Part shown: positions 1 through 64,000 of the stretch, piece after piece
Layout: the number at the start of each line of letters is the position of its first letter
How positions within the stretch are numbered: the stretch's first letter is position 1
Assembly: GCF_000968135.1 (NCBI RefSeq)
Contig: NZ_FO538765.1
Location: forward strand, 2,616,001-2,680,000
DNA length: 64,000 bases
Direction of reading: 5' to 3'
DNA from: Magnetospira sp. QH-2
GTDB taxonomy: Bacteria; Pseudomonadota; Alphaproteobacteria; Rhodospirillales; Magnetospiraceae
Made by a program: the position numbers and the translations under genes
Notes under the pieces: model-generated
Told to the model about the DNA's origin: nothing
Databases searched by the model: none
The model's input: only the letters and a program-made list of their open reading frames with translations

Positions 1-65
1 CCCCTTGCGTCATCGTGAAAACCGTTTATAGCCTTGAGACCAGTCGGCAACAAGGCGGCAGACCC

Positions 66-833
66 ATGAAAAGTGATACTCCTCGCGCTATTCTCATCAC
101 CGGTGCCTCTAGCGGCATCGGCGAGGCCCTGGCTTTGGAATACGCCGCCCCTGGCTTGCGGTTGTTTCTGTCGGGACGCGATGCCAATCGACTGCAAGCC
201 GTCGTCGATGCTTGCCGGGCCAAGGGGGCTGAAGCCACCGGTCAGGTGATAGACGTGGCCGAACGGGAAGCCATGGCGGTCTGGGTCGATCAGTGCGACG
301 CGCAACGGCCTCTCGATCTGGTCATTGCCAACGCCGGTATCGCCTCCGCCAGCCTCGACCCGCTGGCGGAGGAAGAAAAGGCCCTGCGCCGCGTCATGGC
401 CACCAACACCGATGGTGTCTTTAATACCGTGTTTCCGGCCCTTGGCCCCATGCGGGATCGGGGGCGAGGTCAGATCGCCCTCATGGCCTCGCTGGCCGGC
501 TACCTGGGCATGCCTGGGGCGGCGGCCTATTGCGCGTCCAAGGCGGCGGTGAAGGTCTGGGGAGAGGCGCTGCGCGGGGAACTGGCCGATGAGGGCATCC
601 GGGTCTCGGTCATCAATCCGGGCTGGGTGGACAGCCGCATCACCCAGCAGAACAGTTTCCCCATGCCCTTTTTCATGCGCGCGGACAAGGCGGCGAAGAT
701 CATTCGTCGTGGCCTTTACCGAAACAAGGGCCGAATCGCCTTTCCCTGGCCAACCGCGACGATGGCCTGGCTGATGATGATTCTGCCTGACAGCCTGCGC
801 CACGCCCTCACGAGCAAGCTGCCACGCAAGTGA
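66..833 (+). CDS. Short-chain dehydrogenase/reductase (SDR)
   Basis: This 255-residue protein is a classical SDR oxidoreductase that would use NAD(P)H on an unidentified substrate in the cytoplasm. The Rossmann glycine motif TGASSGIG lies at residues 12-19, NAG near 89-91, a serine at 142 and the YxxxK catalytic pair at Y155/K159. An upstream in-frame GTG exists at position 15, but the ATG at 66 places the nucleotide motif at the normal distance from the N terminus. The C-terminal part (about 215-255) carries a hydrophobic helix and a basic end, as in SDRs that sit at a membrane. No neighbour shows the pathway, so the substrate stays unknown. Confidence 0.88.
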   Translation: MKSDTPRAILITGASSGIGEALALEYAAPGLRLFLSGRDANRLQAVVDACRAKGAEATGQVIDVAEREAMAVWVDQCDAQRPLDLVIANAGIASASLDPLAEEEKALRRVMATNTDGVFNTVFPALGPMRDRGRGQIALMASLAGYLGMPGAAAYCASKAAVKVWGEALRGELADEGIRVSVINPGWVDSRITQQNSFPMPFFMRADKAAKIIRRGLYRNKGRIAFPWPTATMAWLMMILPDSLRHALTSKLPRK

Positions 834-883
834 ATTCCCCACGAAGACCTGGGAAGAACCGGCTATCGGCCCCTATTGTGGAC

Positions 884-913
884 AAAAAAACGGCGGCCCC
901 GGAGGGTCGCCGT
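884..913 (-). terminator. Rho-independent terminator
   Basis: Read on the minus strand, a hairpin with an ACGGCG/CGCCGT outer stem and a CCC/GGG inner stem around a TCCG loop is followed directly by seven T. It lies 40 bases after the stop of the PEP-CTERM gene and should end that transcript. Confidence 0.8.
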
Positions 914-952
914 CATTGTAAGAAATTCCGACAGGTTCCTGTCGAGAGCCGA

Positions 953-1603
953 TCAGGCCACGCGGCGGCGACGGGCATAGCCCAGTCCGACAAGGCCGAT
1001 ACCGAGCAGCGCCAAGGAAGCCGGCTCCGGGATTTGGCTGCTTTGATCAATCACCATGCCACTACTATCAAAGGCAACGAAGTCGGAGAACGGCAATCCG
1101 CCAAAGAAGAATCCGCCTCGGGTTTCCCCCGATGCGATGGGATCTTCCATGCCATAATTCCAAAAGACATACCCGGCGAACTCATCGGGGAACAACTGCT
1201 CCCAACTGCCCAGCGAGGACAGGCTGATCGAGCTCTCGTCGGCAAAGTAAATGGTATCAGAGTCCCAGGTTTCGGCGTTGGTCATCGTGGCATTCCACCA
1301 ACCCTGGCCTTCGTCGAGATACTCAACCCACGGAAGGCCCCAGGAATCATTGCTGATCGCGAAACCGGCGATACCCGCATCCCCATGATTGGTCACGATG
1401 TACTCACCCACCCCTTCTTCGACCCGAAGGCCATCAAATGAGTCCTCAGAAATAATGAATGGCTCGAAGCGTTCCTCGATCGTGACGTTACCATTGTTAC
1501 CCAAGATGATCTCACTTCCCAGAGTCACCGCTTGAGCCGAACTGAACAGCGATGTCGCCGCGAAGGCGCCAGCCGCTAAGGTGGAAAAAAGAATACGGTT
1601 CAT
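953..1603 (-). CDS. PEP-CTERM sorting-domain exported protein
   Basis: This 216-residue secreted protein has an N-terminal signal peptide (hydrophobic to about residue 25, ending SSAQA) and a C-terminal PEP-CTERM tripartite tail from about residue 191: a PEP motif, a hydrophobic LALLGIGLVGLG helix and a final arginine cluster. That tail is the sorting signal for an exosortase (EpsH/XrtA type), which anchors or processes surface and exopolysaccharide-associated proteins. The middle region is acidic and aromatic with no catalytic motif I recognise. A good ribosome site (AGGGAGA) sits about 8 bases upstream of the ATG. It appears monocistronic with its own terminator. Confidence 0.88.
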   Translation of the reverse strand: MNRILFSTLAAGAFAATSLFSSAQAVTLGSEIILGNNGNVTIEERFEPFIISEDSFDGLRVEEGVGEYIVTNHGDAGIAGFAISNDSWGLPWVEYLDEGQGWWNATMTNAETWDSDTIYFADESSISLSSLGSWEQLFPDEFAGYVFWNYGMEDPIASGETRGGFFFGGLPFSDFVAFDSSGMVIDQSSQIPEPASLALLGIGLVGLGYARRRRVA

Positions 1604-1774
1604 TGTGATATCTCCCTACACACATGCCTAGGAAAGCCTCCCGCAATAATCGCGCCAAATTCGTTACATGTTTATTTTAAATAAACTAGCCACAGATGCC
1701 GCTCCAACGGCCTCGAAAACCGTAAAATATCCCGACACTCTTTCTCGGTTTTTTTTACACCCGACCGGTTTGAA

Positions 1775-2293
1775 TCACTGCATAGGGAGCCCGCCACGCT
1801 GGGTCGCCATGTTGGTGAACTTGTTGAGGGCGCCGGTCATCTTCATGAACACTGGGTCCCGGTTGGCAATGCTGTAGCGTTTGGCCAGCCAGGCCGGATC
1901 GGTATAGGCCAGACTGGTCGTGCCATCCGCTGCCTGCCAGGCCAACGCCTTGAGCGGTAGATCGAGACCTATGGCCGGGTTGGACTGCATCAAGGGCGTA
2001 CCCATCTTGGGCGTGCCGAAAATAAGCACCGAAACCGGGGCCAACTCCATGCCCACCGAGCGGGCCCCCGCGGCATGGTTGATGCGGGCAAAAATGGTGA
2101 TGCCGTTTCGTTGCAAGGCCATGCCCAGCCGATCCAGGGTTTTACCGACTCCGAAATGGCTTTGCTTGACGATCAACCCGTCCCCTTCGGCATGGACCGG
2201 AGACGCGGCCAACAGGATTGCGGCCAGGGCTAGAATCCCCAACGGCAGAACACGAAAGTAGCTCGGCACTGGTTTTACAAGAGTGATACGCAT
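1775..2293 (-). CDS. DUF302 domain protein, exported
   Basis: This 172-residue protein has a signal peptide (hydrophobic stretch about 15-34, ending SPVHA) followed by a DUF302 domain. Typical landmarks are a start near GLIVKQSHFGVGKTLDRL, the FARINHAAGA segment, the VLIFGTPKMGTPLM strand-turn and a late YTDPAWLAKRY. DUF302 proteins are small periplasmic or cytosolic proteins of unknown biochemical role, often near redox or stress genes. Here it stands alone on the minus strand, upstream of the PEP-CTERM gene and separated from it by about 170 bp, so no functional link can be drawn. Confidence 0.85.
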   Translation of the reverse strand: MRITLVKPVPSYFRVLPLGILALAAILLAASPVHAEGDGLIVKQSHFGVGKTLDRLGMALQRNGITIFARINHAAGARSVGMELAPVSVLIFGTPKMGTPLMQSNPAIGLDLPLKALAWQAADGTTSLAYTDPAWLAKRYSIANRDPVFMKMTGALNKFTNMATQRGGLPMQ

Positions 2294-2410
2294 GGCGATC
2301 TCGGCCTCCCGGGTTGATTGGAAGATTCGAGCCTAACACGCGTGTGATCAGCGGCAACGACAGCTGTGTCCCTGTCACGTACCTGTGATGGCGGGTGATT
2401 GGAGGTTTAG

Positions 2411-2577
2411 CAGGCTGCTGAAAAAGTGTTGTCCTACGGCCCGCCTCGCCCTTCGTCCCTCGACAAGCTCGGGATGAGGAAGCTCAGGGTGAGGCTAACA
2501 TGTTGAAAGTTCAAAGGCCCTCATGCTGAGCTTGTCGAAGCATGTGTCGCCACAGGCTCAAAATCGGACTTTTTCAG
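2411..2577. repeat. Family-1 MITE-like repeat, left part (split by IS)
   Basis: This is a roughly 175-bp dispersed repeat. It starts with CAGGCTGCTGAAAAAG and ends with the inverted form CTTTTTCAGCAGCCTG; here the last bases are displaced to 3967-3973 (TAGCCTG) by the IS at 2578-3966. TTA stands on both outer sides (2407-2409 and 3974-3976), fitting a 3-bp target duplication. The interior holds CCTCACCCTGAGCTTGTCGA-type palindromes and no ORF. Other copies lie at 18092, 24279 and 52543. The right-hand TTA also supplies the stop codon of mltG. Confidence 0.85.
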
Positions 2578-2688
2578 ATGGCGGTAATCGAGCAGTCAGG
2601 GATTGCCTAGACAGTCAGCTGGTCTCCACACTCGGTCTTGATCAAGTATCCGGGTCAATTCCTGGACATGGAACAGAGGAGACCAGCT

Positions 2689-3720
2689 ATGGAGTATTTT
2701 GTTGGAATGGACGTATCGATGGCAAGCATTTCGATCTGTGAGATTGATGCAAAGGGAACCGTCATTCGCGAAGGCAAGGTGTCAAGCACACCCGAGGCGG
2801 TCGCCACTTGGCTCGAGGAAAGCGGGCGTGGCTTTGCGCGAATTGGGTTGGAAGCTGGCCCTCTGGCGCCTTGGCTGTACGCAGGACTGTCCAGTCGGGG
2901 CCTCCCTGTGATTTGTATCGAGACCCGGCAAATGAAGGCCTTTGCCAGCGCCAGCCCAGTCAAGACGGACCGTCGCGACGCCCGCTTGATCAGCCAGGCG
3001 ATGCGGACCGGTTTGTACCGCGCGACCCACGTCAAGACCGCGCGCAGTCAGGAGCTCCGGATGGTGCTGACCCATCGGGAGACCCTGGTTCATCAGGTCC
3101 GTCAGTTGTCCAATACGGTACGAGGAACATTGAAAGCTTTCGGCCTCAAGGTCGGTATGGCGCGCGGACGCCTTTTCGCGGCGCGGGTTCGGGAATTGAC
3201 GGCTGATAACCCGCACCTCAGCGCAGCCGCCGAGCCGCTCTTGCTTGCGCGCCAAGCCTTGCTCGAACAACTCGACAAGCTCGACCGGCAGGTTCATGCC
3301 GCTGCGCGCGATGATAGCGTTTGCCGGCGCCTGATGACCGTTCCCGGCGTCGGCCCGGTTACCGCCCTCGCTTTCAGGACAGGACTCGACGTGCCGGAAC
3401 GGTTTCAAAAGTCGGTCATGGTCGGCGCCCACTTCGGGCTTGTCCCACGCAGATACGCCTCGGGAGAGCAGGACCGAAGCGGCCCCATCAGCAAGTGCGG
3501 AGATGCCATGGTTCGTTGGCTTTTGTTCGAGGCCGCCAATGCACTTCTCACTCGAACCCGCCGTTGGTCCTGGCTCAAACACTGGGGGCTCGCGGTCGCC
3601 AAAAGGCGCGGGATGAAACGCGCCAAGGTAGCCGTTGCCCGGCGTCTCGCCGTAATCATGCATCGCATGTGGATCGACGGCACGGACTTCCAGTACCGCA
3701 AGGAGGAGACCGCCATCTAA
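2689..3720 (+). CDS. IS110 family transposase (DEDD recombinase)
   Basis: This 343-residue transposase has an N-terminal RuvC-like DEDD domain beginning YFVGMDVSMASISI (first acidic residue D8) and later acidic positions around KTDRRDARLI, then a coiled-coil spacer. The C-terminal transposase_20 domain has the helix-hairpin-helix VPGVGPVTALAF and a GLVPRRYASGEQDRSGPISKCGD segment where the catalytic serine is expected. The ATG at 2689 is chosen because GAGGAGA lies 6 bases upstream; in-frame earlier starts exist. In this family the enzyme works with a bridge RNA from the noncoding end of the element. The protein is identical to that at 52799-53830. Confidence 0.93.
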   Translation: MEYFVGMDVSMASISICEIDAKGTVIREGKVSSTPEAVATWLEESGRGFARIGLEAGPLAPWLYAGLSSRGLPVICIETRQMKAFASASPVKTDRRDARLISQAMRTGLYRATHVKTARSQELRMVLTHRETLVHQVRQLSNTVRGTLKAFGLKVGMARGRLFAARVRELTADNPHLSAAAEPLLLARQALLEQLDKLDRQVHAAARDDSVCRRLMTVPGVGPVTALAFRTGLDVPERFQKSVMVGAHFGLVPRRYASGEQDRSGPISKCGDAMVRWLLFEAANALLTRTRRWSWLKHWGLAVAKRRGMKRAKVAVARRLAVIMHRMWIDGTDFQYRKEETAI

Positions 3721-3724
3721 ACAC

Positions 3725-3930
3725 AACGAAAACCGAGATCGCCTGAAGGGCGGCCAGGACGCGTGGCGACGCGCGGGGCTCGGATGACAGCGCGCAGGCT
3801 GCAGTGGCGTAAGACCACGCTTTTCAGATTGCTGCACCCGATCCCCCTTGATCCCCATCATGCGGCGACGACGTCGACCGCGGACAGAAGCAAAGGGCGC
3901 CACATAACCCAGGTTCAAACCGACGGCTTG
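3725..3930 (+). ncRNA. Candidate bridge RNA of IS copy 1
   Basis: This is the 3' noncoding part of the element; the ends given are approximate. It carries two pairs of guide-like segments. GCAGGCTGC (3794-3802) is complementary to the right half of the occupied target (GCAGCCTG), and CTTTTCAG (3820-3827) equals the left half (CTTTTTCAG) with one T fewer. A small GTGG/CCAC hairpin (3804-3818) lies between them. Further on, ACAGAAG (3884-3890) equals the right end of the element, and CGCCA (3898-3902) is complementary to TGGCG at its left end. Established knowledge: IS1111-group elements place the bridge RNA downstream of the transposase. Folding and expression were not tested. Confidence 0.6.
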
Positions 3931-3973
3931 GAAATCAGCTTGACTCAAATGACTCGATTACAGAAGTAGCCTG

Positions 3974-4954
3974 TTAGAGCCCCTTCGCCTTACGGATCTT
4001 ACGCCAGCGCGCCACGTTGCGGTTATGCTCTTTCAGCGTGCGGGCGAACATGTGGCCTCCGCTTCCATCGGCGACGAAGTACAGATCGGTGGTGCGCGCC
4101 GGATGCAGTACCGCCTCTATGGCCGCCCGGCCCGGGTTACAGATCGGACCGGGCGGCAATCCCTTGATCACATAGGTGTTGTAGGCGGTCTTGGACTTCA
4201 GGTCCTTGCGGGTCAGCGAGCGTCCCAGGGGCACGCCCGGTGACAAACCATAAGATACCGTGGGGTCCGATTGCAGCCGCATGCCTTTGCGCAGGCGGTT
4301 GATGAACACTGCCGCCACCCGGGCGCGCTCCTCCGCCCGGCCGGTTTCCCGCTCCACGATCGAGGCCAGGATCAACGCCTCTTGCGGAGTCTTCAGGGGC
4401 ACCCCTTCGGCACGGCCTTCCCAGGCCTCGGCCAGGGCCTGATCCATGCCCTCGCGCATGCGGTCGACGACGTCGGCGCGGGTATCGCCGAAGGTGAAAT
4501 AATAGGTCTCGGGCAGCAATTCCCCTTCCGACACCAGACCGGGCATGGGACCGCCCAGTCCCTCGACGCGGGAAAGCTGATCCAAAATCCGCTCGGTGGA
4601 CCAGCCCTCGGCGATGGTAAAGCGTCGCGCCACGGTGCGACCTTGTTGCAGGATTTCCAGCACTTCCCTGATACTGACCGAAGCCGGGAATAGGAATTCT
4701 CCGGCTCGCAGGGACTGGGCGACACCGCTCAACCGGACCGCACCTCGGAAAACCAACGGATTAGCGATGATGCCTTCGCGGGCCAGCCGTTTACTGATTG
4801 CCGCCACGCCCTCGCCGCGCGGCACCAGAACCGTCCGATCAGACGACAATGGCCCCGGCTCCACATAGCGGGCATAGCCCCAGGCATAGAGGCCGCCCAA
4901 AGCGGCCCCCGCCATGACCAGCAGGATAAAGAGAACGAGGATCAGGCGGCCCAT
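3974..4954 (-). CDS. mltG: Endolytic murein transglycosylase MltG
   Basis: This 326-residue inner-membrane lytic transglycosylase cuts nascent peptidoglycan strands and sets glycan length. It has an N-terminal membrane anchor (about 4-24), a LysM-like region (about 40-110) and the YceG catalytic domain with the signature SIVERETG, whose first glutamate (E201) matches the known catalytic glutamate. Late motifs QSDPTVSYGL, SKTAYNTY and GLPPGPICNPG are all present. It lies 18 bases after fabF on the same strand, the usual alphaproteobacterial order. Its stop codon lies in the TTA that borders the disrupted family-1 repeat, so the insertion lies directly behind the gene and may cut it off from downstream partners. 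Confidence 0.95.
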   Translation of the reverse strand: MGRLILVLFILLVMAGAALGGLYAWGYARYVEPGPLSSDRTVLVPRGEGVAAISKRLAREGIIANPLVFRGAVRLSGVAQSLRAGEFLFPASVSIREVLEILQQGRTVARRFTIAEGWSTERILDQLSRVEGLGGPMPGLVSEGELLPETYYFTFGDTRADVVDRMREGMDQALAEAWEGRAEGVPLKTPQEALILASIVERETGRAEERARVAAVFINRLRKGMRLQSDPTVSYGLSPGVPLGRSLTRKDLKSKTAYNTYVIKGLPPGPICNPGRAAIEAVLHPARTTDLYFVADGSGGHMFARTLKEHNRNVARWRKIRKAKGL

Positions 4955-4972
4955 GCGGCCCGACCCCGGATT

Positions 4973-6232
4973 CTAATCGACGGCCTTGATGACCAACGAC
5001 GCGTTGGTGCCACCAAATCCGAAGGAGTTGGACAGGGCCGCCCGAATGGGGCGCTGTTTGGCCTGTTTTGGTGCCAGATCCAGATCGCAGCTCTCCGACG
5101 GGTTATCCAGATTCAAGGTCGGCGGCGCGACCTGATCGCGGATCGCCAGGGTGGAGAAGATAGCCTCTACCGCGCCCGCCGCACCGAGCAAGTGGCCAAT
5201 GGCCGACTTGGTGGAGGACATGGTCAGATCATAGGCCGCATCGCCGAACAGACGCTTGACCGCGCCCAGTTCGATTTCGTCGCCCAGGGGCGTCGAGGTA
5301 CCATGGGCATTGACGTAGTCAATGTCTTCGGGATTGAGGCCGGCCCGCTTCAGCGCCGCGCGCATGGAGCGGAAGCCGCCATTGCCATCGGCCGCCGGAG
5401 CGGTGATGTGATGGGCATCGCCGGACATGCCGTAGCCGACCACTTCGCCGTAGATCTTGGCACCACGGGCCTTGGCATGTTCGTATTCTTCCAATACCAC
5501 CATGCCTGCGCCCTCGCCCATGAGGAAGCCGTCGCGGTCCTTGTCCCAGGGCCGCGAGGCACGGGTCGGATCGTCATTGAAGCCGGTGGATAGAGCCTTG
5601 GCTGCAGCAAACCCGGCCACGCCCAGACGACAGATGGCCGCCTCTGCCCCGCCCGCGACCATCACGTCGGCATCTTCCCACATGATAATCCGCGCCGCAT
5701 CGCCAATGGCATGGGCACCGGTGGAACAGGCCGTCACCACGGCGTGGTTGGGACCCTTGAAGCCATACTTGATGGACACATGACCGGAAACCAGATTGAT
5801 CAGGCTGGCCGGAATGAAGAACGGGCTGACCCGACGGGGGTTGGTTTCCACCGTGTGGGCCCCCTTGGAAATCTCCGGCAGACCGCCGATTCCCGAACCG
5901 ATCAAAACGCCGGTTTTTTCCAGGGATTCCTCATCTTCGGGCTTCCAGCCGGAATCTTCCACCGCCTGCATGGCGGCGGCGATCCCAAAGATGATGAAAT
6001 CATCCATACGCCGTTGCTCTTTTGGCAAGATCCAGTCTGAGGCGATAAACGCGCCCTCAGTGCCTTCTTCCGTTGGTACCTGGGCAGCGATCTTTGCCGC
6101 CAGATCCGAGGTATCGAAGTTCTCGATCTTATTTGCCCCGGAGTCACCTGCAAGCAGACGATTCCAGACATGCTCAACCCCGCTGCCCAAAGGCGTCACG
6201 AGGCCGAGACCGGTAATAACAACGCGTCTCAT
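4973..6232 (-). CDS. fabF: 3-oxoacyl-ACP synthase II
   Basis: This 419-residue beta-ketoacyl-ACP synthase II elongates acyl-ACP with malonyl-ACP in type II fatty-acid synthesis. The C-H-H triad is complete: C169 in TACSTGAH, H310 in NAHGTSTPLGD and H347 in SAIGHLLGAAG. The C-terminal FGFGGTNAS loop is present. The ATG at 6232 (MRRVVITGLG) is the family start; an in-frame TTG 24 bases upstream would add eight unlikely residues. It follows acpP by 32 bases and belongs to the fabD-fabG-acpP-fabF-mltG run. Confidence 0.97.
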   Translation of the reverse strand: MRRVVITGLGLVTPLGSGVEHVWNRLLAGDSGANKIENFDTSDLAAKIAAQVPTEEGTEGAFIASDWILPKEQRRMDDFIIFGIAAAMQAVEDSGWKPEDEESLEKTGVLIGSGIGGLPEISKGAHTVETNPRRVSPFFIPASLINLVSGHVSIKYGFKGPNHAVVTACSTGAHAIGDAARIIMWEDADVMVAGGAEAAICRLGVAGFAAAKALSTGFNDDPTRASRPWDKDRDGFLMGEGAGMVVLEEYEHAKARGAKIYGEVVGYGMSGDAHHITAPAADGNGGFRSMRAALKRAGLNPEDIDYVNAHGTSTPLGDEIELGAVKRLFGDAAYDLTMSSTKSAIGHLLGAAGAVEAIFSTLAIRDQVAPPTLNLDNPSESCDLDLAPKQAKQRPIRAALSNSFGFGGTNASLVIKAVD

Positions 6233-6264
6233 GGCAATTCCCGGCGTTTTGACCAATGCTTTAA

Positions 6265-6501
6265 TTAAGAAGCGTTGGCGTCGATGAAATCAATGGCGTC
6301 CTTGACGGTGAGAATCTTCTCAGCCGCGTCATCGGGGATCTCGCACCCGAACTCTTCTTCGAAAGCCATGACCAGCTCGACAGTGTCCAGGCTGTCAGCG
6401 CCCAGGTCGTCAATGAAGCTGGCGGTATCGGTCACCTTGGCCTCTTCCACACCCAGGTGTTCGATGACGATCTTCTTCACGCGCTCGGCAGTGTCACTCA
6501 T
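6265..6501 (-). CDS. acpP: Acyl carrier protein
   Basis: This 78-residue acidic carrier protein has the four-helix ACP pattern and the phosphopantetheine attachment site [10 protein letters not shown], with the modified serine at S37. It carries growing acyl chains for FabF, FabG and FabD encoded beside it. About 150 bp separate it from fabG, more than other gaps in the run, leaving room for its own promoter as is common for this highly expressed protein. Confidence 0.97.
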
Positions 6502-6534
6502 GCTCGTATTCCTTCGGCTTGCTTGGTCGATTAA

Positions 6535-6561
6535 AAAAACGAATGGTATCCGAGGGATACC
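6535..6561 (-). terminator. Hairpin plus T-run between fabG and acpP
   Basis: On the minus strand, GGTATCC and GGATACC form a perfect 7-bp stem with a 3-base loop (6545-6561), followed after five bases by seven T. It lies in the fabG-acpP gap. It may be a weak terminator or attenuator that separates acpP expression from the upstream genes; the five-base spacer makes a strong terminator less likely. Confidence 0.4.
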
Positions 6562-6652
6562 CCCCTATCGCCCCGATTTCCCGGGAGCTCCGGGCGTTTG
6601 GTACCATACTTTATACGGCAAGGCCAGTATCCTGTCTTCCCCTTCCGGGGGA

Positions 6653-7390
6653 TCAGATCATCGCCATGCCGCCATTCACATGCAGGGTCTGGCCGGTGGT
6701 GTAGGCGGCCTCGTCGCTGGACAGGTAGACCACGGCGGCGGCGATCTCCGCCGCATCGCCCATGCGCCCGGCGGGAATGCCGCCCAACAGCTTGTCTTTT
6801 TGGGCATCGGGCAGCACGTCGGTCATGGCCGACACAATGAACCCCGGCGCCACGCAATTGGCGGTGATGCCCCTCGAAGCCACTTCCTGGGCCAAGGATT
6901 TAGTCATGCCGATCATACCCGCCTTGGAAGCGGCATAATTAGCCTGACCCGGGTTACCGGTGGTACCGACGATGGATGTAATCCCGACGATGCGCCCGAA
7001 GCGTCGTTTCATCATGCCCTTCAGGCAGGCGCGGGACAGCCGAAAAGCCGCCGACAGATTCACATCCAACACGGCCTGCCAGTCGTCATCCTTCATGCGC
7101 ATGGCCAGATTGTCCTTGGTCATGCCCGCATTGTTGATCAGGATATCCACCTGCCCCAGTACCGCTTCGGCATCCTTGATCAGCGCTTCGGCCCCGGCGG
7201 AATCGGACAGATCGGCCGGCACGGCAAAAGTCCCTTCGCCCAACTCGGCGGCCAGGGCATCCAAAGCTTCCTTGTTGCGCCCCGAAAGCGCCACTTTCGC
7301 CCCGGCTTGGTGCAGGGACCGGGCAATGGCGCCGCCGATGCCCCCAGAAGCCCCGGTCACCAGGGCACATTTACCAGTCAGATCGAACAT
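6653..7390 (-). CDS. fabG: 3-oxoacyl-ACP reductase
   Basis: This 245-residue SDR reduces 3-ketoacyl-ACP with NADPH in the fatty-acid cycle. Visible are the nucleotide motif TGASGGIG (12-19), NNAG (86-89), and the catalytic S139, Y152 and K156 in the SxnYxxxK arrangement. The C terminus GQTLHVNGGMAMI is typical of FabG. The ATG at 7390 (MFDLTGKCALVTG) is preferred over an upstream start that adds seven residues. It sits 24 bases after fabD, which supports FabG rather than a general SDR. Confidence 0.96.
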   Translation of the reverse strand: MFDLTGKCALVTGASGGIGGAIARSLHQAGAKVALSGRNKEALDALAAELGEGTFAVPADLSDSAGAEALIKDAEAVLGQVDILINNAGMTKDNLAMRMKDDDWQAVLDVNLSAAFRLSRACLKGMMKRRFGRIVGITSIVGTTGNPGQANYAASKAGMIGMTKSLAQEVASRGITANCVAPGFIVSAMTDVLPDAQKDKLLGGIPAGRMGDAAEIAAAVVYLSSDEAAYTTGQTLHVNGGMAMI

Positions 7391-7414
7391 GTTTCGGTTC
7401 CCCACTATCAAAAA

Positions 7415-8356
7415 TCAGAGGCTCTCAAGAAAAGTCTCGATGTCTTGCGGCGTATTGATCGACGATCCGCTCAGACTCTTGTCGATGCGTCGCACCAGGC
7501 CGCCCAACACCTTGCCACTGCCAAGCTCCACCAGACCGGTGATTCCCGCCTCTTTCATGGCCAGCACGCTTTCGCGCCAGCGCACCGCGCCGGTGACTTG
7601 TTCCACCAGCAGGCGGCGAATCTCGTCGGGATCGCTGACTTGGGCGGCGGTCACGTTGGCCACCAGCGGCACCACCGGCGCCGAAATGGTCACATTGCCC
7701 AGGGCCTCCGCCATGGCGTCGGCGGCGGGTTGCATCAAAGCGCAATGGAACGGCGCGCTCACCGGCAACAGAACGGCGCGCTTGGCGCCCTTTTCCTTGG
7801 CAATGACCAAGGCCCGCTCGACGGCGGCCTTGGCGCCGCTGACCACCACTTGGCCCGGCGCGTTGTCATTGGCCGCCGTGCAGACTTCGCCCTGCGCCGC
7901 CTCGTCGGCCACCGCGCGGGCGGCCTCCAGGTCCAGGCCCAGCAGCGCCGCCATGGCGCCTTGGCCCACCGGCACGGCTTTTTGCATGGCCTGCCCGCGG
8001 ATTTTGAGCAGTTTTGCCGTATCGGCGAGGCTGAATGCCCCGGCCGCGGCCAGAGCCGAATACTCGCCCAGGGAATGACCGGCCACCAGCGCGCAAGCCT
8101 TGCCCAGGTCCATGCCGCCGTCCTTTTCCAGCACCCGCACGACGGCCAGACTGACGGCCATCAAGGCCGGTTGGGCGTTCTCGGTCAGGATCAACTGATC
8201 CTCCGGCCCCTCGAACATGATCTTGGACAGATCCTGAGACAGGGCCTGATCCACCTCGCCAAAGACATCGCGGGCGGTTTGAAAAGCATCGGCCAGGTCC
8301 TTGCCCATGCCGACGGCCTGGGACCCCTGACCGGGAAAAACGAATGCGCGTGACAT
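7415..8356 (-). CDS. fabD: Malonyl-CoA-ACP transacylase
   Basis: This 313-residue transacylase loads malonyl groups from CoA to ACP. The nucleophile elbow GHSLGE has its serine at 95; FPGQGSQ at 7-13 and the histidine in SAPFHCALM near 200 complete the family pattern. It is the first gene of the minus-strand fatty-acid run and faces the ribosomal operon across a 458-bp gap. Confidence 0.96.
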   Translation of the reverse strand: MSRAFVFPGQGSQAVGMGKDLADAFQTARDVFGEVDQALSQDLSKIMFEGPEDQLILTENAQPALMAVSLAVVRVLEKDGGMDLGKACALVAGHSLGEYSALAAAGAFSLADTAKLLKIRGQAMQKAVPVGQGAMAALLGLDLEAARAVADEAAQGEVCTAANDNAPGQVVVSGAKAAVERALVIAKEKGAKRAVLLPVSAPFHCALMQPAADAMAEALGNVTISAPVVPLVANVTAAQVSDPDEIRRLLVEQVTGAVRWRESVLAMKEAGITGLVELGSGKVLGGLVRRIDKSLSGSSINTPQDIETFLESL

Positions 8357-8814
8357 GGATTGGCGACCCCCGATGTTGCGAAAAAATGTCGATCAAAACG
8401 GCAGCCCGTTGTTTAGCGGCTGCGGGACGCGGGATCAAGGGCCGGGGTGCCCTCACGGTGGGCGACCAAAAGGTCGCGGCGGCCGCAGGCGTTTTTTTTG
8501 ATGGAACTCTCCGAGGAAACCCTCCGCGCCCCTGGCGCAAAGGCCGACATTTTCATCGGTTGAACTCCATTGTTGACCGGTTTCGTTGCGGCGGTACCAC
8601 GGGGCCAACAAGACTGAATGCGCATTCATGGGTTTTTCCGAGTCGAGGAGTCTGCCGGTATCGGGGACCATGTCCCGGCGCAACGCCTTCAATCCCCTTG
8701 CACGGCCAAATGAAATGTGTATAGTCCCGGCCTTCAGTCTTCCTGCCGGGATTGGCCCGGCTATGCCCGCACGTCTTCGTGGGGGCTGAGAGAAGCCATA
8801 GGGAGAGACAGATT
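8357..8814. other. Divergent intergenic region fabD / rpsF
   Basis: This 458-bp region has no convincing gene. It holds the rpsF promoter candidate near its right end. Near 8462-8477 a perfect GCGACC-AAAA-GGTCGC hairpin occurs, followed 14 bases later by eight T (8492-8499); the gap is too long for a standard terminator. Short ORFs here are not codon-like. Confidence 0.6.
8698..8725 (+). promoter_or_regulatory. Sigma-70-type promoter of the rpsF operon
   Basis: TTGCAC (8698-8703) and TATAGT (8720-8725) are spaced by 16 bases, about 90 bases upstream of the rpsF start. The fit to the housekeeping consensus is good and there is no competing candidate in the same stretch. Confidence 0.55.
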
Positions 8815-9267
8815 ATGTCTTTGTACGAATGCGTGTTTATCGCGCGCCAGGACATTTCCGCCCAGCAGGTGGATGCTCTGGGAGATGCCTTCACCACGGT
8901 CCTCACGGACAATGGCGGCGAAGTCAATAAGCGCGAGTATTGGGGCCTGCGTAGCCTCGCCTACAAAATCAAGAAGAACCGCAAGGGCCACTATGTGATG
9001 TTCCACATTGATGCCCCGGCCGCCGCCATTCATGAAATGGAACGGCAGATGCAGTTGAATGAAGACGTTCTGCGCTTCTTGACCCTGCGCATGGAAGAGC
9101 TTGAAGAAGGCCCGTCCATCATGATGCAGAACAAGGATCGGGGCGACCGCCCGGACCGTCCGCGCCGGGACCGGGATGACCGTCCGCGCCGTGACGACCG
9201 CCCGCGCCGCGATGATCGTCCCCGGGACGACGCGCCCGCCGCCGCCCCCGCCGAAGGAGCCGAATAA
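8815..9267 (+). CDS. rpsF: 30S ribosomal protein bS6
   Basis: This 150-residue small-subunit protein bS6 binds next to bS18 on the platform. The normal fold covers about residues 1-105 ([40 protein letters not shown]). Beyond it lies a tail of about 40 residues built of repeated D-R-P-R-R-D units and a final alanine-proline run. Such charged tails are common in alphaproteobacterial bS6. The ATG at 8815 is the family start. Its stop overlaps the rpsR start by one base. Confidence 0.97.
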
Positions 9268-9506
9268 TGAGCAAGCCCGCACCCCGCCGCCCGTTTTTCC
9301 GGCGCCGCAAGACCTGCCCGTTCTCCGGCGATGGCGCTCCGAAGATCGACTACAAGGACATCCGTCTGCTGGGTCGCTTCATTTCCGAGCGTGGCAAGAT
9401 CGTGCCGAGCCGGATCACTGCCGTTTCCGGCAAGAAGCAGCGTGAACTGGCCAAGGCCATCAAGCGCGCCCGATATCTGGGACTGCTGCCTTACGTGCTG
9501 AAGTAG
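9267..9506 (+). CDS. rpsR: 30S ribosomal protein bS18
   Basis: This 79-residue basic protein is bS18, partner of bS6 on the 30S platform. Recognisable parts are [15 protein letters not shown], the [19 protein letters not shown] helix and the end [13 protein letters not shown]. The start overlaps the rpsF stop (TAATG), so translation is probably coupled. Confidence 0.97.
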
Positions 9507-9532
9507 GCGCGGAACCCACCCACGGGGCCGAC

Positions 9533-10477
9533 ATGTCGAAAGAGACCATCACGGCCATCGCGGCCGGAGCTTTCAGCGGCTTGTTGGCCTTGAGCTGGGT
9601 CAGCGGGAATCCCTTTGGTATTCTGCTGACCTATGCAGCGCCCCTGCCCCTTTATTGGGTCGGACTGTCCCTTGGAACAAGGGCGCTGCTGACCAGTTGC
9701 CTGGCCGGGCTGGCGATTTCGGTCGTCGCGCTCGGTCCGCTTCCGGCCATGGCCTATGCCCTGGTGCATGTGGCTCCGGCCACCATGGTGGTCCGTTTCG
9801 CTCTGCTGAGTCAGCAAGACGAAAGCGACGGATCGAAAGTGGTCTGGTACCCGACCGGGCATGTGTTGGTCTGGTTGACGCTAATGACGGCGGCCATGCT
9901 TATGGTCATGTCCGTCTTTCTTCTGGGATCGGGGATCGCCCTGAGCCAGGAGATCGAAGAGATGTTGACGCGGCTGTTGTCGCCGCTTCTTGCCGCTGGC
10001 ACCGAGGCCGAGGTGAAGGAGTGGGTCACGATGGTGGCAGCCATTTTCCCCGGGTTGGTCGGAACCTCCTGGGTGATCATGGTGGTGGCCAACGGCGCCG
10101 CGGCGCAGGCGATCCTGACGCGTACCGGGCGAAATCTCCGCCCGTCGCCGAAGATGGCCAACCTGACGGTGCCCAGTTGGGCGCCGGTGCCTTTGGTGGT
10201 TGCCGCCGCTTTCGCGCTGGTCGCCAACGGAGAGTTTGAGTACCTCGGCCGGAACATGGTGATTGTGCTGGCCGTACCGTCGTTTTTCGTCGGGCTTGCC
10301 TTGGTGCATGCCCTGGCGCCCCGGTTCCCGCAACCGTTGCTGATCCTGGGCGTGTTTTATATGTTGGTGGTCTTTGTCGCCTGGTCCATGGCGGTAGTGG
10401 CTGCAATTGGTTTTGTCGAGCAATTGATCGGCTTCCGCCAGCGGTTGGCGGCCCCCGGTCAGCGCACGGGAGAGTAA
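9533..10477 (+). CDS. DUF2232 multi-pass membrane protein
   Basis: This 314-residue protein has about eight hydrophobic segments and matches the DUF2232 (YybS-like) membrane family by layout and position. In many alphaproteobacteria one such gene sits between rpsR and rplI, exactly as here (26 bases after rpsR, 4 before rplI). Its molecular role is unknown; the ribosomal operon context suggests co-expression rather than a ribosome function. No catalytic motif is evident. Confidence 0.82.
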
Positions 10478-10481
10478 GGTT

Positions 10482-11132
10482 ATGGATGTCATTCTGCTGG
10501 AACGCGTCGAGAAATTGGGTCAGATGGGAGACGTGGTCAACGTCAAGCCCGGCTATGCCCGCAACTATCTGCTGCCGCAGAAGAAAGCTCTGAGGGCCAC
10601 CGAGGCCAACAAGGCGGTCTTCGATGGTCAGAAGGCCCAATTGGAGGCCGACAACCTGCAGCGGCGTCAAGAAGCCGAGGCCGTGGCCGAGAAGATGGTC
10701 GATGTATCGGTCATCATCCTGCGTCAGGCCGGCGAGGCCGGGCAGCTTTACGGATCGGCCAACAGCCGGGACGTGGCCACCGCCCTCACCGAGGACGGCT
10801 ACACCGTTAGCCGCAGCCAGATCGAGCTGGCCCATCCGATCAAGTCCGTGGGCATGCACGAAGTGATCGTCCGCCTGCACCCGGAAGTGGCCGTGACGGT
10901 CACGGTCAACGTGGCCCGCACCGCCGAGGAAGCGCAGATCCAGGTCGAGACCGGCGCCGCCGTCTTGGGTGGCGAAGAGGAAGAGGAAAACACCGATCTG
11001 CCGCCCATGGGCTATAGCGAAGACGAACCCATGGACGCGGAGGCCGCCGAAGGCGAAGCGGGCGACGAAGCCCCCGCCGAGGAAGAGGCTGCGTCGGTGG
11101 TAGACGAGACCACCGAACAAGAAACCGCCTAA
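10482..11132 (+). CDS. rplI: 50S ribosomal protein bL9
   Basis: This 216-residue large-subunit protein bL9 has the N-terminal rRNA-binding domain ([30 protein letters not shown], split here only by reading), a connecting helix and a C-terminal domain ending near residue 150. The remaining 65 residues are almost entirely acidic and alanine-rich (E, D, A), an extension seen in alphaproteobacteria. It closes the rpsF operon and is followed by a terminator. Confidence 0.96.
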
Positions 11133-11163
11133 TCGGCACAATTCTTTTCCACAGGTTATACAG

Positions 11164-11191
11164 ACGGCGCGGTCTTGGATCGCGCCGTTTT
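11164..11191 (+). terminator. Rho-independent terminator after rplI
   Basis: An 8-bp stem ACGGCGCG / CGCGCCGT with a 9-base loop is followed by TTTT. It lies 31 bases after the rplI stop and ends the ribosomal operon before dnaB. Confidence 0.78.
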
Positions 11192-11364
11192 ACTGTGTTC
11201 AGTTATCCACAACGAAAGCAGTGGTAGCACTAGAGGCATAGCCGCAAGGAAACCATTTTATGTGTTTATCGTCAAAGCCTTATACTGACTAATTCGCTTA
11301 GTAGGAACCCCTCTGGAACATCCCTAGCCTTCCTATTAATAGCAATAGATAATAGTATCCACAC

Positions 11365-12885
11365 ATGGAGAATATCAGTGACGAACATGGTTCGCCCCCT
11401 CCGCCGGGAGACGAACCCCATACCTATTCCGACCCTGTTCCCGGCGGGTTGCCGGAGCGCGATGCGTTCCGTGCGCCACCGCGGAACTATGAAGCTGAAA
11501 AATCTCTTATCGGCGCAATCTTAGCGAACAACAGGGCCCATGAACGAGTCGCTGAGTTCTTGCGTCCAGAGCACTTTGCCGACCCAGTCAACGGTATGGT
11601 TTTTGAGGCTATCACTCTGCTAGTTGAACGCAGCCTGATAGCTGATTTGGTCACACTCAGGAACTACTTCGAATCGAATCAGCAATTAGCTGACGTGGGC
11701 GGGATACGCTATCTGACAGAGCTGGCTGATGCTGCGGTAACCATCATCAATGCCACCGAATATGGTCGCATTATTTATGACTTGCACCTCAAAAGAGAAC
11801 TGATCGACCTGGGTGAAGAGGTGGTCAACTCGGCCTTCGATTCCAATGTGGGCGAGACCGCCAACAGCCAGATCGAGGCGGCGGAACAACGGCTTTACGA
11901 CCTGGCTACCTCGGGCGAGACCGAAGGCGGCTTCAAGCCGTTCAAGGATTCGGTCCTGGGCGCGCTCAACGCGGCGGAGGCGGCCCACAAGCGGACCACA
12001 GGCCTGGCGGGCTGTACCACCGGGCTGCGCGACCTGGACAAGATGCTCGGCGGGCTGCATTCCTCGGACCTGCTGATCCTCGCCGGACGACCTTCCATGG
12101 GTAAGACCGCCCTGGCTACCAACATCGCCTATAACGCCGCCTACTCCCATGCCCGCACCAATGGCGAGGAAGGCGCGGTGGTCGGCTTCTTCTCGCTGGA
12201 AATGAGTGCCGAGCAATTGGCCGCCCGTATCATTTCCCAGGAAGTGCAGATTTCATCGGACCGCATGCGCAAGGGCGAACTGTCCAACGACGAGTTCACC
12301 CGCCTGGTCTCGGCCAGTCAGGCACTCTATCAACTGCCCTTTTTCATCGATGACACCCCGGCGCTGACCGTCTCGGCCCTGCGCACCCGGGCCCGGCGAC
12401 TGAAGCGCCAGCATGGCCTGAGCATGATCGTGGTGGATTACCTGCAACTGATCTCCGGCGCCGGCAACAAGAACGAAAACCGCGTGCAGGAACTGTCCGA
12501 AATCACTCGGGGCCTGAAGACCCTGGCCAAGGAACTGAACCTGCCGGTGATCGCTTTGTCGCAGCTGTCCCGCGCCGTGGAACAGCGGGAACCGCCACGC
12601 CCGCAGCTCTCGGATCTGCGTGAATCGGGCTCCATCGAACAGGATGCCGACGTGGTCATGTTCATCTACCGCGCCGAATATTACCTGGAACGCAAACGCC
12701 CCGACGCGGACGATGTGGAAAAGGCCGCCAAGTGGGAGGAGCGCCTGGACCGGGTGCGCAATCTGGCCGATGTGATCATCGCCAAGCAGCGTCATGGCCC
12801 CGTGGGCGACATCACCTTGCAGTTCACCGGACAATTCACTCGCTTCGGAGACCTGGACACCACGCACGGCGGCGACTACGAATAG
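11365..12885 (+). CDS. dnaB: Replicative DNA helicase DnaB
   Basis: This 506-residue hexameric helicase unwinds the fork 5' to 3'. It has an N-terminal DnaB domain (about 40-150), a linker helix and a RecA-like motor with Walker A GRPSMGKT (241-248), the FFSLEMSAEQLA segment, Walker B IVVDYLQLI and the arginine-finger region near ADVIIAKQRHGP. The first 35 residues are proline-rich and poorly conserved. It has a 230-bp upstream gap after the rplI terminator, so it is probably transcribed separately. Confidence 0.97.
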   Translation: MENISDEHGSPPPPGDEPHTYSDPVPGGLPERDAFRAPPRNYEAEKSLIGAILANNRAHERVAEFLRPEHFADPVNGMVFEAITLLVERSLIADLVTLRNYFESNQQLADVGGIRYLTELADAAVTIINATEYGRIIYDLHLKRELIDLGEEVVNSAFDSNVGETANSQIEAAEQRLYDLATSGETEGGFKPFKDSVLGALNAAEAAHKRTTGLAGCTTGLRDLDKMLGGLHSSDLLILAGRPSMGKTALATNIAYNAAYSHARTNGEEGAVVGFFSLEMSAEQLAARIISQEVQISSDRMRKGELSNDEFTRLVSASQALYQLPFFIDDTPALTVSALRTRARRLKRQHGLSMIVVDYLQLISGAGNKNENRVQELSEITRGLKTLAKELNLPVIALSQLSRAVEQREPPRPQLSDLRESGSIEQDADVVMFIYRAEYYLERKRPDADDVEKAAKWEERLDRVRNLADVIIAKQRHGPVGDITLQFTGQFTRFGDLDTTHGGDYE

Positions 12886-12913
12886 GATCCAGAAACCTCG
12901 CGGCGATTGCATG

Positions 12914-12980
12914 CTTCGACAAGCTCAGCACGAGGCTGTAAGAATTGCAATTATGGAGCCTCACCCCGAGCCTGTCGAAG
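12914..12980. repeat. Short palindromic repeat (CTTCGACA..GAGG type)
   Basis: Two imperfect inverted arms (12914-12936 and 12958-12980) contain the CTTCGACAAGCTCAG and GAGCCTGTCGAAG motifs that also occur inside family-1 repeats and between iscA and hscB. It follows dnaB by about 30 bases and may act as its terminator-like hairpin. Confidence 0.7.
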
Positions 12981-13035
12981 GGTGAGGCGTGCCAGCCAGC
13001 GAAAAGCCTTTTCACGCCTCGACCACTATGGTGCC

Positions 13036-14154
13036 ATGAAAAAGACCGAAGCCCGAACCGGAGCCATCCTGACCATCGATCTGAAAGCGCTGGTCGATAA
13101 CTGGCGGCTATTGCGAGACCGTGTGGCACCCCGCCAATGCGCCGCCGTGGTCAAGGCCGATGCCTATGGCCTGGGCATGAACCGCGTGGCCCAAGCCCTG
13201 TGGAACGCAGGCTGCAAGGTGTTCTTTGTGGCTCAGATCGAGGAAGCCACGACCCTGCGCAAGAGACTGCGCGAGGCCGAGATCCATGTGCTCAACGGCC
13301 TGCTGGAAGGTACCGAATCCGATTTTCTGGCCCAAAACCTCATTCCGGTGCTCAACGACATCCATCAAATCCGTGCTTGGACTCAATTCTGCGGCCAGAC
13401 ACCTCGCCCTTGCGATATTCATCTGGATACGGGCATGTCCCGTCTGGGCCTGTCCCCGGAGGAAACGGAACAACTGATCGCCGATACGGATCTCTGCCAG
13501 GCATTGGCACCGAGCCTGATCATGAGCCACCTGGCCTGCGCCGATAGCCCGAACCACAAGATGAACAGCGGACAGCTGGAAGAGTTCACAACCTTGAGGC
13601 AGCGGCTGGATGCGGCAGGTCTGCGCGCGCCCGGTTCTATCGCCAACTCCTCGGGGATCTTCCTCGGAGCCGACTATCATTTCGACCTGGCCCGGCCCGG
13701 CGTGGCGATCTATGGCGTCAACCCGACCCCCGACAACCCTAACCCCATGGCGCAAGTAGTTCGGTTGCAAGCAAAAATCCTGCAAGTCCGTACAATTGAC
13801 ACCCCCCGGGCGGTTGGATATGGTGCCACCCATCGCGTCTGGGGTCCGTCCCGCATCGCCACGGTTGGCGTCGGTTATGCGGATGGCTTTTTGCGCACGA
13901 TCAGTAACAGGGGGCGAGCCTTCATCAAAGACCATCGCGCCCCGGTGGTGGGACGCATCTCCATGGACCTGACGACCCTCGACGTGACCGCTGTCCCAGA
14001 ACAGCTGACCCAGCCAGGGTGTATGGTGGATCTGATCGGCCCCCACAGCACGGTGGACGACGTCGCCCAGGCAGCGGGGACCATTGGCTATGAGATCCTC
14101 ACAGGCCTTGGCAATCGCTTTCTGCGGGTCTACAGCAACGGGCCAGGCGCATGA
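13036..14154 (+). CDS. alr: Alanine racemase
   Basis: This 372-residue PLP enzyme makes D-alanine for peptidoglycan. The PLP lysine is K40 in AVVKADAYGLG, and the second catalytic tyrosine lies in GVGYADGF near residue 275. The substrate-binding GRISMDLTTLDVT motif follows. The ATG at 13036 gives the family length; longer in-frame starts run into the palindromic repeat. Its last bases overlap the start of the next gene (ATGA), so it is co-transcribed with the lipid ABC pair. Confidence 0.95.
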   Translation: MKKTEARTGAILTIDLKALVDNWRLLRDRVAPRQCAAVVKADAYGLGMNRVAQALWNAGCKVFFVAQIEEATTLRKRLREAEIHVLNGLLEGTESDFLAQNLIPVLNDIHQIRAWTQFCGQTPRPCDIHLDTGMSRLGLSPEETEQLIADTDLCQALAPSLIMSHLACADSPNHKMNSGQLEEFTTLRQRLDAAGLRAPGSIANSSGIFLGADYHFDLARPGVAIYGVNPTPDNPNPMAQVVRLQAKILQVRTIDTPRAVGYGATHRVWGPSRIATVGVGYADGFLRTISNRGRAFIKDHRAPVVGRISMDLTTLDVTAVPEQLTQPGCMVDLIGPHSTVDDVAQAAGTIGYEILTGLGNRFLRVYSNGPGA

Positions 14155-14927
14155 TCAATCCACTTCGCCCCATTGGCCGCGCGTCTCTGGCGATCCTGGC
14201 TACAACCGGACGGCTGACCCTGTTCACCGGCGAGGCGCTGTCCCATTGCGTCCGCCCGCCTTTTTACATGCGCAACATCCTGCATGCGATTGTCGAGATC
14301 GGCTATTTCTCGTTGCCGGTGGTTGGCCTGACCGCGTTGTTCGCGGGCATGGTGTTGGCGCTGCAAAGCTATACCGGGTTCTCCCGCTTTTCCGCCGAGG
14401 GCGCCGTTGCCAGCGTGGTGGTGCTGTCTTTGACCCGGGAACTGGGACCGGTGCTGGCGGGCCTGATGGTCGCCGGTCGCATCGGCGCCTCCATGGCCGC
14501 CGAGATCGGCACCATGCGGGTCACAGAGCAAGTGGACGCCCTGACCACCTTGTCCACCAACCCGATGAAATACCTGGTGGCACCCCGCTTGATCGCAGGC
14601 ATATTGATGCTGCCGCTGTTGGTGTTCGTCGCCGATATCATCGGCGTGTTCGGCGGCTATCTGGTGGCGGTCTACAAGCTCGGCTTCAACCCGGCCAACT
14701 ATCTGCAAAGCACCTGGGACTTCCTGGAAGTCCAAGATGTGGTCTCCGGCCTGGTCAAGGCCAGCGTGTTCGGCTTTCTTACCACCTTGATGGGCTGTTA
14801 CCATGGCTATAATTCCAAGGGCGGCGCTCAAGGGGTTGGTACCGCAACCACCAATGCCGTGGTTTCCGCTTCCATATTGATCCTCTGCTTTGACTATATC
14901 CTGACGGAGATCTTTTTCGCCTCATGA
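14151..14927 (+). CDS. MlaE-type lipid ABC transporter permease
   Basis: This 258-residue inner-membrane permease of the MlaE/YrbE family has about five to six membrane helices and the conserved core LTRELGPVLAGLMVAGRIGASMAAEIGTMRVTEQVDAL (read in pieces), including the EQVDAL coupling motif. Such permeases move phospholipids or related lipids between membranes with a MlaF ATPase and usually an MCE-domain protein. It overlaps alr by 4 bases and the ATPase gene by 4 bases. No MCE protein is encoded next to it here. Confidence 0.88.
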   Translation: MINPLRPIGRASLAILATTGRLTLFTGEALSHCVRPPFYMRNILHAIVEIGYFSLPVVGLTALFAGMVLALQSYTGFSRFSAEGAVASVVVLSLTRELGPVLAGLMVAGRIGASMAAEIGTMRVTEQVDALTTLSTNPMKYLVAPRLIAGILMLPLLVFVADIIGVFGGYLVAVYKLGFNPANYLQSTWDFLEVQDVVSGLVKASVFGFLTTLMGCYHGYNSKGGAQGVGTATTNAVVSASILILCFDYILTEIFFAS

Positions 14928-15700
14928 CCGAGCAGCCCGTAAAAATCAGCATGCGCGACGTTCACAAGTCCTTCGGCGACAAGAAGGTCCTGCGCGGTGT
15001 CGATTTGGACGTGGGCGTGGGCGAGAGCGTCGTGGTCATCGGCGGGTCGGGTACCGGCAAGTCGGTCACCTTGAAATGCATCCTCGGCATGCTGTGGCCT
15101 AACAAAGGCTCCATCGAAGTGGATGGCGAACAGGTGGTTGGAATACGGGGCCGTGCCCGGGAACGGGTGAATAAGAAATTCGGTATGCTGTTCCAGGGCG
15201 CCGCTCTGTTCGATTCCCTACCGGTGTGGGAAAACATCGCATTCGGGCTCCTAGCCGAACACCGCTGTTCGCGCCATGACGCCCACGACATCGCGGTACA
15301 GAAGCTGGCCATGGTCGGCCTTGATCCCGCGGTGGCCAACCTTCAACCTTCGGAGCTGTCCGGCGGCATGCAAAAGCGCGTCGGTCTGGCCCGCGCCATT
15401 GCCACCGATCCGGAAATCATCTTTTTCGACGAGCCGACCACCGGGTTGGACCCGATCATGGCCGACGTGATCAATGATCTGATCGTCAAGGTGACCCGCG
15501 AGATGGGGGCCACCGCCCTCTCCATCACCCATGACATGGCCAGCGCCCGCAAGATCGCCAACCGCATTGCCATGCTCTATGAGGGCCAGATCATCTGGGC
15601 CGGGCCGACCGAAGACATCGACAATTCCGGCAACGAATACGTCGATCAGTTCATCAACGGCCGCGCCGATGGCCCGATCCAGATGGCGGTGCGGCGCTGA
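14924..15700 (+). CDS. MlaF-type lipid ABC transporter ATPase
   Basis: This 258-residue ABC ATPase pairs with the MlaE-like permease. Walker A is GGSGTGKS (about 43-50), the signature is LSGGMQKRVGLARA, Walker B IIFFDEPTTGLDP, and the switch histidine is in SITHDMASA. These are the MlaF/Ttg2A sub-family forms. It overlaps the permease gene by 4 bases. The substrate is inferred from family only. Confidence 0.9.
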   Translation: MTEQPVKISMRDVHKSFGDKKVLRGVDLDVGVGESVVVIGGSGTGKSVTLKCILGMLWPNKGSIEVDGEQVVGIRGRARERVNKKFGMLFQGAALFDSLPVWENIAFGLLAEHRCSRHDAHDIAVQKLAMVGLDPAVANLQPSELSGGMQKRVGLARAIATDPEIIFFDEPTTGLDPIMADVINDLIVKVTREMGATALSITHDMASARKIANRIAMLYEGQIIWAGPTEDIDNSGNEYVDQFINGRADGPIQMAVRR

Positions 15701-15726
15701 CAGGTGATATTGTCGGAGGAATAACC

Positions 15727-16017
15727 ATGACCGTCTCCAAGATCCTGATGACCGTTGCGGGCCTCGCTTTTGCCGCCGTGATGCTGTTTTCCCTTTCGGT
15801 GATGAACTCCATGGCCAGCAATATGGAGTCCATGGCTAAAAACATGGATTCCATGGCCCAGCGCATGGAGGTCATGGCCGTCAGTGTCCCGGAAATGAGC
15901 ACCACCATGAAAACCATGGCCGAGGACATGCGCTCCATGCAGCAAAGCATGCAGAAGCTGAACCCCCTGACGGGCGGCAGCACCCCCATGAAGATGTTCA
16001 ATCCGATGGGCCGCTAA
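15727..16017 (+). CDS. Small membrane-anchored Met-rich coiled-coil protein
   Basis: This 96-residue protein is unrecognised. It starts with a hydrophobic helix (about 8-27) that could be an uncleaved anchor, then a heptad-like run in which methionine recurs every three or four residues (MASNMESMAKNMDSMAQR and on), about 17% methionine. A strong ribosome site (CGGAGGA) precedes the ATG, and it follows the ABC ATPase by 26 bases in the same direction, so it is probably part of that operon. It stands where an MCE-type partner is often found but has no MCE domain. Confidence 0.72.
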   Translation: MTVSKILMTVAGLAFAAVMLFSLSVMNSMASNMESMAKNMDSMAQRMEVMAVSVPEMSTTMKTMAEDMRSMQQSMQKLNPLTGGSTPMKMFNPMGR

Positions 16018-16039
16018 CGCGAATATTTTGGGGAAAAAC

Positions 16040-16114
16040 TGGTGCCGCCGGAGTGAATTGAACACTCGACCTCGCCCTTACCAAGGGCGCGCTCTACCCC
16101 TGAGCTACGGCGGC
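16040..16114 (-). tRNA. tRNA-Thr (GGT)
   Basis: Read on the minus strand this is a complete cloverleaf: a 7-bp acceptor stem GCCGCCG/CGGCGGC, discriminator A and encoded CCA (16040-16042), D arm TAGCTCAG..., anticodon stem CGCCC/GGGCG with loop TTGGTAA (anticodon GGT, threonine), and T arm GAGTG-TTCAATT-CACTC. Confidence 0.96.
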
Positions 16115-16223
16115 ACTGGGAAAGTGGGCGGAAATTGCCATAGGCCATCGGGGGATGCAAGGACTTTTCCGCTAACATCCGGGAATGATTGACGCCCGTG
16201 AACCAGAAGGGCAGGATCCCGCC

Positions 16224-16388
16224 ATGACACAGGAAAAAACCGCCACACCTGCACCCGACAAGGCAACGGAAAGCCGCCGCGACAAACAGGCGGAAGCCCT
16301 GCGCGCCAACCTGGCCAAACGCAAACAACAGCAAAGGGCGCGAAAGTCTCCGGACAAAAACGAGCCGATCTCCGATCCGGACTCCTGA
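16224..16388 (+). CDS. Small charged hypothetical protein upstream of murA
   Basis: This is a 54-residue hydrophilic protein (67 if the ATG at 16185 is used) rich in K, R, Q, D and E with a helical core DKQAEALRANLAKRKQQQRARK. I do not recognise a function. Its position just upstream of murA in the same direction resembles small conserved ORFs seen there in other alphaproteobacteria. GCAGGA 10 bases before the ATG at 16224 favours the shorter form. Confidence 0.55.
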   Translation: MTQEKTATPAPDKATESRRDKQAEALRANLAKRKQQQRARKSPDKNEPISDPDS

Positions 16389-16511
16389 TCGCCGTATTTG
16401 CGGCGCATTGCCGCCTTGAACACCGGCCATGTTGAGGGTATGACCCTCTTCTTTCTTTCTTCCGGGTCCCGACCACCCTATCGGGTGCCCGACCAGCATT
16501 CAGGTCAAGGC

Positions 16512-17798
16512 ATGGATCGTATTGTCATCCGGGGCGGCAAGCCTCTTCACGGGACTATCCCCATTGGCGGCGCCAAGAATGCCGCCTTGCCGCTCATGGC
16601 GGCGGCGCTGCTCACCGACGAGACCCTGAGCCTGTCCAATCTGCCCCACCTGGCGGATATCTCCTCCATGGCCAACCTGCTGGTGGAACTGGGGGTCGAT
16701 CTGGGCATGAACGGCCACGCGCCCAACGGTGGCCATGCGGGGCGCACCTTCGACCTGGGCTGTCCCAATATCAAGTCGACCACCGCGCCCTATGACCTGG
16801 TGCGCAAGATGCGCGCCTCGGTGCTGGTTCTGGGTCCCCTGGTGGCCCGTCACGGGGTGGCGCGGGTCTCCCTGCCCGGCGGCTGCGCCATCGGCACAAG
16901 GCCTGTGGACCTGCATCTGACGGCCCTGGAGCAGATGGGGGCCGAGATTGAGCTGACCCAGGGCTATATCGAAGCCCGGGCCCCTCAAGGCCTCAAGGGC
17001 GGCAAGATCATGTTTCCGGTGGTCACCGTTGGCGGCACAGAGAATATTCTCATGGCCGCCACCCTGGCCGAGGGCGAGACGGTGCTGGGCAATGCCGCCC
17101 GCGAGCCGGAAGTCATCGATCTGGCCGAGTGCCTGGTGGCCATGGGCGCCAAGATCGACGGCATCGGCACCGATACCCTGCGCATCCAAGGGGTCGACAG
17201 TCTGCATGGCGCGCATCACACGGTGGTGCCCGACCGCATCGAAACCGGCTCTTATGCCATCGCCGCGGCGATTACCGGCGGCAATCTGCTGTTGGAAGGC
17301 ACGCGTCTGGATCTGATCGGCTCCCTGGCCGATACCCTGCGCAAGGCCGGTGTCGAGATCACCGAGGAATCCGGTGGCCTGCGGGTCGCGCGCATGAACG
17401 GCCTGCACGGGGTCGACATGATGACCGAGCCCTATCCCGGCTTCCCCACCGACATGCAAGCCCAGGCCATGGCCCTGATGGCCACCGCCGAGGGTGCCTC
17501 CATGATCACCGAGACCATCTTCGAGAACCGCTTCATGCATGTGCCGGAGCTCTGTCGAATGGGTGCCGACATCAATGTACATGGCGCCTCGGCCATCGTG
17601 CGCGGCGTGGGGCAATTATCCGGCGCCCCGGTGATGGCCACCGACCTACGCGCCTCCATGTCCCTGGTGCTGGCCGGATTGGCGGCCGGCGGCGAGACGG
17701 AAATCAACCGGGTCTATCACCTGGACCGCGGCTACGAGCGCCTGGAAGACAAGCTATCGGCCTGTGGTGCCCTAATCGAAAGGGTTAAGGGCGCTTGA
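16512..17798 (+). CDS. murA: UDP-GlcNAc 1-carboxyvinyltransferase
   Basis: This 428-residue enzyme transfers enolpyruvate to UDP-N-acetylglucosamine, the first committed step of peptidoglycan synthesis. The catalytic cysteine is C125 in [11 protein letters not shown], the fosfomycin target. The N-terminal [20 protein letters not shown] segment and the late [11 protein letters not shown] and DLRAS motifs are typical. The ATG at 16512 matches the family start; the open frame extends 38 codons further upstream without conserved sequence. Confidence 0.97.
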
Positions 17799-17862
17799 CT
17801 TTGGGACCAGAAAAGGTATTTCATAACCTCTTTCTTCGCACCTGCAACATGGAGAGCGACCA

Positions 17863-18063
17863 ATGGCGAAATACTTGGTAAACGGCATGACCTGCGGCGG
17901 CTGCGCCTCATCCGTGGAAAAAGCCATCAAGGAACTGGCCGCCGATAGCACCGTGACCGTCGACCTGGAAGCCAAGACCGTCACCGTCGGCGGCGTCGAT
18001 GATGCAGCGGTGGTCCAGCAGGCAGTGGAAAACGCCGGGTTCGAGTTCAACGGACCTGCTTGA
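17863..18063 (+). CDS. Heavy-metal-associated (HMA) domain protein, CopZ-like
   Basis: This 66-residue single HMA domain has the metal-binding motif GMTCGGCASS with C11 and C14, and a ferredoxin-like beta-alpha-beta pattern. Such proteins carry Cu(I) to a P-type ATPase or repressor. No copper ATPase is encoded nearby, so the partner is elsewhere. A ribosome site GGAGAG precedes the ATG. Confidence 0.88.
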   Translation: MAKYLVNGMTCGGCASSVEKAIKELAADSTVTVDLEAKTVTVGGVDDAAVVQQAVENAGFEFNGPA

Positions 18064-18091
18064 GGGAAAAGCACGGGATAGGGTATTCCAA

Positions 18092-18265
18092 CAGGCTGCT
18101 GAAAAGCTCCGATTTCGAGCCTGTGGCGACAGATGCTTCGCCAAGCTCAGCATGAGGGCCTTCGAATTTTCAACAAGTTAGCCTCACCCTGAGCTTCCTC
18201 ATCCCGAGCTTGTCGAGGGACGAAGGGCGAGGCGGGACGTAGCACAATACTTTTTCAGCAGTCTG
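18092..18265. repeat. Family-1 MITE-like repeat, uninterrupted copy
   Basis: This 174-bp copy runs from CAGGCTGCTGAAAAG to CTTTTTCAGCAGTCTG, with the same interior as the copies at 2411 and 52543. It follows the HMA gene and fills much of the 302-bp gap before the Sel1 gene. Flanking bases do not give a clean target duplication, suggesting an old copy. Confidence 0.82.
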
Positions 18266-18870
18266 TGAAAGCTCTGTGTATCGAGCGCCTATGGTCGGTG
18301 GCGCGCTTGTGATTGTCGTGTGATACACTACGCTCGGAACCCGCTGCAATAACTCCCAGAGCAAGATGGCTCGCATTCACACATCCCAAGCCGTTGTCAT
18401 CCTTCTGGCATCCTTATTCTTTACACCCGATGGCTATGCCGGTAATTCCGAACCGGATGATTTCACTTGTGACGACATCCTGCGCTTTCAAAAAACAGAC
18501 CCTTCCAAATTAGCGCTTGATCAGCTGCTTTCCCTCGGTCAGGCCTACGACAAAGGGCGATGTGTCCGCCAGGATTATACACAGGCTTTCGAGCACTACA
18601 GCCGGACCGTCGAGCGCGGCTCCTCTGCTGCTGGATTCCGCCTGGGCTATTTTTACCTCAACGGTCTCGGCGTCGAGCGCAAAGAAAACCAAGCGCGCTA
18701 TTGGTTTCGCAGTCAGGCTTTGTCCGGTTTTTTCCGGAAGGACCCCTATTCCGATTTTTTACTGGCTCTGGCGTTTTTCGGCGATCCCGTTCCGGACATG
18801 ATGCATGAGGAAATCAAGCGTGCCAGAGCAGAGGCCAACGGCCCGCCGGATGTGATGATGCGCAATTTTA

Positions 18871-19801
18871 GAGTCGGACTCAGAAAGAAGCTTTCGAGTT
18901 CAATCTCTTGCTAGACGCCGGGTGAGCTGGCGTATACTGGCGATGGTAATCCAAGCGACGGCGCTTTCGATGGTCGCCTCGAAATCCTTGGCCAGTCTAC
19001 GACACCGACCGAGCCAAGCGAAGGTACGCTCCACGACCCAGCGCCGGGGTAGAACCTCGAAACCGTTTGCCGCATCGGAGCGCTTGATCACTTCAATGGT
19101 CCATTGTCCGATCTTTTCCAGCGCGCCGCGCAGCTTTTGTCCAGCATAGCCTCCGTCAGCGAAGACATGGCGTAGCCAAGGGAGGCGGCTGCGAAAGGAG
19201 GCGAGGATCCCGGGAGCACCGTCGCGATCCTGGATATCCGCCTCGTGCACCATGACGGCAACCATGAAGCCTTCGGTATCGGTGACGATGTGACGCTTCC
19301 GGCCTTTGATCTTCTTGCCTGCGTCAAAGCCCCGGGGGCCGCCGCTCTCCGTGGTTTTCACGCTCTGGCTGTCGATCACTCCGGCACTTGGGGAGGCCTC
19401 CCTGCCCATCGCCTCGCGTGCCGCCATGACAAGATGATGATTGATCGTCGCCCACCGACCGTCGTCGCGCCAATCGTAAAAATATCCCTGTACCGTCGAA
19501 TAGGGCGGAAAGCATTTCGGCAACAGTCGCCACTGACATCCACTCGCCGCGATATAGAGCAACGCATTGACAACCTCCCGCAAATCCGTCTCGCGTGGCC
19601 GACCCAATCGGTTCGCCTCGGGTAAATGCGGCTCGATCCATTCCCATTCCTCTTGTGTCAGGTCGCTTGCATACCGGCTGTTGTTGCGCTCATACTTGGG
19701 ACGAGTGGTCTCGGTCCACATCTTGTGTCTCCTTCATTGTTTGGTCACAACGATAGAATCACAAGTGACTGATTCCACTCAACTCTTTTTCAGCCAGCCT
19801 C
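18871..19801 (-). mobile_element. IS5 family (IS1031-like) insertion sequence
   Basis: This 931-bp element is flanked by TTA (18868-18870 and 19802-19804), a TNA duplication as in the IS1031 group. Imperfect inverted ends of about 30 bp are visible: GAGTCGGACTCAGAAAGA on the left and, as reverse complement, GAGGCTGGCTGAAAAAGAG on the right, both leading into GAGT..AATC. Limits are confirmed because removal restores the Sel1 reading frame exactly. Confidence 0.92.
18900..19721 (-). CDS. IS5 family transposase
   Basis: This 273-residue DDE transposase begins with a DUF4096-like N-terminal domain (LTQEEWEWIEPHLPEANRLGRPR and EVVNALLYIAASGCQWRLLPKCFPPYSTV). The DDE core has D in VIDSQSVKTTE, D in HVFADGGYAG and E in RWVVERTFAWLGRCRRLAKDFE. 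The frame is intact, so the IS may still move. Confidence 0.93.
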   Translation of the reverse strand: MWTETTRPKYERNNSRYASDLTQEEWEWIEPHLPEANRLGRPRETDLREVVNALLYIAASGCQWRLLPKCFPPYSTVQGYFYDWRDDGRWATINHHLVMAAREAMGREASPSAGVIDSQSVKTTESGGPRGFDAGKKIKGRKRHIVTDTEGFMVAVMVHEADIQDRDGAPGILASFRSRLPWLRHVFADGGYAGQKLRGALEKIGQWTIEVIKRSDAANGFEVLPRRWVVERTFAWLGRCRRLAKDFEATIESAVAWITIASIRQLTRRLARD

Positions 19802-20198
19802 TTAGAGATCTGCAGACTGGCAATGGCGTGTATCCCGCACCGGATCGGGCCGTCAGCTGGCTTCGCTTGGCAGCGCGGAAAGGCCACCCCGAGGCGCTCT
19901 ATAACCTCGCAAAGCGCTACCTGACAGGAGACGGCCTGTCGAAGAATGAAAACTCCCATGGCGTATACCTCCTCATGGCGGCGGAAAGAAACCACGCCAA
20001 TGCCCAACGGGAATTAGGTATCCTTTATCTGCAATCGAGTGAGGACACCATCCTGGTTTACAAAGCTCTTGTATGGTTGTTGCGTGCCCGTAAAAATGGC
20101 CTGGACGTCACGAACGAGATCCAGGCTGCGGAGCAATTGCTCGACAGCAGGCGCCGTCAATGGGCCTATGAAGAGGCTTTCGATTTCGAATTCGTTCC

Positions 20199-20305
20199 TT
20201 AGCGCGTGTCGGGTCCAATTGGACCCATTAGACACACGCGACCCTATTGGAATCGATCACGTTATTCGCGTTTGATCGAATCCGATCAAACGCGACGTGA
20301 TCTAG
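20199..20305. repeat. Family-2 103-bp structured repeat, copy 1
   Basis: Between TTAG (20199-20202) and CTAG (20302-20305) lies the same 103-bp unit as at 23283-23389. It contains two hairpins: one around GGGTCC-AATT-GGACCC within GTGTC...GACAC-like arms, and one around TTTGATCG-AATC-CGATCAAA within GATCACGT...ACGTGATC-like arms. The TAG of the left border is the stop codon of the Sel1 gene. The IS427-type element begins directly after the right CTAG. Confidence 0.85.
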
Positions 20306-21154
20306 GCTCAGGACTCATAACCAGAAGATGACGGTTGCGGCGATGCAGATTGCGCTCATGAAGGTATGGGCGCAACGGTCGTAGCGGGTGGCGATACGCC
20401 GCCAGTCCTTGAGCCGACCGAACATGCGCTCGATCAAGTTTCGCTGCTTGTAGAGGGCTTTATCGTAAAGGATTTCCTCTTTGCGGTTCGAGCGACCTGG
20501 AATGCAGGGCTCGATGCCGAGATCAAGCAGGGCCTGGCGGAAACGGTCGCTGTCGTATCCCCTGTCGGCGATCAGGTCGTCGGCATCAGGGAATGCAGGG
20601 AGCATGGTGTCGGCGCCGCGATAGTCGCTGACTTGTCCTTCGGTCAGCAGCAGGATCAGGGGCTTTCCATCGGCATCGCAGGCGGCATGCAGTTTCGAAT
20701 TCAGGCCGCCCTTGGTGCGCCCGATACGGCGGGGAACAGCCCCTTTTTGAGCAGGCTCGCCGCCGTCCTGTGGGCCTTGAGATGGGTGGCGTCGATCATC
20801 ACCGTATGGGTGGCCGTGCTTTCGGCGGCCAGGGTGGCGAAGATCCGGTCGAACACTCCGGCCTCGCTCCAACGGACGAAGCGGTTGTACAGGGTCTTGT
20901 GCGGTCCATAGGCGACGGGCGCGTCACGCCACATCAAGCCGTGGCGAAGAACATGGATGATGCCGCTGATCACCCGCCGGTCATCGACGCGCGGGACGCC
21001 TCTTGTTTTGTTCGGCAGCAACGGTTGAAGGCGTTCGAATTGTTTGTCGGACAACCAGAAATGATGGCTCTGCATCGGCTTTCCCCTCCCTAAAATTCCA
21101 GGGAAGGGAATCATGTCCACCGACTATTGGGAATCCCTTTTATGGGTCCTGAGC
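20306..21154 (-). mobile_element. IS5 family (IS427-like) insertion sequence
   Basis: This element of about 849 bp has inverted ends GCTCAGGACTCAT (left) and, as reverse complement, GCTCAGGACCCAT (right), flanked on both sides by CTAG (20302-20305 and 21155-21158). It encodes one transposase in two overlapping frames. It sits exactly at the edge of the family-2 repeat, whose border is also CTAG. Confidence 0.9.
20315..21075 (-). CDS. IS427-type transposase, made by -1 frameshift
   Basis: OrfA (21075 to 20701, 124 residues, starts MQSHHFWLSDKQFERL) holds the helix-turn-helix region and the first catalytic aspartate in MIDATHLKAH. OrfB (to 20315) holds D in LIADRGYDSD and E in NLIERMFGRLKDWRRIATRYD. 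The frames overlap, and a -1 shift at the CAAAAAG run (T-run on the plus strand at 20744-20748) joins LLKKG to GAVPRRIGRTKGGLNSKL. Programmed frameshifting of this kind is known for the IS427 group. There is no internal stop in the fused product. Confidence 0.88.
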
Positions 21155-21173
21155 CTAGCCAAAGCTTCCCTCG

Positions 21174-22000
21174 TCAACCACATTGCCTATCATACTCTTT
21201 TTGCAACTTTGAAAGGGTCTGTCGTGCGTTGGCCAACTTCCTCTCTGCCTCCTTCACTGCTTCACGAGCCGTATTCATGGCGCTCTTCGCTTCGTTTTGA
21301 CGATGCCAAGCCTCGACGAATTGATCAATCTTACCCAGCAAATTGAGCCGACCTAGAGCCTTTTTAATAAGCCGCAGAAAATCGTCCCCGCTGTCGGCCA
21401 AATCGGAAAGACCAAACGTTGCCAGCAGCCAAAGAAATTCATTCTCTGCCTCGATAAACTCCTTCTCATGGTGAAGGAGGTTTTTGCGGAACTCTTTGAG
21501 CTCACGCTCAAATGATTCTATTTCATTTTTGGCGCGCGCTATGCCTCCGGCCAGTTTCGGACATACACCATTATTGTCCTTTACCTCCTCCGCCCAACAC
21601 CGACAATTTGGCGCCTCGCCGGGATGCCCGCCTTCGGGGGGATCGCCCCATGAAAAGGTCTGCCCCTCCCGGTCGGCATGGGAGGATCGTACCTTGTTGT
21701 CGCCGACCGTGCGCGCACACCCAGGGGGTCCTCGGGACCACCGTTCATATAGGCATGGCTCATCATCGCCCGGTTCACATCTGGGGTCTCGGAGGCCAGA
21801 CGCAGGAAAGTCTCGAAGGTGTATTCCGGGTTGGCAGGCCGGGTTTGGGGTTTGGAATCACGAGGACTTAGGGGCGGATGCGCTGCGGGGAAGATGACAT
21901 TGGGCCGGAACGGGGGTATCGGGAATACGACAAAGCCCGGGGCTTGCTTGGCGGTCACCAAACCGGCATCGATGCGGGACCATGGACCAAACGGTCGCAT
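21174..22000 (-). pseudogene. MuF-like phage-head-domain protein, chimeric/frameshifted (module A)
   Basis: Two parts are in different frames. The 5' part (22000 to about 21715) encodes an unrecognised stretch ending TFETFLRLASETPDVNRAMM..GGPEDPLGV. After a -1 shift, the 3' part reads TVGDNKVRSSHADREG, DPPEGGHPGEAPNCRCWAEEV, which is nearly the same as in the gene at 22924-24109. It then has its own coiled-coil tail with a hydrophobic middle (EFLWLLATFGLSDL, LIKKALGRLNLLGKI) and ends LSKLQKEYDRQCG. NCRCWAE is the C-terminal signature of SPP1 gp7/MuF-type head proteins. The frame break coincides with the point where similarity to the second copy begins, so this looks like a recombined cassette. 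Confidence 0.7.
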
Positions 22001-22017
22001 GGCGCTATAGTCGACCC

Positions 22018-22908
22018 ATGCGACCGATGCTTGCCGTTTTAGTTCTTGTTCTCGCCCTTCCCATGACCCTTGCCTGGGCCAACGACGAGAAACGCGTGCC
22101 CTTTTCGGAGCTGATGAACACGGGCCTGAAAGCCTTGGCCAAGGGGGACGAAGAGACCGCTAGAGCCATCGACCTCCAGATGTTTGGGCGCCTGTACGGG
22201 TTTCGGATCAAGCCTTCGGAATGGCGGGATGAATTACCACGGGCAGAAAATGAAAAAAGGATGTGCCCGCACCGCCGAGAGGCCGCCTCGGAGTTAACAC
22301 CCGAGAGAGTGCATTTCCTGCATCATGGAACGCGCATGCTGGCCGATGCCCTTGTCGCCACGAACCAAGAAGACCGGCCTTTTGTCGCGGCGATTCTCCA
22401 GTGCCAGCAGGACAACGGCGAACCGGTGGCGGAAGCGGAAGCGTTGCGCGACGGGCTTGCCTGGGCCAAGAAACTGGCGGCGGCCGATATGGAAACGACC
22501 CGTGCGATGATAGGGGAGTACGACCTGCTGACCGAGCAGTACCCGGATGAAATGGTTTACCGCCTGCTTCACGGGTCCATAAAAAGCAGAATTGGTAAAA
22601 TGAAATACGAGCGCGAGCGCGAGGAAACCAAGAAGCGCTACCCCAAGGGAATCCTGTTTCAGGGCAATCTCGTCAACAAAGCGCACGGGGGTGACCTATC
22701 CGCCCAACTGGAGTTGGCGCGCCGCCTCGAAACGGGAGATCTCTTCCGGCAAAACAATGCCATGGCCTATTTTTGGTACAAGCGAGCTCTGACAAATGGC
22801 GGCGGCGGCGTGGCCCAGTCCGGCATGGACAGACTGCATCCCCATTTGTCCATAGGCGAATTCAAGAGTATTGAGATTTGGACCAGAAACAACCACCGTC
22901 CCTATTAA
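22018..22908 (+). CDS. Exported Sel1-like repeat protein (module B)
   Basis: This 296-residue protein has a signal peptide (MLAVLVLVLALPMTLAWA, cleavage after about residue 20), a charged helical middle with two cysteines, and a C-terminal Sel1-like unit (AHGGDLSAQLELARRLETGDLFRQNNAMAYFWYKRAL). Sel1 proteins fold as helical solenoids and mediate protein contacts, often in the periplasm. It is convergent with the MuF-like gene at 22924-24109, 15 bases away, mirroring module A. The ATG at 22018 gives a clean signal peptide; an upstream in-frame ATG at 21982 is less likely. Role unknown; an immunity or inhibitor role is inference from the pairing. Confidence 0.75.
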   Translation: MRPMLAVLVLVLALPMTLAWANDEKRVPFSELMNTGLKALAKGDEETARAIDLQMFGRLYGFRIKPSEWRDELPRAENEKRMCPHRREAASELTPERVHFLHHGTRMLADALVATNQEDRPFVAAILQCQQDNGEPVAEAEALRDGLAWAKKLAAADMETTRAMIGEYDLLTEQYPDEMVYRLLHGSIKSRIGKMKYEREREETKKRYPKGILFQGNLVNKAHGGDLSAQLELARRLETGDLFRQNNAMAYFWYKRALTNGGGGVAQSGMDRLHPHLSIGEFKSIEIWTRNNHRPY

Positions 22909-22923
22909 GCATATGTCAGCATA

Positions 22924-24109
22924 CTATTCCCCCATGCACTCTTTGTATCGGCGGTCATATTCGATTGCATTCATGTAGTGATTTTGTTGTTTGTGCTCGA
23001 GCTGCTCCAGCTTCTCTTTCGCGCCACTGAGTTCACGATCCTTGACCGCAATCTGCCTTTCCACCATCGCTTTTTGCTGCTCTAACAGGGCAATGTAAAC
23101 GGAGACAGGCACTGCTCCATACCAACCGCTTATCCGTCCTGGGATTCTGGCTAGCGATAGGTTTGCTTTAATTTCCTCGAGCTCATCCCGCAGTTCCGCG
23201 AGATGATCTGTAATGACGTTGACCTCGACTTTCGCATCTATGATAGGCCCATGCAGAGCATCATGCCTGCGCCACGCGGCCTCTAGCGCGTGTCGGGTCC
23301 AATCGGACCCGCTAGACACGCGCGATCTTATTGGAATCGATCACGTTTCTCATGTTTGATCGAATCCGATCAAACACGACGTGATCTAGTGCCTCTGCGA
23401 TTTTATCGCAATCCTTCTTCTCAACCTCCTCCGCCCAACACCGGCAATTGGGCGCCTCGCCGGGATGGCCGCCTTCGGGGGGATCGTCCCATGAAAAGGT
23501 CTGCCCCTCCCGGTCGGCATGGGAGGAGCGCACCTTGTTGTCGCCGACCGTGCGCCAGATATAGGTGCCTTCCTTCTTTTCCGCGTCATCATCGGATCGG
23601 GTCCTGGCCTCCCAGAACTCCAGCAGCCCGGTCTTTGGATTGATCGACCCGCCGTCGGTAACCTCGTGCAGGAAGCGCGCTTCCTCGGGAGTCAGGTGGG
23701 CCAGGATGGTGTCGCCGTAGCGGCCCATGCCCGTTAGGGCCCGCGCCGCATGGCGGGCGGCCAGGGTGGCATCCACCTGACGGCGGTCTTCGGATTCCAG
23801 GAACGGGCTGGCCGACCAATGGGTCTTGACCTGGTCCCGTTCCGCCGGGTCTTCGGGAAAGGCCCATTTGAACCAGTCATAAACCTTCTCGGTGGCCTGT
23901 TTGTGATTGCGGTGAAAGGATTCGTGATAGCAGTCCGCGCCCATGACCCGGGCCATGTCCGAGGTGGTCCAGGTCTCGATGGGCCGGGACAGCACCCCTT
24001 CCGCCACATCATTGGATACGGGTTTCCTCCAATCCCAATCGTAATCGGCTGGATTGGCGAAGGCGGCGAAGGCACGCGCCCGGCGGCTGGGAGGGAAAGC
24101 GGAAGGCAC
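22924..24109 (-). pseudogene. MuF-like protein with coiled-coil tail, split by 103-bp repeat (module B)
   Basis: The gene starts at GTG 24109 (AGGAGT about 8 bases upstream). The repeat at 23283-23389 interrupts it; removing one 103-bp unit with its CTAG rejoins ...CDKIAEAL to EAAWRRHDALHG in frame and gives 360 residues. The N-terminal 160 residues (DWDWRKP, YDWFKWAFPEDP, RHAARALTGMGRYGD) are unrecognised; SINPKTGLLEFW and TVGDNKVRSSHADREG..PGEAPNCRCWAEEV form a MuF/SPP1-gp7-like C-terminal domain. The tail is coiled coil (DHLAELRDELEEIKANL; AVKDRELSGAKEKLEQLE) around a hydrophobic GWYGAVPVSVYIALL centre. With the repeat in place, translation stops just inside it. Other phage genes are absent. 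Confidence 0.75.
23283..23389. repeat. Family-2 103-bp structured repeat, copy 2
   Basis: The unit lies between two CTAG copies (23283-23286 and 23386-23389) inside the MuF-like gene. It shares sequence and length with the copy at 20199. Two hairpins are visible (GGGTCC/GGACCC and TTTGATCG/CGATCAAA). It lacks terminal inverted repeats and any ORF. The host reading frame is restored by its removal, which proves it was an insertion. Confidence 0.9.
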
Positions 24110-24537
24110 TATTCTGACTCCTGAAATAGATGAATAATCACAAACAAAAAGAGAACATATGGCGCATTCATTCTGTGATCAAGGAACAAAAACAGTGTTG
24201 TGCGTTTACAGGCCTATTTTCGTTGATCACCATTCGGCGCGGATCTGTGCAATACGCTGAATTCAAACAGAAAAAAACCCGGTTGCTGAAAAAGTCCGAT
24301 TTCGAGCCTGTGGCGACACATGCTTCGACAGGCTCAGCATGAGGCCCTTCGAATTTTCAACTTGTTAGCCTCACCCTGAGCTTCCTCATCCCGAGCTTGT
24401 CGAGGGACGAAGGGTGACGCGGGCCTTAGGACAACACTGTGTCAGCAGTCTGAACCGCCTTTCGGAGAAGCGGTCCGAGCCGTGAATATTAGTTGGGGTG
24501 GCGGCGAGCTTGATCGAGATTCCGCCGATTCAGTTGG
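24110..24537. other. Intergenic region with AT-rich stretch and repeat
   Basis: This 428-bp region has no supported gene. Its first 170 bp are AT-rich compared with the surroundings and probably contain the promoter of the minus-strand MuF-like gene. The rest is largely the family-1 repeat described separately. A 70-codon plus-strand ORF here runs into the repeat and is not credible. Confidence 0.6.
24279..24452. repeat. Family-1 MITE-like repeat, degraded copy
   Basis: This is a copy of about 174 bp from CGGTTGCTGAAAAAG to GTGTCAGCAGTCTG. The interior matches the copy at 18092 closely, but both ends have changes. No clear target duplication is left. Confidence 0.78.
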
Positions 24538-26217
24538 TCAACGGTTGGAGGTAGACCGAATGTGCTCCAGCCCTCTTACCCCCTTCCCCAACAAATGCGT
24601 CCGGGTCGGCTGATGGAACCAGACTCCGTCGTCCCGCGTCTCACCCAACTCTTCGAACGCCGCCCGCATGCGCGCGTCCAGCGCCGCGAATTTGGCCCGC
24701 CGGGTGGGGTCGATGTTGCCGATACGCTGGGCGAAGGTCTCGTAGTCGGGATAGCGCATGGGGTGCAGATGGACGGCGCGGGTGATTTCCCGCAGACCGT
24801 GATCCTCCGCGTTGTCGATGGCCGCCAGGGCCAGGGCGCGCACCTCGGTCTCGTCGTCGATGGGCTGCATCAGGGTGAAGAACGGCCCCTCCGCCACCGG
24901 CTCGGAAATATACAGATGGCCGCCGGGCACCAGCACCCGGGCCGCCTCGCGCAGGGCCGGGGCCATGGTCTCGGGCGGCAGGTGATGTAGGCTGTTGAAC
25001 AGCACCACCAGTTCCATGGACTCGTCGTCGAAAGGCAGCGCCTCGCCCCCCGCCGCCTGATAGGTCTCGTCGGCCACCGGCGTTTCCGCCTCGGCGATCC
25101 GCAATTGCACCGGGTTGGGGTCCAGGCCGATCACATGGGCGCCTTGGCCGGCCATCAGCCGGGCGATATGACCGCCGCCACAGCCCACGTCCAGCACCCG
25201 CTTGTCCTTCAGGGCCAAGGTTTCAATGAGGCTGTCGGCGTTACGTTTGACGGGCAGGGGCACGGTCGGTTTCCTTTGCTTGGACGATGGCGGCGGCGCG
25301 ACGGGGCACAGCCGCAGGAGGAGCACATAGTGCAGCACCACCGCGATCAGCGACAAGAGCGCCATCCAGTCCCAGGCGATTTCTTCCAGCGCCCAGGGCG
25401 CGGCGCCGGGCAGCACCGAGTCGGGATAGGTGATGATCAGAGAGACCAGCAGATTGATGGCCGCATGCATGCCGATGGCGGCCTCCAGGCCATTGGTCCG
25501 GTAAACAAGGAATCCGGCATAGAGGCTGAACAGCAAATAATCGGCCAGGGCCCAATAGCCGCCGCTTTGCAGTTCCGGGTTGGGCAGATGCATCACGGCG
25601 AACAGCCCGGCGGGGATGAGGATACGCACCCAGGTATTGGCGGTGAACAGCCCCACCCACTGATAGATATAGCCCCGAAACAGGGTCTCCTCGGCGGTCA
25701 CCTGGGCCAACAGCGGCAAGGGCAGCAGCACCAAGGCCAGCAGCCACACAGCGGGATCCCAGTCAAAGACGATCTCGGCCCCTCCGGTGCCCGCCATGGC
25801 GAAGAACAAGGCGCCGTTGAGAATCAGTCCGAGCCCCAGGCTATAGAGCATCAGTGTCCAGTCGAAGCGCCGCCGACCGGTGAGCAGGCTGCGCCAGGGC
25901 CGCCGGTGGATGAACCGCACGGCGACGAACAACGGCGGCAGCATGACCGCCACCGAGGCCAGCACCACCAGGGTATAGATCGTGTCCCGCGCCTGCCCAT
26001 CGATGGCCAGCAGGAAGGCCGACCAGGCACTGGAAATACTCCAGGACCAGTCCTTGTAAAGCGCCGCCAGCCCTAAAATGGTGGCGAACTCCAAAACAAT
26101 CCAGCCGCCGAGAATCACCACGAACGCCAGACCATAGGTCCAGGCGTCGGTCCGTCCGGCGCGGGCCAGATCACCGAAGCAGGCTTGGGACTCGGGATTG
26201 GGCGGGTTGCGATTCAT
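24538..26217 (-). CDS. CPBP intramembrane protease fused to SAM methyltransferase
   Basis: This 559-residue fusion has a first part (about 1-305) with about eight membrane helices and the CPBP (Abi/CAAX-protease-like) motifs EETLFRGY (E176, E177, R181), H210 in FAVMHLPNP and H251 in GMHAAIN. After a linker (PPPSSKQRKPTVP) the second part (about 325-559) is a class I methyltransferase with motif I VLDVGCGGGH (341-350), GLDPNP, LPFDDESMELVV and LHHLPPE. The ATG at 26217 places the first helix properly. The joining of these two domains in one chain is unusual, and the frame is open without a break. Substrates are unknown; the methyltransferase face would be cytoplasmic. Confidence 0.88.
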   Translation of the reverse strand: MNRNPPNPESQACFGDLARAGRTDAWTYGLAFVVILGGWIVLEFATILGLAALYKDWSWSISSAWSAFLLAIDGQARDTIYTLVVLASVAVMLPPLFVAVRFIHRRPWRSLLTGRRRFDWTLMLYSLGLGLILNGALFFAMAGTGGAEIVFDWDPAVWLLALVLLPLPLLAQVTAEETLFRGYIYQWVGLFTANTWVRILIPAGLFAVMHLPNPELQSGGYWALADYLLFSLYAGFLVYRTNGLEAAIGMHAAINLLVSLIITYPDSVLPGAAPWALEEIAWDWMALLSLIAVVLHYVLLLRLCPVAPPPSSKQRKPTVPLPVKRNADSLIETLALKDKRVLDVGCGGGHIARLMAGQGAHVIGLDPNPVQLRIAEAETPVADETYQAAGGEALPFDDESMELVVLFNSLHHLPPETMAPALREAARVLVPGGHLYISEPVAEGPFFTLMQPIDDETEVRALALAAIDNAEDHGLREITRAVHLHPMRYPDYETFAQRIGNIDPTRRAKFAALDARMRAAFEELGETRDDGVWFHQPTRTHLLGKGVRGLEHIRSTSNR

Positions 26218-26329
26218 GCTCCCTATGTAAGATGATTCAGGATGTTGTGCCAGAGACAGACCAGAGGACTGGACAAACGCGCCATCATGGCCCAGATGGT
26301 ACCCAATAGTGAGCACAAGGAGTCCAATC

Positions 26330-26932
26330 ATGCCCCCCCTGTCCTGGCAGGACCGCTACGCCACGGATGAATATGTCTATGGCACCGCCCCCAATGAATT
26401 CCTGGTCTCTCAGGCCCACCGGCTAAAAACCGGTCAAACCTGTCTGGCGGTGGCCGACGGCGAGGGCCGCAACGGGGTCTGGCTGGCGCAACAGGGGCTT
26501 GACGTCCATTCGGTGGACGGCGCCGCCAGCGGGCTGGCCAAGGCGCAAAAACTGGCCCAGTCCCGTAAGGTCACCCTCCGCACCGAACAGGCCGATCTGC
26601 TGACCTGGGACTGGCCGGTGGCGGCCTATGACCTGGTGGCCACCCTGTTCGTCCATTTCCCCTCCGACCAGCGCCCCACCGTGCACCGGGCCATGGCCGA
26701 CGCCCTGAAGCCCGGCGGCCTATTGATCATGGAGGTGTTTCATCCGGATCAGCTGACCTACAAGACCGGCGGCCCCCCGGTGGCCGACATGCTCTATGCC
26801 GCCGAGACTCTGCGGGCGGATTTCGCGGGGCTCGACATCGAGATCCTGGAGGAATGCCTGACCGAGCTCTCTGAGGGGCCCCTGCATTACGGCAAGGCCG
26901 CCGTCACCCGATTGGTGGCGACGAAACCATGA
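26330..26932 (+). CDS. SAM-dependent methyltransferase (TehB/UbiE-like)
   Basis: This 200-residue class I methyltransferase has a motif I variant CLAVADGEGRNGVWLA, then VHSVDGAASGLAKAQKLA, LVATLFVHFPSDQR and LKPGGLLIMEVFHP. It opens with WQDRYATDEYVYGTAPNEFL, as in the TehB-like and thiol methyltransferase group. AAGGAG lies 9 bases before the ATG at 26330. It is divergent from the CPBP-methyltransferase gene (113 bp apart) and overlaps the CoA-transferase gene by 4 bases. Confidence 0.87.
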   Translation: MPPLSWQDRYATDEYVYGTAPNEFLVSQAHRLKTGQTCLAVADGEGRNGVWLAQQGLDVHSVDGAASGLAKAQKLAQSRKVTLRTEQADLLTWDWPVAAYDLVATLFVHFPSDQRPTVHRAMADALKPGGLLIMEVFHPDQLTYKTGGPPVADMLYAAETLRADFAGLDIEILEECLTELSEGPLHYGKAAVTRLVATKP

Positions 26933-28056
26933 CCACGGGGGGCCCCCTCGCCGGGCTGCTGGTGGTGGCCCTGGAACAGGCGGTGGCGGCCCCCTATTGC
27001 TCGTCCCGTCTGGCTGATGCCGGGGCGCGGGTGATCAAGATCGAGCGGGCCGAGGGCGATTTCGCCCGCCGCTATGATTCAGTGGTCCATGGCGAGAGCG
27101 CCTATTTCGTCTGGCTCAACCGGGGCAAGGAATCCCTGGTGCTGGACATCAAAGACAAGGCAGACGCGGCCTTGCTCCATCGCATCCTTGCCCGGGCCGA
27201 CGTATTCATCCAGAACCTGGCGCCCGGCGCGGCGGCGCGGGCCGGGTTCGACCCGACCGAACTGCGCCACAAACACCCCAAGCTGATCACCTGTTCCATT
27301 TCCGGCTATGGCGACGAGGGACCCTATCGCGACCGCAAGGCCTATGATCTGCTGGTACAGGCGGAAACCGGCCTTTGTTCGGTCACCGGCACGCCGGAAG
27401 CCCCCGGACGGGTGGGTGTCTCGGTTTGCGATATCGCGGCGGGGATGTACGCCTATCAGGCCATTTTGGAAGCTCTGATTCAAAGGGGCCAGACGGGTGA
27501 AGGCCGCCATTTGTCGGTTTCCCTGTTCGATGGCATGGCCGATTGGATGACCGTTCCTTTGCTGCATCAGGTCTATGGCGGCAAGGCCCCGCCCCGGGTC
27601 GGCCTGCGCCATCCCTCCATCGCCCCTTATGGCCGGTTCACCACCCGAGACGGCACCGACGTGATCCTGTCGATCCAGAACGAGCGGGAATGGGCTGCCT
27701 TTTGCGACGTCTTCATGCTTGAACCGACCTGGGCCAGTGAGGGTCCCTACGCCAATCCGGAGTCCCGCGTAACTCATCGGGAAGACCTGGAAGCCGCTGT
27801 CGCCGCCCGCTTCGCCCAATTGGACCGGGATCCGGCACTGGCCTTGCTGGACCGGGCCCGCACGGCCTACGGTATCCTCAACGAGGTGGACGGATTCGCC
27901 GCCCATCCCATGCTGCGCCGAATGACCGTGGAAACCCCCAGCGGCCCTGTAGACTTGCCCGCCCCGCCCGCCATCCATGACGGGGACCAAACTCAGCCTG
28001 GCGCCGTGCCCGCCATTGGTGAACAAAGCGCGGCAATCCGCGAAGAATTCAAATAG
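26929..28056 (+). CDS. CaiB/BaiF family CoA-transferase
   Basis: This 375-residue family III CoA-transferase moves CoA between carboxylic acids. Typical parts are GLLVVALEQAVAAPYCSSRLADAGARVIKIER (in pieces), NRGKESL.LDIK, the catalytic aspartate D168 in SVCDIAAGMYAYQAIL, and LSVSLFDGMADWM. The family is often alpha-methylacyl-CoA racemase, succinyl- or formyl-CoA transferase; the substrate here cannot be read. It starts inside the end of the methyltransferase gene. Confidence 0.9.
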   Translation: MTTGGPLAGLLVVALEQAVAAPYCSSRLADAGARVIKIERAEGDFARRYDSVVHGESAYFVWLNRGKESLVLDIKDKADAALLHRILARADVFIQNLAPGAAARAGFDPTELRHKHPKLITCSISGYGDEGPYRDRKAYDLLVQAETGLCSVTGTPEAPGRVGVSVCDIAAGMYAYQAILEALIQRGQTGEGRHLSVSLFDGMADWMTVPLLHQVYGGKAPPRVGLRHPSIAPYGRFTTRDGTDVILSIQNEREWAAFCDVFMLEPTWASEGPYANPESRVTHREDLEAAVAARFAQLDRDPALALLDRARTAYGILNEVDGFAAHPMLRRMTVETPSGPVDLPAPPAIHDGDQTQPGAVPAIGEQSAAIREEFK

Positions 28057-28067
28057 GAGATTCTTTC

Positions 28068-28391
28068 ATGGCCTGGATCTGGCTGACCCTTGCAATCTTG
28101 CTGGAAGTGGCTGGGACCACGGCGATGAAGTTTTCCGACGGATTCACCAACCTGGTGCCGACCCTGCTGGTGGCAGTGTTCTACACAAGCAGCTTCAGCC
28201 TGTTAATCCTGGTGATGAAGACCTTGGATCTGAGCCTGGCCTATGCGGTCTGGGCCGGGGTCGGCACGGCGCTGGTGGCGACCATCGGCATTCTGTGGTT
28301 CAAGGAACCGGTGACCGCCTTGAAGATGATCTCCATCGGTCTGATCATCATCGGCGTGGTCGGCCTGCACCTGAGCAATGGCAGGGCCTGA
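28068..28391 (+). CDS. SMR family small multidrug/guanidinium transporter
   Basis: This 107-residue protein has four membrane helices and the key membrane glutamate E13 in LLEVAGTTAMKFSDGF. The SMR signatures SLAYAVWAGVGTALVATIG and LIIIGVVGLHLS are present. The AMKFSDGF form after the glutamate is closer to the SugE/Gdx guanidinium exporter branch than to EmrE, but this is not certain. It follows the CoA-transferase by 11 bases and overlaps the YdcF-like gene by 14 bases. Confidence 0.88.
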   Translation: MAWIWLTLAILLEVAGTTAMKFSDGFTNLVPTLLVAVFYTSSFSLLILVMKTLDLSLAYAVWAGVGTALVATIGILWFKEPVTALKMISIGLIIIGVVGLHLSNGRA

Positions 28392-28908
28392 CGGCGTGCA
28401 GACATCCCCCGAGGCCATCGTTGTTCTCGGCGCCTCGGTGCTGCCAGATGGCTCTCCCAGTGCTGCCTTGCGCCGTCGGGTAGGAGTCGCGGTTCGTTGT
28501 TATAACAACAAAGGCCCCCTGCCCTTGATCATGAGCGGCGGCGCGGTCAGCCATGCCATACCTGAATCCCATGTGATGCGTGATTTGGCTCTGGCGGCGG
28601 GGGTTCCGGCAGAGTTCATTCTGGTCGAGGACCGTTCCCGCAGTACCTGGGAGAACGCCCACGAGGTGCGGCTCATAGCCAAGGAGCGAGGCTGGAGCCA
28701 TTTATTGCTGGTGTCAGACCGCTTCCACCTGCCCCGGGCCAAGGACATGTTCCGGCGCCATGGGTTGACCGTTTCCGGCGCCCCCGTGGATCGTGCCCCG
28801 GGGGATAGCCGCATCGCCTGGGCCATCGCCCACGGGCGGGAGGTACTGTCCTGGGTCAAGCATGCTTACCTGAGCCTGGTCCTCCCGCCACCGGACAAGG
28901 ATTTCTAA
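28378..28908 (+). CDS. YdcF-like DUF218 family protein
   Basis: This 176-residue protein has a Rossmann-like DUF218 domain: AIVVLGASVLPDGSPS, PLIMSGGAVSHAIPES, the acidic ILVEDRSRSTWENAHEVR and LLLVSDRFHLPRAKDMFRRHG. Members are implicated in envelope glycan or vancomycin-related chemistry, but biochemical roles are unclear. No membrane helix is present beyond a weakly hydrophobic end. It overlaps the SMR gene, suggesting one transcript. Confidence 0.84.
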   Translation: MAGPDGVQTSPEAIVVLGASVLPDGSPSAALRRRVGVAVRCYNNKGPLPLIMSGGAVSHAIPESHVMRDLALAAGVPAEFILVEDRSRSTWENAHEVRLIAKERGWSHLLLVSDRFHLPRAKDMFRRHGLTVSGAPVDRAPGDSRIAWAIAHGREVLSWVKHAYLSLVLPPPDKDF

Positions 28909-28910
28909 CG

Positions 28911-32260
<3,350 letters not shown>

Positions 32261-32386
32261 GGCTCACCGCTGCATTTATCACATCACTACGAGGCTTTTT
32301 TAGCAGTATTCCGTAGCGCTAGGGCATGAGTAGTCTGTTTCCAGTAAACGGGACTTCTCTCTGTCCAGCAGCATCGGAGATTCGAC

Positions 32387-33508
32387 ATGGCCAGCAACAC
32401 CCCTCTCGACCGCCGCCTGTTCTTGCGCGGTCTCGCGGCAACCGGCGCCCTGGGCGCGGTGGCCGTCACCCCCCTGCGTCACGCCCTGGCGGCGACCACC
32501 ACCGTGGGCTTCATCTATGTGGGCGCCCGCGATGACTACGGCTACAACCAGGCCCACGCGGAAGGCGCGGCGGCGCTGAAAGGCATGCCGGGTATCAAGG
32601 TGGTCGAGGAAGAAAGCGTTGCCGAGACGGTGGCCGTGCAAAAGACCATGGAGAGCATGATCAACCTGGACGGCGCGACCCTGCTGTTCCCCACCTCGTT
32701 CGGCTATTTCGATCCGCATATGCTGAAAATGGCCAAGAAGTACAAGGACCTGACCTTCCTGCATTGTGGGGGCCTTTGGAGCGCCGACAAGCACCCCAAG
32801 AACACCGGCAGCTACTTTGGCTACATCGACGAAGCCCAATACATTTCCGGCATCGTCGCGGGCTACGCCAGCAAGACCAAGAAGCTCGGCTTCGTGGCCG
32901 CCAAGCCCATCCCGCAGGTGTTGCGCAACATCAACTCCTTTACCCTCGGCGCCCAGTCGGTGGATCCGACCATCACCACCCAGGTGATCTTCACCGGTGA
33001 ATGGTCCATGCCGGTGAAAGAAGCCGAAGCCACCAACAGCCTGGCCGACCAAGGCGTCGACGTGGTCACCTGCCATGTGGACGGCCCCAAGGTGGTGGTC
33101 GAAACCGCCGAGAAGCGCGGCCTGTTCACCTGCGGCTATCATGCCTCCCAGGCCCCGTTGGCCCCCAAGGGCTACCTCACCGGGGCCGAGTGGAACTGGT
33201 CCAAGGTCTATGCCGACTACGTGACCATGTTCACCGGCGGCAAGACCATTCCCAATCTGGTGCGCGGCGGCCTGAAGGAAGGCATCGTCAAGATGTCCGA
33301 TTACGGCCCGGCGGCCTCCGCCGAAGCCCGCAAACACGCCGACGCGGTCAAGGCCAAGTTCCTGGCCGGGGACATGGTCATCTACAAGGGCCCCATTGAG
33401 ACCAACAAGGGCAAGACCATCATTCCGGCCGGCAAGGCCCACGGTCAGACCGACATCTGGCTCGAGTCCATGGACTGGTTGGTCAAGGGCGTCATCGGCG
33501 GCGCCTGA
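32387..33508 (+). CDS. BMP family ABC transporter substrate-binding protein
   Basis: This 373-residue periplasmic binding protein of the BMP (PnrA/Med) family, usually tied to purine nucleoside uptake, carries a Tat-type signal (RRLFLRG at 9-15, then a hydrophobic stretch to about 36). The mature part begins VGFIYVGARDDYGYNQAHAEG, a BMP hallmark, and continues with the FGYFDPHMLKMAKKY and HCGGLWSADKHPKNTGSYFGYIDEAQYISG segments. It heads the operon of two permeases, formamidase, hydrolases and ATPase. The enzyme set suggests an amide or ureide ligand rather than a nucleoside; this is inference. Confidence 0.9.
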   Translation: MASNTPLDRRLFLRGLAATGALGAVAVTPLRHALAATTTVGFIYVGARDDYGYNQAHAEGAAALKGMPGIKVVEEESVAETVAVQKTMESMINLDGATLLFPTSFGYFDPHMLKMAKKYKDLTFLHCGGLWSADKHPKNTGSYFGYIDEAQYISGIVAGYASKTKKLGFVAAKPIPQVLRNINSFTLGAQSVDPTITTQVIFTGEWSMPVKEAEATNSLADQGVDVVTCHVDGPKVVVETAEKRGLFTCGYHASQAPLAPKGYLTGAEWNWSKVYADYVTMFTGGKTIPNLVRGGLKEGIVKMSDYGPAASAEARKHADAVKAKFLAGDMVIYKGPIETNKGKTIIPAGKAHGQTDIWLESMDWLVKGVIGGA

Positions 33509-34575
33509 TGATGACCGGACTTCCGAACCGCTTGCTTGCCGCTTCGGAAGCCCTCTTCCTTCCCGTGGCGGCCCTGGTGGTGTCCCTGATCCTGTTCGGG
33601 ATCTTCGTGGCACTGGCCGGGGTCGATCCGTTCGAGGTGCTGGCGCTCATGTACAAGGGCGCGTTCGGCACCGCTTTTTCCATCCAGAACACCCTGCAGC
33701 GGGCCGCGCCCCTGATCCTCGCGGCGCTCTGCACCGCCCTGCCCGCCCAATTGGGATTGGTCATCATCGGCGGCGAAGGGGCCTTGGTCATGGGAGGCCT
33801 GATGGGTGTGGCCGCCGGACTGGCCCTACCCGAGGGCTCGGCGCCCTTGACCGTACAACTGACCATGGCCTTGGGCGGCATGCTGGCGGGCGGTGCCTGG
33901 ATCGCCCTGTGCGGTGCCTTGCGCCACTATCGCGGCGTCAACGAGACCATTTCCAGCCTGCTGATGACCTATATCGCCATCGCCATCCTCAATCACATGG
34001 TCTCCGGACCCATGCGCGATCCGGCCAGCCTCAACAAGCCGTCCACGCCCTCCATCGGCGATGCCAACATGATCGGCGCCATCCCCGGCATGGATGTGCA
34101 TTGGGGGCTGGTCTTCGGCATCCTGTTCTGCATCGGCACTTACATCTTGATGTACCGCACCACTTTCGGCTTTGGCGCCCGCATGGTCGGCGGCAATCCG
34201 CGCGCCGCCGCCATGTCTGGCCTGCCGGTGGGGCGCCTGTTGATGATCACCTGTTTCATCGCCGGAGCCGCCGCCGGGCTGGGGGGCATGGTCGAGGTCG
34301 CCGCCGTGCATGGCGCCGCCAACGCCCCCCTGGCCGCCGGATATGGCTATACGGGCATTCTGGTGGCCTTTCTGGCGCGGCAGAATCCCCTGGCGGTGAT
34401 CCCGGTCGCTATCTTGTTGGGCGGCATCGATGCCAGCGGCGGCCTGCTGCAACGCCGCCTGGACCTGCCCGATGCCACGGTGCTGGTGCTGCAAGGCATT
34501 ATCTTCGTGGTCATTCTGGCCAGCGAGACCCTCTATGGCCGCTTCAGAATCTTCAAACCGCGAGAGGTGGGGTAA
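33508..34575 (+). CDS. ABC transporter permease (BMP/CUT2 type), subunit 1
   Basis: This 355-residue membrane permease of the branched-chain/nucleoside type has eight or more helices and the ALCTALPAQLGLVIIGGEGALVMGGLMG motif (the conserved NLGAEG-like loop is replaced by IIGGEG). The cytoplasmic GGNPRAAAMSGL loop follows, which contacts the ATPase. The start overlaps the stop of the binding-protein gene, and the end overlaps the second permease by one base. Confidence 0.88.
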   Translation: MMTGLPNRLLAASEALFLPVAALVVSLILFGIFVALAGVDPFEVLALMYKGAFGTAFSIQNTLQRAAPLILAALCTALPAQLGLVIIGGEGALVMGGLMGVAAGLALPEGSAPLTVQLTMALGGMLAGGAWIALCGALRHYRGVNETISSLLMTYIAIAILNHMVSGPMRDPASLNKPSTPSIGDANMIGAIPGMDVHWGLVFGILFCIGTYILMYRTTFGFGARMVGGNPRAAAMSGLPVGRLLMITCFIAGAAAGLGGMVEVAAVHGAANAPLAAGYGYTGILVAFLARQNPLAVIPVAILLGGIDASGGLLQRRLDLPDATVLVLQGIIFVVILASETLYGRFRIFKPREVG

Positions 34576-35507
34576 TGGAAGGCGCCGCCGCCGATCTGGG
34601 ATTCTGGACCGTGCCCCTGGCCATTTTTGCCGGGGCCATCCGGGTCAGCACGCCGTTCCTGCTGGTCAGTCTCGGCGAATGCCTGACCGAACGCTCGGGC
34701 CGCATCAATCTGGGCCTGGAGGGCACCTTGGTGATGGGCGCCATGGCGGGCTACGCGGTGTCCTATCTCAGTGGTTCGCCTTGGCTCGGGGTACTGGTGG
34801 CGGGGCTGGTGGGCAGTGGCTTTGGGCTGCTGCATGCGGTGATCTGCAATATGCCGAAGGTCAATGATATCGCCTTGGGCATTGCCTTGATGCTGTTCGG
34901 CACCGGCTTGGCCTTTTTCCTCGGCAAGGGCTTCATTCAGCCCCAGGCACCCAATCTGCCTGCTTTCCATCTGGGTTGGTGGAGCGATATCCCGCAAATT
35001 CGCTCGGCGCTGGAAATCAATGTGTTGTTCGTGTTCGGGGTGCTGCTGACCCCGGCGATCCTGTTCTTCCTCAATCGCACCCGCTGGGGGCTGATGCTGC
35101 GGACCGTGGGGGATTCGGAGGACGCCGCCCGCGCCGCCGGTTTTTCGGTCGACCGGGTGCGCCTACTGACCACCATGGCCGGCGGCTTCCTGGCCGGGGT
35201 CGGTGGTTCGTTCCTGTCGCTCTACTATCCGGGCAGCTGGAACGAGGGCCTGTCCAGTGGTCAGGGCATCACCGCCGTGGCGCTGGTCATCTTCGCCCGC
35301 TGGAACCCCTTGTACTGCTTCTACGCCTCGCTGCTCTTCGGCGGTGCCGGGGCCCTGGGCCCAGCCTTGCAGGCGGTGGGCATTACCCAGGGCTACTACC
35401 TGTTCAACGCGGCACCCTACATCCTCACCCTCGGCATCATGATCCTCACCTCGTCGTCCACCAAGCGCTTCTCCGGCGCCCCGGGCGAGTTGAGTGTGAC
35501 AAGATAG
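34575..35507 (+). CDS. ABC transporter permease (BMP/CUT2 type), subunit 2
   Basis: This 310-residue partner permease contains SLGECLTERSGRINLGLEGTLVMGA (in the family the RxGxxNLGxEG loop) and GDSEDAARAAGFSV, the ATPase coupling loop. ATG at 34575 directly follows and overlaps the TAA of subunit 1. A much longer open frame extends upstream in this frame but is the shadow of subunit 1 and has no conserved sequence. Confidence 0.88.
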   Translation: MEGAAADLGFWTVPLAIFAGAIRVSTPFLLVSLGECLTERSGRINLGLEGTLVMGAMAGYAVSYLSGSPWLGVLVAGLVGSGFGLLHAVICNMPKVNDIALGIALMLFGTGLAFFLGKGFIQPQAPNLPAFHLGWWSDIPQIRSALEINVLFVFGVLLTPAILFFLNRTRWGLMLRTVGDSEDAARAAGFSVDRVRLLTTMAGGFLAGVGGSFLSLYYPGSWNEGLSSGQGITAVALVIFARWNPLYCFYASLLFGGAGALGPALQAVGITQGYYLFNAAPYILTLGIMILTSSSTKRFSGAPGELSVTR

Positions 35508-35522
35508 AAGGAACCATTTGCA

Positions 35523-36527
35523 ATGAGCGGTCTCGGCGGTCTCAACAAATCCTCCAACGGCGTGGTGCTGGGCATGGTGCAATTGCAGTTGCCCGTGGTC
35601 GAAACTAAGCAGCAGTTGGCGGCCCAGACCGAAAGGGTCGTTGCCATGGTGGCCAAGGCGCGCCGCAACATGCCGACCATGGATCTGGTGGTGTTTCCCG
35701 AATACGCCCTGCATGGCCTGTCCATGGATACCAATCCGGAGATCCTGTGTTCCCTCGACGGCCCGGAGGTGGCGGCTTTCAAGCAGGCCTGTATCGACAA
35801 TCAAATCTGGGGCTGCTTCTCGATCATGGAACAGAATCCGGAGGGCAATCCCTACAATTCAGGTCTGATCATCGATGACCAGGGGGAAATCCAGCTCTAT
35901 TACCGCAAGCTACACCCTTGGGTACCGGTGGAGCCCTGGGAACCCGGCGATAGGGGCATCCCGGTCTGTGATGGTCCCAACGGCTCGAAGATCGCGCTGA
36001 TCATCTGTCATGACGGCATGTTCCCGGAGATGGCCCGCGAGGCGGCCTACAAGGGGGCGGAGATCATGATCCGCACCGCGGGCTATACCGCGCCGGTCCG
36101 CGAAAGCTGGAAATTCACCAACCAGTCCAATGCCTTTTGCAATCTGATGGTGACCGCCAATGTTTGCATGTGCGGCTCCGACGGTACCTTCGATTCCATG
36201 GGCGAGGGCATGATCGTCAATTTCGACGGCACCATCATCGCCCATGGTGGTGGCCGCCCAGACGAGATCATCACCGCCGAGGTGCGCCCCGATCTGGTGC
36301 GCGAGGCCCGTACCCAATGGGGGGTGGAAAACAACATCTATCAATTCGGCCACCGGGCCTATGTCGCCGTAAAGGGTGGGGCCCGCGACTGCCCCTATAC
36401 CTACATGCAGGACTTGATGGCCGGAGAATACAAGCTGCCCTGGGAGGACCAGGTGGAAGTCACCGACGGCACGTCCTGCGGCTTCGATGCACCGACCCGC
36501 GAATTCAAGGGGAACCCCAATGGCTGA
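35523..36527 (+). CDS. amiF: Formamidase (AmiF-type, nitrilase superfamily)
   Basis: This 334-residue amidase matches AmiF in length and motifs and would hydrolyse formamide to formate and ammonia. The nitrilase triad is visible as E60 ([10 protein letters not shown]), K129 (YYRKLHPW) and C162 ([10 protein letters not shown]), and the AmiF-specific [23 protein letters not shown] follows. A close alternative is the aliphatic amidase AmiE, but the N-terminal and 334-residue length favour AmiF. It lies between the permeases and an isochorismatase-fold hydrolase in one operon. Confidence 0.9.
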
Positions 36528-37203
36528 GACCTTCATCAATTCCACGCCCTACAAATGGCCCTACAACGGCGATCTGCGGCCCGACAACACGGCCCTGATC
36601 ATCATCGACATGCAGACTGACTTCTGCGGCATCGGCGGCTATGTGGACCAGATGGGCTACGACATCTCCATGACCCGGGCCCCCATTGAGCCGATCAAGG
36701 CGGTGCTGACGGCCATGCGGGAGAAAGGTTATCTGATCATCCATACCCGCGAGGGCCATCGCCCGGACCTGTCGGACCTGCCCGCCAACAAGCGCTGGCG
36801 ATCGCAGCAGATCGGCGCCGGGATCGGCGACCCGGGGCCCTGCGGCCAAATCCTGGTGCGCGGCCAACCGGGCTGGGACATCATCCCGGACCTTTACCCC
36901 ATCGATGGCGAGCCGATCATCGACAAGCCGGGCAAGGGCTCCTTTTGCGCCACGGACCTGGAACTGATCCTGCGCACCCGGGGCATCGAGAACATCATCC
37001 TGACCGGCATCACCACCGACGTCTGCGTCCATACCACCATGCGCGAGGCCAATGACCGGGGCTTTGAATGCGTGATCCTCCAGGATTGCTGCGGCGCCAC
37101 CGACCGGGGCAATCATGACCATGCGGTCAAAATGGTGACCATGCAGGGCGGCGTATTCGGCGCCGTGGCCACCTCCAAAGATCTGATCGACGGATTGCCA
37201 TGA
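36520..37203 (+). CDS. Isochorismatase-fold amidohydrolase 1
   Basis: This 227-residue cysteine hydrolase has the D-K-C triad: D in [11 protein letters not shown] in DKPGKGSF and C in [11 protein letters not shown]. The family includes biuret hydrolase, ureidoacrylate amidohydrolase and N-carbamoylsarcosine amidase, which release ammonia or carbamate from small amides. It overlaps the formamidase by 8 bases and the ATPase gene by 4 bases. A paralogue with the same triad is encoded at 38755. Confidence 0.88.
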
Positions 37204-38744
37204 ACGCGGCGATGGTCGAAATCTTCCACGACGCCAAGCATCCCATTGGTTTGGAGGTGCTGGGACTGACCAAGCGATTCGGGGATTTCACCGCCTTGGA
37301 AGATGTTTCCATGAAGGTGGCGCCGGGCAGCTTCCATGCCCTGCTGGGTGAAAACGGCGCGGGCAAGAGCACCCTGGTCAAATGCGCCATGGGCTTTCAC
37401 CCGGCCACCGACGGCAGCATCCAGGTGGGCCGCCACGAATATGATATTGCCAACCCGCAGATCGCCCAGGAACTGGGGCTGGGCATGGTCTATCAGCATT
37501 TTACCCTGGTGCCGCATATGACGGTGCTGGAAAACCTGGTTCTGCCGCGCAGCAACCTGCCGCTGGTGATCGACTGGAAAGCCGAACAGGCCGGTGTGGA
37601 GTCTTTCATCGCCGACATGCCGTTCCAGGTTCCCCTGCATACCCGTGCCCGCGACTTGGCGGCAGGGGAAAAGCAGAAGGTCGAGATCCTCAAGCAGCTC
37701 TATCTGGGCTGCAAATTCCTCATCCTCGACGAACCCACCTCGGTTTTGACTCCCGGCGAGGCGGACGAGGTGCTCGGCCTGATCCGCGACATGACCCGCA
37801 CGGACGGGCTGACCGTCTTGATGATCACCCACAAGTTCCGCGAGGTGATGGCCTTCGCCGACGAGGTTTCGGTGCTGCGTCGTGGCCGCTACGTGGGTGG
37901 CGGGCTGACCGCCGACCTGACCCCCGATGACATGGCCCGCATGATGGTCGGTGCAAACCTGGTCAAGCAAGGCATGGCCCGGGGAGATGAGGTGCCGGGC
38001 GCGGTACGGCTGGAACTCAAGGAGATCACCGCCGACGACGATACCGGCCATTCGGCGGTCAAGGGGGTCAGTCTGGCCCTGCGCGGCGGCGAGATCTTCG
38101 GCATTGCCGGGGTCTCGGGCAACGGTCAGAAGGAACTGGTTCAGGTGCTGTCCGGACAACGCAAACAGACCGGCGGCGGCATGGCGGTTCATGGTGAATC
38201 CTATGGCGCGACCCGGTCCGAAATGCGCCGCCACAAGGTCTTCTGTCTGCCCGAGGAGCCTCTGCGCAATGGCTGCGTGGCCCGCATGAGTGTCGCCGAG
38301 AACATGGCCTTTCGGACCTTCGACCGTCCGCCCGAGGCGCGGGGCAATTGGTGGCTGGACCGGGGCGCCATGCGGCGCAAGGCCAAGGAATTGATTGGCC
38401 GCTACAACGTCAAATGTCCGTCGCCCGATGCCCCCATCGCCACCCTGTCGGGCGGCAATGTGCAGCGCGCCGTGCTGGCCCGGGAACTGTCCGGCGACGT
38501 GGACGTGCTGGTGGTGGCCAATCCGGTATTCGGCCTGGACTTTGCCGCGGTCGCCGACATCCGGGGACAGATCATGGCGGCCCGCAACCGGGGCGTGGCG
38601 GTCCTGCTGGTCAGCGAGGACCTGGATGAAATCCTCGAACTTTCCGACCGCATCGGCGTGATGTTTCACGGCCAATTGACTCACGAAACGCCTATCGCCG
38701 AGGCCGACCTGACCGTCATCGGTCGCCACATGGCCGGTCATTGA
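37200..38744 (+). CDS. ABC transporter ATPase, double-domain (BMP/CUT2 type)
   Basis: This 514-residue protein has two tandem ATPase domains. The first has Walker [10 protein letters not shown] (about 50-58), Q-loop YQHFTLVP, and Walker [11 protein letters not shown]; its signature is the divergent [11 protein letters not shown]. The second is degenerate (GVSGNGQKE in place of Walker A) but keeps [14 protein letters not shown]. This is the normal asymmetric arrangement for nucleoside/sugar importers of this type. It is set between two isochorismatase-like genes rather than beside the permeases. Confidence 0.92.
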
Positions 38745-38754
38745 GGAGACAGAC

Positions 38755-39423
38755 ATGCCCGTCATCGCCAATGCCCTGCCCTTTGCCTTTGAATTCGATC
38801 CGGCCACCACGGCCCTGGTGGTCATCGACATGCAGCGCGATTTCCTGGAGCCCGGCGGTTTCGGCGAGGCCCTGGGCAACGATGTGTCGCAACTGGCCCC
38901 GGTGGTCCCGGCGACGGAAAAGCTGCTCGCCGCCTGCCGCGCCGCCGGATTGGAAATCGTCCATACCCGGGAATCCCATCTGCCGGATCTGTCGGATTGC
39001 CCCCCGGCCAAGCGCAACCGGGGAAGCTGCAAACTGCGCATCGGCGATCCGGGGCCCATGGGCCGGATCCTGGTGCGCGGCGAGCCGGGCAATGACATCG
39101 TGCCGTCCCTGGCCCCCCTGCCGGGAGAGACGATCATCGACAAGCCGGGCAAGGGAGCGTTCTACAAGACGGGCCTGACTCATAGGCTTGCCGATGATGG
39201 TATTACCCATTTGATCTTTGCCGGCGTCACCACCGAGGTTTGTGTGCAAACCTCCATGCGCGAGGCCAATGATCGCGGCTTCGATTGCTTGCTGGTAGCG
39301 GATTGCACCGGCAGCTATTTCCCTGAATTCAAACAGGCAACCCTGGAAATGGTCCGCGCCCAGGGCGGTATCGTCGGCTGGACGGCGGATCTATACGCGG
39401 TCTTGGAGGCCTTGGATGGATAA
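38755..39423 (+). CDS. Isochorismatase-fold amidohydrolase 2
   Basis: This 222-residue paralogue of the hydrolase at 36520 has the same triad: D in [16 protein letters not shown] in DKPGKGAFY and C in [11 protein letters not shown]. The shared [10 protein letters not shown] / [10 protein letters not shown] stretch shows the two are close relatives, probably with related amide substrates. GAGGAGA precedes the ATG, and the end overlaps the cupin gene by 8 bases. Confidence 0.88.
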
Positions 39424-39778
39424 GCCGCTGGTCTTCCCTGCCCTCCTCTCCAATCCCCGGCAATGGGATGATCGGGACTGGGAACCCTTTCGCGAGGGGA
39501 TTGAGATCAGCTGGGTTCATCGCCCAGACAGCGAAGAAGGGCCGTCGTCGGCCTTTTTGCGCTACGGTCCCGGCGCCTCCGTGCCCGCGCACCAACACCC
39601 GGCGTTCGAGTATATTTTGGTCCTGGAAGGGTCACAGACCGACGACAACGGCTGTCACCAGGCGGGCAGCCTGGTGATCAATCCCCCCGGGACCGGCCAT
39701 GCGGTTCGCAGCGAAGAGGGCTGCCTGGTGCTGGCCATCTGGGAACAGCCGGTCCGGTTTACCAAGACCACATCGTGA
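39416..39778 (+). CDS. Cupin domain protein (ChrR-like)
   Basis: This 120-residue single cupin has the metal-binding pattern in [17 protein letters not shown] (two His and a Glu) and a later histidine in PPGTGHAV. The overall form resembles the cupin half of ChrR anti-sigma factors, but the zinc-binding anti-sigma half is absent, so a sensor or enzyme role in the operon is equally possible. It is the last gene of the amide operon; its stop lies at the edge of a family-2 repeat fragment. Confidence 0.8.
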
Positions 39779-39836
39779 TCGATTCCAATAGGGTCGCGCC
39801 TATCCATCGGGTCTGATTAGACCCGACAGGCGCTAA
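39776..39836. repeat. Half copy of the family-2 structured repeat
   Basis: As reverse complement this matches the first half of the 103-bp unit: TTAGCGC, the GTCGGGTC hairpin and CTATTGGAATCGATCACG. The second hairpin is missing. It lies between the convergent cupin and permease genes and could serve as a hairpin at the transcript ends. Confidence 0.75.
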
Positions 39837-39865
39837 GGGAGCGAGGGTGTTGTTGACGCCTGCCC

Positions 39866-40735
39866 TTACCCTTTGACCGCCCCCGCGGTCATGCCGGTGA
39901 TGATCTGCTTCGAGGCGACGAAGGTGAAGATGATCGGCGGAATGGCCAGCAGCATGCCGGTCGCCATGATCACACCCCAGTTGATGTCATACTCGGTCAG
40001 GGAATTCACAATGGTCACCGGGACCGTGCGCGTGTTGCGATCCAACAACGCATTGGCGATCAGGAACTCGTTCCAGGCGATGCGGAAGGTAAAGATGGAC
40101 GCCGCGGCCAGACCCGGCTTGATCACCGGCAGCACTACCAGGAAGAACACTTGCAAGGCATTGGCGCCATCGATGCGGGCGGCTTCTTCCAATTGGATCG
40201 GGACCTGCACGATGAAGCTTTGCAAAATCCAAATCACGAACGGCAGATTCATGGCCACGTAGACCAGAATGATACCGGCGGTGGTGCCATCCAATTGATA
40301 CTGGAAGGTCCAGATACCGAACACCGGCACCAGCAGCACGGCGGGCGGAACCATGCGCATCATCAAGGTGGTCATGGACATGGTGCCCCGCCCCATGAAG
40401 CGGAAACGGACCAGCGCATAGGCCGCCATGCAGCCAACCACCAGAGTGATACCGGTGGAAACCAGGGCCACGGTCAGCGAGTTCCCCAAGGCCCGTCCGA
40501 AGGTGGGATCGCAGTAGTCCACATGGGCCGGGTCATACCACAGCACATTGCAAAGCACGGTCTCGTAGTTCTGCAAGGTGGGCATGAAGATCAAGGCCGA
40601 GGCATCGCTCATGATGTCCACATTGAGCCGCAAGGAGGTGGTCAGCATCAGGTAGATCGGCCCGATGGACATCAAGATCAGGGCGAGCATCAGGGCATAG
40701 AATGCCGGGTTTTGCCGTTCTGTCGGGTTGCTCAT
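39866..40735 (-). CDS. CUT1 sugar ABC transporter permease (MalG type)
   Basis: This 289-residue permease has six membrane helices and the EAA coupling loop EEAARIDGANALQVFFLVVLPVIKPGL. It is the last gene of the minus-strand operon ATPase - binding protein - permease - permease, 3 bases after its partner. The substrate is inferred to be a sugar or sugar acid from the nearby enzymes. Confidence 0.9.
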   Translation of the reverse strand: MSNPTERQNPAFYALMLALILMSIGPIYLMLTTSLRLNVDIMSDASALIFMPTLQNYETVLCNVLWYDPAHVDYCDPTFGRALGNSLTVALVSTGITLVVGCMAAYALVRFRFMGRGTMSMTTLMMRMVPPAVLLVPVFGIWTFQYQLDGTTAGIILVYVAMNLPFVIWILQSFIVQVPIQLEEAARIDGANALQVFFLVVLPVIKPGLAAASIFTFRIAWNEFLIANALLDRNTRTVPVTIVNSLTEYDINWGVIMATGMLLAIPPIIFTFVASKQIITGMTAGAVKG

Positions 40736-40738
40736 GAT

Positions 40739-41659
40739 CTATCCCTTCTCCGCTTCTTGCCGGACGTTGGCGGCACGGGTTTCAACGACCTTGTTGTAGA
40801 TGAACATGAAGACGGTCAGTGCCAGCAGCAGCAGCAGCAGGAAATTCGACATGGCCGCCGAGACCCCCAGTTCTCGGAATTCCGAGGCTGTTCGGGCGAT
40901 GCGCAGGGACATGATTTCCGTCGACAGCCCGGGACCGCCGTTGGTCATGACCAAGATCACTTCCAGTACCTTGAAGGCGTCGATCAGCCGCAGAAGCGCC
41001 GTGACGACCAACACCGGCATCATCAAGGGTAGCTTGATATAGAGGATCTGTTGCCAGCCCGAGGCCCCATCGATACGCGAAGCCTCCATGGCCGAGGTGG
41101 GCAATGATTGCAAGGCCGCAAGGGCAAGAATGAAGATAAACGGAGTCCATTGCCAGACATCGGCGATGATGATGGAGGTCAGCGCCCAGCCGGAATCCGA
41201 TAGCCAGGGAATGGCCTCAAAGCCCCAACTCTTCAGCGTCTGATTAAAGATACCCACCGAAGGGTGGTACATATAACGCCACATGAGACCGACCACGATG
41301 GGCGCGATCATCATCGGCAGGATAAAAATAGTCCGTAAAACAGAAACGCCGCGAATATTGCGGTCCAGCAACAGGGCCAATCCGACCCCGATCACCATTT
41401 CGGAAATCACCACGATGGATGAGAATTTCAGGGTCACCGTCATGGATTCCCGGAAGCTGGCATCCTGAAGTAAGTTTAAATAATTGCGAAAACCGACCCA
41501 TTCGGCCTCACCGATCCGTTGACTGGGGTTCCAGTCCAGGAAGCTGGCATAGACCATGTAGCCAATGGGATAGAGCAACCCGATGATCATGATCACCGCC
41601 GCCGGGGCGAGGAACATGTAGGGAGTGATACGCTTGACGTTTGCAGCAGCCATATCCAA
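40739..41659 (-). CDS. CUT1 sugar ABC transporter permease (MalF type)
   Basis: This 306-residue permease has six helices; its EAA loop reads MEASRIDGASGWQQILYIKLPLMMPVL. It begins PYMFLAPAAVIMIIGLLYPIGYMVYASF, as expected for the MalF-like partner. The start may be the ATG at 41659 or the one two codons later. It lies 95 bases after the binding-protein gene. Confidence 0.9.
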   Translation of the reverse strand: MDMAAANVKRITPYMFLAPAAVIMIIGLLYPIGYMVYASFLDWNPSQRIGEAEWVGFRNYLNLLQDASFRESMTVTLKFSSIVVISEMVIGVGLALLLDRNIRGVSVLRTIFILPMMIAPIVVGLMWRYMYHPSVGIFNQTLKSWGFEAIPWLSDSGWALTSIIIADVWQWTPFIFILALAALQSLPTSAMEASRIDGASGWQQILYIKLPLMMPVLVVTALLRLIDAFKVLEVILVMTNGGPGLSTEIMSLRIARTASEFRELGVSAAMSNFLLLLLLALTVFMFIYNKVVETRAANVRQEAEKG

Positions 41660-41754
41660 CCGTTCCTATCCGTTCCGTCCAGGTGAGGCGCGGGAGGCCC
41701 CGAAGCCGGAGGGCAGGTCCTTGTGAGACGCCGCCCTCCGCATGGTTCAGGAGA

Positions 41755-43083
41755 TTACTTCCAGCTGTAGTAGCCGGCTTCCTCCATGATCTTCTTGGTG
41801 CGCATGGCGACACCGTCCAACGCTTGCTTAACGTCGAGGTTTTCGGTCAACACCTTGGACAGCGCGGTGCCCAGATCGGCATTGATCTTGCCCCACACGG
41901 GGATGATCGGACGCCAATCCGGATCGGCATGCTTGAGGGCTTCACCGAAGGTCTTCATATGCGGGAACTTGGCATTTACTTCCGCGTCCGCATGGGTCGA
42001 GTAGCGCGACGGGTTGCCACCGGCCAGGGCGACCAGCTTATCGCCGTGCTTGGAAGTGAGCCATTGCATCAGCAAGAAGGCGGCTTCCTTGTTCTGGGCA
42101 TTCTTGGGAATACCGATACCAAAACCACCGGTCTGCGATCCGCGCCGCACGCCCATGGGATGGGGTGCCCAGCCGATCTTGCCAACCACCTTGGACTTCT
42201 TGGGGTCGTTGACCTGTCCGGCAAACACGGTGGAGTCCAGGAACATGGCGGTTTGGCCTTGCAAAAAGGCCGCACCGGCTTCGGCGAAGCCAAAGGTCTG
42301 CGAGCCTTCGGGGCCGCAATCAACGATGGTTTTTAGAGCCTTGGCAGCCTTTACACCGGCTTCGTTGTTGACGATGGGATTCCATTCGTCATCAAAGATG
42401 CGACCACCCAGCGGGGCCAGATGCAGCAAAAAGGCGTGGCTGGCATGGTGGCCGGACGCCGCACGGGAGGACAGGCCACCCATGCCCGGTTCCAGCTTCG
42501 GAATCTTGCAGGCCAGGTCGAGCAATTCGTCGTAGTTGGTCGGAACCTTGAGGCCATGCTTGTCGAAGATATCCTTGCGATAGCCGAGGATCGAGGTTTC
42601 GGAACCATAGGGCACGCCGTATAGGGATCCGGTCGGACCCGGCAGATAGCCTTTTTCACCACCGGCGATACCGATGTTGCCCACATAGCCGTCAATAAGA
42701 TCCTTGGCGTCATATTTGGGATCGGAGAGCTTCGGGTTCATGAAGTAGCGGGCTAGGTTTTCCAACTGGTCGGCATAAACATAGTCGGCCTTGGAAAACA
42801 CAACATAGGCGACCAGATCATAATCACCTTTGCTCTTGGTCAGTTCCAGAGTCTGTTTTTCGCGCATCTTGAGGTATTGGAGAAGATCGACCTCGACTTT
42901 GATGCCCGTCTCTTTGGTGAACTCCGGCAGAACCTTCATCACCGCGTGATAATGCGGGTGAGCCGGGAAATTGACCACCAGGGTTTTGCCCTTGTAGGGC
43001 GCATAGGGATTCGCGAACGCGGCCCCTAATGTCAGCGTCACGGCGGCTGCCGTAAGCGCTACTGTCTTTACCAGATTGAGCAT
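41755..43083 (-). CDS. CUT1 sugar ABC transporter substrate-binding protein
   Basis: This 442-residue extracellular solute-binding protein (family 1) has a signal peptide (hydrophobic 9-23, ending AAFA). GVPYGSETSILGYRKDIFDKHGLKVPTNYDELLDLA is the usual hinge region, and GQTAMFLDSTVFAG and GFGIGIPKNAQNKEAAFLLMQWL are also family landmarks. It lies 50 bases after the ATPase gene. The ligand is not visible from motifs. Confidence 0.9.
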   Translation of the reverse strand: MLNLVKTVALTAAAVTLTLGAAFANPYAPYKGKTLVVNFPAHPHYHAVMKVLPEFTKETGIKVEVDLLQYLKMREKQTLELTKSKGDYDLVAYVVFSKADYVYADQLENLARYFMNPKLSDPKYDAKDLIDGYVGNIGIAGGEKGYLPGPTGSLYGVPYGSETSILGYRKDIFDKHGLKVPTNYDELLDLACKIPKLEPGMGGLSSRAASGHHASHAFLLHLAPLGGRIFDDEWNPIVNNEAGVKAAKALKTIVDCGPEGSQTFGFAEAGAAFLQGQTAMFLDSTVFAGQVNDPKKSKVVGKIGWAPHPMGVRRGSQTGGFGIGIPKNAQNKEAAFLLMQWLTSKHGDKLVALAGGNPSRYSTHADAEVNAKFPHMKTFGEALKHADPDWRPIIPVWGKINADLGTALSKVLTENLDVKQALDGVAMRTKKIMEEAGYYSWK

Positions 43084-43133
43084 TTCTCCATTCCTCCTGT
43101 TTTCAATCCTATCGATGACTTTTTCGTCGGCTG

Positions 43134-44225
43134 TTAGAGCCTGAATTCGGTCTTGTCGTCGAACACCATGATATTCTTGGGATCGACCGAGAAATTCACT
43201 GTCTGGCCGATGTCAAATCGTGCCGAACTGCGCAGTTCCACCAAGAGCTCCTGGGTCCCGCAGAGGGTGACCAGCACCGAATGGGCTCCAAGATACTCGG
43301 CGAGTTTGACGTAAAGAGAGATCTGTATTCCCGCCGCATCGCCTTCCTCGGTCGGCTTCACCGATGACGGTCGAATGCCCAGCGTGACTTTGCGCCCGCT
43401 CGCATGGTCCAGACGTTGCCGCATGGATTGGGAAAGATCCAACAGGAACCCCTCGCCCTGGGCGGCCAGGGTGCCATTGGTCTCGATCAATTCCGCTTCG
43501 AGGAAATTCATTGTCGGGCTGCCGATGAACCCAGCGACGAACTTGTTGGCCGGTTCCTTGAACAAGGTTTCCGCCGAGCCTTCCTGCTGCACCAATCCAT
43601 GGGCCATGACCACGATCCGGTCCCCCAAAGTCATGGCTTCCACCTGGTCATGGGTCACATAGACCATGTTCTTGTCGAGGGTATTGCGCATCTCGGCCAA
43701 CTCGGTGCGCATTTTTGCCCGCAGCTTGGCATCCAGATTGGATAGCGGCTCATCGAACAAAAACGTGGAGGAATCCCGCACCAGGGCGCGGCCCATGGCG
43801 ACACGCTGACGCTGACCGCCGGAAAGCTCGCCCGGCTTGCGGGCCAGCAATTGCTCGATTCCCAGCATGCCTGCGACCCGTGCCACGCGCTCGTCGATGG
43901 TGGCCTTCGCCACCTTTTGCAGGCGCAGGGCAAAGGACATGTTCTTGGCGATGTTCATGTGGGGATAGAGCGCGTAGTCCTGAAACACCATGGCGATGTC
44001 CCGGTCTTTGGGCTCCAGCTTGCTGATTGGTTTATCATCGAACCAGATCTCGCCACTGGTGAGATCTTCCAGCCCCGCCAGCATGCGCAAGGTGGTGGAC
44101 TTTCCGCAGCCGGATGGCCCAACGAGAACGGTGAATTCACCGTCATCGAATTCCAAATCGAACGGGGGAAGGACTTGAACGGGTCCGTAGCTTTTTTCCA
44201 CGGAATCGAAGCGAATTCTCGGCAC
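43134..44225 (-). CDS. CUT1 sugar ABC transporter ATPase (UgpC/MalK type)
   Basis: This 363-residue ATPase has Walker A GPSGCGKST (about 36-44), Q-loop VFQDYALYPHMN, signature LSGGQRQRVAMGRA, Walker B FLFDEPLSNLDA and the switch histidine in VTHDQVEAM. After residue 240 a TOBE/MalK-type regulatory domain follows. It is the first gene of the importer operon; its upstream 345-bp gap carries two LacI-type operators. Confidence 0.93.
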   Translation of the reverse strand: MPRIRFDSVEKSYGPVQVLPPFDLEFDDGEFTVLVGPSGCGKSTTLRMLAGLEDLTSGEIWFDDKPISKLEPKDRDIAMVFQDYALYPHMNIAKNMSFALRLQKVAKATIDERVARVAGMLGIEQLLARKPGELSGGQRQRVAMGRALVRDSSTFLFDEPLSNLDAKLRAKMRTELAEMRNTLDKNMVYVTHDQVEAMTLGDRIVVMAHGLVQQEGSAETLFKEPANKFVAGFIGSPTMNFLEAELIETNGTLAAQGEGFLLDLSQSMRQRLDHASGRKVTLGIRPSSVKPTEEGDAAGIQISLYVKLAEYLGAHSVLVTLCGTQELLVELRSSARFDIGQTVNFSVDPKNIMVFDDKTEFRL

Positions 44226-44308
44226 GATCTTTCTCCACCCAGTTTCAGTCGGTCATTCAGGCCGCTATTTTTGTTTTTGGTTACGGATATACCCTATGCC
44301 AATTCCTA

Positions 44309-44324
44309 ATGATATCGATAACGT
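44309..44324. promoter_or_regulatory. LacI-type operator, site 1 (upstream of importer operon)
   Basis: ATGATATCGATAACGT is close to the palindrome ATGTTATCGATAACAT that is repeated in this region and matches the GntR/LacI-family half-site TTATCG. It lies 84 bases upstream of the ATPase start. The rest of the 44226-44570 gap is AT-rich (44400-44470) with no gene. Confidence 0.65.
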
Positions 44325-44542
44325 ACACCACCTAACTAGGGGATGCAACGATTATGTGACTCCTCGGCTTTCCGCTGCCGCTCACTCTCGCAATCCAATG
44401 CATCAAACACCCCCCTTCATGGAAAAAAAGACAAATAATTCATTGTTAATATTGTTTTTTTTATTTATCTCCAACAGAACCGCGCCGCTGTCCTGGCTCG
44501 AATTAGGCTGATGGCGGAGAATTCACGATCGCCGGAATCAGT

Positions 44543-44558
44543 ATATTAGCGCTAACAT
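44543..44558. promoter_or_regulatory. LacI-type operator, site 2
   Basis: ATATTAGCGCTAACAT is a near-perfect palindrome with the TTAGCG/CGCTAA variant half-site. It is in the same gap as site 1, 234 bases away, a spacing that could allow looping. It lies just after the GarR-like gene's stop. Confidence 0.6.
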
Positions 44559-44570
44559 TTTCACCCGGAT

Positions 44571-45494
44571 TTACGGCAGCTTGTCCGCCTTGCCGGGGGA
44601 AACCTGATGCGGCTCATTGGCTTGCTCATAGGCCAGCAACAACGCGCTATGATCCAACCGCCCTTTCCCCGCCGTGACCAGATCCTCGTATTGTTTCAAA
44701 ACCGTCTGAGTCAGCGGCAAATCGAGGGAAACACTCTTGGCCATGGTGTCGGCCTGGCTCAGATCCTTGACCGAAAACTCCAAGGGGCCGCCAGGCACGA
44801 AATCCCGATCCACCATTTTTTCTCCGTGGATTTCCAGAATGCGGCTTTGACAATAGCCACCGGAGATGGCCTCGCGGACCTTGCCCGCATCCACGCCCAA
44901 CGATGCGGCTAGAATCAGACCTTCCGTTACCGCGCCTATGGTCACATGAACGATGGTCTGATTAACCATCTTGCAGACCTGCCCGGCCCCGTCATCACCC
45001 AGGTGGAACACATTGCCCAGCACTTCGAAGACCGGCCGGGCCTTTTCCAGTTCCGCCAGTGGGCCACCGACCATGATCGACAGGGTTCCCGCCTCGGCTC
45101 CCGAAATACCACCGGAAACCGGGGCATCCAGATGGTGGTCATAGCCGGCCTCGGACAAACGTTTGTGCAGATCAATCGCCAGATCGGGTGCCAGGGAGCT
45201 CATATCGATGAGCAGGGCGTCCTTGGGCGCGTTCGGCGAGACACCGTCGTCACCGAAATACACCATATCGATGACTTTGGCCCCGGCCAGCATGGTGATG
45301 ACCACGTCGGCCTCGGCCACCGCTTCGGCGGCGGACTCGGCGGCCTTGGCCCCCAACGCCACCAGCGGCTTACAGTTTTCGGCATTGGGGTCGCGGATGG
45401 TCAGCGGATATCCGGCCTCCAACAAGCGGCGTGCCATGCGGCTGCCCATCAGGCCAATTCCGATCAAGGTGATTTTCAGGTCACGGGTGGTCAT
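44571..45494 (-). CDS. 2-hydroxy-3-oxopropionate (tartronate semialdehyde) reductase-like
   Basis: This 307-residue beta-hydroxyacid dehydrogenase has the NAD(P) motif LIGIGLMGSRMARRL at the N terminus, DAPVSGGISGAEAGTLSIMVGG (substrate loop) and the catalytic lysine in CKMVNQTIVH. GarR, 3-hydroxyisobutyrate dehydrogenase and related enzymes share this fold. Its neighbour, a hydroxypyruvate-isomerase-like gene, favours GarR: the isomerase gives tartronate semialdehyde and this enzyme reduces it to glycerate. The ATG at 45494 is the family start and overlies the end of the isomerase region by no bases (13-bp gap). Confidence 0.82.
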   Translation of the reverse strand: MTTRDLKITLIGIGLMGSRMARRLLEAGYPLTIRDPNAENCKPLVALGAKAAESAAEAVAEADVVITMLAGAKVIDMVYFGDDGVSPNAPKDALLIDMSSLAPDLAIDLHKRLSEAGYDHHLDAPVSGGISGAEAGTLSIMVGGPLAELEKARPVFEVLGNVFHLGDDGAGQVCKMVNQTIVHVTIGAVTEGLILAASLGVDAGKVREAISGGYCQSRILEIHGEKMVDRDFVPGGPLEFSVKDLSQADTMAKSVSLDLPLTQTVLKQYEDLVTAGKGRLDHSALLLAYEQANEPHQVSPGKADKLP

Positions 45495-45507
45495 CTCTTC
45501 GGTCTCC

Positions 45508-46275
45508 CTACTGATAGGCCTTAAGCCAGCCCAAGCCTTGTTCCATGGTGCCGCGCGGATGGTATTCCGCCCCCACGTAGCCGTCCCAGCCCATGTCATC
45601 AAGGGCCGCTAAAAGGTCCGGATAATTCACTTCGCCCTGATCCGGTTCCCCCCGGTCGGGGACGGCGGCAATCTGGATATGACCGATATGGGGCAGCGTG
45701 GCCCGCAGCCGTTCGATCAGATCGCCTTGCATGACTTGCACATGAAATACATCGAACATCAGTTTCAGGTTGGCGACGCCGACGGCCTTGATGGTCTCCA
45801 AGCCTTTTTCCACATTGCTTAGATGGTAGCCCGGCGCGGCCCGGTGACTCAGCGGTTCAATGACAATGGTCTTGTCATGCTTCGCCGCCTCGGCACAGGC
45901 ATAAGCGAGGTTCCGGCGATAGACCGCCTCGGCTTCGTCGGTGCTGCCGGTCTTGCCCGCCACGGCATTGATGTTGCGACAGCCGATGGCGACCGCATAG
46001 GCGATGGCCTCATCGATGTAGCCCTTGGCCTCGGCCTCACGCCCCGGCATGGCACAGACCCCCAGATCATCGATTCCATTGATCCCCAGGCGGGTGTTGA
46101 TGCCAACCATGGGCAGCCCGGTATCATTCAGAGCCTGATTGACCGAGTCGGTTGAAAAGTCATAGGGCCAATGGCACTCCACGGCCTCGAAACCAGCCCG
46201 CTTGGCCGCTCGGATGGCGTCGGGAAGAGCGATATCCTTCCACAAGAAACCCAGGTTGGCGGAGAAACGCGGCAT
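45508..46275 (-). CDS. Hydroxypyruvate isomerase-like protein (Hyi/OtnI family)
   Basis: This 255-residue TIM-barrel isomerase has FSANLGFLWKDIALPDAIRAAKRAGFEAVE, INAVAGKTGS, the glutamate in VIEPLSHRAAPGYHLSN, FDVFHVQVMQGDL and a late GAEYHP; these carry the metal-binding and catalytic glutamates of the family. It would interconvert hydroxypyruvate and tartronate semialdehyde, or act on a 2-oxo-tetronate as OtnI does. It lies between the reductase and lactonase genes on one transcript (gaps of 13 and 9 bases). Confidence 0.85.
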   Translation of the reverse strand: MPRFSANLGFLWKDIALPDAIRAAKRAGFEAVECHWPYDFSTDSVNQALNDTGLPMVGINTRLGINGIDDLGVCAMPGREAEAKGYIDEAIAYAVAIGCRNINAVAGKTGSTDEAEAVYRRNLAYACAEAAKHDKTIVIEPLSHRAAPGYHLSNVEKGLETIKAVGVANLKLMFDVFHVQVMQGDLIERLRATLPHIGHIQIAAVPDRGEPDQGEVNYPDLLAALDDMGWDGYVGAEYHPRGTMEQGLGWLKAYQ

Positions 46276-46284
46276 ATCCGCCTC

Positions 46285-47412
46285 CTAACAGTTTACAAAG
46301 CGAATGTAGTTGGGCGCCGGAATTTCATAGATCTCGTCGGTCATGGTCAAATCGCCGGTCTCCACGTCCCGGGACAACACCCGAATATGGCCGGAGTCCT
46401 GATTGGCGACGATGACCGCCTTGCCACAGGGCGTGATGGAGAAATGGCGCGGGAACTTGCCGCCCGTGGGTACCAGTCCGGTGCGCTCCAGTTGCCCGTC
46501 TTCCAGCACCTTGAAGATGGCCAAAGAGTTGTCGCCGCGATTGGAGACATAAAGGAACTTGGCATCCGGCGAGAGCTTGATTTCCGAGACGTAGCTGACG
46601 TTTTCCCGGTCATCGACGGTGGATTCATATTGGAACGGGATCAGCCGCGGTTTGACCGCCTCCGGCTCGCTGGCATCCAGGCGCGCGACGCAGACCGTAT
46701 TGAACAATTCGTTGGAAACGTAGCAGATATCCAAAGTCGGATGCATGGCCATATGGCGCGGGCCGGACCCGGCCTCGAAGGGAATATAGGTCTCGCGGGT
46801 CAGTTCCTTCTTGCCCGCGTCATAGCGGTACTGGAACACGGCATTTTCGCCCAGGTCGGGGATGAACACGCGACCGTTCCAAAAGTGGGCACAGTGGGCA
46901 TGCGGTCCGACCTGGCGGTTGCCCCAATGGTCTTCCCGGTCGGTGACCTGGCGCCACTCCCCTTGCGGGCGATAGAACTGTTTGAAGCTCTGACGAATGG
47001 CGCCCAGCTTACCCTCGGCATCCACGTCCACCACATCGACGATGGCATCCCAGTAATTGATGACGATGGCGGCATCTTTTTCAGGTGATAACGCCAGATA
47101 GCAAGTGGATCGGCCCGAGGCCTGGAAGGTATCGTGATAGGTCAGGGTGCCATCGGCATTGACCGTGTAGCGCAATACCGTGCCCTCGTCCTGGATGGTC
47201 TCGACGATGGCATAGAGGGTTTTGCCATCGCTATGTGGGATCATCACCGCCGGATTCAGGGCCTCGGTGGTGGCAGTGAGACTGAGCTTTCCTGCCTTGT
47301 CCAAAGTCATGGCATAGATGCCCTTGCCGGGCACCGGGGCATAGGGCTGATGGGCGAGCGCATCCATATCGCTGTAGCTTCCCACGAGGAGTGCATAATC
47401 TCGGTCCAACAT
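46285..47412 (-). CDS. Lactonase family seven-bladed beta-propeller protein
   Basis: This 375-residue protein of the 6-phosphogluconolactonase-like (PF10282) propeller type shows repeated blades with GKTLYAIVE, RSTCYLALSPEKDAAIVINY, GPHAHCAHFWNGRVFIPDLG, GSGPRHMAMHP, DAKFLYVSNRGDNSLAIF and FPRHFSITPCGKAVIVANQDSG. In a sugar-acid regulon it probably opens a sugar lactone. The ATG at 47412 fits the first blade. It is the first gene of the lactonase-isomerase-reductase run and has a LacI-type site 104 bases upstream. Confidence 0.85.
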   Translation of the reverse strand: MLDRDYALLVGSYSDMDALAHQPYAPVPGKGIYAMTLDKAGKLSLTATTEALNPAVMIPHSDGKTLYAIVETIQDEGTVLRYTVNADGTLTYHDTFQASGRSTCYLALSPEKDAAIVINYWDAIVDVVDVDAEGKLGAIRQSFKQFYRPQGEWRQVTDREDHWGNRQVGPHAHCAHFWNGRVFIPDLGENAVFQYRYDAGKKELTRETYIPFEAGSGPRHMAMHPTLDICYVSNELFNTVCVARLDASEPEAVKPRLIPFQYESTVDDRENVSYVSEIKLSPDAKFLYVSNRGDNSLAIFKVLEDGQLERTGLVPTGGKFPRHFSITPCGKAVIVANQDSGHIRVLSRDVETGDLTMTDEIYEIPAPNYIRFVNC

Positions 47413-47515
47413 GTTTTCAGTCTCCCATATTTCCAAATCTCATCGGAGGTCCTCCGCCCTGTCCTCATCCGGATGACGCGTCACGGCATCTGTCGGCACC
47501 CTGGGCGATATCTGA

Positions 47516-47531
47516 ATGTTATCGCTAACAC
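47516..47531. promoter_or_regulatory. LacI-type operator, site 3 (lactonase operon)
   Basis: ATGTTATCGCTAACAC matches the shared palindrome with one central change. It lies 104 bases upstream of the lactonase start, within a plausible promoter region. Confidence 0.65.
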
Positions 47532-47622
47532 AAAAAAAAGCAAGAGGGAAATCCACCATTGGATCACGAGCCCCGCCGCGGTAGCGCTGTAAGGGGCCAA
47601 ATACCGTGGCCACCAACAAAAA

Positions 47623-47655
47623 AAACCCGAAACGGGTTAGGACCGTTTCGGGTTT
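47623..47655. terminator. Strong hairpin with A-run (possible terminator)
   Basis: A perfect 13-bp stem AAACCCGAAACGG / CCGTTTCGGGTTT has a 7-base loop. On the minus strand it is followed by a run of T (complement of the A-run ending at 47625), so it could end transcription running leftward. No leftward gene lies to its right before the regulator, so its job is unclear; it may insulate the divergent promoters. Confidence 0.5.
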
Positions 47656-47708
47656 GATGCAGGCTGTTGAGGGGGAGGTATTCCAACAAGCCCGTTATTC
47701 ATCCTCAG

Positions 47709-47724
47709 ATGATATCGATAACTA
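47709..47724. promoter_or_regulatory. LacI-type operator, site 4
   Basis: ATGATATCGATAACTA is the same core as site 1 (GATATCGATAAC). It lies between the two divergent transcription units, about 190 bases from site 3 and 240 from site 5. Confidence 0.55.
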
Positions 47725-47950
47725 CCCTCGGAGGCAAGGGATAATTAAAGCGGATACAAATGGTCATTTAAAAAGTGGATCGACCGGCCTGATCCGTGTC
47801 CCGGCGGACAGGCCTGATCCGTGGCTCGGCGGACATGGCCTCTCTTGCCTGCCGATGGCCCCCGGTCTCTCATCGCGCCAGTAACGTTAAGGATAACAAA
47901 AACGCTCCAACCACTCCCATGTTTCCGGAATAACTATCTATGGTATCTAT

Positions 47951-47966
47951 ATGTTATCGATATTTC
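47951..47966. promoter_or_regulatory. LacI-type operator, site 5 (regulator gene)
   Basis: ATGTTATCGATATTTC keeps the left half-site and core but has a weaker right half. It lies about 120 bases upstream of the regulator gene and may mediate autoregulation. Confidence 0.55.
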
Positions 47967-48071
47967 TTGACGCTTCTTGGAAATCGACGCAAAATTTCTC
48001 CAACGCTTTGCTCCAATGCTGGCCTGCCCGGGTCACCCTCTTGAATCTCTCGTTACCGAAGGGACTTCCCC

Positions 48072-49097
48072 TTGACCAAGAAGACGCGTGCACCGACCAT
48101 GGCGGATGTGGCCCGGCGAGCCGGGGTGTCCGCCATGACCGTTTCCCGCGCGCTGAAGGGCAAGGGGGCGGTGACGGCGGAAACCAGCGAACGGATCATG
48201 GCAGCGGTGAACGAGTTGGGCTATGTGCTCGACATGTCCGCCGGGGCCCTGTCATCAAAGCAGACCGGTTTCATCTCCGTTCTCATCCCCTCGGTCAATA
48301 ACTCCAATTTTTCCGAGACCGTGCACGGCATTGCCGAAGTACTCTGCGCCAATGGCAAGCAGTTGCTATTCGGCTATACGGATTATTCCCGTGAGCGCGA
48401 GGAGCAGTTGATCGAAACCATGCTTCAAAGGCGCCCGGAGGGTATTATCGTCACCGGGGGCAACCACACCGACCGTGCCCGGCAACTTCTGGAAAGTGCC
48501 GCCATCCCGGTGATCGAAACCTGGGATCTCCCGGAAAACCCCATCGATCACGTGGTCGGCTTTTCCAACGCCGCCACCATCGAAGACATGATGGCTCGTC
48601 TACTGTTCCGCGGCTATCGCAATATCGCCTTTATCGAAGGGGACTCCGAGGAAGACACGCGCGGACATGACCGACGATTGGGGTATGAACGGGCCGTCCA
48701 AACCTTGGGCCTGGAGCGTGCCCATGTGGTCTCCATGGGAGATCCGCCGATCACGATCGAGCAAGGCGGCCCGGCAGCGGTCCGCTTGCTGGATGAATGG
48801 CCGGAAGTGGATGCGGTGATCTGCGTCTCCGACCTGTCGGCATTTGGCGTGATCATGGAATGCCATCGCCGTGGCTGGTCGGTGCCAGGCCGACTCGCCG
48901 TGGCTGGATTCGGCGATTTCGAGGTCTCCCGCTACACTTGGCCATCCATCACCACTGTCTCGGTGGGCTGCACCGACATCGGTCGCAAGGCGGGGACCTT
49001 GATCCTGGAGGCCATCGAAGGCGGCCGCTCCGGAACGCCCGTACCGAAGCAGACCATCACCATTCACCATTCCATCATCGAACGGGAAAGCACCTGA
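48072..49097 (+). CDS. LacI family repressor, GntR/IdnR-like
   Basis: This 341-residue repressor has a LacI helix-turn-helix at about 10-30 (TMADVARRAGVSAMTVSRAL), the hinge LGYVLDMSAGALSSK and a periplasmic-binding-protein-like effector domain. The N-terminal form resembles GntR/IdnR gluconate-idonate regulators, and the surrounding dehydrogenases and gluconokinase agree. The TTG start at 48072 is preceded by GAAGGGA 8 bases upstream; an ATG at 48099 would cut into the first helix. Matching palindromes lie upstream of this gene and of the flanking operons. Confidence 0.88.
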   Translation: MTKKTRAPTMADVARRAGVSAMTVSRALKGKGAVTAETSERIMAAVNELGYVLDMSAGALSSKQTGFISVLIPSVNNSNFSETVHGIAEVLCANGKQLLFGYTDYSREREEQLIETMLQRRPEGIIVTGGNHTDRARQLLESAAIPVIETWDLPENPIDHVVGFSNAATIEDMMARLLFRGYRNIAFIEGDSEEDTRGHDRRLGYERAVQTLGLERAHVVSMGDPPITIEQGGPAAVRLLDEWPEVDAVICVSDLSAFGVIMECHRRGWSVPGRLAVAGFGDFEVSRYTWPSITTVSVGCTDIGRKAGTLILEAIEGGRSGTPVPKQTITIHHSIIEREST

Positions 49098-49130
49098 TTT
49101 TCGTCGTTGTTATACCAACCTGGGTTGGTA

Positions 49131-50165
49131 TCAAGCGAAGGACAGTTGTACCTTCATGGCCGTATGGCGATCCCCGGCTGCCTCGAAGGCGGCCACGGCA
49201 TCCTCGATGGGATAGACTCCGGTCAGCAGCGGTTCCAGAGGCACCCGCCCCGCCCCGATCAACTTGACCGCCCAGGCGAATTCCTCATGGAAGCGGAAGG
49301 CGCCGCACCATTCGATTTCCTTGGCCACCAATTGATTCTGGGGGATTGAAACATCACCGCCCAACCCCAACTGCACCAATCGCCCGCGCGGACGGATGAC
49401 ATCCAATGCCGAACGCAGGGCGGCTTCGTTGCCCGAGGCCTCGATGACCACATCGAAGGTTCCCTTGCCTGCCGCAAAGGCGGCCATTTTTTCGCTTTCA
49501 GTGGCCACGTTGATGGTGGAATCGGCGCCCACGGCGCGGGCCCGCTCCAGGGCTTCATCAACCACATCGGTGGCAACCACTTCCAGCGCGCCTTGCAGCT
49601 TGGCCGCCGCAACCACCAAGGCACCGATGGGACCGGTGCCCGTGACCAGCACCCGCTTGCCGATGAGGCTTCCGGCCCGATTGACCGCATGCAGACCAAC
49701 GGAAAAAGGCTCGGCGAAGGCGGCTTCCTGTGGACTGGTCCCCTCAGGGACCTTCTCGCACTGCCAGGCCTTGGCCACCAGACCCTGGCTAAAGGCGCCT
49801 TGGACATGGGGATTACGCATGGCGCTGCCGTAGTAGCGCATTTCATGGCAATGGTTATACAACGCCTTGCGGCAATACTCGCATTCGCCGCACGGACGGC
49901 TGGGGTTGACCGCCACCAGATCTCCGACGGACAGGCCTTGCACCTTGCCTCCCACGGTGGTGATCCGCCCGGCAACCTCGTGCCCAAGGATCATCGGTTC
50001 CTTGATGCGGATCGCGCCGAACCCACCATTGTGGTAGTAATGCAGATCCGATCCGCAGATCCCCCCAGCCTCGATGGCAAGGGTGACTTCGTCTTCCGCG
50101 GCTTCGGCCAATTCCCGCTCTTCGATACGCAAGTCCTTGGGGCCATGGCACACAACGGCTTTCAT
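49131..50165 (-). CDS. idnD: L-idonate 5-dehydrogenase-like zinc alcohol dehydrogenase
   Basis: This 344-residue medium-chain dehydrogenase has catalytic zinc ligands in GGICGSDLHYYHNGGFG and GHEVAGR, four structural-zinc cysteines in CGECEYCRKALYNHC, and the NAD motif GTGPIGALVVAAAK. It would oxidise L-idonate to 5-ketogluconate. The ATG at 50165 is chosen over one five codons upstream. It is downstream of the 2-hydroxyacid dehydrogenase gene (11-bp gap) on the minus strand. Sorbitol or threonine dehydrogenase are related alternatives, but the context favours IdnD. Confidence 0.88.
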   Translation of the reverse strand: MKAVVCHGPKDLRIEERELAEAAEDEVTLAIEAGGICGSDLHYYHNGGFGAIRIKEPMILGHEVAGRITTVGGKVQGLSVGDLVAVNPSRPCGECEYCRKALYNHCHEMRYYGSAMRNPHVQGAFSQGLVAKAWQCEKVPEGTSPQEAAFAEPFSVGLHAVNRAGSLIGKRVLVTGTGPIGALVVAAAKLQGALEVVATDVVDEALERARAVGADSTINVATESEKMAAFAAGKGTFDVVIEASGNEAALRSALDVIRPRGRLVQLGLGGDVSIPQNQLVAKEIEWCGAFRFHEEFAWAVKLIGAGRVPLEPLLTGVYPIEDAVAAFEAAGDRHTAMKVQLSFA

Positions 50166-50176
50166 GACGGTTCCTT

Positions 50177-51124
50177 TCACAACACAGGGGTCGGCAGATC
50201 ACGGCCGTCGAAATGGGCGGCGAGATTGTCGAACATCAATTGTCCCATGGCCTGACGGGTCTCAACGGTGCCGCTGGCCATATGCGGCTGCAGCAGCACG
50301 TTGTCGAGAGCCAGGAAACGGGGATCCAAATTCGGTTCACCCTCGAATACGTCCAGAGCGGCAAAGCCCAGCGCGTGGGTTTCAAGGGCACTCAGAAGCG
50401 CGGCCTCATCGATATTGGAAGCACGCGAAATATTCAAAAGCATGCCATCCGGGCCCAGCGCTGCTATGACCTCGGGACCGACCACATGGCGGGTCGCTTC
50501 GCCGCCGGTCAGGGTCACAAACAAGAAATCAGAACGGTCGGCCAAGGCAACCGGATCAGGCAGATAGTGCCAATTTGGGGCTGCATCCTTGGGTTCCAGG
50601 TCCGTATAGGCGATATCCATGTCAAAGGCGGCACAGCGTTTGGCCACTTCAAATCCGATGCGCCCCAGCCCCAAGATCCCCACCCGCTTACCAAACACTC
50701 GGGTTTTCAGGGGGTAGAGTCCATCCTTGGACCAGGCCCGGCTGCGGACCCAGCGTTCTCCACCCACCACGCCACGCGCGGCGGCCAACAGCATGGCAAT
50801 GCCGAAATCGGCAACGTCCTTGGTGAGCACGTCCGGCGTATTGGTGACATGGATGCCCCGCTCCCGCGCCGCCTCCAAATCCACCGCATCATAGCCAACA
50901 CCATTTACCGCGATGATTTCCAGCTTCGGCAGGGCATTGATCAGCACACGCCCGGCACCCAACTCCCCCCGGGTGGCGATCCCCCGGATAAAATCGGCCC
51001 TTTCTCGAACAAAGGCCTCTTTGTCCTCGGCGTCAAAATAGCGATGCAGAACGAAGCGTTTCTTCAATCGCTCGAGATCCCAGGCGGGATAGGGTCCAAT
51101 TTGAAGAATGTCCGGCTTGGTCAT
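50177..51124 (-). CDS. D-isomer-specific 2-hydroxyacid dehydrogenase (GhrB-like)
   Basis: This 315-residue dehydrogenase has the NAD-binding GILGLGRIGFEVAKRC, the catalytic arginine in NISRASNIDEAAL, the glutamate in DVFEGEPNLD and the histidine in LQPHMASGT. GhrB-type enzymes reduce 2-keto-gluconate to gluconate as well as glyoxylate and hydroxypyruvate; both activities would suit this regulon. It is the first gene of the leftward pair and shares an operator-bearing intergenic region with idnO. Confidence 0.87.
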   Translation of the reverse strand: MTKPDILQIGPYPAWDLERLKKRFVLHRYFDAEDKEAFVRERADFIRGIATRGELGAGRVLINALPKLEIIAVNGVGYDAVDLEAARERGIHVTNTPDVLTKDVADFGIAMLLAAARGVVGGERWVRSRAWSKDGLYPLKTRVFGKRVGILGLGRIGFEVAKRCAAFDMDIAYTDLEPKDAAPNWHYLPDPVALADRSDFLFVTLTGGEATRHVVGPEVIAALGPDGMLLNISRASNIDEAALLSALETHALGFAALDVFEGEPNLDPRFLALDNVLLQPHMASGTVETRQAMGQLMFDNLAAHFDGRDLPTPVL

Positions 51125-51168
51125 CAGGGTTCCTTGAATTGAACTTGACAGAAGCGCCTGCCATTGGC

Positions 51169-51184
51169 ATGTTATCGATAACAG
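51169..51184. promoter_or_regulatory. LacI-type operator, site 6 (ghrB-like / idnO divergent promoter)
   Basis: ATGTTATCGATAACAG is the best match to the shared palindrome. It lies centrally in the 115-bp divergent gap and could control both directions. Confidence 0.75.
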
Positions 51185-51239
51185 CTTTCGCATGCAAGAT
51201 TAATATGGGCGCGAGCGACCAGATGGGAAAGGATTTGTC

Positions 51240-52010
51240 GTGTACTCCTTGGAAATGTTTAGTCTGAAAGGCCGCACTGCCTTGATTACCGGCTCCGGTC
51301 AGGGCATCGGCTTCGAGTTGGCCCGCGGCCTGGCAGGCGCGGGTGCCGCTGTGATTCTCAATGATATCGATAATGAGAAACTGGCCAAGGCCGCCGAAAA
51401 GATTCGGGCCGAGGGCGCCACGGTCCATGAATTGGGGTTTGATGTCACGGACCCGGCGGCGGTGGCCACCGCCGTGGACGGTTTCGAAGCCGACAACGGC
51501 CCCATCGACATTCTGGTCAACAACGCGGGCATGCAGTTCCGCGCCCCGCTGGAAGAATTCCCGATCGACCGCTTCGACTTCATGATGCGGTTGAACATCA
51601 ATTCGGCCTTCTATGTGGGACAGGCGGTCGCCAAACACATGATCGCCCGCGGCGGCGGAAAGATCGTCAATATCTGCTCGGTACAGACCGCGTTGGCCCG
51701 CCCCTCCATCGCGCCCTATACCGCTTCCAAGGGTGCCATGGCCAATATGACCAAGGGCATGTCCACCGACTGGGCGAAGCACGGATTACAGGTCAATGGC
51801 CTGGCGCCGGGATACTTTAAAACAGAACTCACTTCGGCCTTGGTCGCCGACGAGGAATTCACCGCCTGGCTGAGCGGACGCACCCCCGCCGGACGCTGGG
51901 GCGACGTCAGCGAGTTGGTGGGCGCCTGCGTGTTTCTCAGTTCTCCCGCAGCCAGTTTTGTGAATGGACACATTCTCTATGTCGATGGCGGAATTACCGT
52001 TTCACTTTGA
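51240..52010 (+). CDS. idnO: Gluconate 5-dehydrogenase-like SDR
   Basis: This 256-residue SDR has TGSGQGIGFELA near residue 18, NNAG, a serine in CSVQTALARPSIAPYTASKGA with the YxxxK pair, and the C-terminal DGGITVSL. It would reduce 5-ketogluconate to gluconate, linking idnD to gluconokinase. The GTG at 51240 has AAAGGA 6 bases upstream; the ATG at 51255 is an alternative. A palindrome like the operators (51361-51376) lies within the gene and may be chance. It overlaps gluconokinase. Confidence 0.87.
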   Translation: MYSLEMFSLKGRTALITGSGQGIGFELARGLAGAGAAVILNDIDNEKLAKAAEKIRAEGATVHELGFDVTDPAAVATAVDGFEADNGPIDILVNNAGMQFRAPLEEFPIDRFDFMMRLNINSAFYVGQAVAKHMIARGGGKIVNICSVQTALARPSIAPYTASKGAMANMTKGMSTDWAKHGLQVNGLAPGYFKTELTSALVADEEFTAWLSGRTPAGRWGDVSELVGACVFLSSPAASFVNGHILYVDGGITVSL

Positions 52011-52533
52011 TCAACGGCCCGTAGTAGTGGTCATGGGCGTCTCCGGGTCGGGCAAATCGACCATCGGAGAGGCCCTGGCGGCCCGCCTTGGCCTACCGTT
52101 CCTGGACGCCGATGACTATCACCCACCGGCCAACGTGGACAAGATGTCCCAAGGGATTCCACTGACCGATGCGGACCGGTGGCCCTGGCTGAAATCCCTG
52201 GGACTGGCGATGAATGACGCGGCGGCAAAGGCCGGCGGCGTCATTGCCACCTGCTCCGCCCTCAAGCGCGTCTATCGCACCACCCTATCCGGGCAGGTCG
52301 GTCTCCCGCTGATTTATGTTTTGCTGGATGGCGACCGGGACACCCTGTTTGCCCGCATGAACGCCCGCAAGGACCACTATATGCCGCCCAGTCTTTTGGA
52401 CAGCCAACTGGCGGCCCTGGAGCGGCCCGAAACCGATGAGCCCGCCCTCACCTGCGCCATCGACCGTCCGGTCGCCGAGATCATCGACGAAATCGCCGTC
52501 ACGCTCGATGAATGGACGGACCCGGGATCCTAA
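51979..52533 (+). CDS. gntK: Gluconokinase
   Basis: This kinase (about 184 residues from the ATG at 51979; starts at 51964 and 51985 are also possible) phosphorylates gluconate to 6-phosphogluconate. It has Walker A GVSGSGKST, the DADDYHPPANVDKMSQGIPLTDADRWPWL substrate region (read in pieces) and CSALKRVYR. The start lies inside the end of idnO, so translation is probably coupled. It is the exit of the idonate-ketogluconate route into central metabolism. Confidence 0.93.
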   Translation: MSMAELPFHFDQRPVVVVMGVSGSGKSTIGEALAARLGLPFLDADDYHPPANVDKMSQGIPLTDADRWPWLKSLGLAMNDAAAKAGGVIATCSALKRVYRTTLSGQVGLPLIYVLLDGDRDTLFARMNARKDHYMPPSLLDSQLAALERPETDEPALTCAIDRPVAEIIDEIAVTLDEWTDPGS

Positions 52534-52542
52534 AGACTTTAG

Positions 52543-52687
52543 CAGGCTGCTGAAAAAGTCTGATTTCGAGCGTGTGGCGACATATGCTTCGACAAGTTCA
52601 GCATGAGGGCCTTTGAATTTTCAACATGTGAGCCTCACCCTGAGCTTGTCGAAGGGCGAGGCGGGCCGTAGGACAACACTTTTTCAG
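52543..52687. repeat. Family-1 MITE-like repeat, left part (split by IS copy 2)
   Basis: It runs from CAGGCTGCTGAAAAAGTC to CACTTTTTCAG; the final CAGCCTG is displaced to 54077-54083 by the IS. TTA is present on both outer sides (52539-52541 and 54084-54086). Its interior is inverted compared with the copy at 2411, so the IS struck the opposite end of the repeat, at the same position of the terminal sequence. Confidence 0.85.
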
Positions 52688-52798
52688 ATGGCGGTAATCG
52701 AGCAGTCAGGGATTGCCTAAACAGTCAGCTGGTCTCCACACTCGGTCTTGATCAAGTATCCGGGTCAATTCCTGGACATGGAACAGAGGAGACCAGCT

Positions 52799-53830
52799 AT
52801 GGAGTATTTTGTTGGAATGGACGTATCGATGGCAAGCATTTCGATCTGTGAGATTGATGCAAAGGGAACCGTCATTCGCGAAGGCAAGGTGTCAAGCACA
52901 CCCGAGGCGGTCGCCACTTGGCTCGAGGAAAGCGGGCGTGGCTTTGCGCGAATTGGGTTGGAAGCTGGCCCTCTGGCGCCTTGGCTGTACGCAGGACTGT
53001 CCAGTCGGGGCCTCCCTGTGATTTGTATCGAGACCCGGCAAATGAAGGCCTTTGCCAGCGCCAGCCCAGTCAAGACGGACCGTCGCGACGCCCGCTTGAT
53101 CAGCCAGGCGATGCGGACCGGTTTGTACCGCGCGACCCACGTCAAGACCGCGCGCAGTCAGGAGCTCCGGATGGTGCTGACCCATCGGGAGACCCTGGTT
53201 CATCAGGTCCGTCAGTTGTCCAATACGGTACGAGGAACATTGAAAGCTTTCGGCCTCAAGGTCGGTATGGCGCGCGGACGCCTTTTCGCGGCGCGGGTTC
53301 GGGAATTGACGGCTGATAACCCGCACCTCAGCGCAGCCGCCGAGCCGCTCTTGCTTGCGCGCCAAGCCTTGCTCGAACAACTCGACAAGCTCGACCGGCA
53401 GGTTCATGCCGCTGCGCGCGATGATAGCGTTTGCCGGCGCCTGATGACCGTTCCCGGCGTCGGCCCGGTTACCGCCCTCGCTTTCAGGACAGGACTCGAC
53501 GTGCCGGAACGGTTTCAAAAGTCGGTCATGGTCGGCGCCCACTTCGGGCTTGTCCCACGCAGATACGCCTCGGGAGAGCAGGACCGAAGCGGCCCCATCA
53601 GCAAGTGCGGAGATGCCATGGTTCGTTGGCTTTTGTTCGAGGCCGCCAATGCACTTCTCACTCGAACCCGCCGTTGGTCCTGGCTCAAACACTGGGGGCT
53701 CGCGGTCGCCAAAAGGCGCGGGATGAAACGCGCCAAGGTAGCCGTTGCCCGGCGTCTCGCCGTAATCATGCATCGCATGTGGATCGACGGCACGGACTTC
53801 CAGTACCGCAAGGAGGAGACCGCCATCTAA
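52799..53830 (+). CDS. IS110 family transposase (DEDD recombinase), copy 2
   Basis: This 343-residue protein is identical to that at 2689-3720: the N-terminal RuvC-like DEDD domain starts YFVGMDVSMAS, followed by the helix-hairpin-helix VPGVGPVTALAF and C-terminal transposase_20 domain. The open frame is intact. An open 388-codon frame on the opposite strand is only its shadow. Confidence 0.93.
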   Translation: MEYFVGMDVSMASISICEIDAKGTVIREGKVSSTPEAVATWLEESGRGFARIGLEAGPLAPWLYAGLSSRGLPVICIETRQMKAFASASPVKTDRRDARLISQAMRTGLYRATHVKTARSQELRMVLTHRETLVHQVRQLSNTVRGTLKAFGLKVGMARGRLFAARVRELTADNPHLSAAAEPLLLARQALLEQLDKLDRQVHAAARDDSVCRRLMTVPGVGPVTALAFRTGLDVPERFQKSVMVGAHFGLVPRRYASGEQDRSGPISKCGDAMVRWLLFEAANALLTRTRRWSWLKHWGLAVAKRRGMKRAKVAVARRLAVIMHRMWIDGTDFQYRKEETAI

Positions 53831-53834
53831 ACAC

Positions 53835-54040
53835 AACGAAAACCGAGATCGCCTGAAGGGCGGCCAGGACGCGTGGCGACGCGCGGGGCTCGGATGACAG
53901 CGCGCAGGCTGCAGTGGCGTAAGACCACGCTTTTCAGATTGCTGCACCCGATCCCCCTTGATCCCCATCATGCGGCGACGACGTCGACCGCGGACAGAAG
54001 CAAAGGGCGCCACATACCCCAGGTTCAAACCGACGGCTTG
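53835..54040 (+). ncRNA. Candidate bridge RNA of IS copy 2
   Basis: This is the same 3' noncoding region as at 3725-3930, with one base change (54017) just beyond the second guide pair. Target-like segments lie at 53904-53912 (GCAGGCTGC) and 53930-53937 (CTTTTCAG), and donor-like segments at 53994-54000 (ACAGAAG) and 54008-54012 (CGCCA). Ends are approximate. Confidence 0.6.
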
Positions 54041-54103
54041 GAAATCAGCTTGACTCAAATGACTCGATTACAGAAGCAGCCTGTTAGATTGTCGACGCGA
54101 GGC

Positions 54104-54739
54104 TCAGATGCGGGCGCCGATATATTCATCGACCATTTCATGCATGGGAATGATGTGGTCGCCATAGAAATGGTCGGCCCCCTCAATCGTCCGATAGTCG
54201 ATGGTGATATTCTTCTGGCTCGACAGCTTGTCTGAAAGCTTGTCCACCGCGGCCTTGTTGACCACCTGGTCCTGGTCGCCCTGGACGATCAGTCCCGACG
54301 ATGGGCACGGGGCGAGGAAGGTAAAATCATACTGATCAGCAGGCGGCGAGATGGATACAAACCCGGAGATCTCCGGACGACGCATCATCAACTGCATGCC
54401 AATCCAGGCGCCGAACGAGAACCCGGCGATCCAGCAACCGGCGGCGTTTTGATTATAGTTCTGTAGCCAATCCAGGGCCGAAGCCGCATCGGACAATTCG
54501 CCCGTGCCGCTGTCGAACGTCCCTTGAGACCGCCCAACACCGCGGAAATTGAATCGCAGCACCGAAAATCCACGGCGCGCAAAAGTCTGATACAGCGTGA
54601 AGACCACCCGATTGTTCATGGTGCCACCGTTCTGCGGATGCGGATGCAGCATCAACGCAATGGGGGCATTGGGCTTCTTGCTGTGATGATATCGGCCTTC
54701 GAGGCGGCCTTCGGGACCATTGAAAATGACGTCAGGCAT
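54104..54739 (-). CDS. Alpha/beta hydrolase
   Basis: This 211-residue hydrolase of the dienelactone hydrolase-like group has MLHPHPQNGGTMNN (oxyanion region), FNFRGVGRSQG, the nucleophile elbow GFSFGAW, an aspartate in VQGDQDQVV and a histidine in GADHFYG. The group hydrolyses esters of unknown identity. It is divergent from cysE and the isc operon, and its 3' end lies 27 bases from the IS insertion. Confidence 0.88.
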   Translation of the reverse strand: MPDVIFNGPEGRLEGRYHHSKKPNAPIALMLHPHPQNGGTMNNRVVFTLYQTFARRGFSVLRFNFRGVGRSQGTFDSGTGELSDAASALDWLQNYNQNAAGCWIAGFSFGAWIGMQLMMRRPEISGFVSISPPADQYDFTFLAPCPSSGLIVQGDQDQVVNKAAVDKLSDKLSSQKNITIDYRTIEGADHFYGDHIIPMHEMVDEYIGARI

Positions 54740-54846
54740 GAAGTGGGTCAGGTATCCTTGTTAATCGGCGAACCCAAATGCCCGGAACCTAAAGACCAAG
54801 GTGGGTAAGTGGGTATTTTCCCCGGATCGCAAAAAACATAGCCAAA

Positions 54847-54879
54847 ATACTTGACCGTTTTTATCGGGTATCCTATATA
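54847..54879 (+). promoter_or_regulatory. isc operon promoter with IscR type-1-like site
   Basis: TTGACC (54851-54856) and TATATA (54874-54879) with a 17-base spacer form a strong sigma-70-type promoter about 80 bases before cysE. Over the -35 lies a 25-bp stretch (54847-54871) reading ATACTTGACC, then GTTTTTA, then TCGGGTAT. It fits the enterobacterial IscR type-1 pattern ATASYYGAC...CRRSTAT at nearly every fixed position. [2Fe-2S]-IscR bound here would block the promoter. Confidence 0.75.
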
Positions 54880-54958
54880 CAGTTCATCAACGGAAGGGGC
54901 GCAGTCCTTCAGAGGGGCTGCATATTAACACTATTTAGGGTATGGATTTCAAGAGGCA

Positions 54959-55738
54959 ATGGCCGTGAGCGTTTTTTCCCGCCTAAAAGAGGATATTGAA
55001 TCCTTCATCGCCCGCGATCCGGCTGCCCGGTCGCGGCTTGAGGTGACGCTCACCTATCCCGGATTTCATGCCCTGTTGACCTACCGTTTGGCCCATGGGC
55101 TGTGGCGCAGGAACTGGAAGCTCAGCGCCAAGCTTCTTTCGTACCTGGGCCGGATCGTCACCGGCATCGAGATTCATCCCGGCGCGACCATAGGGCGGCG
55201 TTTTTTCATTGACCATGGAACCGGTGTGGTGATCGGGGAAACCTCGCATATCGGCGACGACGTCACCATTTATCATGGGGTCACCCTGGGCGGCATCGCG
55301 CCATCGGTGGACAGCCACGAACAGGTCAACCAGAAGCGCCATCCGACCATCGAAGATCGCGTGATCATCGGATCCGGGGCGCAGATCTTGGGTCCGATCG
55401 TCATCGGACATTGTGCCCGTGTCGGCGCCAATGCCGTGGTCTACAAAGACGTGGAGCCGAAAGTTACGGCCGTGGGCATTCCAGCCCGCGCGGTAATGCC
55501 CAGAGACAAGGCCAAGGCGGGCGAGTTTCAGGCCTACGGCACGGCCTTGGATGACATACCCGATCCCGTGGCCCGCGCCATGGACGGCTTGCGCGGTCAA
55601 GTGACGGCCCTGCTGGCCCGGGTCGAGGAATTGGAAAAAGAAATCGAGCAGCAACCGCGTGAGGCGGCGGCTCAAGATCAATCAGACTCCGATAAGGACC
55701 AAGACAAGCGATCAAACGTCGTTTCCATCGGAGAATAA
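54959..55738 (+). CDS. cysE: Serine O-acetyltransferase
   Basis: This 259-residue enzyme makes O-acetylserine, the carbon acceptor for cysteine synthesis. It is of the shorter CysE form, with the left-handed hexapeptide core [24 protein letters not shown], the catalytic histidines in DHGTG and YHGVTLGG, and [20 protein letters not shown]. The last 60 residues form a charged helix. It is the first gene behind the IscR-type promoter, 21 bases before iscR, so cysteine supply and its use by IscS appear to be regulated together. Confidence 0.94.
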
Positions 55739-55759
55739 GACAGGAAGAGGAGAGTTAAC

Positions 55760-56242
55760 GTGAGGCTCAGTACCAAGGGACGTTACGCCGTTATGGCCAT
55801 GGTCGATCTGGCTTTCCACAACAAAGGAAACCCGGTGCCCCTGGCCGATATAGCCGATCGACAGGAAATCTCCCTGTCCTACCTGGAGCAGCTGTTCGGT
55901 CGTCTCCGCAAAGGCGGATTGGTCAAGAGCGTGCGCGGTCCCGGCGGCGGGTACCTCCTGTCCCGACCGGCCAACGATGTGCGGGTCTCCGACATCATCA
56001 TGGCGGTGGACGAACCCATCAAGGCTACCCGCTGCAAGCCCGGTTCACCCGCCGGTTGCCGACACAACAAGGCCCGCTGCCTGACCCACGATCTGTGGGA
56101 AGAACTGAGCAATCAAATCTATCTGTATCTGAGCTCGGTATCTTTGGAATCCATCTGTAGCAAGGAAATCCTCGGATCCAGCGGCATGTTCATGCGCGAC
56201 GCCATTGACGAGGCCCTTGAAACCCCGCTCGCCGCGCAATAG
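55760..56242 (+). CDS. iscR: Iron-sulfur cluster regulator IscR
   Basis: This 160-residue Rrf2-family repressor has a winged helix at the N terminus ([45 protein letters not shown]) and the [2Fe-2S] ligand region [20 protein letters not shown] with three cysteines and the histidine; spacing differs a little from E. coli. The start is GTG at 55760 with GGAGAG upstream. A matching site lies over the promoter ahead of cysE, consistent with autoregulation. Confidence 0.94.
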
Positions 56243-56301
56243 ATCCCAATCCCAAGGTGTGTGGGCTTCCCCAACGAGGCGCCCCAGAGGAGCACAACAA
56301 A

Positions 56302-57546
56302 ATGTCAGACGTCCAAGGCAAGGGACATAACAGCATCGTGACGCCGGTCTATCTGGACTATCAGGCGACCACGCCCACCGACCCGCGCGTGGTCGAGGAA
56401 ATGCTGCCCTGGTTCACTCAGAATTTTGGCAACCCCCACTCCCGGAACCATGCCTATGGCTGGCGCACCGAGGAAGCGGTGGAAATCGGCCGCAAGCAGG
56501 TGGCGAGCCTGATCGGTGCCGACCCGCGCGAGATCATCTTCACCTCCGGCGCCACCGAGGCCAACAACACCGCGCTCAAGGGCGTGGCCCGCTTCTACAA
56601 GGACAAGAAGCGCCACATCATCACCGTGGTCACCGAACACAAATGCGTTCTCGATACCTGTCGCCACCTGGAGCAGGAAGGCTTCGAAGTTACCTATCTG
56701 CCGGTGCAACAAAATGGCCTGATCGATCTGGACCTGTTGCGCGACACCCTCCGCGAAGACACGCTGATGGTCTCGGTGATGGGCGTCAACAATGAGATCG
56801 GCGTCATTCAGCCGCTCAAGGAAATTGGCGCCATGTGCAAGGAGAACAAGACCTTCTTCCACACCGACTGTGCCCAGGCGGTGGGCAAGATCCCGCTCGA
56901 CGTCAACGACATGAACATCGACCTGATGAGCATTTCCGGCCACAAGCTATATGGCCCCATGGGCATCGGCGCCCTGTTCGTCCGACGCCGTCCCCGGGTG
57001 CGCCTGGAAGCCTTGATTTCCGGCGGTGGACAGGAACGAGGCATGCGCTCGGGCACCCTGCCGGTGCCGCTCTGTGTCGGCCTGGGCAAGGCCTGCGAGA
57101 TCGCCGAAAAGGAAATGGCGGCGGAATCCGAACGTCTGCGCATGCTGCGTGACCGTTTTTACAAGAAATTCAACGACGCCCTTTCCGAGGTCTTCTTGAA
57201 TGGCGACTTGGAACAGCGCATCCCCGGCAACCTGAACCTGTCCTTTGCCTATGTGGAAGGCGAAGGCCTGATGATGGGGATCAAGGATCTGGCGGTATCA
57301 AGTGGTTCCGCCTGCACCTCGGCCTCCCTGGAGCCGTCTTATGTGTTGCGCGCCCTGGGCGTGGAAGAGGAACTGGCCCATACCAGTCTGCGGCTGGGCA
57401 TTGGCCGCTTTACCACCGAGGAAGAAGTGGATTTCGCCGTCGATCTGATCGTCCGCGAAGTCACCCGCCTACGCGAGATGAGCCCGCTGTGGGAAATGGC
57501 GCAACAAGGCATCGATATCAAATCCATCCAGTGGGCCGAACACTGA
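56302..57546 (+). CDS. iscS: Cysteine desulfurase IscS
   Basis: This 414-residue PLP enzyme takes sulfur from cysteine for cluster assembly and tRNA thiolation. It has the PLP lysine in [12 protein letters not shown], the histidine in [11 protein letters not shown] and the catalytic cysteine loop [21 protein letters not shown]. The ATG at 56302 matches the family; upstream codons lie in the gap after iscR. MnmA, which takes sulfur from IscS, is encoded at the end of the same gene run. Confidence 0.97.
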
Positions 57547-57569
57547 GCATATAGAGGGAGTTACGCATT

Positions 57570-57974
57570 ATGGCGTACAGCGACAAAGTCATCGATCACT
57601 ATGAACATCCCCGTAACGTCGGCGCCCTCGACAAGGACGACGGCACGGTCGGCACCGGTTTGGTAGGCGCCCCGGCCTGTGGCGATGTCATGAAGCTGCA
57701 AATCAAGGTCAGTGCCGAAGGCATCATCGAGGACGCCAAGTTCAAGACCTTCGGCTGCGGCTCGGCCATTGCGTCCAGCTCGTTGGTCACCGAATGGGTC
57801 AAGGGCAAGTCACTGGACGAGGCGGCTTCGATCAAGAATACCGAAATCGCCGAGGAACTGGCGCTGCCGCCGGTGAAGATCCATTGCTCCGTGCTGGCCG
57901 AGGATGCTATCAAGGCCGCCATCGAAGATTACAAGGCCAAGGATGCCAAACCGGAGTCCGACGCGGCGGAGTAA
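57570..57974 (+). CDS. iscU: Fe-S cluster scaffold IscU
   Basis: This 134-residue scaffold has the three ligand cysteines in GAPACGDVM, FGCGSAIASSS and KIHCSVLAEDA, and the aspartate neighbour. The chaperone-recognition motif LPPVK is present, consistent with hscA and hscB downstream. It lies 23 bases after iscS. Confidence 0.97.
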   Translation: MAYSDKVIDHYEHPRNVGALDKDDGTVGTGLVGAPACGDVMKLQIKVSAEGIIEDAKFKTFGCGSAIASSSLVTEWVKGKSLDEAASIKNTEIAEELALPPVKIHCSVLAEDAIKAAIEDYKAKDAKPESDAAE

Positions 57975-58010
57975 TATCGCCGGTCGAAGACCGAACGGAG
58001 GAGCCCGACC

Positions 58011-58352
58011 ATGAGCGGAGCAATGCAGCCGATACAAATTACCGAAGCCGCCATGCAGCAGGTCAAAGCGCTGTTGGACGGGCGTGGCAAGCCATCGGCG
58101 GGGATCCGTATCGGCGTGCGCACCAAGGGCTGCTCCGGGCTTTCCTATACCATCGAGTTCGCCGACGAACGCAACGAGTTCGACGAGATCATGGAGCAAG
58201 ACGGCATCACCGTGATGATTGACCCCAAGGCCACCATGTTCATCATCGGCACCGAAATGGATTATGTGGAGGAAAAGCTCCAGGCTGGCTTCGTCTTCCG
58301 CAACCCTAATGAAAAGGGTCGCTGCGGCTGTGGCGAATCCTTTCACGTCTGA
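58011..58352 (+). CDS. iscA: A-type Fe-S carrier IscA
   Basis: This 113-residue carrier has the three conserved cysteines: one in RTKGCSGLSYTIEF and two in GRCGCGESF. It accepts clusters or iron from the scaffold and passes them on. It follows iscU by 36 bases and is followed by a strong hairpin before hscB. Confidence 0.95.
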   Translation: MSGAMQPIQITEAAMQQVKALLDGRGKPSAGIRIGVRTKGCSGLSYTIEFADERNEFDEIMEQDGITVMIDPKATMFIIGTEMDYVEEKLQAGFVFRNPNEKGRCGCGESFHV

Positions 58353-58372
58353 TGGCTCGCCGGAGGCCTCGT

Positions 58373-58433
58373 CCTTCGACAGGCTCAGGGTGAGGCCTCC
58401 TTTTCAAAAACCTCATCCTGAGCCTGTCGAAGG
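58373..58433. repeat. Palindromic repeat hairpin between iscA and hscB
   Basis: Two 23-base arms (58373-58395, 58411-58433) based on CCTTCGACAGGCTCAGG pair with one mismatch around a 15-base loop. The same motif occurs after dnaB and in family-1 repeats. Inside the isc operon such a stem could stabilise the upstream mRNA or reduce expression of the chaperone genes. Confidence 0.85.
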
Positions 58434-58469
58434 ATGGCTACAGTCCCCATCTATGATCAAGCAAGGCCC

Positions 58470-59129
58470 ATGAATTCCGAAAGCCCGATTTCCCTCAACC
58501 CGGAACTGGACAAGGCGGCGCGCAGCCGGGTGATCCCCTGTTGGTCCTGCGCCGGACCGGTGGGTGGCTCCGATCTGTTCTGCCCTACCTGCGACGCGGT
58601 GCAACCCCCCGGCCAGGCTGACCATTTCGCCCGTCTCGGCCTGCCCATCGATTTCGATGTGGATGTGGAGGCTCTGGACCGTGAGTATTTCGCCCTGCAA
58701 CGCCGCCTGCATCCGGACCGCTTCGCCACCAAGACCAGCCGCGAGAAAGCCTTTTCCATGCAGCAGGCCACCAGCCTCAACGAAGCCTATGAATGCCTCA
58801 AGGACAGCCTATGTCGGGCCGACTACATGGTCCGGATCCGAGGTGTCGAGGTGATGCCCGAAGGCTGCAACCTGGTCAACGACCAAGAACTACTAATGGA
58901 AGCCATGGAAATGCGCGAGGCCCTGGCCGAGGCGGAAACCATGGATGATATCGCCCAGGTGGTCAGCCGCGCCGAAAGCGACATGGGCGATTGCCTGAAA
59001 CGCCTGTCGGCCACCTTCAAAACCCTGGCCCTGGAAGAGGCCTGCCGCCTCACCACGCGGCTCAAATACCTGCGCAAGCTGTCCGACGAGGCCCGCCAGC
59101 GCAAGGTCCAACTCAGTATGATGCGGTAA
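58470..59129 (+). CDS. hscB: Fe-S co-chaperone HscB
   Basis: This 219-residue J-domain protein brings IscU to HscA. It has an N-terminal zinc-ribbon-like pair CWSCAG and CPTC (about residues 24-45), an addition seen in some HscB proteins, then a J domain with the LHPDRF motif and a C-terminal three-helix domain. The ATG at 58470 has AAGG just upstream. It is separated from iscA by the palindromic repeat and is 7 bases before hscA. Confidence 0.93.
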
Positions 59130-59136
59130 CCCAAAA

Positions 59137-61059
59137 ATGCCTTCGGACATCCTTTTACAGATCCACGAGCCCGGCGAAACGCCGATTCCCCATGACGAAG
59201 GCCGCAAACTGGCCATCGGCATCGATCTGGGCACCACCAACTCGGTGGTCGCCATCAGCGACGAAGGGACCCCGGAGGTTCTTCGTGATGAATCGGGCGA
59301 GGCACTGGTACCGTCGGTGGTGGCCTATGCGGCGGACGGCTCGACCATCGTCGGAGATTTGGCCAAGCGGCTACTGTTGATGCGCCCGGACCATGTTGTC
59401 AGCTCCATCAAACGACTGATGGGACGCGGCATCGAGGATGTGAAATCCCTTGGTGGCCAACTGCCCTACACCATCGAGCCGGTGGAGGAAGGCGAATCGA
59501 AGATGGTGCGCCTGCATGTGGCCGGGCAGCGCCTGAGCCCAGTGGAAATTTCCGCCGAGATCCTCAAGGCCCTTAAGGAGCGGGCCGAATCCCACCTGAG
59601 TAGCTTGGTCACCCAGGCGGTGGTCACCGTTCCCGCCTATTTCGATGATGCCGCCCGCACGGCCACAAAGGATGCCGCCAAGATCGCCGGACTGGACGTG
59701 CTGCGGCTGGTCAACGAGCCCACGGCGGCGGCACTGGCCTATGGCCTGGACAGGAATGCCGAGGGGCTTTACGCGGTTTATGATCTGGGTGGCGGTACTT
59801 TTGATATCTCCCTGCTGCGCATGGAAAAGGGCGTCTTTCAAGTGCGCGCCACCGGCGGTGACGCGGTACTGGGCGGTGATGATTTCGACCATGCCATCGC
59901 CGAGCATTTCCTCGCCGAGCGACAGGCCGAAACCGGCGAGACGGAGATTTCCTCCGGCGACGTGAAGACCGCCTTGATGACCGCCCGCTTGGCCAAGGAA
60001 TGCCTGAGCAGCCAATGCAACGACTGTGGCGAGAACAAGTGGGTTCTGGACGTGGCGGACAAGCAAACAACCCATGGCCTTTCCGTGGGGCAGATGGAGG
60101 AACTGGTCAACCCCTTCGTCGAGCGGACCATGGATATCTGCCGATCCGTGCTGATGGACGCCGGGGTCACTCCAGACGAGGTGCGTGGCGTGGTGCTGGT
60201 GGGCGGCTCGACGCGAGTGCCGCTGGTACGCCGCCGCATCGCCGAGTTTTTCGGCAAGGAGCCGCTGGCTGACATCAATCCCGACGAAGTGGTCGCGGTG
60301 GGCGCGGCACGGCAGGCCGAAGCCCTGACCGTTGGCTCCGATACCCTGCTGCTGGATGTGACGCCCCTCTCCCTGGGGCTGGAGACCATGGGCGGCCTGG
60401 TGGAAAAAGTCATTCCGCGCAACACGCCGATCCCGGTGGCCAAGGCCCAGGAATTCACCACCTATCAGGACGGCCAGACCGCCATGGCCATTCATGTGGT
60501 CCAGGGCGAGCGCGAGATGGTCGACCAGAACCGCTCCCTGGCCCGCTTCAACCTGCGCGGTATCCCCCCCATGGCCGCGGGCGCGGCTCGCATCAAGGTG
60601 ACCTTCGCCGTGGATGCCGACGGCCTGCTGACCGTCTCCGCCGAGGAAACCACCACCGGTGAAACCCAACAGGTGGAAGTGAAGCCTTCCTACGGCCTCA
60701 GCGACGACGAAATGGCCGAGATGCTTTACGACTCCATGAAGAATGCCAAGGACGACATGGATGTTCGGTTGCTCACCGAGGCGCGTGTGGAGGCGAAACG
60801 GGCGATGCTGGCCATTGATGCCGCGCTGGGCGCCGATGGAGACCTTCTCGACGCCGATGAACGTACCGCCATCGACTCCGCCGTGACCGCCGTTCGCGAG
60901 GCCGTGGCCGGAGACGACCGGCATGTGATCGCGGACAAGGTCGAGGCCATGGAAAATTCGACCAAGACCTTTGCAGAGAAGCGCATGGACAAGGGAATCC
61001 GCGATGCACTGGCCGGTGTGGCGGTGGAAGATCTGGACGCGGCGACCGGTTCGCCTTGA
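59137..61059 (+). CDS. hscA: Fe-S chaperone HscA (Hsp70 type)
   Basis: This 640-residue Hsp70 specialised for IscU has phosphate-binding motifs [13 protein letters not shown] and [13 protein letters not shown], the connector [13 protein letters not shown], and a C-terminal substrate domain ([12 protein letters not shown]). Adjacent hscB and the LPPVK motif of IscU support HscA rather than DnaK, and the protein lacks the DnaK-type acidic tail. Confidence 0.96.
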
Positions 61060-61115
61060 CGTCGGCCCCTAACCTTCTCTAAACAACACAGCCTTTTCGT
61101 CAGGAGTGACCCCCA

Positions 61116-61454
61116 ATGCCCAAGATGACTTTTATCGAGCCCAACGGGACCCGCCGTGAAGTGGACGCCCCCCTTGGCCAGTCGGTGCTCGAGATCGCCC
61201 ACCACAACAAGATCGACCTGGAGGGCGCCTGCGAAGGCTCGCTGGCCTGCTCCACCTGCCATGTGATTGTCGATCAGGAATGGTACGATAAGCTCGAAGA
61301 AGCGTCCGAGGACGAAGAGGACATGCTGGACTTGGCCTTTGCTCTGACCCATACCTCCCGCCTGGGTTGCCAGATCGTCATTTCCGAGGAATTGGACGGC
61401 CTGGTGGTCAATCTCCCGGCCGCTACCCGCAACGTGGCGGTAGACAAAAAATAA
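61116..61454 (+). CDS. fdx: [2Fe-2S] ferredoxin (isc type)
   Basis: This 112-residue adrenodoxin-like ferredoxin has its cluster ligands C39, C45, C48 and C85 in the pattern [13 protein letters not shown]...LGCQ. It supplies electrons for cluster formation on IscU. It closes the core isc operon. Confidence 0.95.
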
Positions 61455-61464
61455 GGATCAAGCG

Positions 61465-62127
61465 ATGCCCCTGTTCGACCGGCTCAAGGCGTCCTGCGCA
61501 CCCGAGTGGTCGAGCTATGTGGATCATCCTTTTGTCCGGGGACTGGCCGACGGCACCTTGCCCGAGGCCTGCTTCCGGCATTACCTGATCCAGGACTACC
61601 TGTTCCTGATCCAGTTCGCCCGGGCCTACGCCCTGGCCGCCTACAAGGCCGAGACCCTGCCCGATATTCGTCAGGCCACCGAGGGCCTGAAGGCCATTGT
61701 CGAGGTGGAGATGGGCCTGCATGTGCAATACTGCACCGGGTGGGGCCTGTCCGAAGCACAAATGCAAGCGGCGCCCGAGGCTGACGCCTGCATGGCCTAT
61801 ACCCGATATGTGCTGGAAAAAGGCCTCGCCGGAGACCTGCTGGATCTGCATGTGGCCCTGGCCCCCTGCATCGTCGGCTATGGGGAAATCGGCGCAGGCC
61901 TGGCCAGCGACCCGGCCACCAAACGGGACGACAATCCTTACGCGGACTGGATCGGGATGTATGCCTCCACCGAATACCAAGACATGGCCCGGGCCGAGGC
62001 TGTCTACCTGGATGACCTGTTCGCCCGACGCGGCGGCGAAGGGCGTTGGCCCGGTCTGCAAACCACTTTCCGTCAGGCCACGCGACTGGAAGCCGCCTTT
62101 TGGGACATGGGGATGACCCCGTCATGA
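61465..62127 (+). CDS. tenA: TenA family thiaminase II / aminopyrimidine aminohydrolase
   Basis: This 220-residue all-helical hydrolase salvages pyrimidine parts of degraded thiamine. Catalytic residues align with the known enzyme: D44 in LIQDYLF, C135 in LAPCIVGYGEIG and E209 in RLEAAFWDMG. It lies 10 bases after fdx and overlaps the DUF599 gene by 4 bases. A role in heme metabolism or a regulator-like role has been suggested for distant relatives, but the intact triad supports hydrolysis. Confidence 0.92.
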   Translation: MPLFDRLKASCAPEWSSYVDHPFVRGLADGTLPEACFRHYLIQDYLFLIQFARAYALAAYKAETLPDIRQATEGLKAIVEVEMGLHVQYCTGWGLSEAQMQAAPEADACMAYTRYVLEKGLAGDLLDLHVALAPCIVGYGEIGAGLASDPATKRDDNPYADWIGMYASTEYQDMARAEAVYLDDLFARRGGEGRWPGLQTTFRQATRLEAAFWDMGMTPS

Positions 62128-62834
62128 CCGGCGGTTGGTCCGGGCCTTGGCTGGACTATGGCGGGCTGCTGTGGTGCCTGGCCTGCTGGGTGGGCTATAC
62201 GCTTTATGCCGACAACCGCAAAAGCGGCACGCTCATGTGCGCCATGCATGACTATCGGGTCAAATGGATGACCCGCATGCTCAAGCGCGATCTCCGCATC
62301 GGTGATATGACGGTGTTGTCCATGAGCATGCAGAACGTTGGTTTGTTCGCTTCGACCTCCATTATCATCGTCGGTGGATTGCTGGCCCTGCTCGGTTCCC
62401 TGGAAACCGCCCGGGACGTGGCCTCGGACCTGATCGAGTTTCTGCGCCCGGCGTCACGGGAAATATGGGAAATGCGGCTGCTTACCCTGGCCCTGGTTTT
62501 TACCTATGCCTTTTTCAAGTTCGCCTGGGCGCTGCGGCAATTCAACTATACCGCCGTCGTGGTCGGCGCGGCACCGTTGTTCAACGAAGAGACCCCGGAA
62601 CGGGAAGGGTACGCGGAGCGGGCGGCCTGGATCGGCACCTTGGCCGTGCGCTCCTATAATCGGGGCATCCGCGCCTACTACTATGGGCTGGCCGTGCTGA
62701 CCGGCTTTCTGCACCCCCTGGCATTGATCGCAGCTGCAATTTGGGTCACGGGCATCCTCTATCGCCGGGAATTCCGCTCGGCCACGCTCAAGGCCCTGAC
62801 GCTGCCTTCGGAGCAACTGGACAAATTGTCATGA
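62124..62834 (+). CDS. DUF599 family membrane protein
   Basis: This 236-residue protein has four or five membrane helices and the DUF599 pattern: YADNRKSGTLMCAMHDYRVKWM after the first helix, QNVGLFASTSIIIVGGLLALLG, then FKFAWALRQFNYTAVVVGAAP. The function is unknown. It is tightly linked to tenA and mnmA by ATGA overlaps on both sides. Confidence 0.85.
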   Translation: MTGGWSGPWLDYGGLLWCLACWVGYTLYADNRKSGTLMCAMHDYRVKWMTRMLKRDLRIGDMTVLSMSMQNVGLFASTSIIIVGGLLALLGSLETARDVASDLIEFLRPASREIWEMRLLTLALVFTYAFFKFAWALRQFNYTAVVVGAAPLFNEETPEREGYAERAAWIGTLAVRSYNRGIRAYYYGLAVLTGFLHPLALIAAAIWVTGILYRREFRSATLKALTLPSEQLDKLS

Positions 62835-63931
62835 ATAGCCTGGGTCTGGACAAGGCACCTGCCGACTGCCGCATCGCCGTGGCCATGTCCGGCGGGGTGG
62901 ACAGCTCCGCCACGGCGGCCTTGCTGGTGGAAGAAGGTTTTGACGTTTTCGGGGTGACCCTGAAGCTCTACGACATGGCGGTGGCCGCCACCAGCGGTAC
63001 CTGCTGTGCCGGCAAGGATATCCGTGATGCCGCCAAGGTCTGCGAGACCCTGGGCATCGCCCATCACGTGTTGGACCTGGAAGATGTGTTCAAAAACGAG
63101 GTGATCGACGCCTTCGCCGACAGCTATATGGTCGGAGAGACCCCAATCCCCTGTGTCAATTGCAACGAGACGGTGAAGTTTCGCGATCTGCTGGGATTTG
63201 CCTTGGACGAGGGCGCAGACCTATTGGTCACCGGCCACTACATCCGCTGGCGACCGGGCCCGCAAATGTGGCGCGGCATGGATCCGGTGCGCGATCAGAG
63301 CTACTTCCTCTATGCCACCACAAGGCAACAGCTTGCCAAGCTGCGTTTTCCCTTGGGTGATCTGGACAAGGACCGCACCCGCGCCCATGCGGCCCGCTTC
63401 AACCTGGCGGTCGCGGATAAACCGGACAGCCAGGATATCTGCTTCGTGCCACAGGGGCACTATGCCGACATCGTCGCCAAATTGCGCCCCGGCGCAGCCG
63501 AACCGGGCGACATCGTCGATCGCAACGGTACGCTGCTCGGCACCCACAAGGGCCTGATCCATTATACGGTAGGACAACGGCGGGGGCTTGGCATCGGTGG
63601 CGGCGACCCGCTTTACGTTTTGGAACTACAGCCGGAACGCCACCGGCTGGTGGTCGGCCCGCCTGAGGCCTTGCTCACCCAGGAATTCCCCATCCGGGAT
63701 ATCAACTGGCTCGGCGATGGCGAGCACGCACCCAAGTTTTTTGACTGTGGAGTCAAGGTGCGGTCCACCCAACCGCCCTTGGCGGCTCGGATCACGCCGA
63801 CCGCCGATGGTGGGGCGCGGGTTCACCTGGCCGAGCCCCATGCAGGTATCGCCCCGGGCCAGGCCTGCGTCTTCTATGCGGACGAGAGGGTCCTTGGCGG
63901 CGGCTGGATCCGGCGGGCCTCCGGCACATAG
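62831..63931 (+). CDS. mnmA: tRNA-specific 2-thiouridylase MnmA
   Basis: This 366-residue enzyme adds sulfur to U34 of Glu, Gln and Lys tRNAs using IscS-derived sulfur and ATP. The PP-loop is AMSGGVDSS (about 18-26); the catalytic cysteines are C111 in CVNCNETVKF and C204 in SQDICFVPQG. The domain with GQRRGLGIGG follows. It overlaps the DUF599 stop by 4 bases (ATGA). The link with the isc operon fits its need for IscS. The last 69 bases of the window after it hold no recognisable feature. Confidence 0.95.
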   Translation: MNSLGLDKAPADCRIAVAMSGGVDSSATAALLVEEGFDVFGVTLKLYDMAVAATSGTCCAGKDIRDAAKVCETLGIAHHVLDLEDVFKNEVIDAFADSYMVGETPIPCVNCNETVKFRDLLGFALDEGADLLVTGHYIRWRPGPQMWRGMDPVRDQSYFLYATTRQQLAKLRFPLGDLDKDRTRAHAARFNLAVADKPDSQDICFVPQGHYADIVAKLRPGAAEPGDIVDRNGTLLGTHKGLIHYTVGQRRGLGIGGGDPLYVLELQPERHRLVVGPPEALLTQEFPIRDINWLGDGEHAPKFFDCGVKVRSTQPPLAARITPTADGGARVHLAEPHAGIAPGQACVFYADERVLGGGWIRRASGT

Positions 63932-64000
63932 ATGGTCTGGCTCGGAATGGATCATTTTCGTGAACATACGGCCTCGCGTGTTTAATCGAGGCTGTCGATG

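Follow-up and report, generated by a model that had tools for sequence, protein, structure and literature searches.

A probable operon for triuret and biuret scavenging with a BMP-type importer in Magnetospira sp. QH-2

Introduction

The bacterial triuret pathway was published in 2020 (PMC7948467). In that paper, the operons of Herbaspirillum sp. BH-1 and Rhizobium leguminosarum 3841 contain trtA, biuH and atzF, and their TrtA, a homologue of the protein described below, converts triuret to carboxybiuret and ammonia, the carboxybiuret then yielding biuret and CO2. Both triuret and biuret occur as impurities of fertilisers, and the oxidation of uric acid is a further source of triuret (PMC7948467). 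In 2025, a BMP-type transporter, bmpA-nupABC of floodplain nitrifiers, was described next to trtA-biuH-atzF (PMC12625717). Another BMP-family protein, AtzT of an atrazine plasmid, is described as binding guanine, ammeline and 2-hydroxyatrazine (PMC6834077).

Here we describe an operon in a window of 64,000 nucleotides from Magnetospira sp. QH-2 (contig NZ_FO538765.1). It shares with the published triuret operons the clustering of trtA and biuH and the catalytic and specificity residues of their products, but differs in that atzF lies elsewhere, trtB was not found, and genes for an AmiF-family amidase and a cupin are added (PMC7948467). The floodplain nitrifier cluster likewise has its BMP-type importer beside trtA and biuH, but its gene set is unlike that of Magnetospira (PMC12625717). 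Plasmid pRL4b5 of R. leguminosarum bv. trifolii 4B (locus L101) carries the same order, BMP-permease-permease-AmiF-BiuH-ATPase-TrtA-cupin, except that AtzD stands between BiuH and the ATPase. In word searches, formamidase, cupin and BMP had no occurrence in the main text of PMC7948467, and the stem 'formamid' was absent from that of PMC12625717. The pathway and a BMP-type transporter beside trtA-biuH-atzF are thus already known, whereas neither an association of AmiF with BiuH nor one of a formamidase with cyanuric acid was found in the literature searched; the AmiF gene may appear in Robinson et al. 2018, on biuret hydrolases, or among the supplementary data of the TrtA paper.

Results

Inspection of the open reading frames of the window showed eight intact, tightly packed genes on the forward strand, with neighbours either overlapping or separated by at most 15 bases (Table 1). 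The original prediction of overlapping or near-adjacent genes, with the ATPase gene between those of two hydrolases, is thus borne out by the coordinates.

Table 1. Features of the Magnetospira locus. Positions are those of the window (C1:2616001-2680000), except for atzF, which is placed on the contig (C1).
Feature	Position	Strand	Remarks
LysR-family regulator (PF00126/PF03466)	31352..32260	+	just 5' of the BMP gene, same strand
BMP-family binding protein	32387..33508	+	Pfam Bmp, 134.2 bits (cut-off 24.1)
ABC permease 1	33508..34575	+	BPD_transp_2
ABC permease 2	34575..35507	+	BPD_transp_2; TAATG overlap with permease 1 gene
AmiF-family amidase	35523..36527	+	NCBIfam formamidase equivalog NF009803, 590.8 bits (cut-off 406)
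Biuret hydrolase BiuH (candidate), isochorismatase fold	36520..37203	+	NCBIfam NF050097, 419.9 bits (cut-off 370)
Double ABC ATPase of the importer	37200..38744	+	profile matches
Triuret hydrolase TrtA (candidate), isochorismatase fold	38755..39423	+	nearest solved chain 6xix; 15/15 positions
ChrR-like cupin	39416..39778	+	HxH...E...H motif intact
atzF	C1:556296-557963		outside the operon

The LysR-family protein is the probable regulator of the operon. Its relatives (58-70% identity) occur at 9 of 80 loci, eight of them divergent just upstream and the ninth downstream on the other side; in Sulfitobacter (L102) the relative is oriented in the same direction as in the Magnetospira window. A scan for sigma-54 type promoters found none ahead of the BMP gene, where the best match scored 5 of 11; among 58 relatives no match scored 9 or more and one scored 8. 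Nitrogen control is therefore not evident from sequence.

The two hydrolases are recognisable by their residues as BiuH and TrtA. The closest chains to the BiuH candidate are R. leguminosarum BiuH (6azo, 6azn/6azq) and RhdBiuH (6xjm), and all 13 positions checked in the alignment are kept with one constant offset, including those named in papers (D36, F41, Y53, K142, K145, D173, C175, Q215, V218) and those placed from the TrtA-to-BiuH comparison (Y47, E84, S147, T200). By function, a triuret hydrolase would act on triuret and scarcely on biuret. The TrtA candidate scores 308 bits with TrtA 6xix and 230 with the highest-scoring BiuH chain, and falls below the BiuH cut-off (260.8 vs 370 bits), as TrtA should; its 15 active-site and specificity positions (D24, F29, F35, N41, E72, K129, K132, A134, V157, T158, E160, C162, Y187, Q202, I205) match Herbaspirillum TrtA, again with one constant offset. 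Across 81 rows of TrtA and 70 of BiuH, such key positions are invariant but for a single exception in each set. RutB, the ureidoacrylate enzyme, was rejected for either protein (114.9 and 99.7 bits vs a cut-off of 378). The earlier description of both as D-K-C amidohydrolases had the right class of chemistry and can be refined to these two enzymes, which makes triuret and biuret the compounds concerned and ammonia and CO2 the main products.

The same genome encodes the allophanate hydrolase AtzF (756.4 bits vs a cut-off of 511), away from the operon, unlike in the published triuret operon, and also a urease. No match to the cyanuric acid hydrolase AtzD was found in the Magnetospira genome with the pRL4b5 protein as query, a search that had no positive control.

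The BMP-type operon core is widespread: where the sequence ahead of the trtA relative extends for 6 kb or more, genes for BMP, BiuH and the ATPase accompany it in 59 of 68 loci, and AmiF is also present in 26 of these 59. The core order is retained across classes in many named genomes, and on annotated plasmids atzF or atzD lies within or adjoins the cluster.

The TrtB/AtzH model (PF11533) had no match in the Magnetospira genome and matched one of 14 control genomes, that of Caulobacter; decarboxylation of carboxybiuret must therefore be spontaneous or due to another protein. The trtB/atzH decarboxylase is also missing in comammox. In the cupin, H59, H61, E65 and H95 are invariant in 15/15 rows. 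Among 80 loci, the cupin occurs in 14, all from Alphaproteobacteria by title, and an NTF2-like relative of HpxZ/AtzH in 26 (on the opposite strand in two), with both together in none; the NTF2-like relative lies within 3 kb behind trtA in only 7 of the 64 loci examined. Their mutually exclusive occurrence is only a lead to the idea that the cupin might substitute for TrtB.

The closest solved relative of the BMP protein, whose leader looks twin-arginine-like by eye, is AtzT (6pi5), followed by 3s99, which we take to be an adenine-binding protein. Structure comparison gave the same fold as AtzT (TM 0.80/0.89). Of nine AtzT pocket positions, five (Tyr45, Ser97, Phe98, Asn169, Trp194) are unchanged in 61 or more of the 63 operon BMP rows, and the other four differ in most rows (Gln for Glu165, His for Asn218, Asp for Asn220 and Gln for Thr139). 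The His and Asp are the same as in 3s99. Glu165, common to AtzT and 3s99, is replaced by Gln in 60/63 rows, this residue being Gln177 in the Magnetospira protein, and retained in a second, 3s99-like BMP protein of the same genome; on the alignment, this is the most distinctive predicted pocket change of the AtzT-like importer. A guanine ligand by plain analogy with AtzT was rejected, as four of the nine positions differ. Since two of these four are common to 3s99, the pocket cannot settle the ligand. Its likeness to nucleobase binders is also a point against the triuret and biuret reading. No tested importer for triuret or biuret is described in the literature searched. The proposal that the ligand would be a new assignment for a BMP protein was overstated, since AtzT already binds non-nucleosides according to its published description (PMC6834077); the collocation reported in the nitrifiers weakens its novelty further (PMC12625717). 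The Magnetospira protein shares subfamily, fold, aromatic sandwich and Ser97/Phe98 with AtzT.

AmiF is tied to BiuH. Across two genome samples (385 and 398 genomes), every genome with a close AmiF also had a BiuH-family gene (12/12 and 15/15; 25 distinct genomes), and the two lay near each other in 24 of the 25, one of these judged by a contig end. Its presence is patchy, coming and going along the operon tree. The window protein keeps Glu60, Lys133, Cys166, Trp137, Glu141 and Tyr192, and the catalytic E60, K133 and C166 are found in 66/66 rows of the BiuH-linked clade. The catalytic residues are common to the formamidases of Helicobacter pylori and Bacillus cereus (2dyu, 5g3o), but the active-site loops are not: differences from the H. 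pylori, B. cereus and Klebsiella proteins are fixed in 65 or 66 of 66 rows, and include a two-residue deletion (Trp71 included) in the loop following Glu60, a changed loop round Tyr192, and Ser-Met in place of Tyr229-Phe230. The Klebsiella plasmid AmiF, encoded behind a Urt transporter, belongs to another sequence group (47-48% identity). The fold matches of the predicted AmiF model are formamidases, as expected; its mean pLDDT is 75.4, with values under 50 in stretches including active-site loops 134-143 and 187-192, and it was therefore left aside in locating the changed residues.

Discussion

Our analysis suggests, with a probability of roughly 85%, that this operon serves nitrogen scavenging from triuret and biuret with a BMP-type importer. 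The importer would bring a flat ureide into the cell, where TrtA, as its residues imply, would hydrolyse triuret to carboxybiuret and ammonia, with loss of CO2 from carboxybiuret leaving biuret; BiuH would convert biuret to allophanate and ammonia, and AtzF, from its distant gene, would release ammonia and CO2 from allophanate. That a small ureide is imported and hydrolysed step by step was thus foreseen correctly in kind, biuret even being among the test compounds suggested. As for the predicted end products, ammonia stands, but the identities of BiuH and TrtA put CO2 in the place of formate, which would be possible only via AmiF.

Points against this reading are that atzF lies outside the operon, that no TrtB was found in the genome, and that the published triuret pathway has no step for AmiF or the cupin. 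We hypothesize that AmiF has an accessory role in dealing with N-formyl ureides, most likely acting on formylurea or formylbiuret; alternatively, it could consume formamide released by the action of TrtA or BiuH on formylurea. The ring of 5-azauracil/oxonate opens to formylbiuret. In the literature searched, formylbiuret appeared in prebiotic chemistry only, and formylurea in connection with oxidation in the TrtA paper only.

Other explanations turn on AmiF and on the importer. AmiF could act on free formamide from outside, with the importer taking up short amides in general, an arrangement compatible with BiuH and TrtA and with a protein that scores far above the formamidase cut-off and has Glu-Lys-Cys, Trp137 and Tyr192 intact. 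This is possible, if doubtful, as close AmiF proteins in the sampled genomes occur only alongside a BiuH-family gene, have their own fixed changes, active-site loops included, and are of a different group from the Urt-linked Klebsiella protein. We consider it improbable that AmiF replaces a missing pathway enzyme, for example by hydrolysing allophanate or urea. AtzF does lie outside the Magnetospira operon, and a B. cereus formamidase was, by its entry title (5g3o), crystallised 'inhibited with urea', so a ureido carbonyl can get into such a pocket; AtzF and urease are nevertheless both encoded in the Magnetospira genome. Replacement of AtzF in particular was rejected, since AtzF is no scarcer at loci bearing AmiF: counted strictly, with the match required to reach the C-terminal domain, it was found at 14/32 of these vs 12/48 of those lacking AmiF, and a looser threshold of 30% identity, which may let in AtzE-type amidases, gave 18/32 vs 28/48.

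The importer might instead carry a purine base or oxidised purine, with the ureide enzymes clearing its breakdown products inside the cell. The guanine and ammeline bound by AtzT, its closest solved relative, according to that protein's description (PMC6834077), the five retained pocket residues and the His and Asp shared with 3s99 speak for this reading; it is nonetheless rather unlikely, given that the operon has no purine-degrading gene and that Gln replaces a Glu which the 3s99-like protein of the same genome keeps. A chance assembly of neighbours or a decayed cluster, to which only the patchy occurrence of AmiF and the cupin would point, can be set aside almost entirely: it is refuted by the gene order conserved across classes, and the intact, tightly packed reading frames and invariant key positions also oppose it.

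A bolder version of the triuret and biuret reading, which we regard as speculative and on the whole unlikely to hold in all its parts, is that the members of the AmiF clade, rather than being ordinary formamidases, would deformylate N-formyl ureides, the cupin would stand in for TrtB, and such operons would salvage fragments of oxidised purines. Formylbiuret and formylurea would stem from the oxidative breakage of a purine or triazine ring. If this is true, AmiF would provide a third entry to biuret, beside those from triuret by TrtA and from cyanuric acid by AtzD. If the link of AmiF to BiuH reflects another substrate, many 'formamidase' annotations in Pseudomonadota would carry the wrong physiological label, and the conserved Gln of the BMP pocket would offer a direct handle on what such importers carry.

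Probable assignment of the operon to triuret and biuret

The original prediction described the gene set correctly. Nine genes, a LysR regulator included, are intact and read in one direction (ORF reading of the window; table below), and the prediction's labels for the BMP importer, AmiF, two hydrolases and cupin were borne out by family scans. The best start readings are ATG 34575 for the second permease, within the stop of the first, and ATG 36520 for the first hydrolase, within the 3' end of AmiF.

Positions of the operon and of features in related loci
Location	Strand	Feature
Window 31352-39778	+	5' to 3': LysR regulator, BMP binding protein, two permeases, AmiF, isochorismatase-fold hydrolase, ATPase, second isochorismatase-fold hydrolase, small cupin
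Window 36520-37203	+	First hydrolase (BiuH-like)
Window 38755-39423	+	Second hydrolase (TrtA-like)
Window 39416-39778	+	Cupin, overlapping trtA
Window 39866-44225	-	ABC transporter facing the operon (two permeases, binding protein, ATPase; sugar type by eye), apparently unrelated to it
C1 (contig holding the window) 556296-557963		Allophanate hydrolase
L101 (R. leguminosarum plasmid) 9691-10746		AtzD
L073 82-798		AtzD
L119 17323-17823		TadA-like deaminase (under the TadA cut-off), behind the ATPase of a BMP-BiuH operon
L124 (NZ_CP107453.1) 3200-8969		Second AmiF group (47-48% identical), behind urtABCDE on a Klebsiella plasmid
L125 (NZ_CP058178.1) 3998-13621		Complete triuret operon flanked by two IS1 copies; atzF-BMP-perm-perm-amiF-biuH-ATPase-trtA-gntR

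On sequence grounds this is predicted to be a triuret/biuret operon, because the two hydrolases match BiuH and TrtA by model score, nearest structure and key positions. The first scores 419.9 bits against the curated biuret hydrolase model (cut-off 370), among solved structures it is closest to the R. leguminosarum BiuH entries, followed by RhdBiuH, and it matches at one constant offset all 13 BiuH positions, nine taken from papers (named in PMC7948467, with C175 from PMC5806882) and four placed here via a TrtA-to-BiuH comparison. The second stays under the cut-off of the same model (260.8 bits) and is closest to the TrtA structure 6xix (308 bits, versus 230 for the best BiuH chain); all 15 TrtA positions discussed in PMC7948467, among them the ones that discriminate triuret from biuret, match at one constant offset. 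Eleven of the 12 TrtA positions inspected are invariant across 81 TrtA rows (A134 is kept in 64), as are ten of the 11 BiuH positions inspected across 70 BiuH rows (S147 is kept in 68).

In the published route, TrtA converts triuret to carboxybiuret, which loses CO2 spontaneously or through TrtB to give biuret; BiuH then produces allophanate, which AtzF converts to ammonia and CO2 (PMC7948467). The genome, 4.05 Mb in two contigs at 99.97% completeness, encodes a urease and an allophanate hydrolase that clearly exceeds its cut-off. The latter gene is about 2 Mb away from the operon and is adjoined by what looks by eye like a peptide-type ABC transporter. The PF11533 profile found no TrtB/AtzH-family protein in the genome, and a search with one AtzD protein, run without a positive control, gave no AtzD match. 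The cupin, whose metal motif (HxH, E, H) is complete and invariant in 15/15 rows, may stand in for the carboxybiuret decarboxylase TrtB; none of the best 80 loci has both this cupin and the NTF2-like HpxZ/AtzH protein (e.g. L019, L050, L057), a mutual absence that kinship could explain. The operon is of a published kind, with two additional parts, AmiF and the cupin, neither of which is mentioned in the TrtA paper's main text (PMC7948467); that of the nitrifier paper (PMC12625717) does not name AmiF.

The closest structure to the BMP protein is AtzT, both by sequence (184 bits) and by fold (TM 0.80/0.89 for a predicted model of mean pLDDT 87.1). AtzT bound cyanuric acid at 340 uM, and nine of its binding-site positions have been described (PMC6834077). 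Among 63 BMP rows picked for similarity to the window protein, each of Tyr45, Ser97, Phe98, Asn169 and Trp194 is retained by 61 or more, whereas Glu165 is replaced by Gln in 60, Thr139 by Gln in 57, and Asn218 and Asn220 by His and Asp in all 63. Because the BMP structure 3s99 and a further BMP protein encoded by the window's genome share this His and Asp but retain the Glu, Gln177 of the window protein (AtzT Glu165) is the most distinctive pocket change. Such a pocket would fit a flat, amide-rich ligand.

Spread of the arrangement

The TrtA scan of named bacterial genomes matched at least 594 stretches (580 confirmed). Among the best 80 loci, which are the nearest only and in which short contigs make all counts lower bounds, relatives of the ATPase occur in at least 70, BiuH in 69, BMP in 60, AmiF in 32, the cupin in 14 and LysR in 9. 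A GntR-type ORF cluster occurs in 53 of the 80, and AtzF in 26 by a strict rule or 46 by a loose one that may include AtzE-type amidases. Where a locus extends 6 kb or more ahead of trtA (68 cases), BMP, BiuH and ATPase occur together in 59, and 26 of those 59 also have AmiF. The same gene set lies on annotated plasmids of R. leguminosarum, with AtzD inserted, of Sulfitobacter, with atzF and LysR alongside, and of Enterobacter, with atzF and GntR. The L125 operon is carried by a mobilizable IncR plasmid (31 kb) from Enterobacter hormaechei; a Klebsiella pneumoniae plasmid, seen from its match alone, carries an AmiF equally identical to the window's. AtzD, found within or beside some triuret operons, would there provide a second entry into biuret, and the TadA-like protein of L119 may be a ring deaminase.

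Association of AmiF with BiuH

Two genome samples, neither picked on AmiF context, link AmiF to BiuH. Of 385 alphaproteobacterial genomes, 51 have a BiuH/TrtA-family match, and these include all 12 with AmiF (≥72% identity; hypergeometric p = 9e-12, kinship ignored); of 398 Pseudomonadota genomes, 45 have a BiuH-family match, and these include all 15 with AmiF (≥71% identity; p = 6e-16, kinship likewise ignored). In the former sample, AmiF directly adjoins a BiuH-family gene in 10/12 and is 6.3 kb away from one in G361, and in G288 it immediately follows BMP and both permeases where the contig ends; in the latter, it is within 9 kb of BiuH on the same contig in 14/15, and in G464 it is on a separate contig, where the 18 kb fetched contain no further operon gene. 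The two lists share the window's genome and G361, which leaves 25 distinct AmiF genomes; in 24 of these, AmiF is in a BiuH neighbourhood (G288 counted via its contig end). Matches at 36-38% identity (three genomes and two genomes) were excluded; three of these five were checked, and each scores higher against aliphatic amidase than against formamidase.

A quick tree built from the joined BiuH, ATPase and TrtA rows of 60 operons requires 19 AmiF state changes, versus about 20 in shuffles; the gene comes and goes among operons, although an AmiF beyond the fetched stretch would be missed. Its place also varies: it follows the ATPase in L015 and L122, and precedes BMP by some kb in L118, L119 and L123. 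AmiF is optional yet very seldom found without BiuH, which points to an accessory enzyme acting on some further substrate of the triuret/biuret route.

Formylurea is the second-best substrate of TrtA, at 0.3% of the triuret rate (PMC7948467, Table 2), and if TrtA cut the terminal amide of this compound, formamide would remain once CO2 is lost. AmiF might therefore either consume formamide or remove the formyl group directly from formylurea or formylbiuret. Glu60, Lys133, Cys166, Trp137 and Tyr192 are invariant in the 66 AmiF rows (59 distinct, seven pairs being one gene fetched twice), and Glu141 is kept in 65. Against only three outside sequences (H. pylori, B. cereus and a Klebsiella plasmid gene behind an Urt transporter), 51 alignment positions spread along the whole protein pass a clade-specific filter. 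These include, in 65 or 66 of 66 rows, 63-64, 67-68 and the loss of 70-71 (with Trp71) just behind Glu60, 189-190 and 193-195 around Tyr192, and Tyr-Phe to Ser-Met at 229-230. The loop changes would favour direct deformylation a little, but a simple reading of them is weakened by the three outgroups and because the loss of 70-71 and the Pro at 195 are shared with some or all aliphatic-amidase-like rows. Klebsiella accounts for 356 of the 494 plasmid records matching AmiF, of which one context was read (L124). The AmiF link is the part of the operon that is worth an assay.
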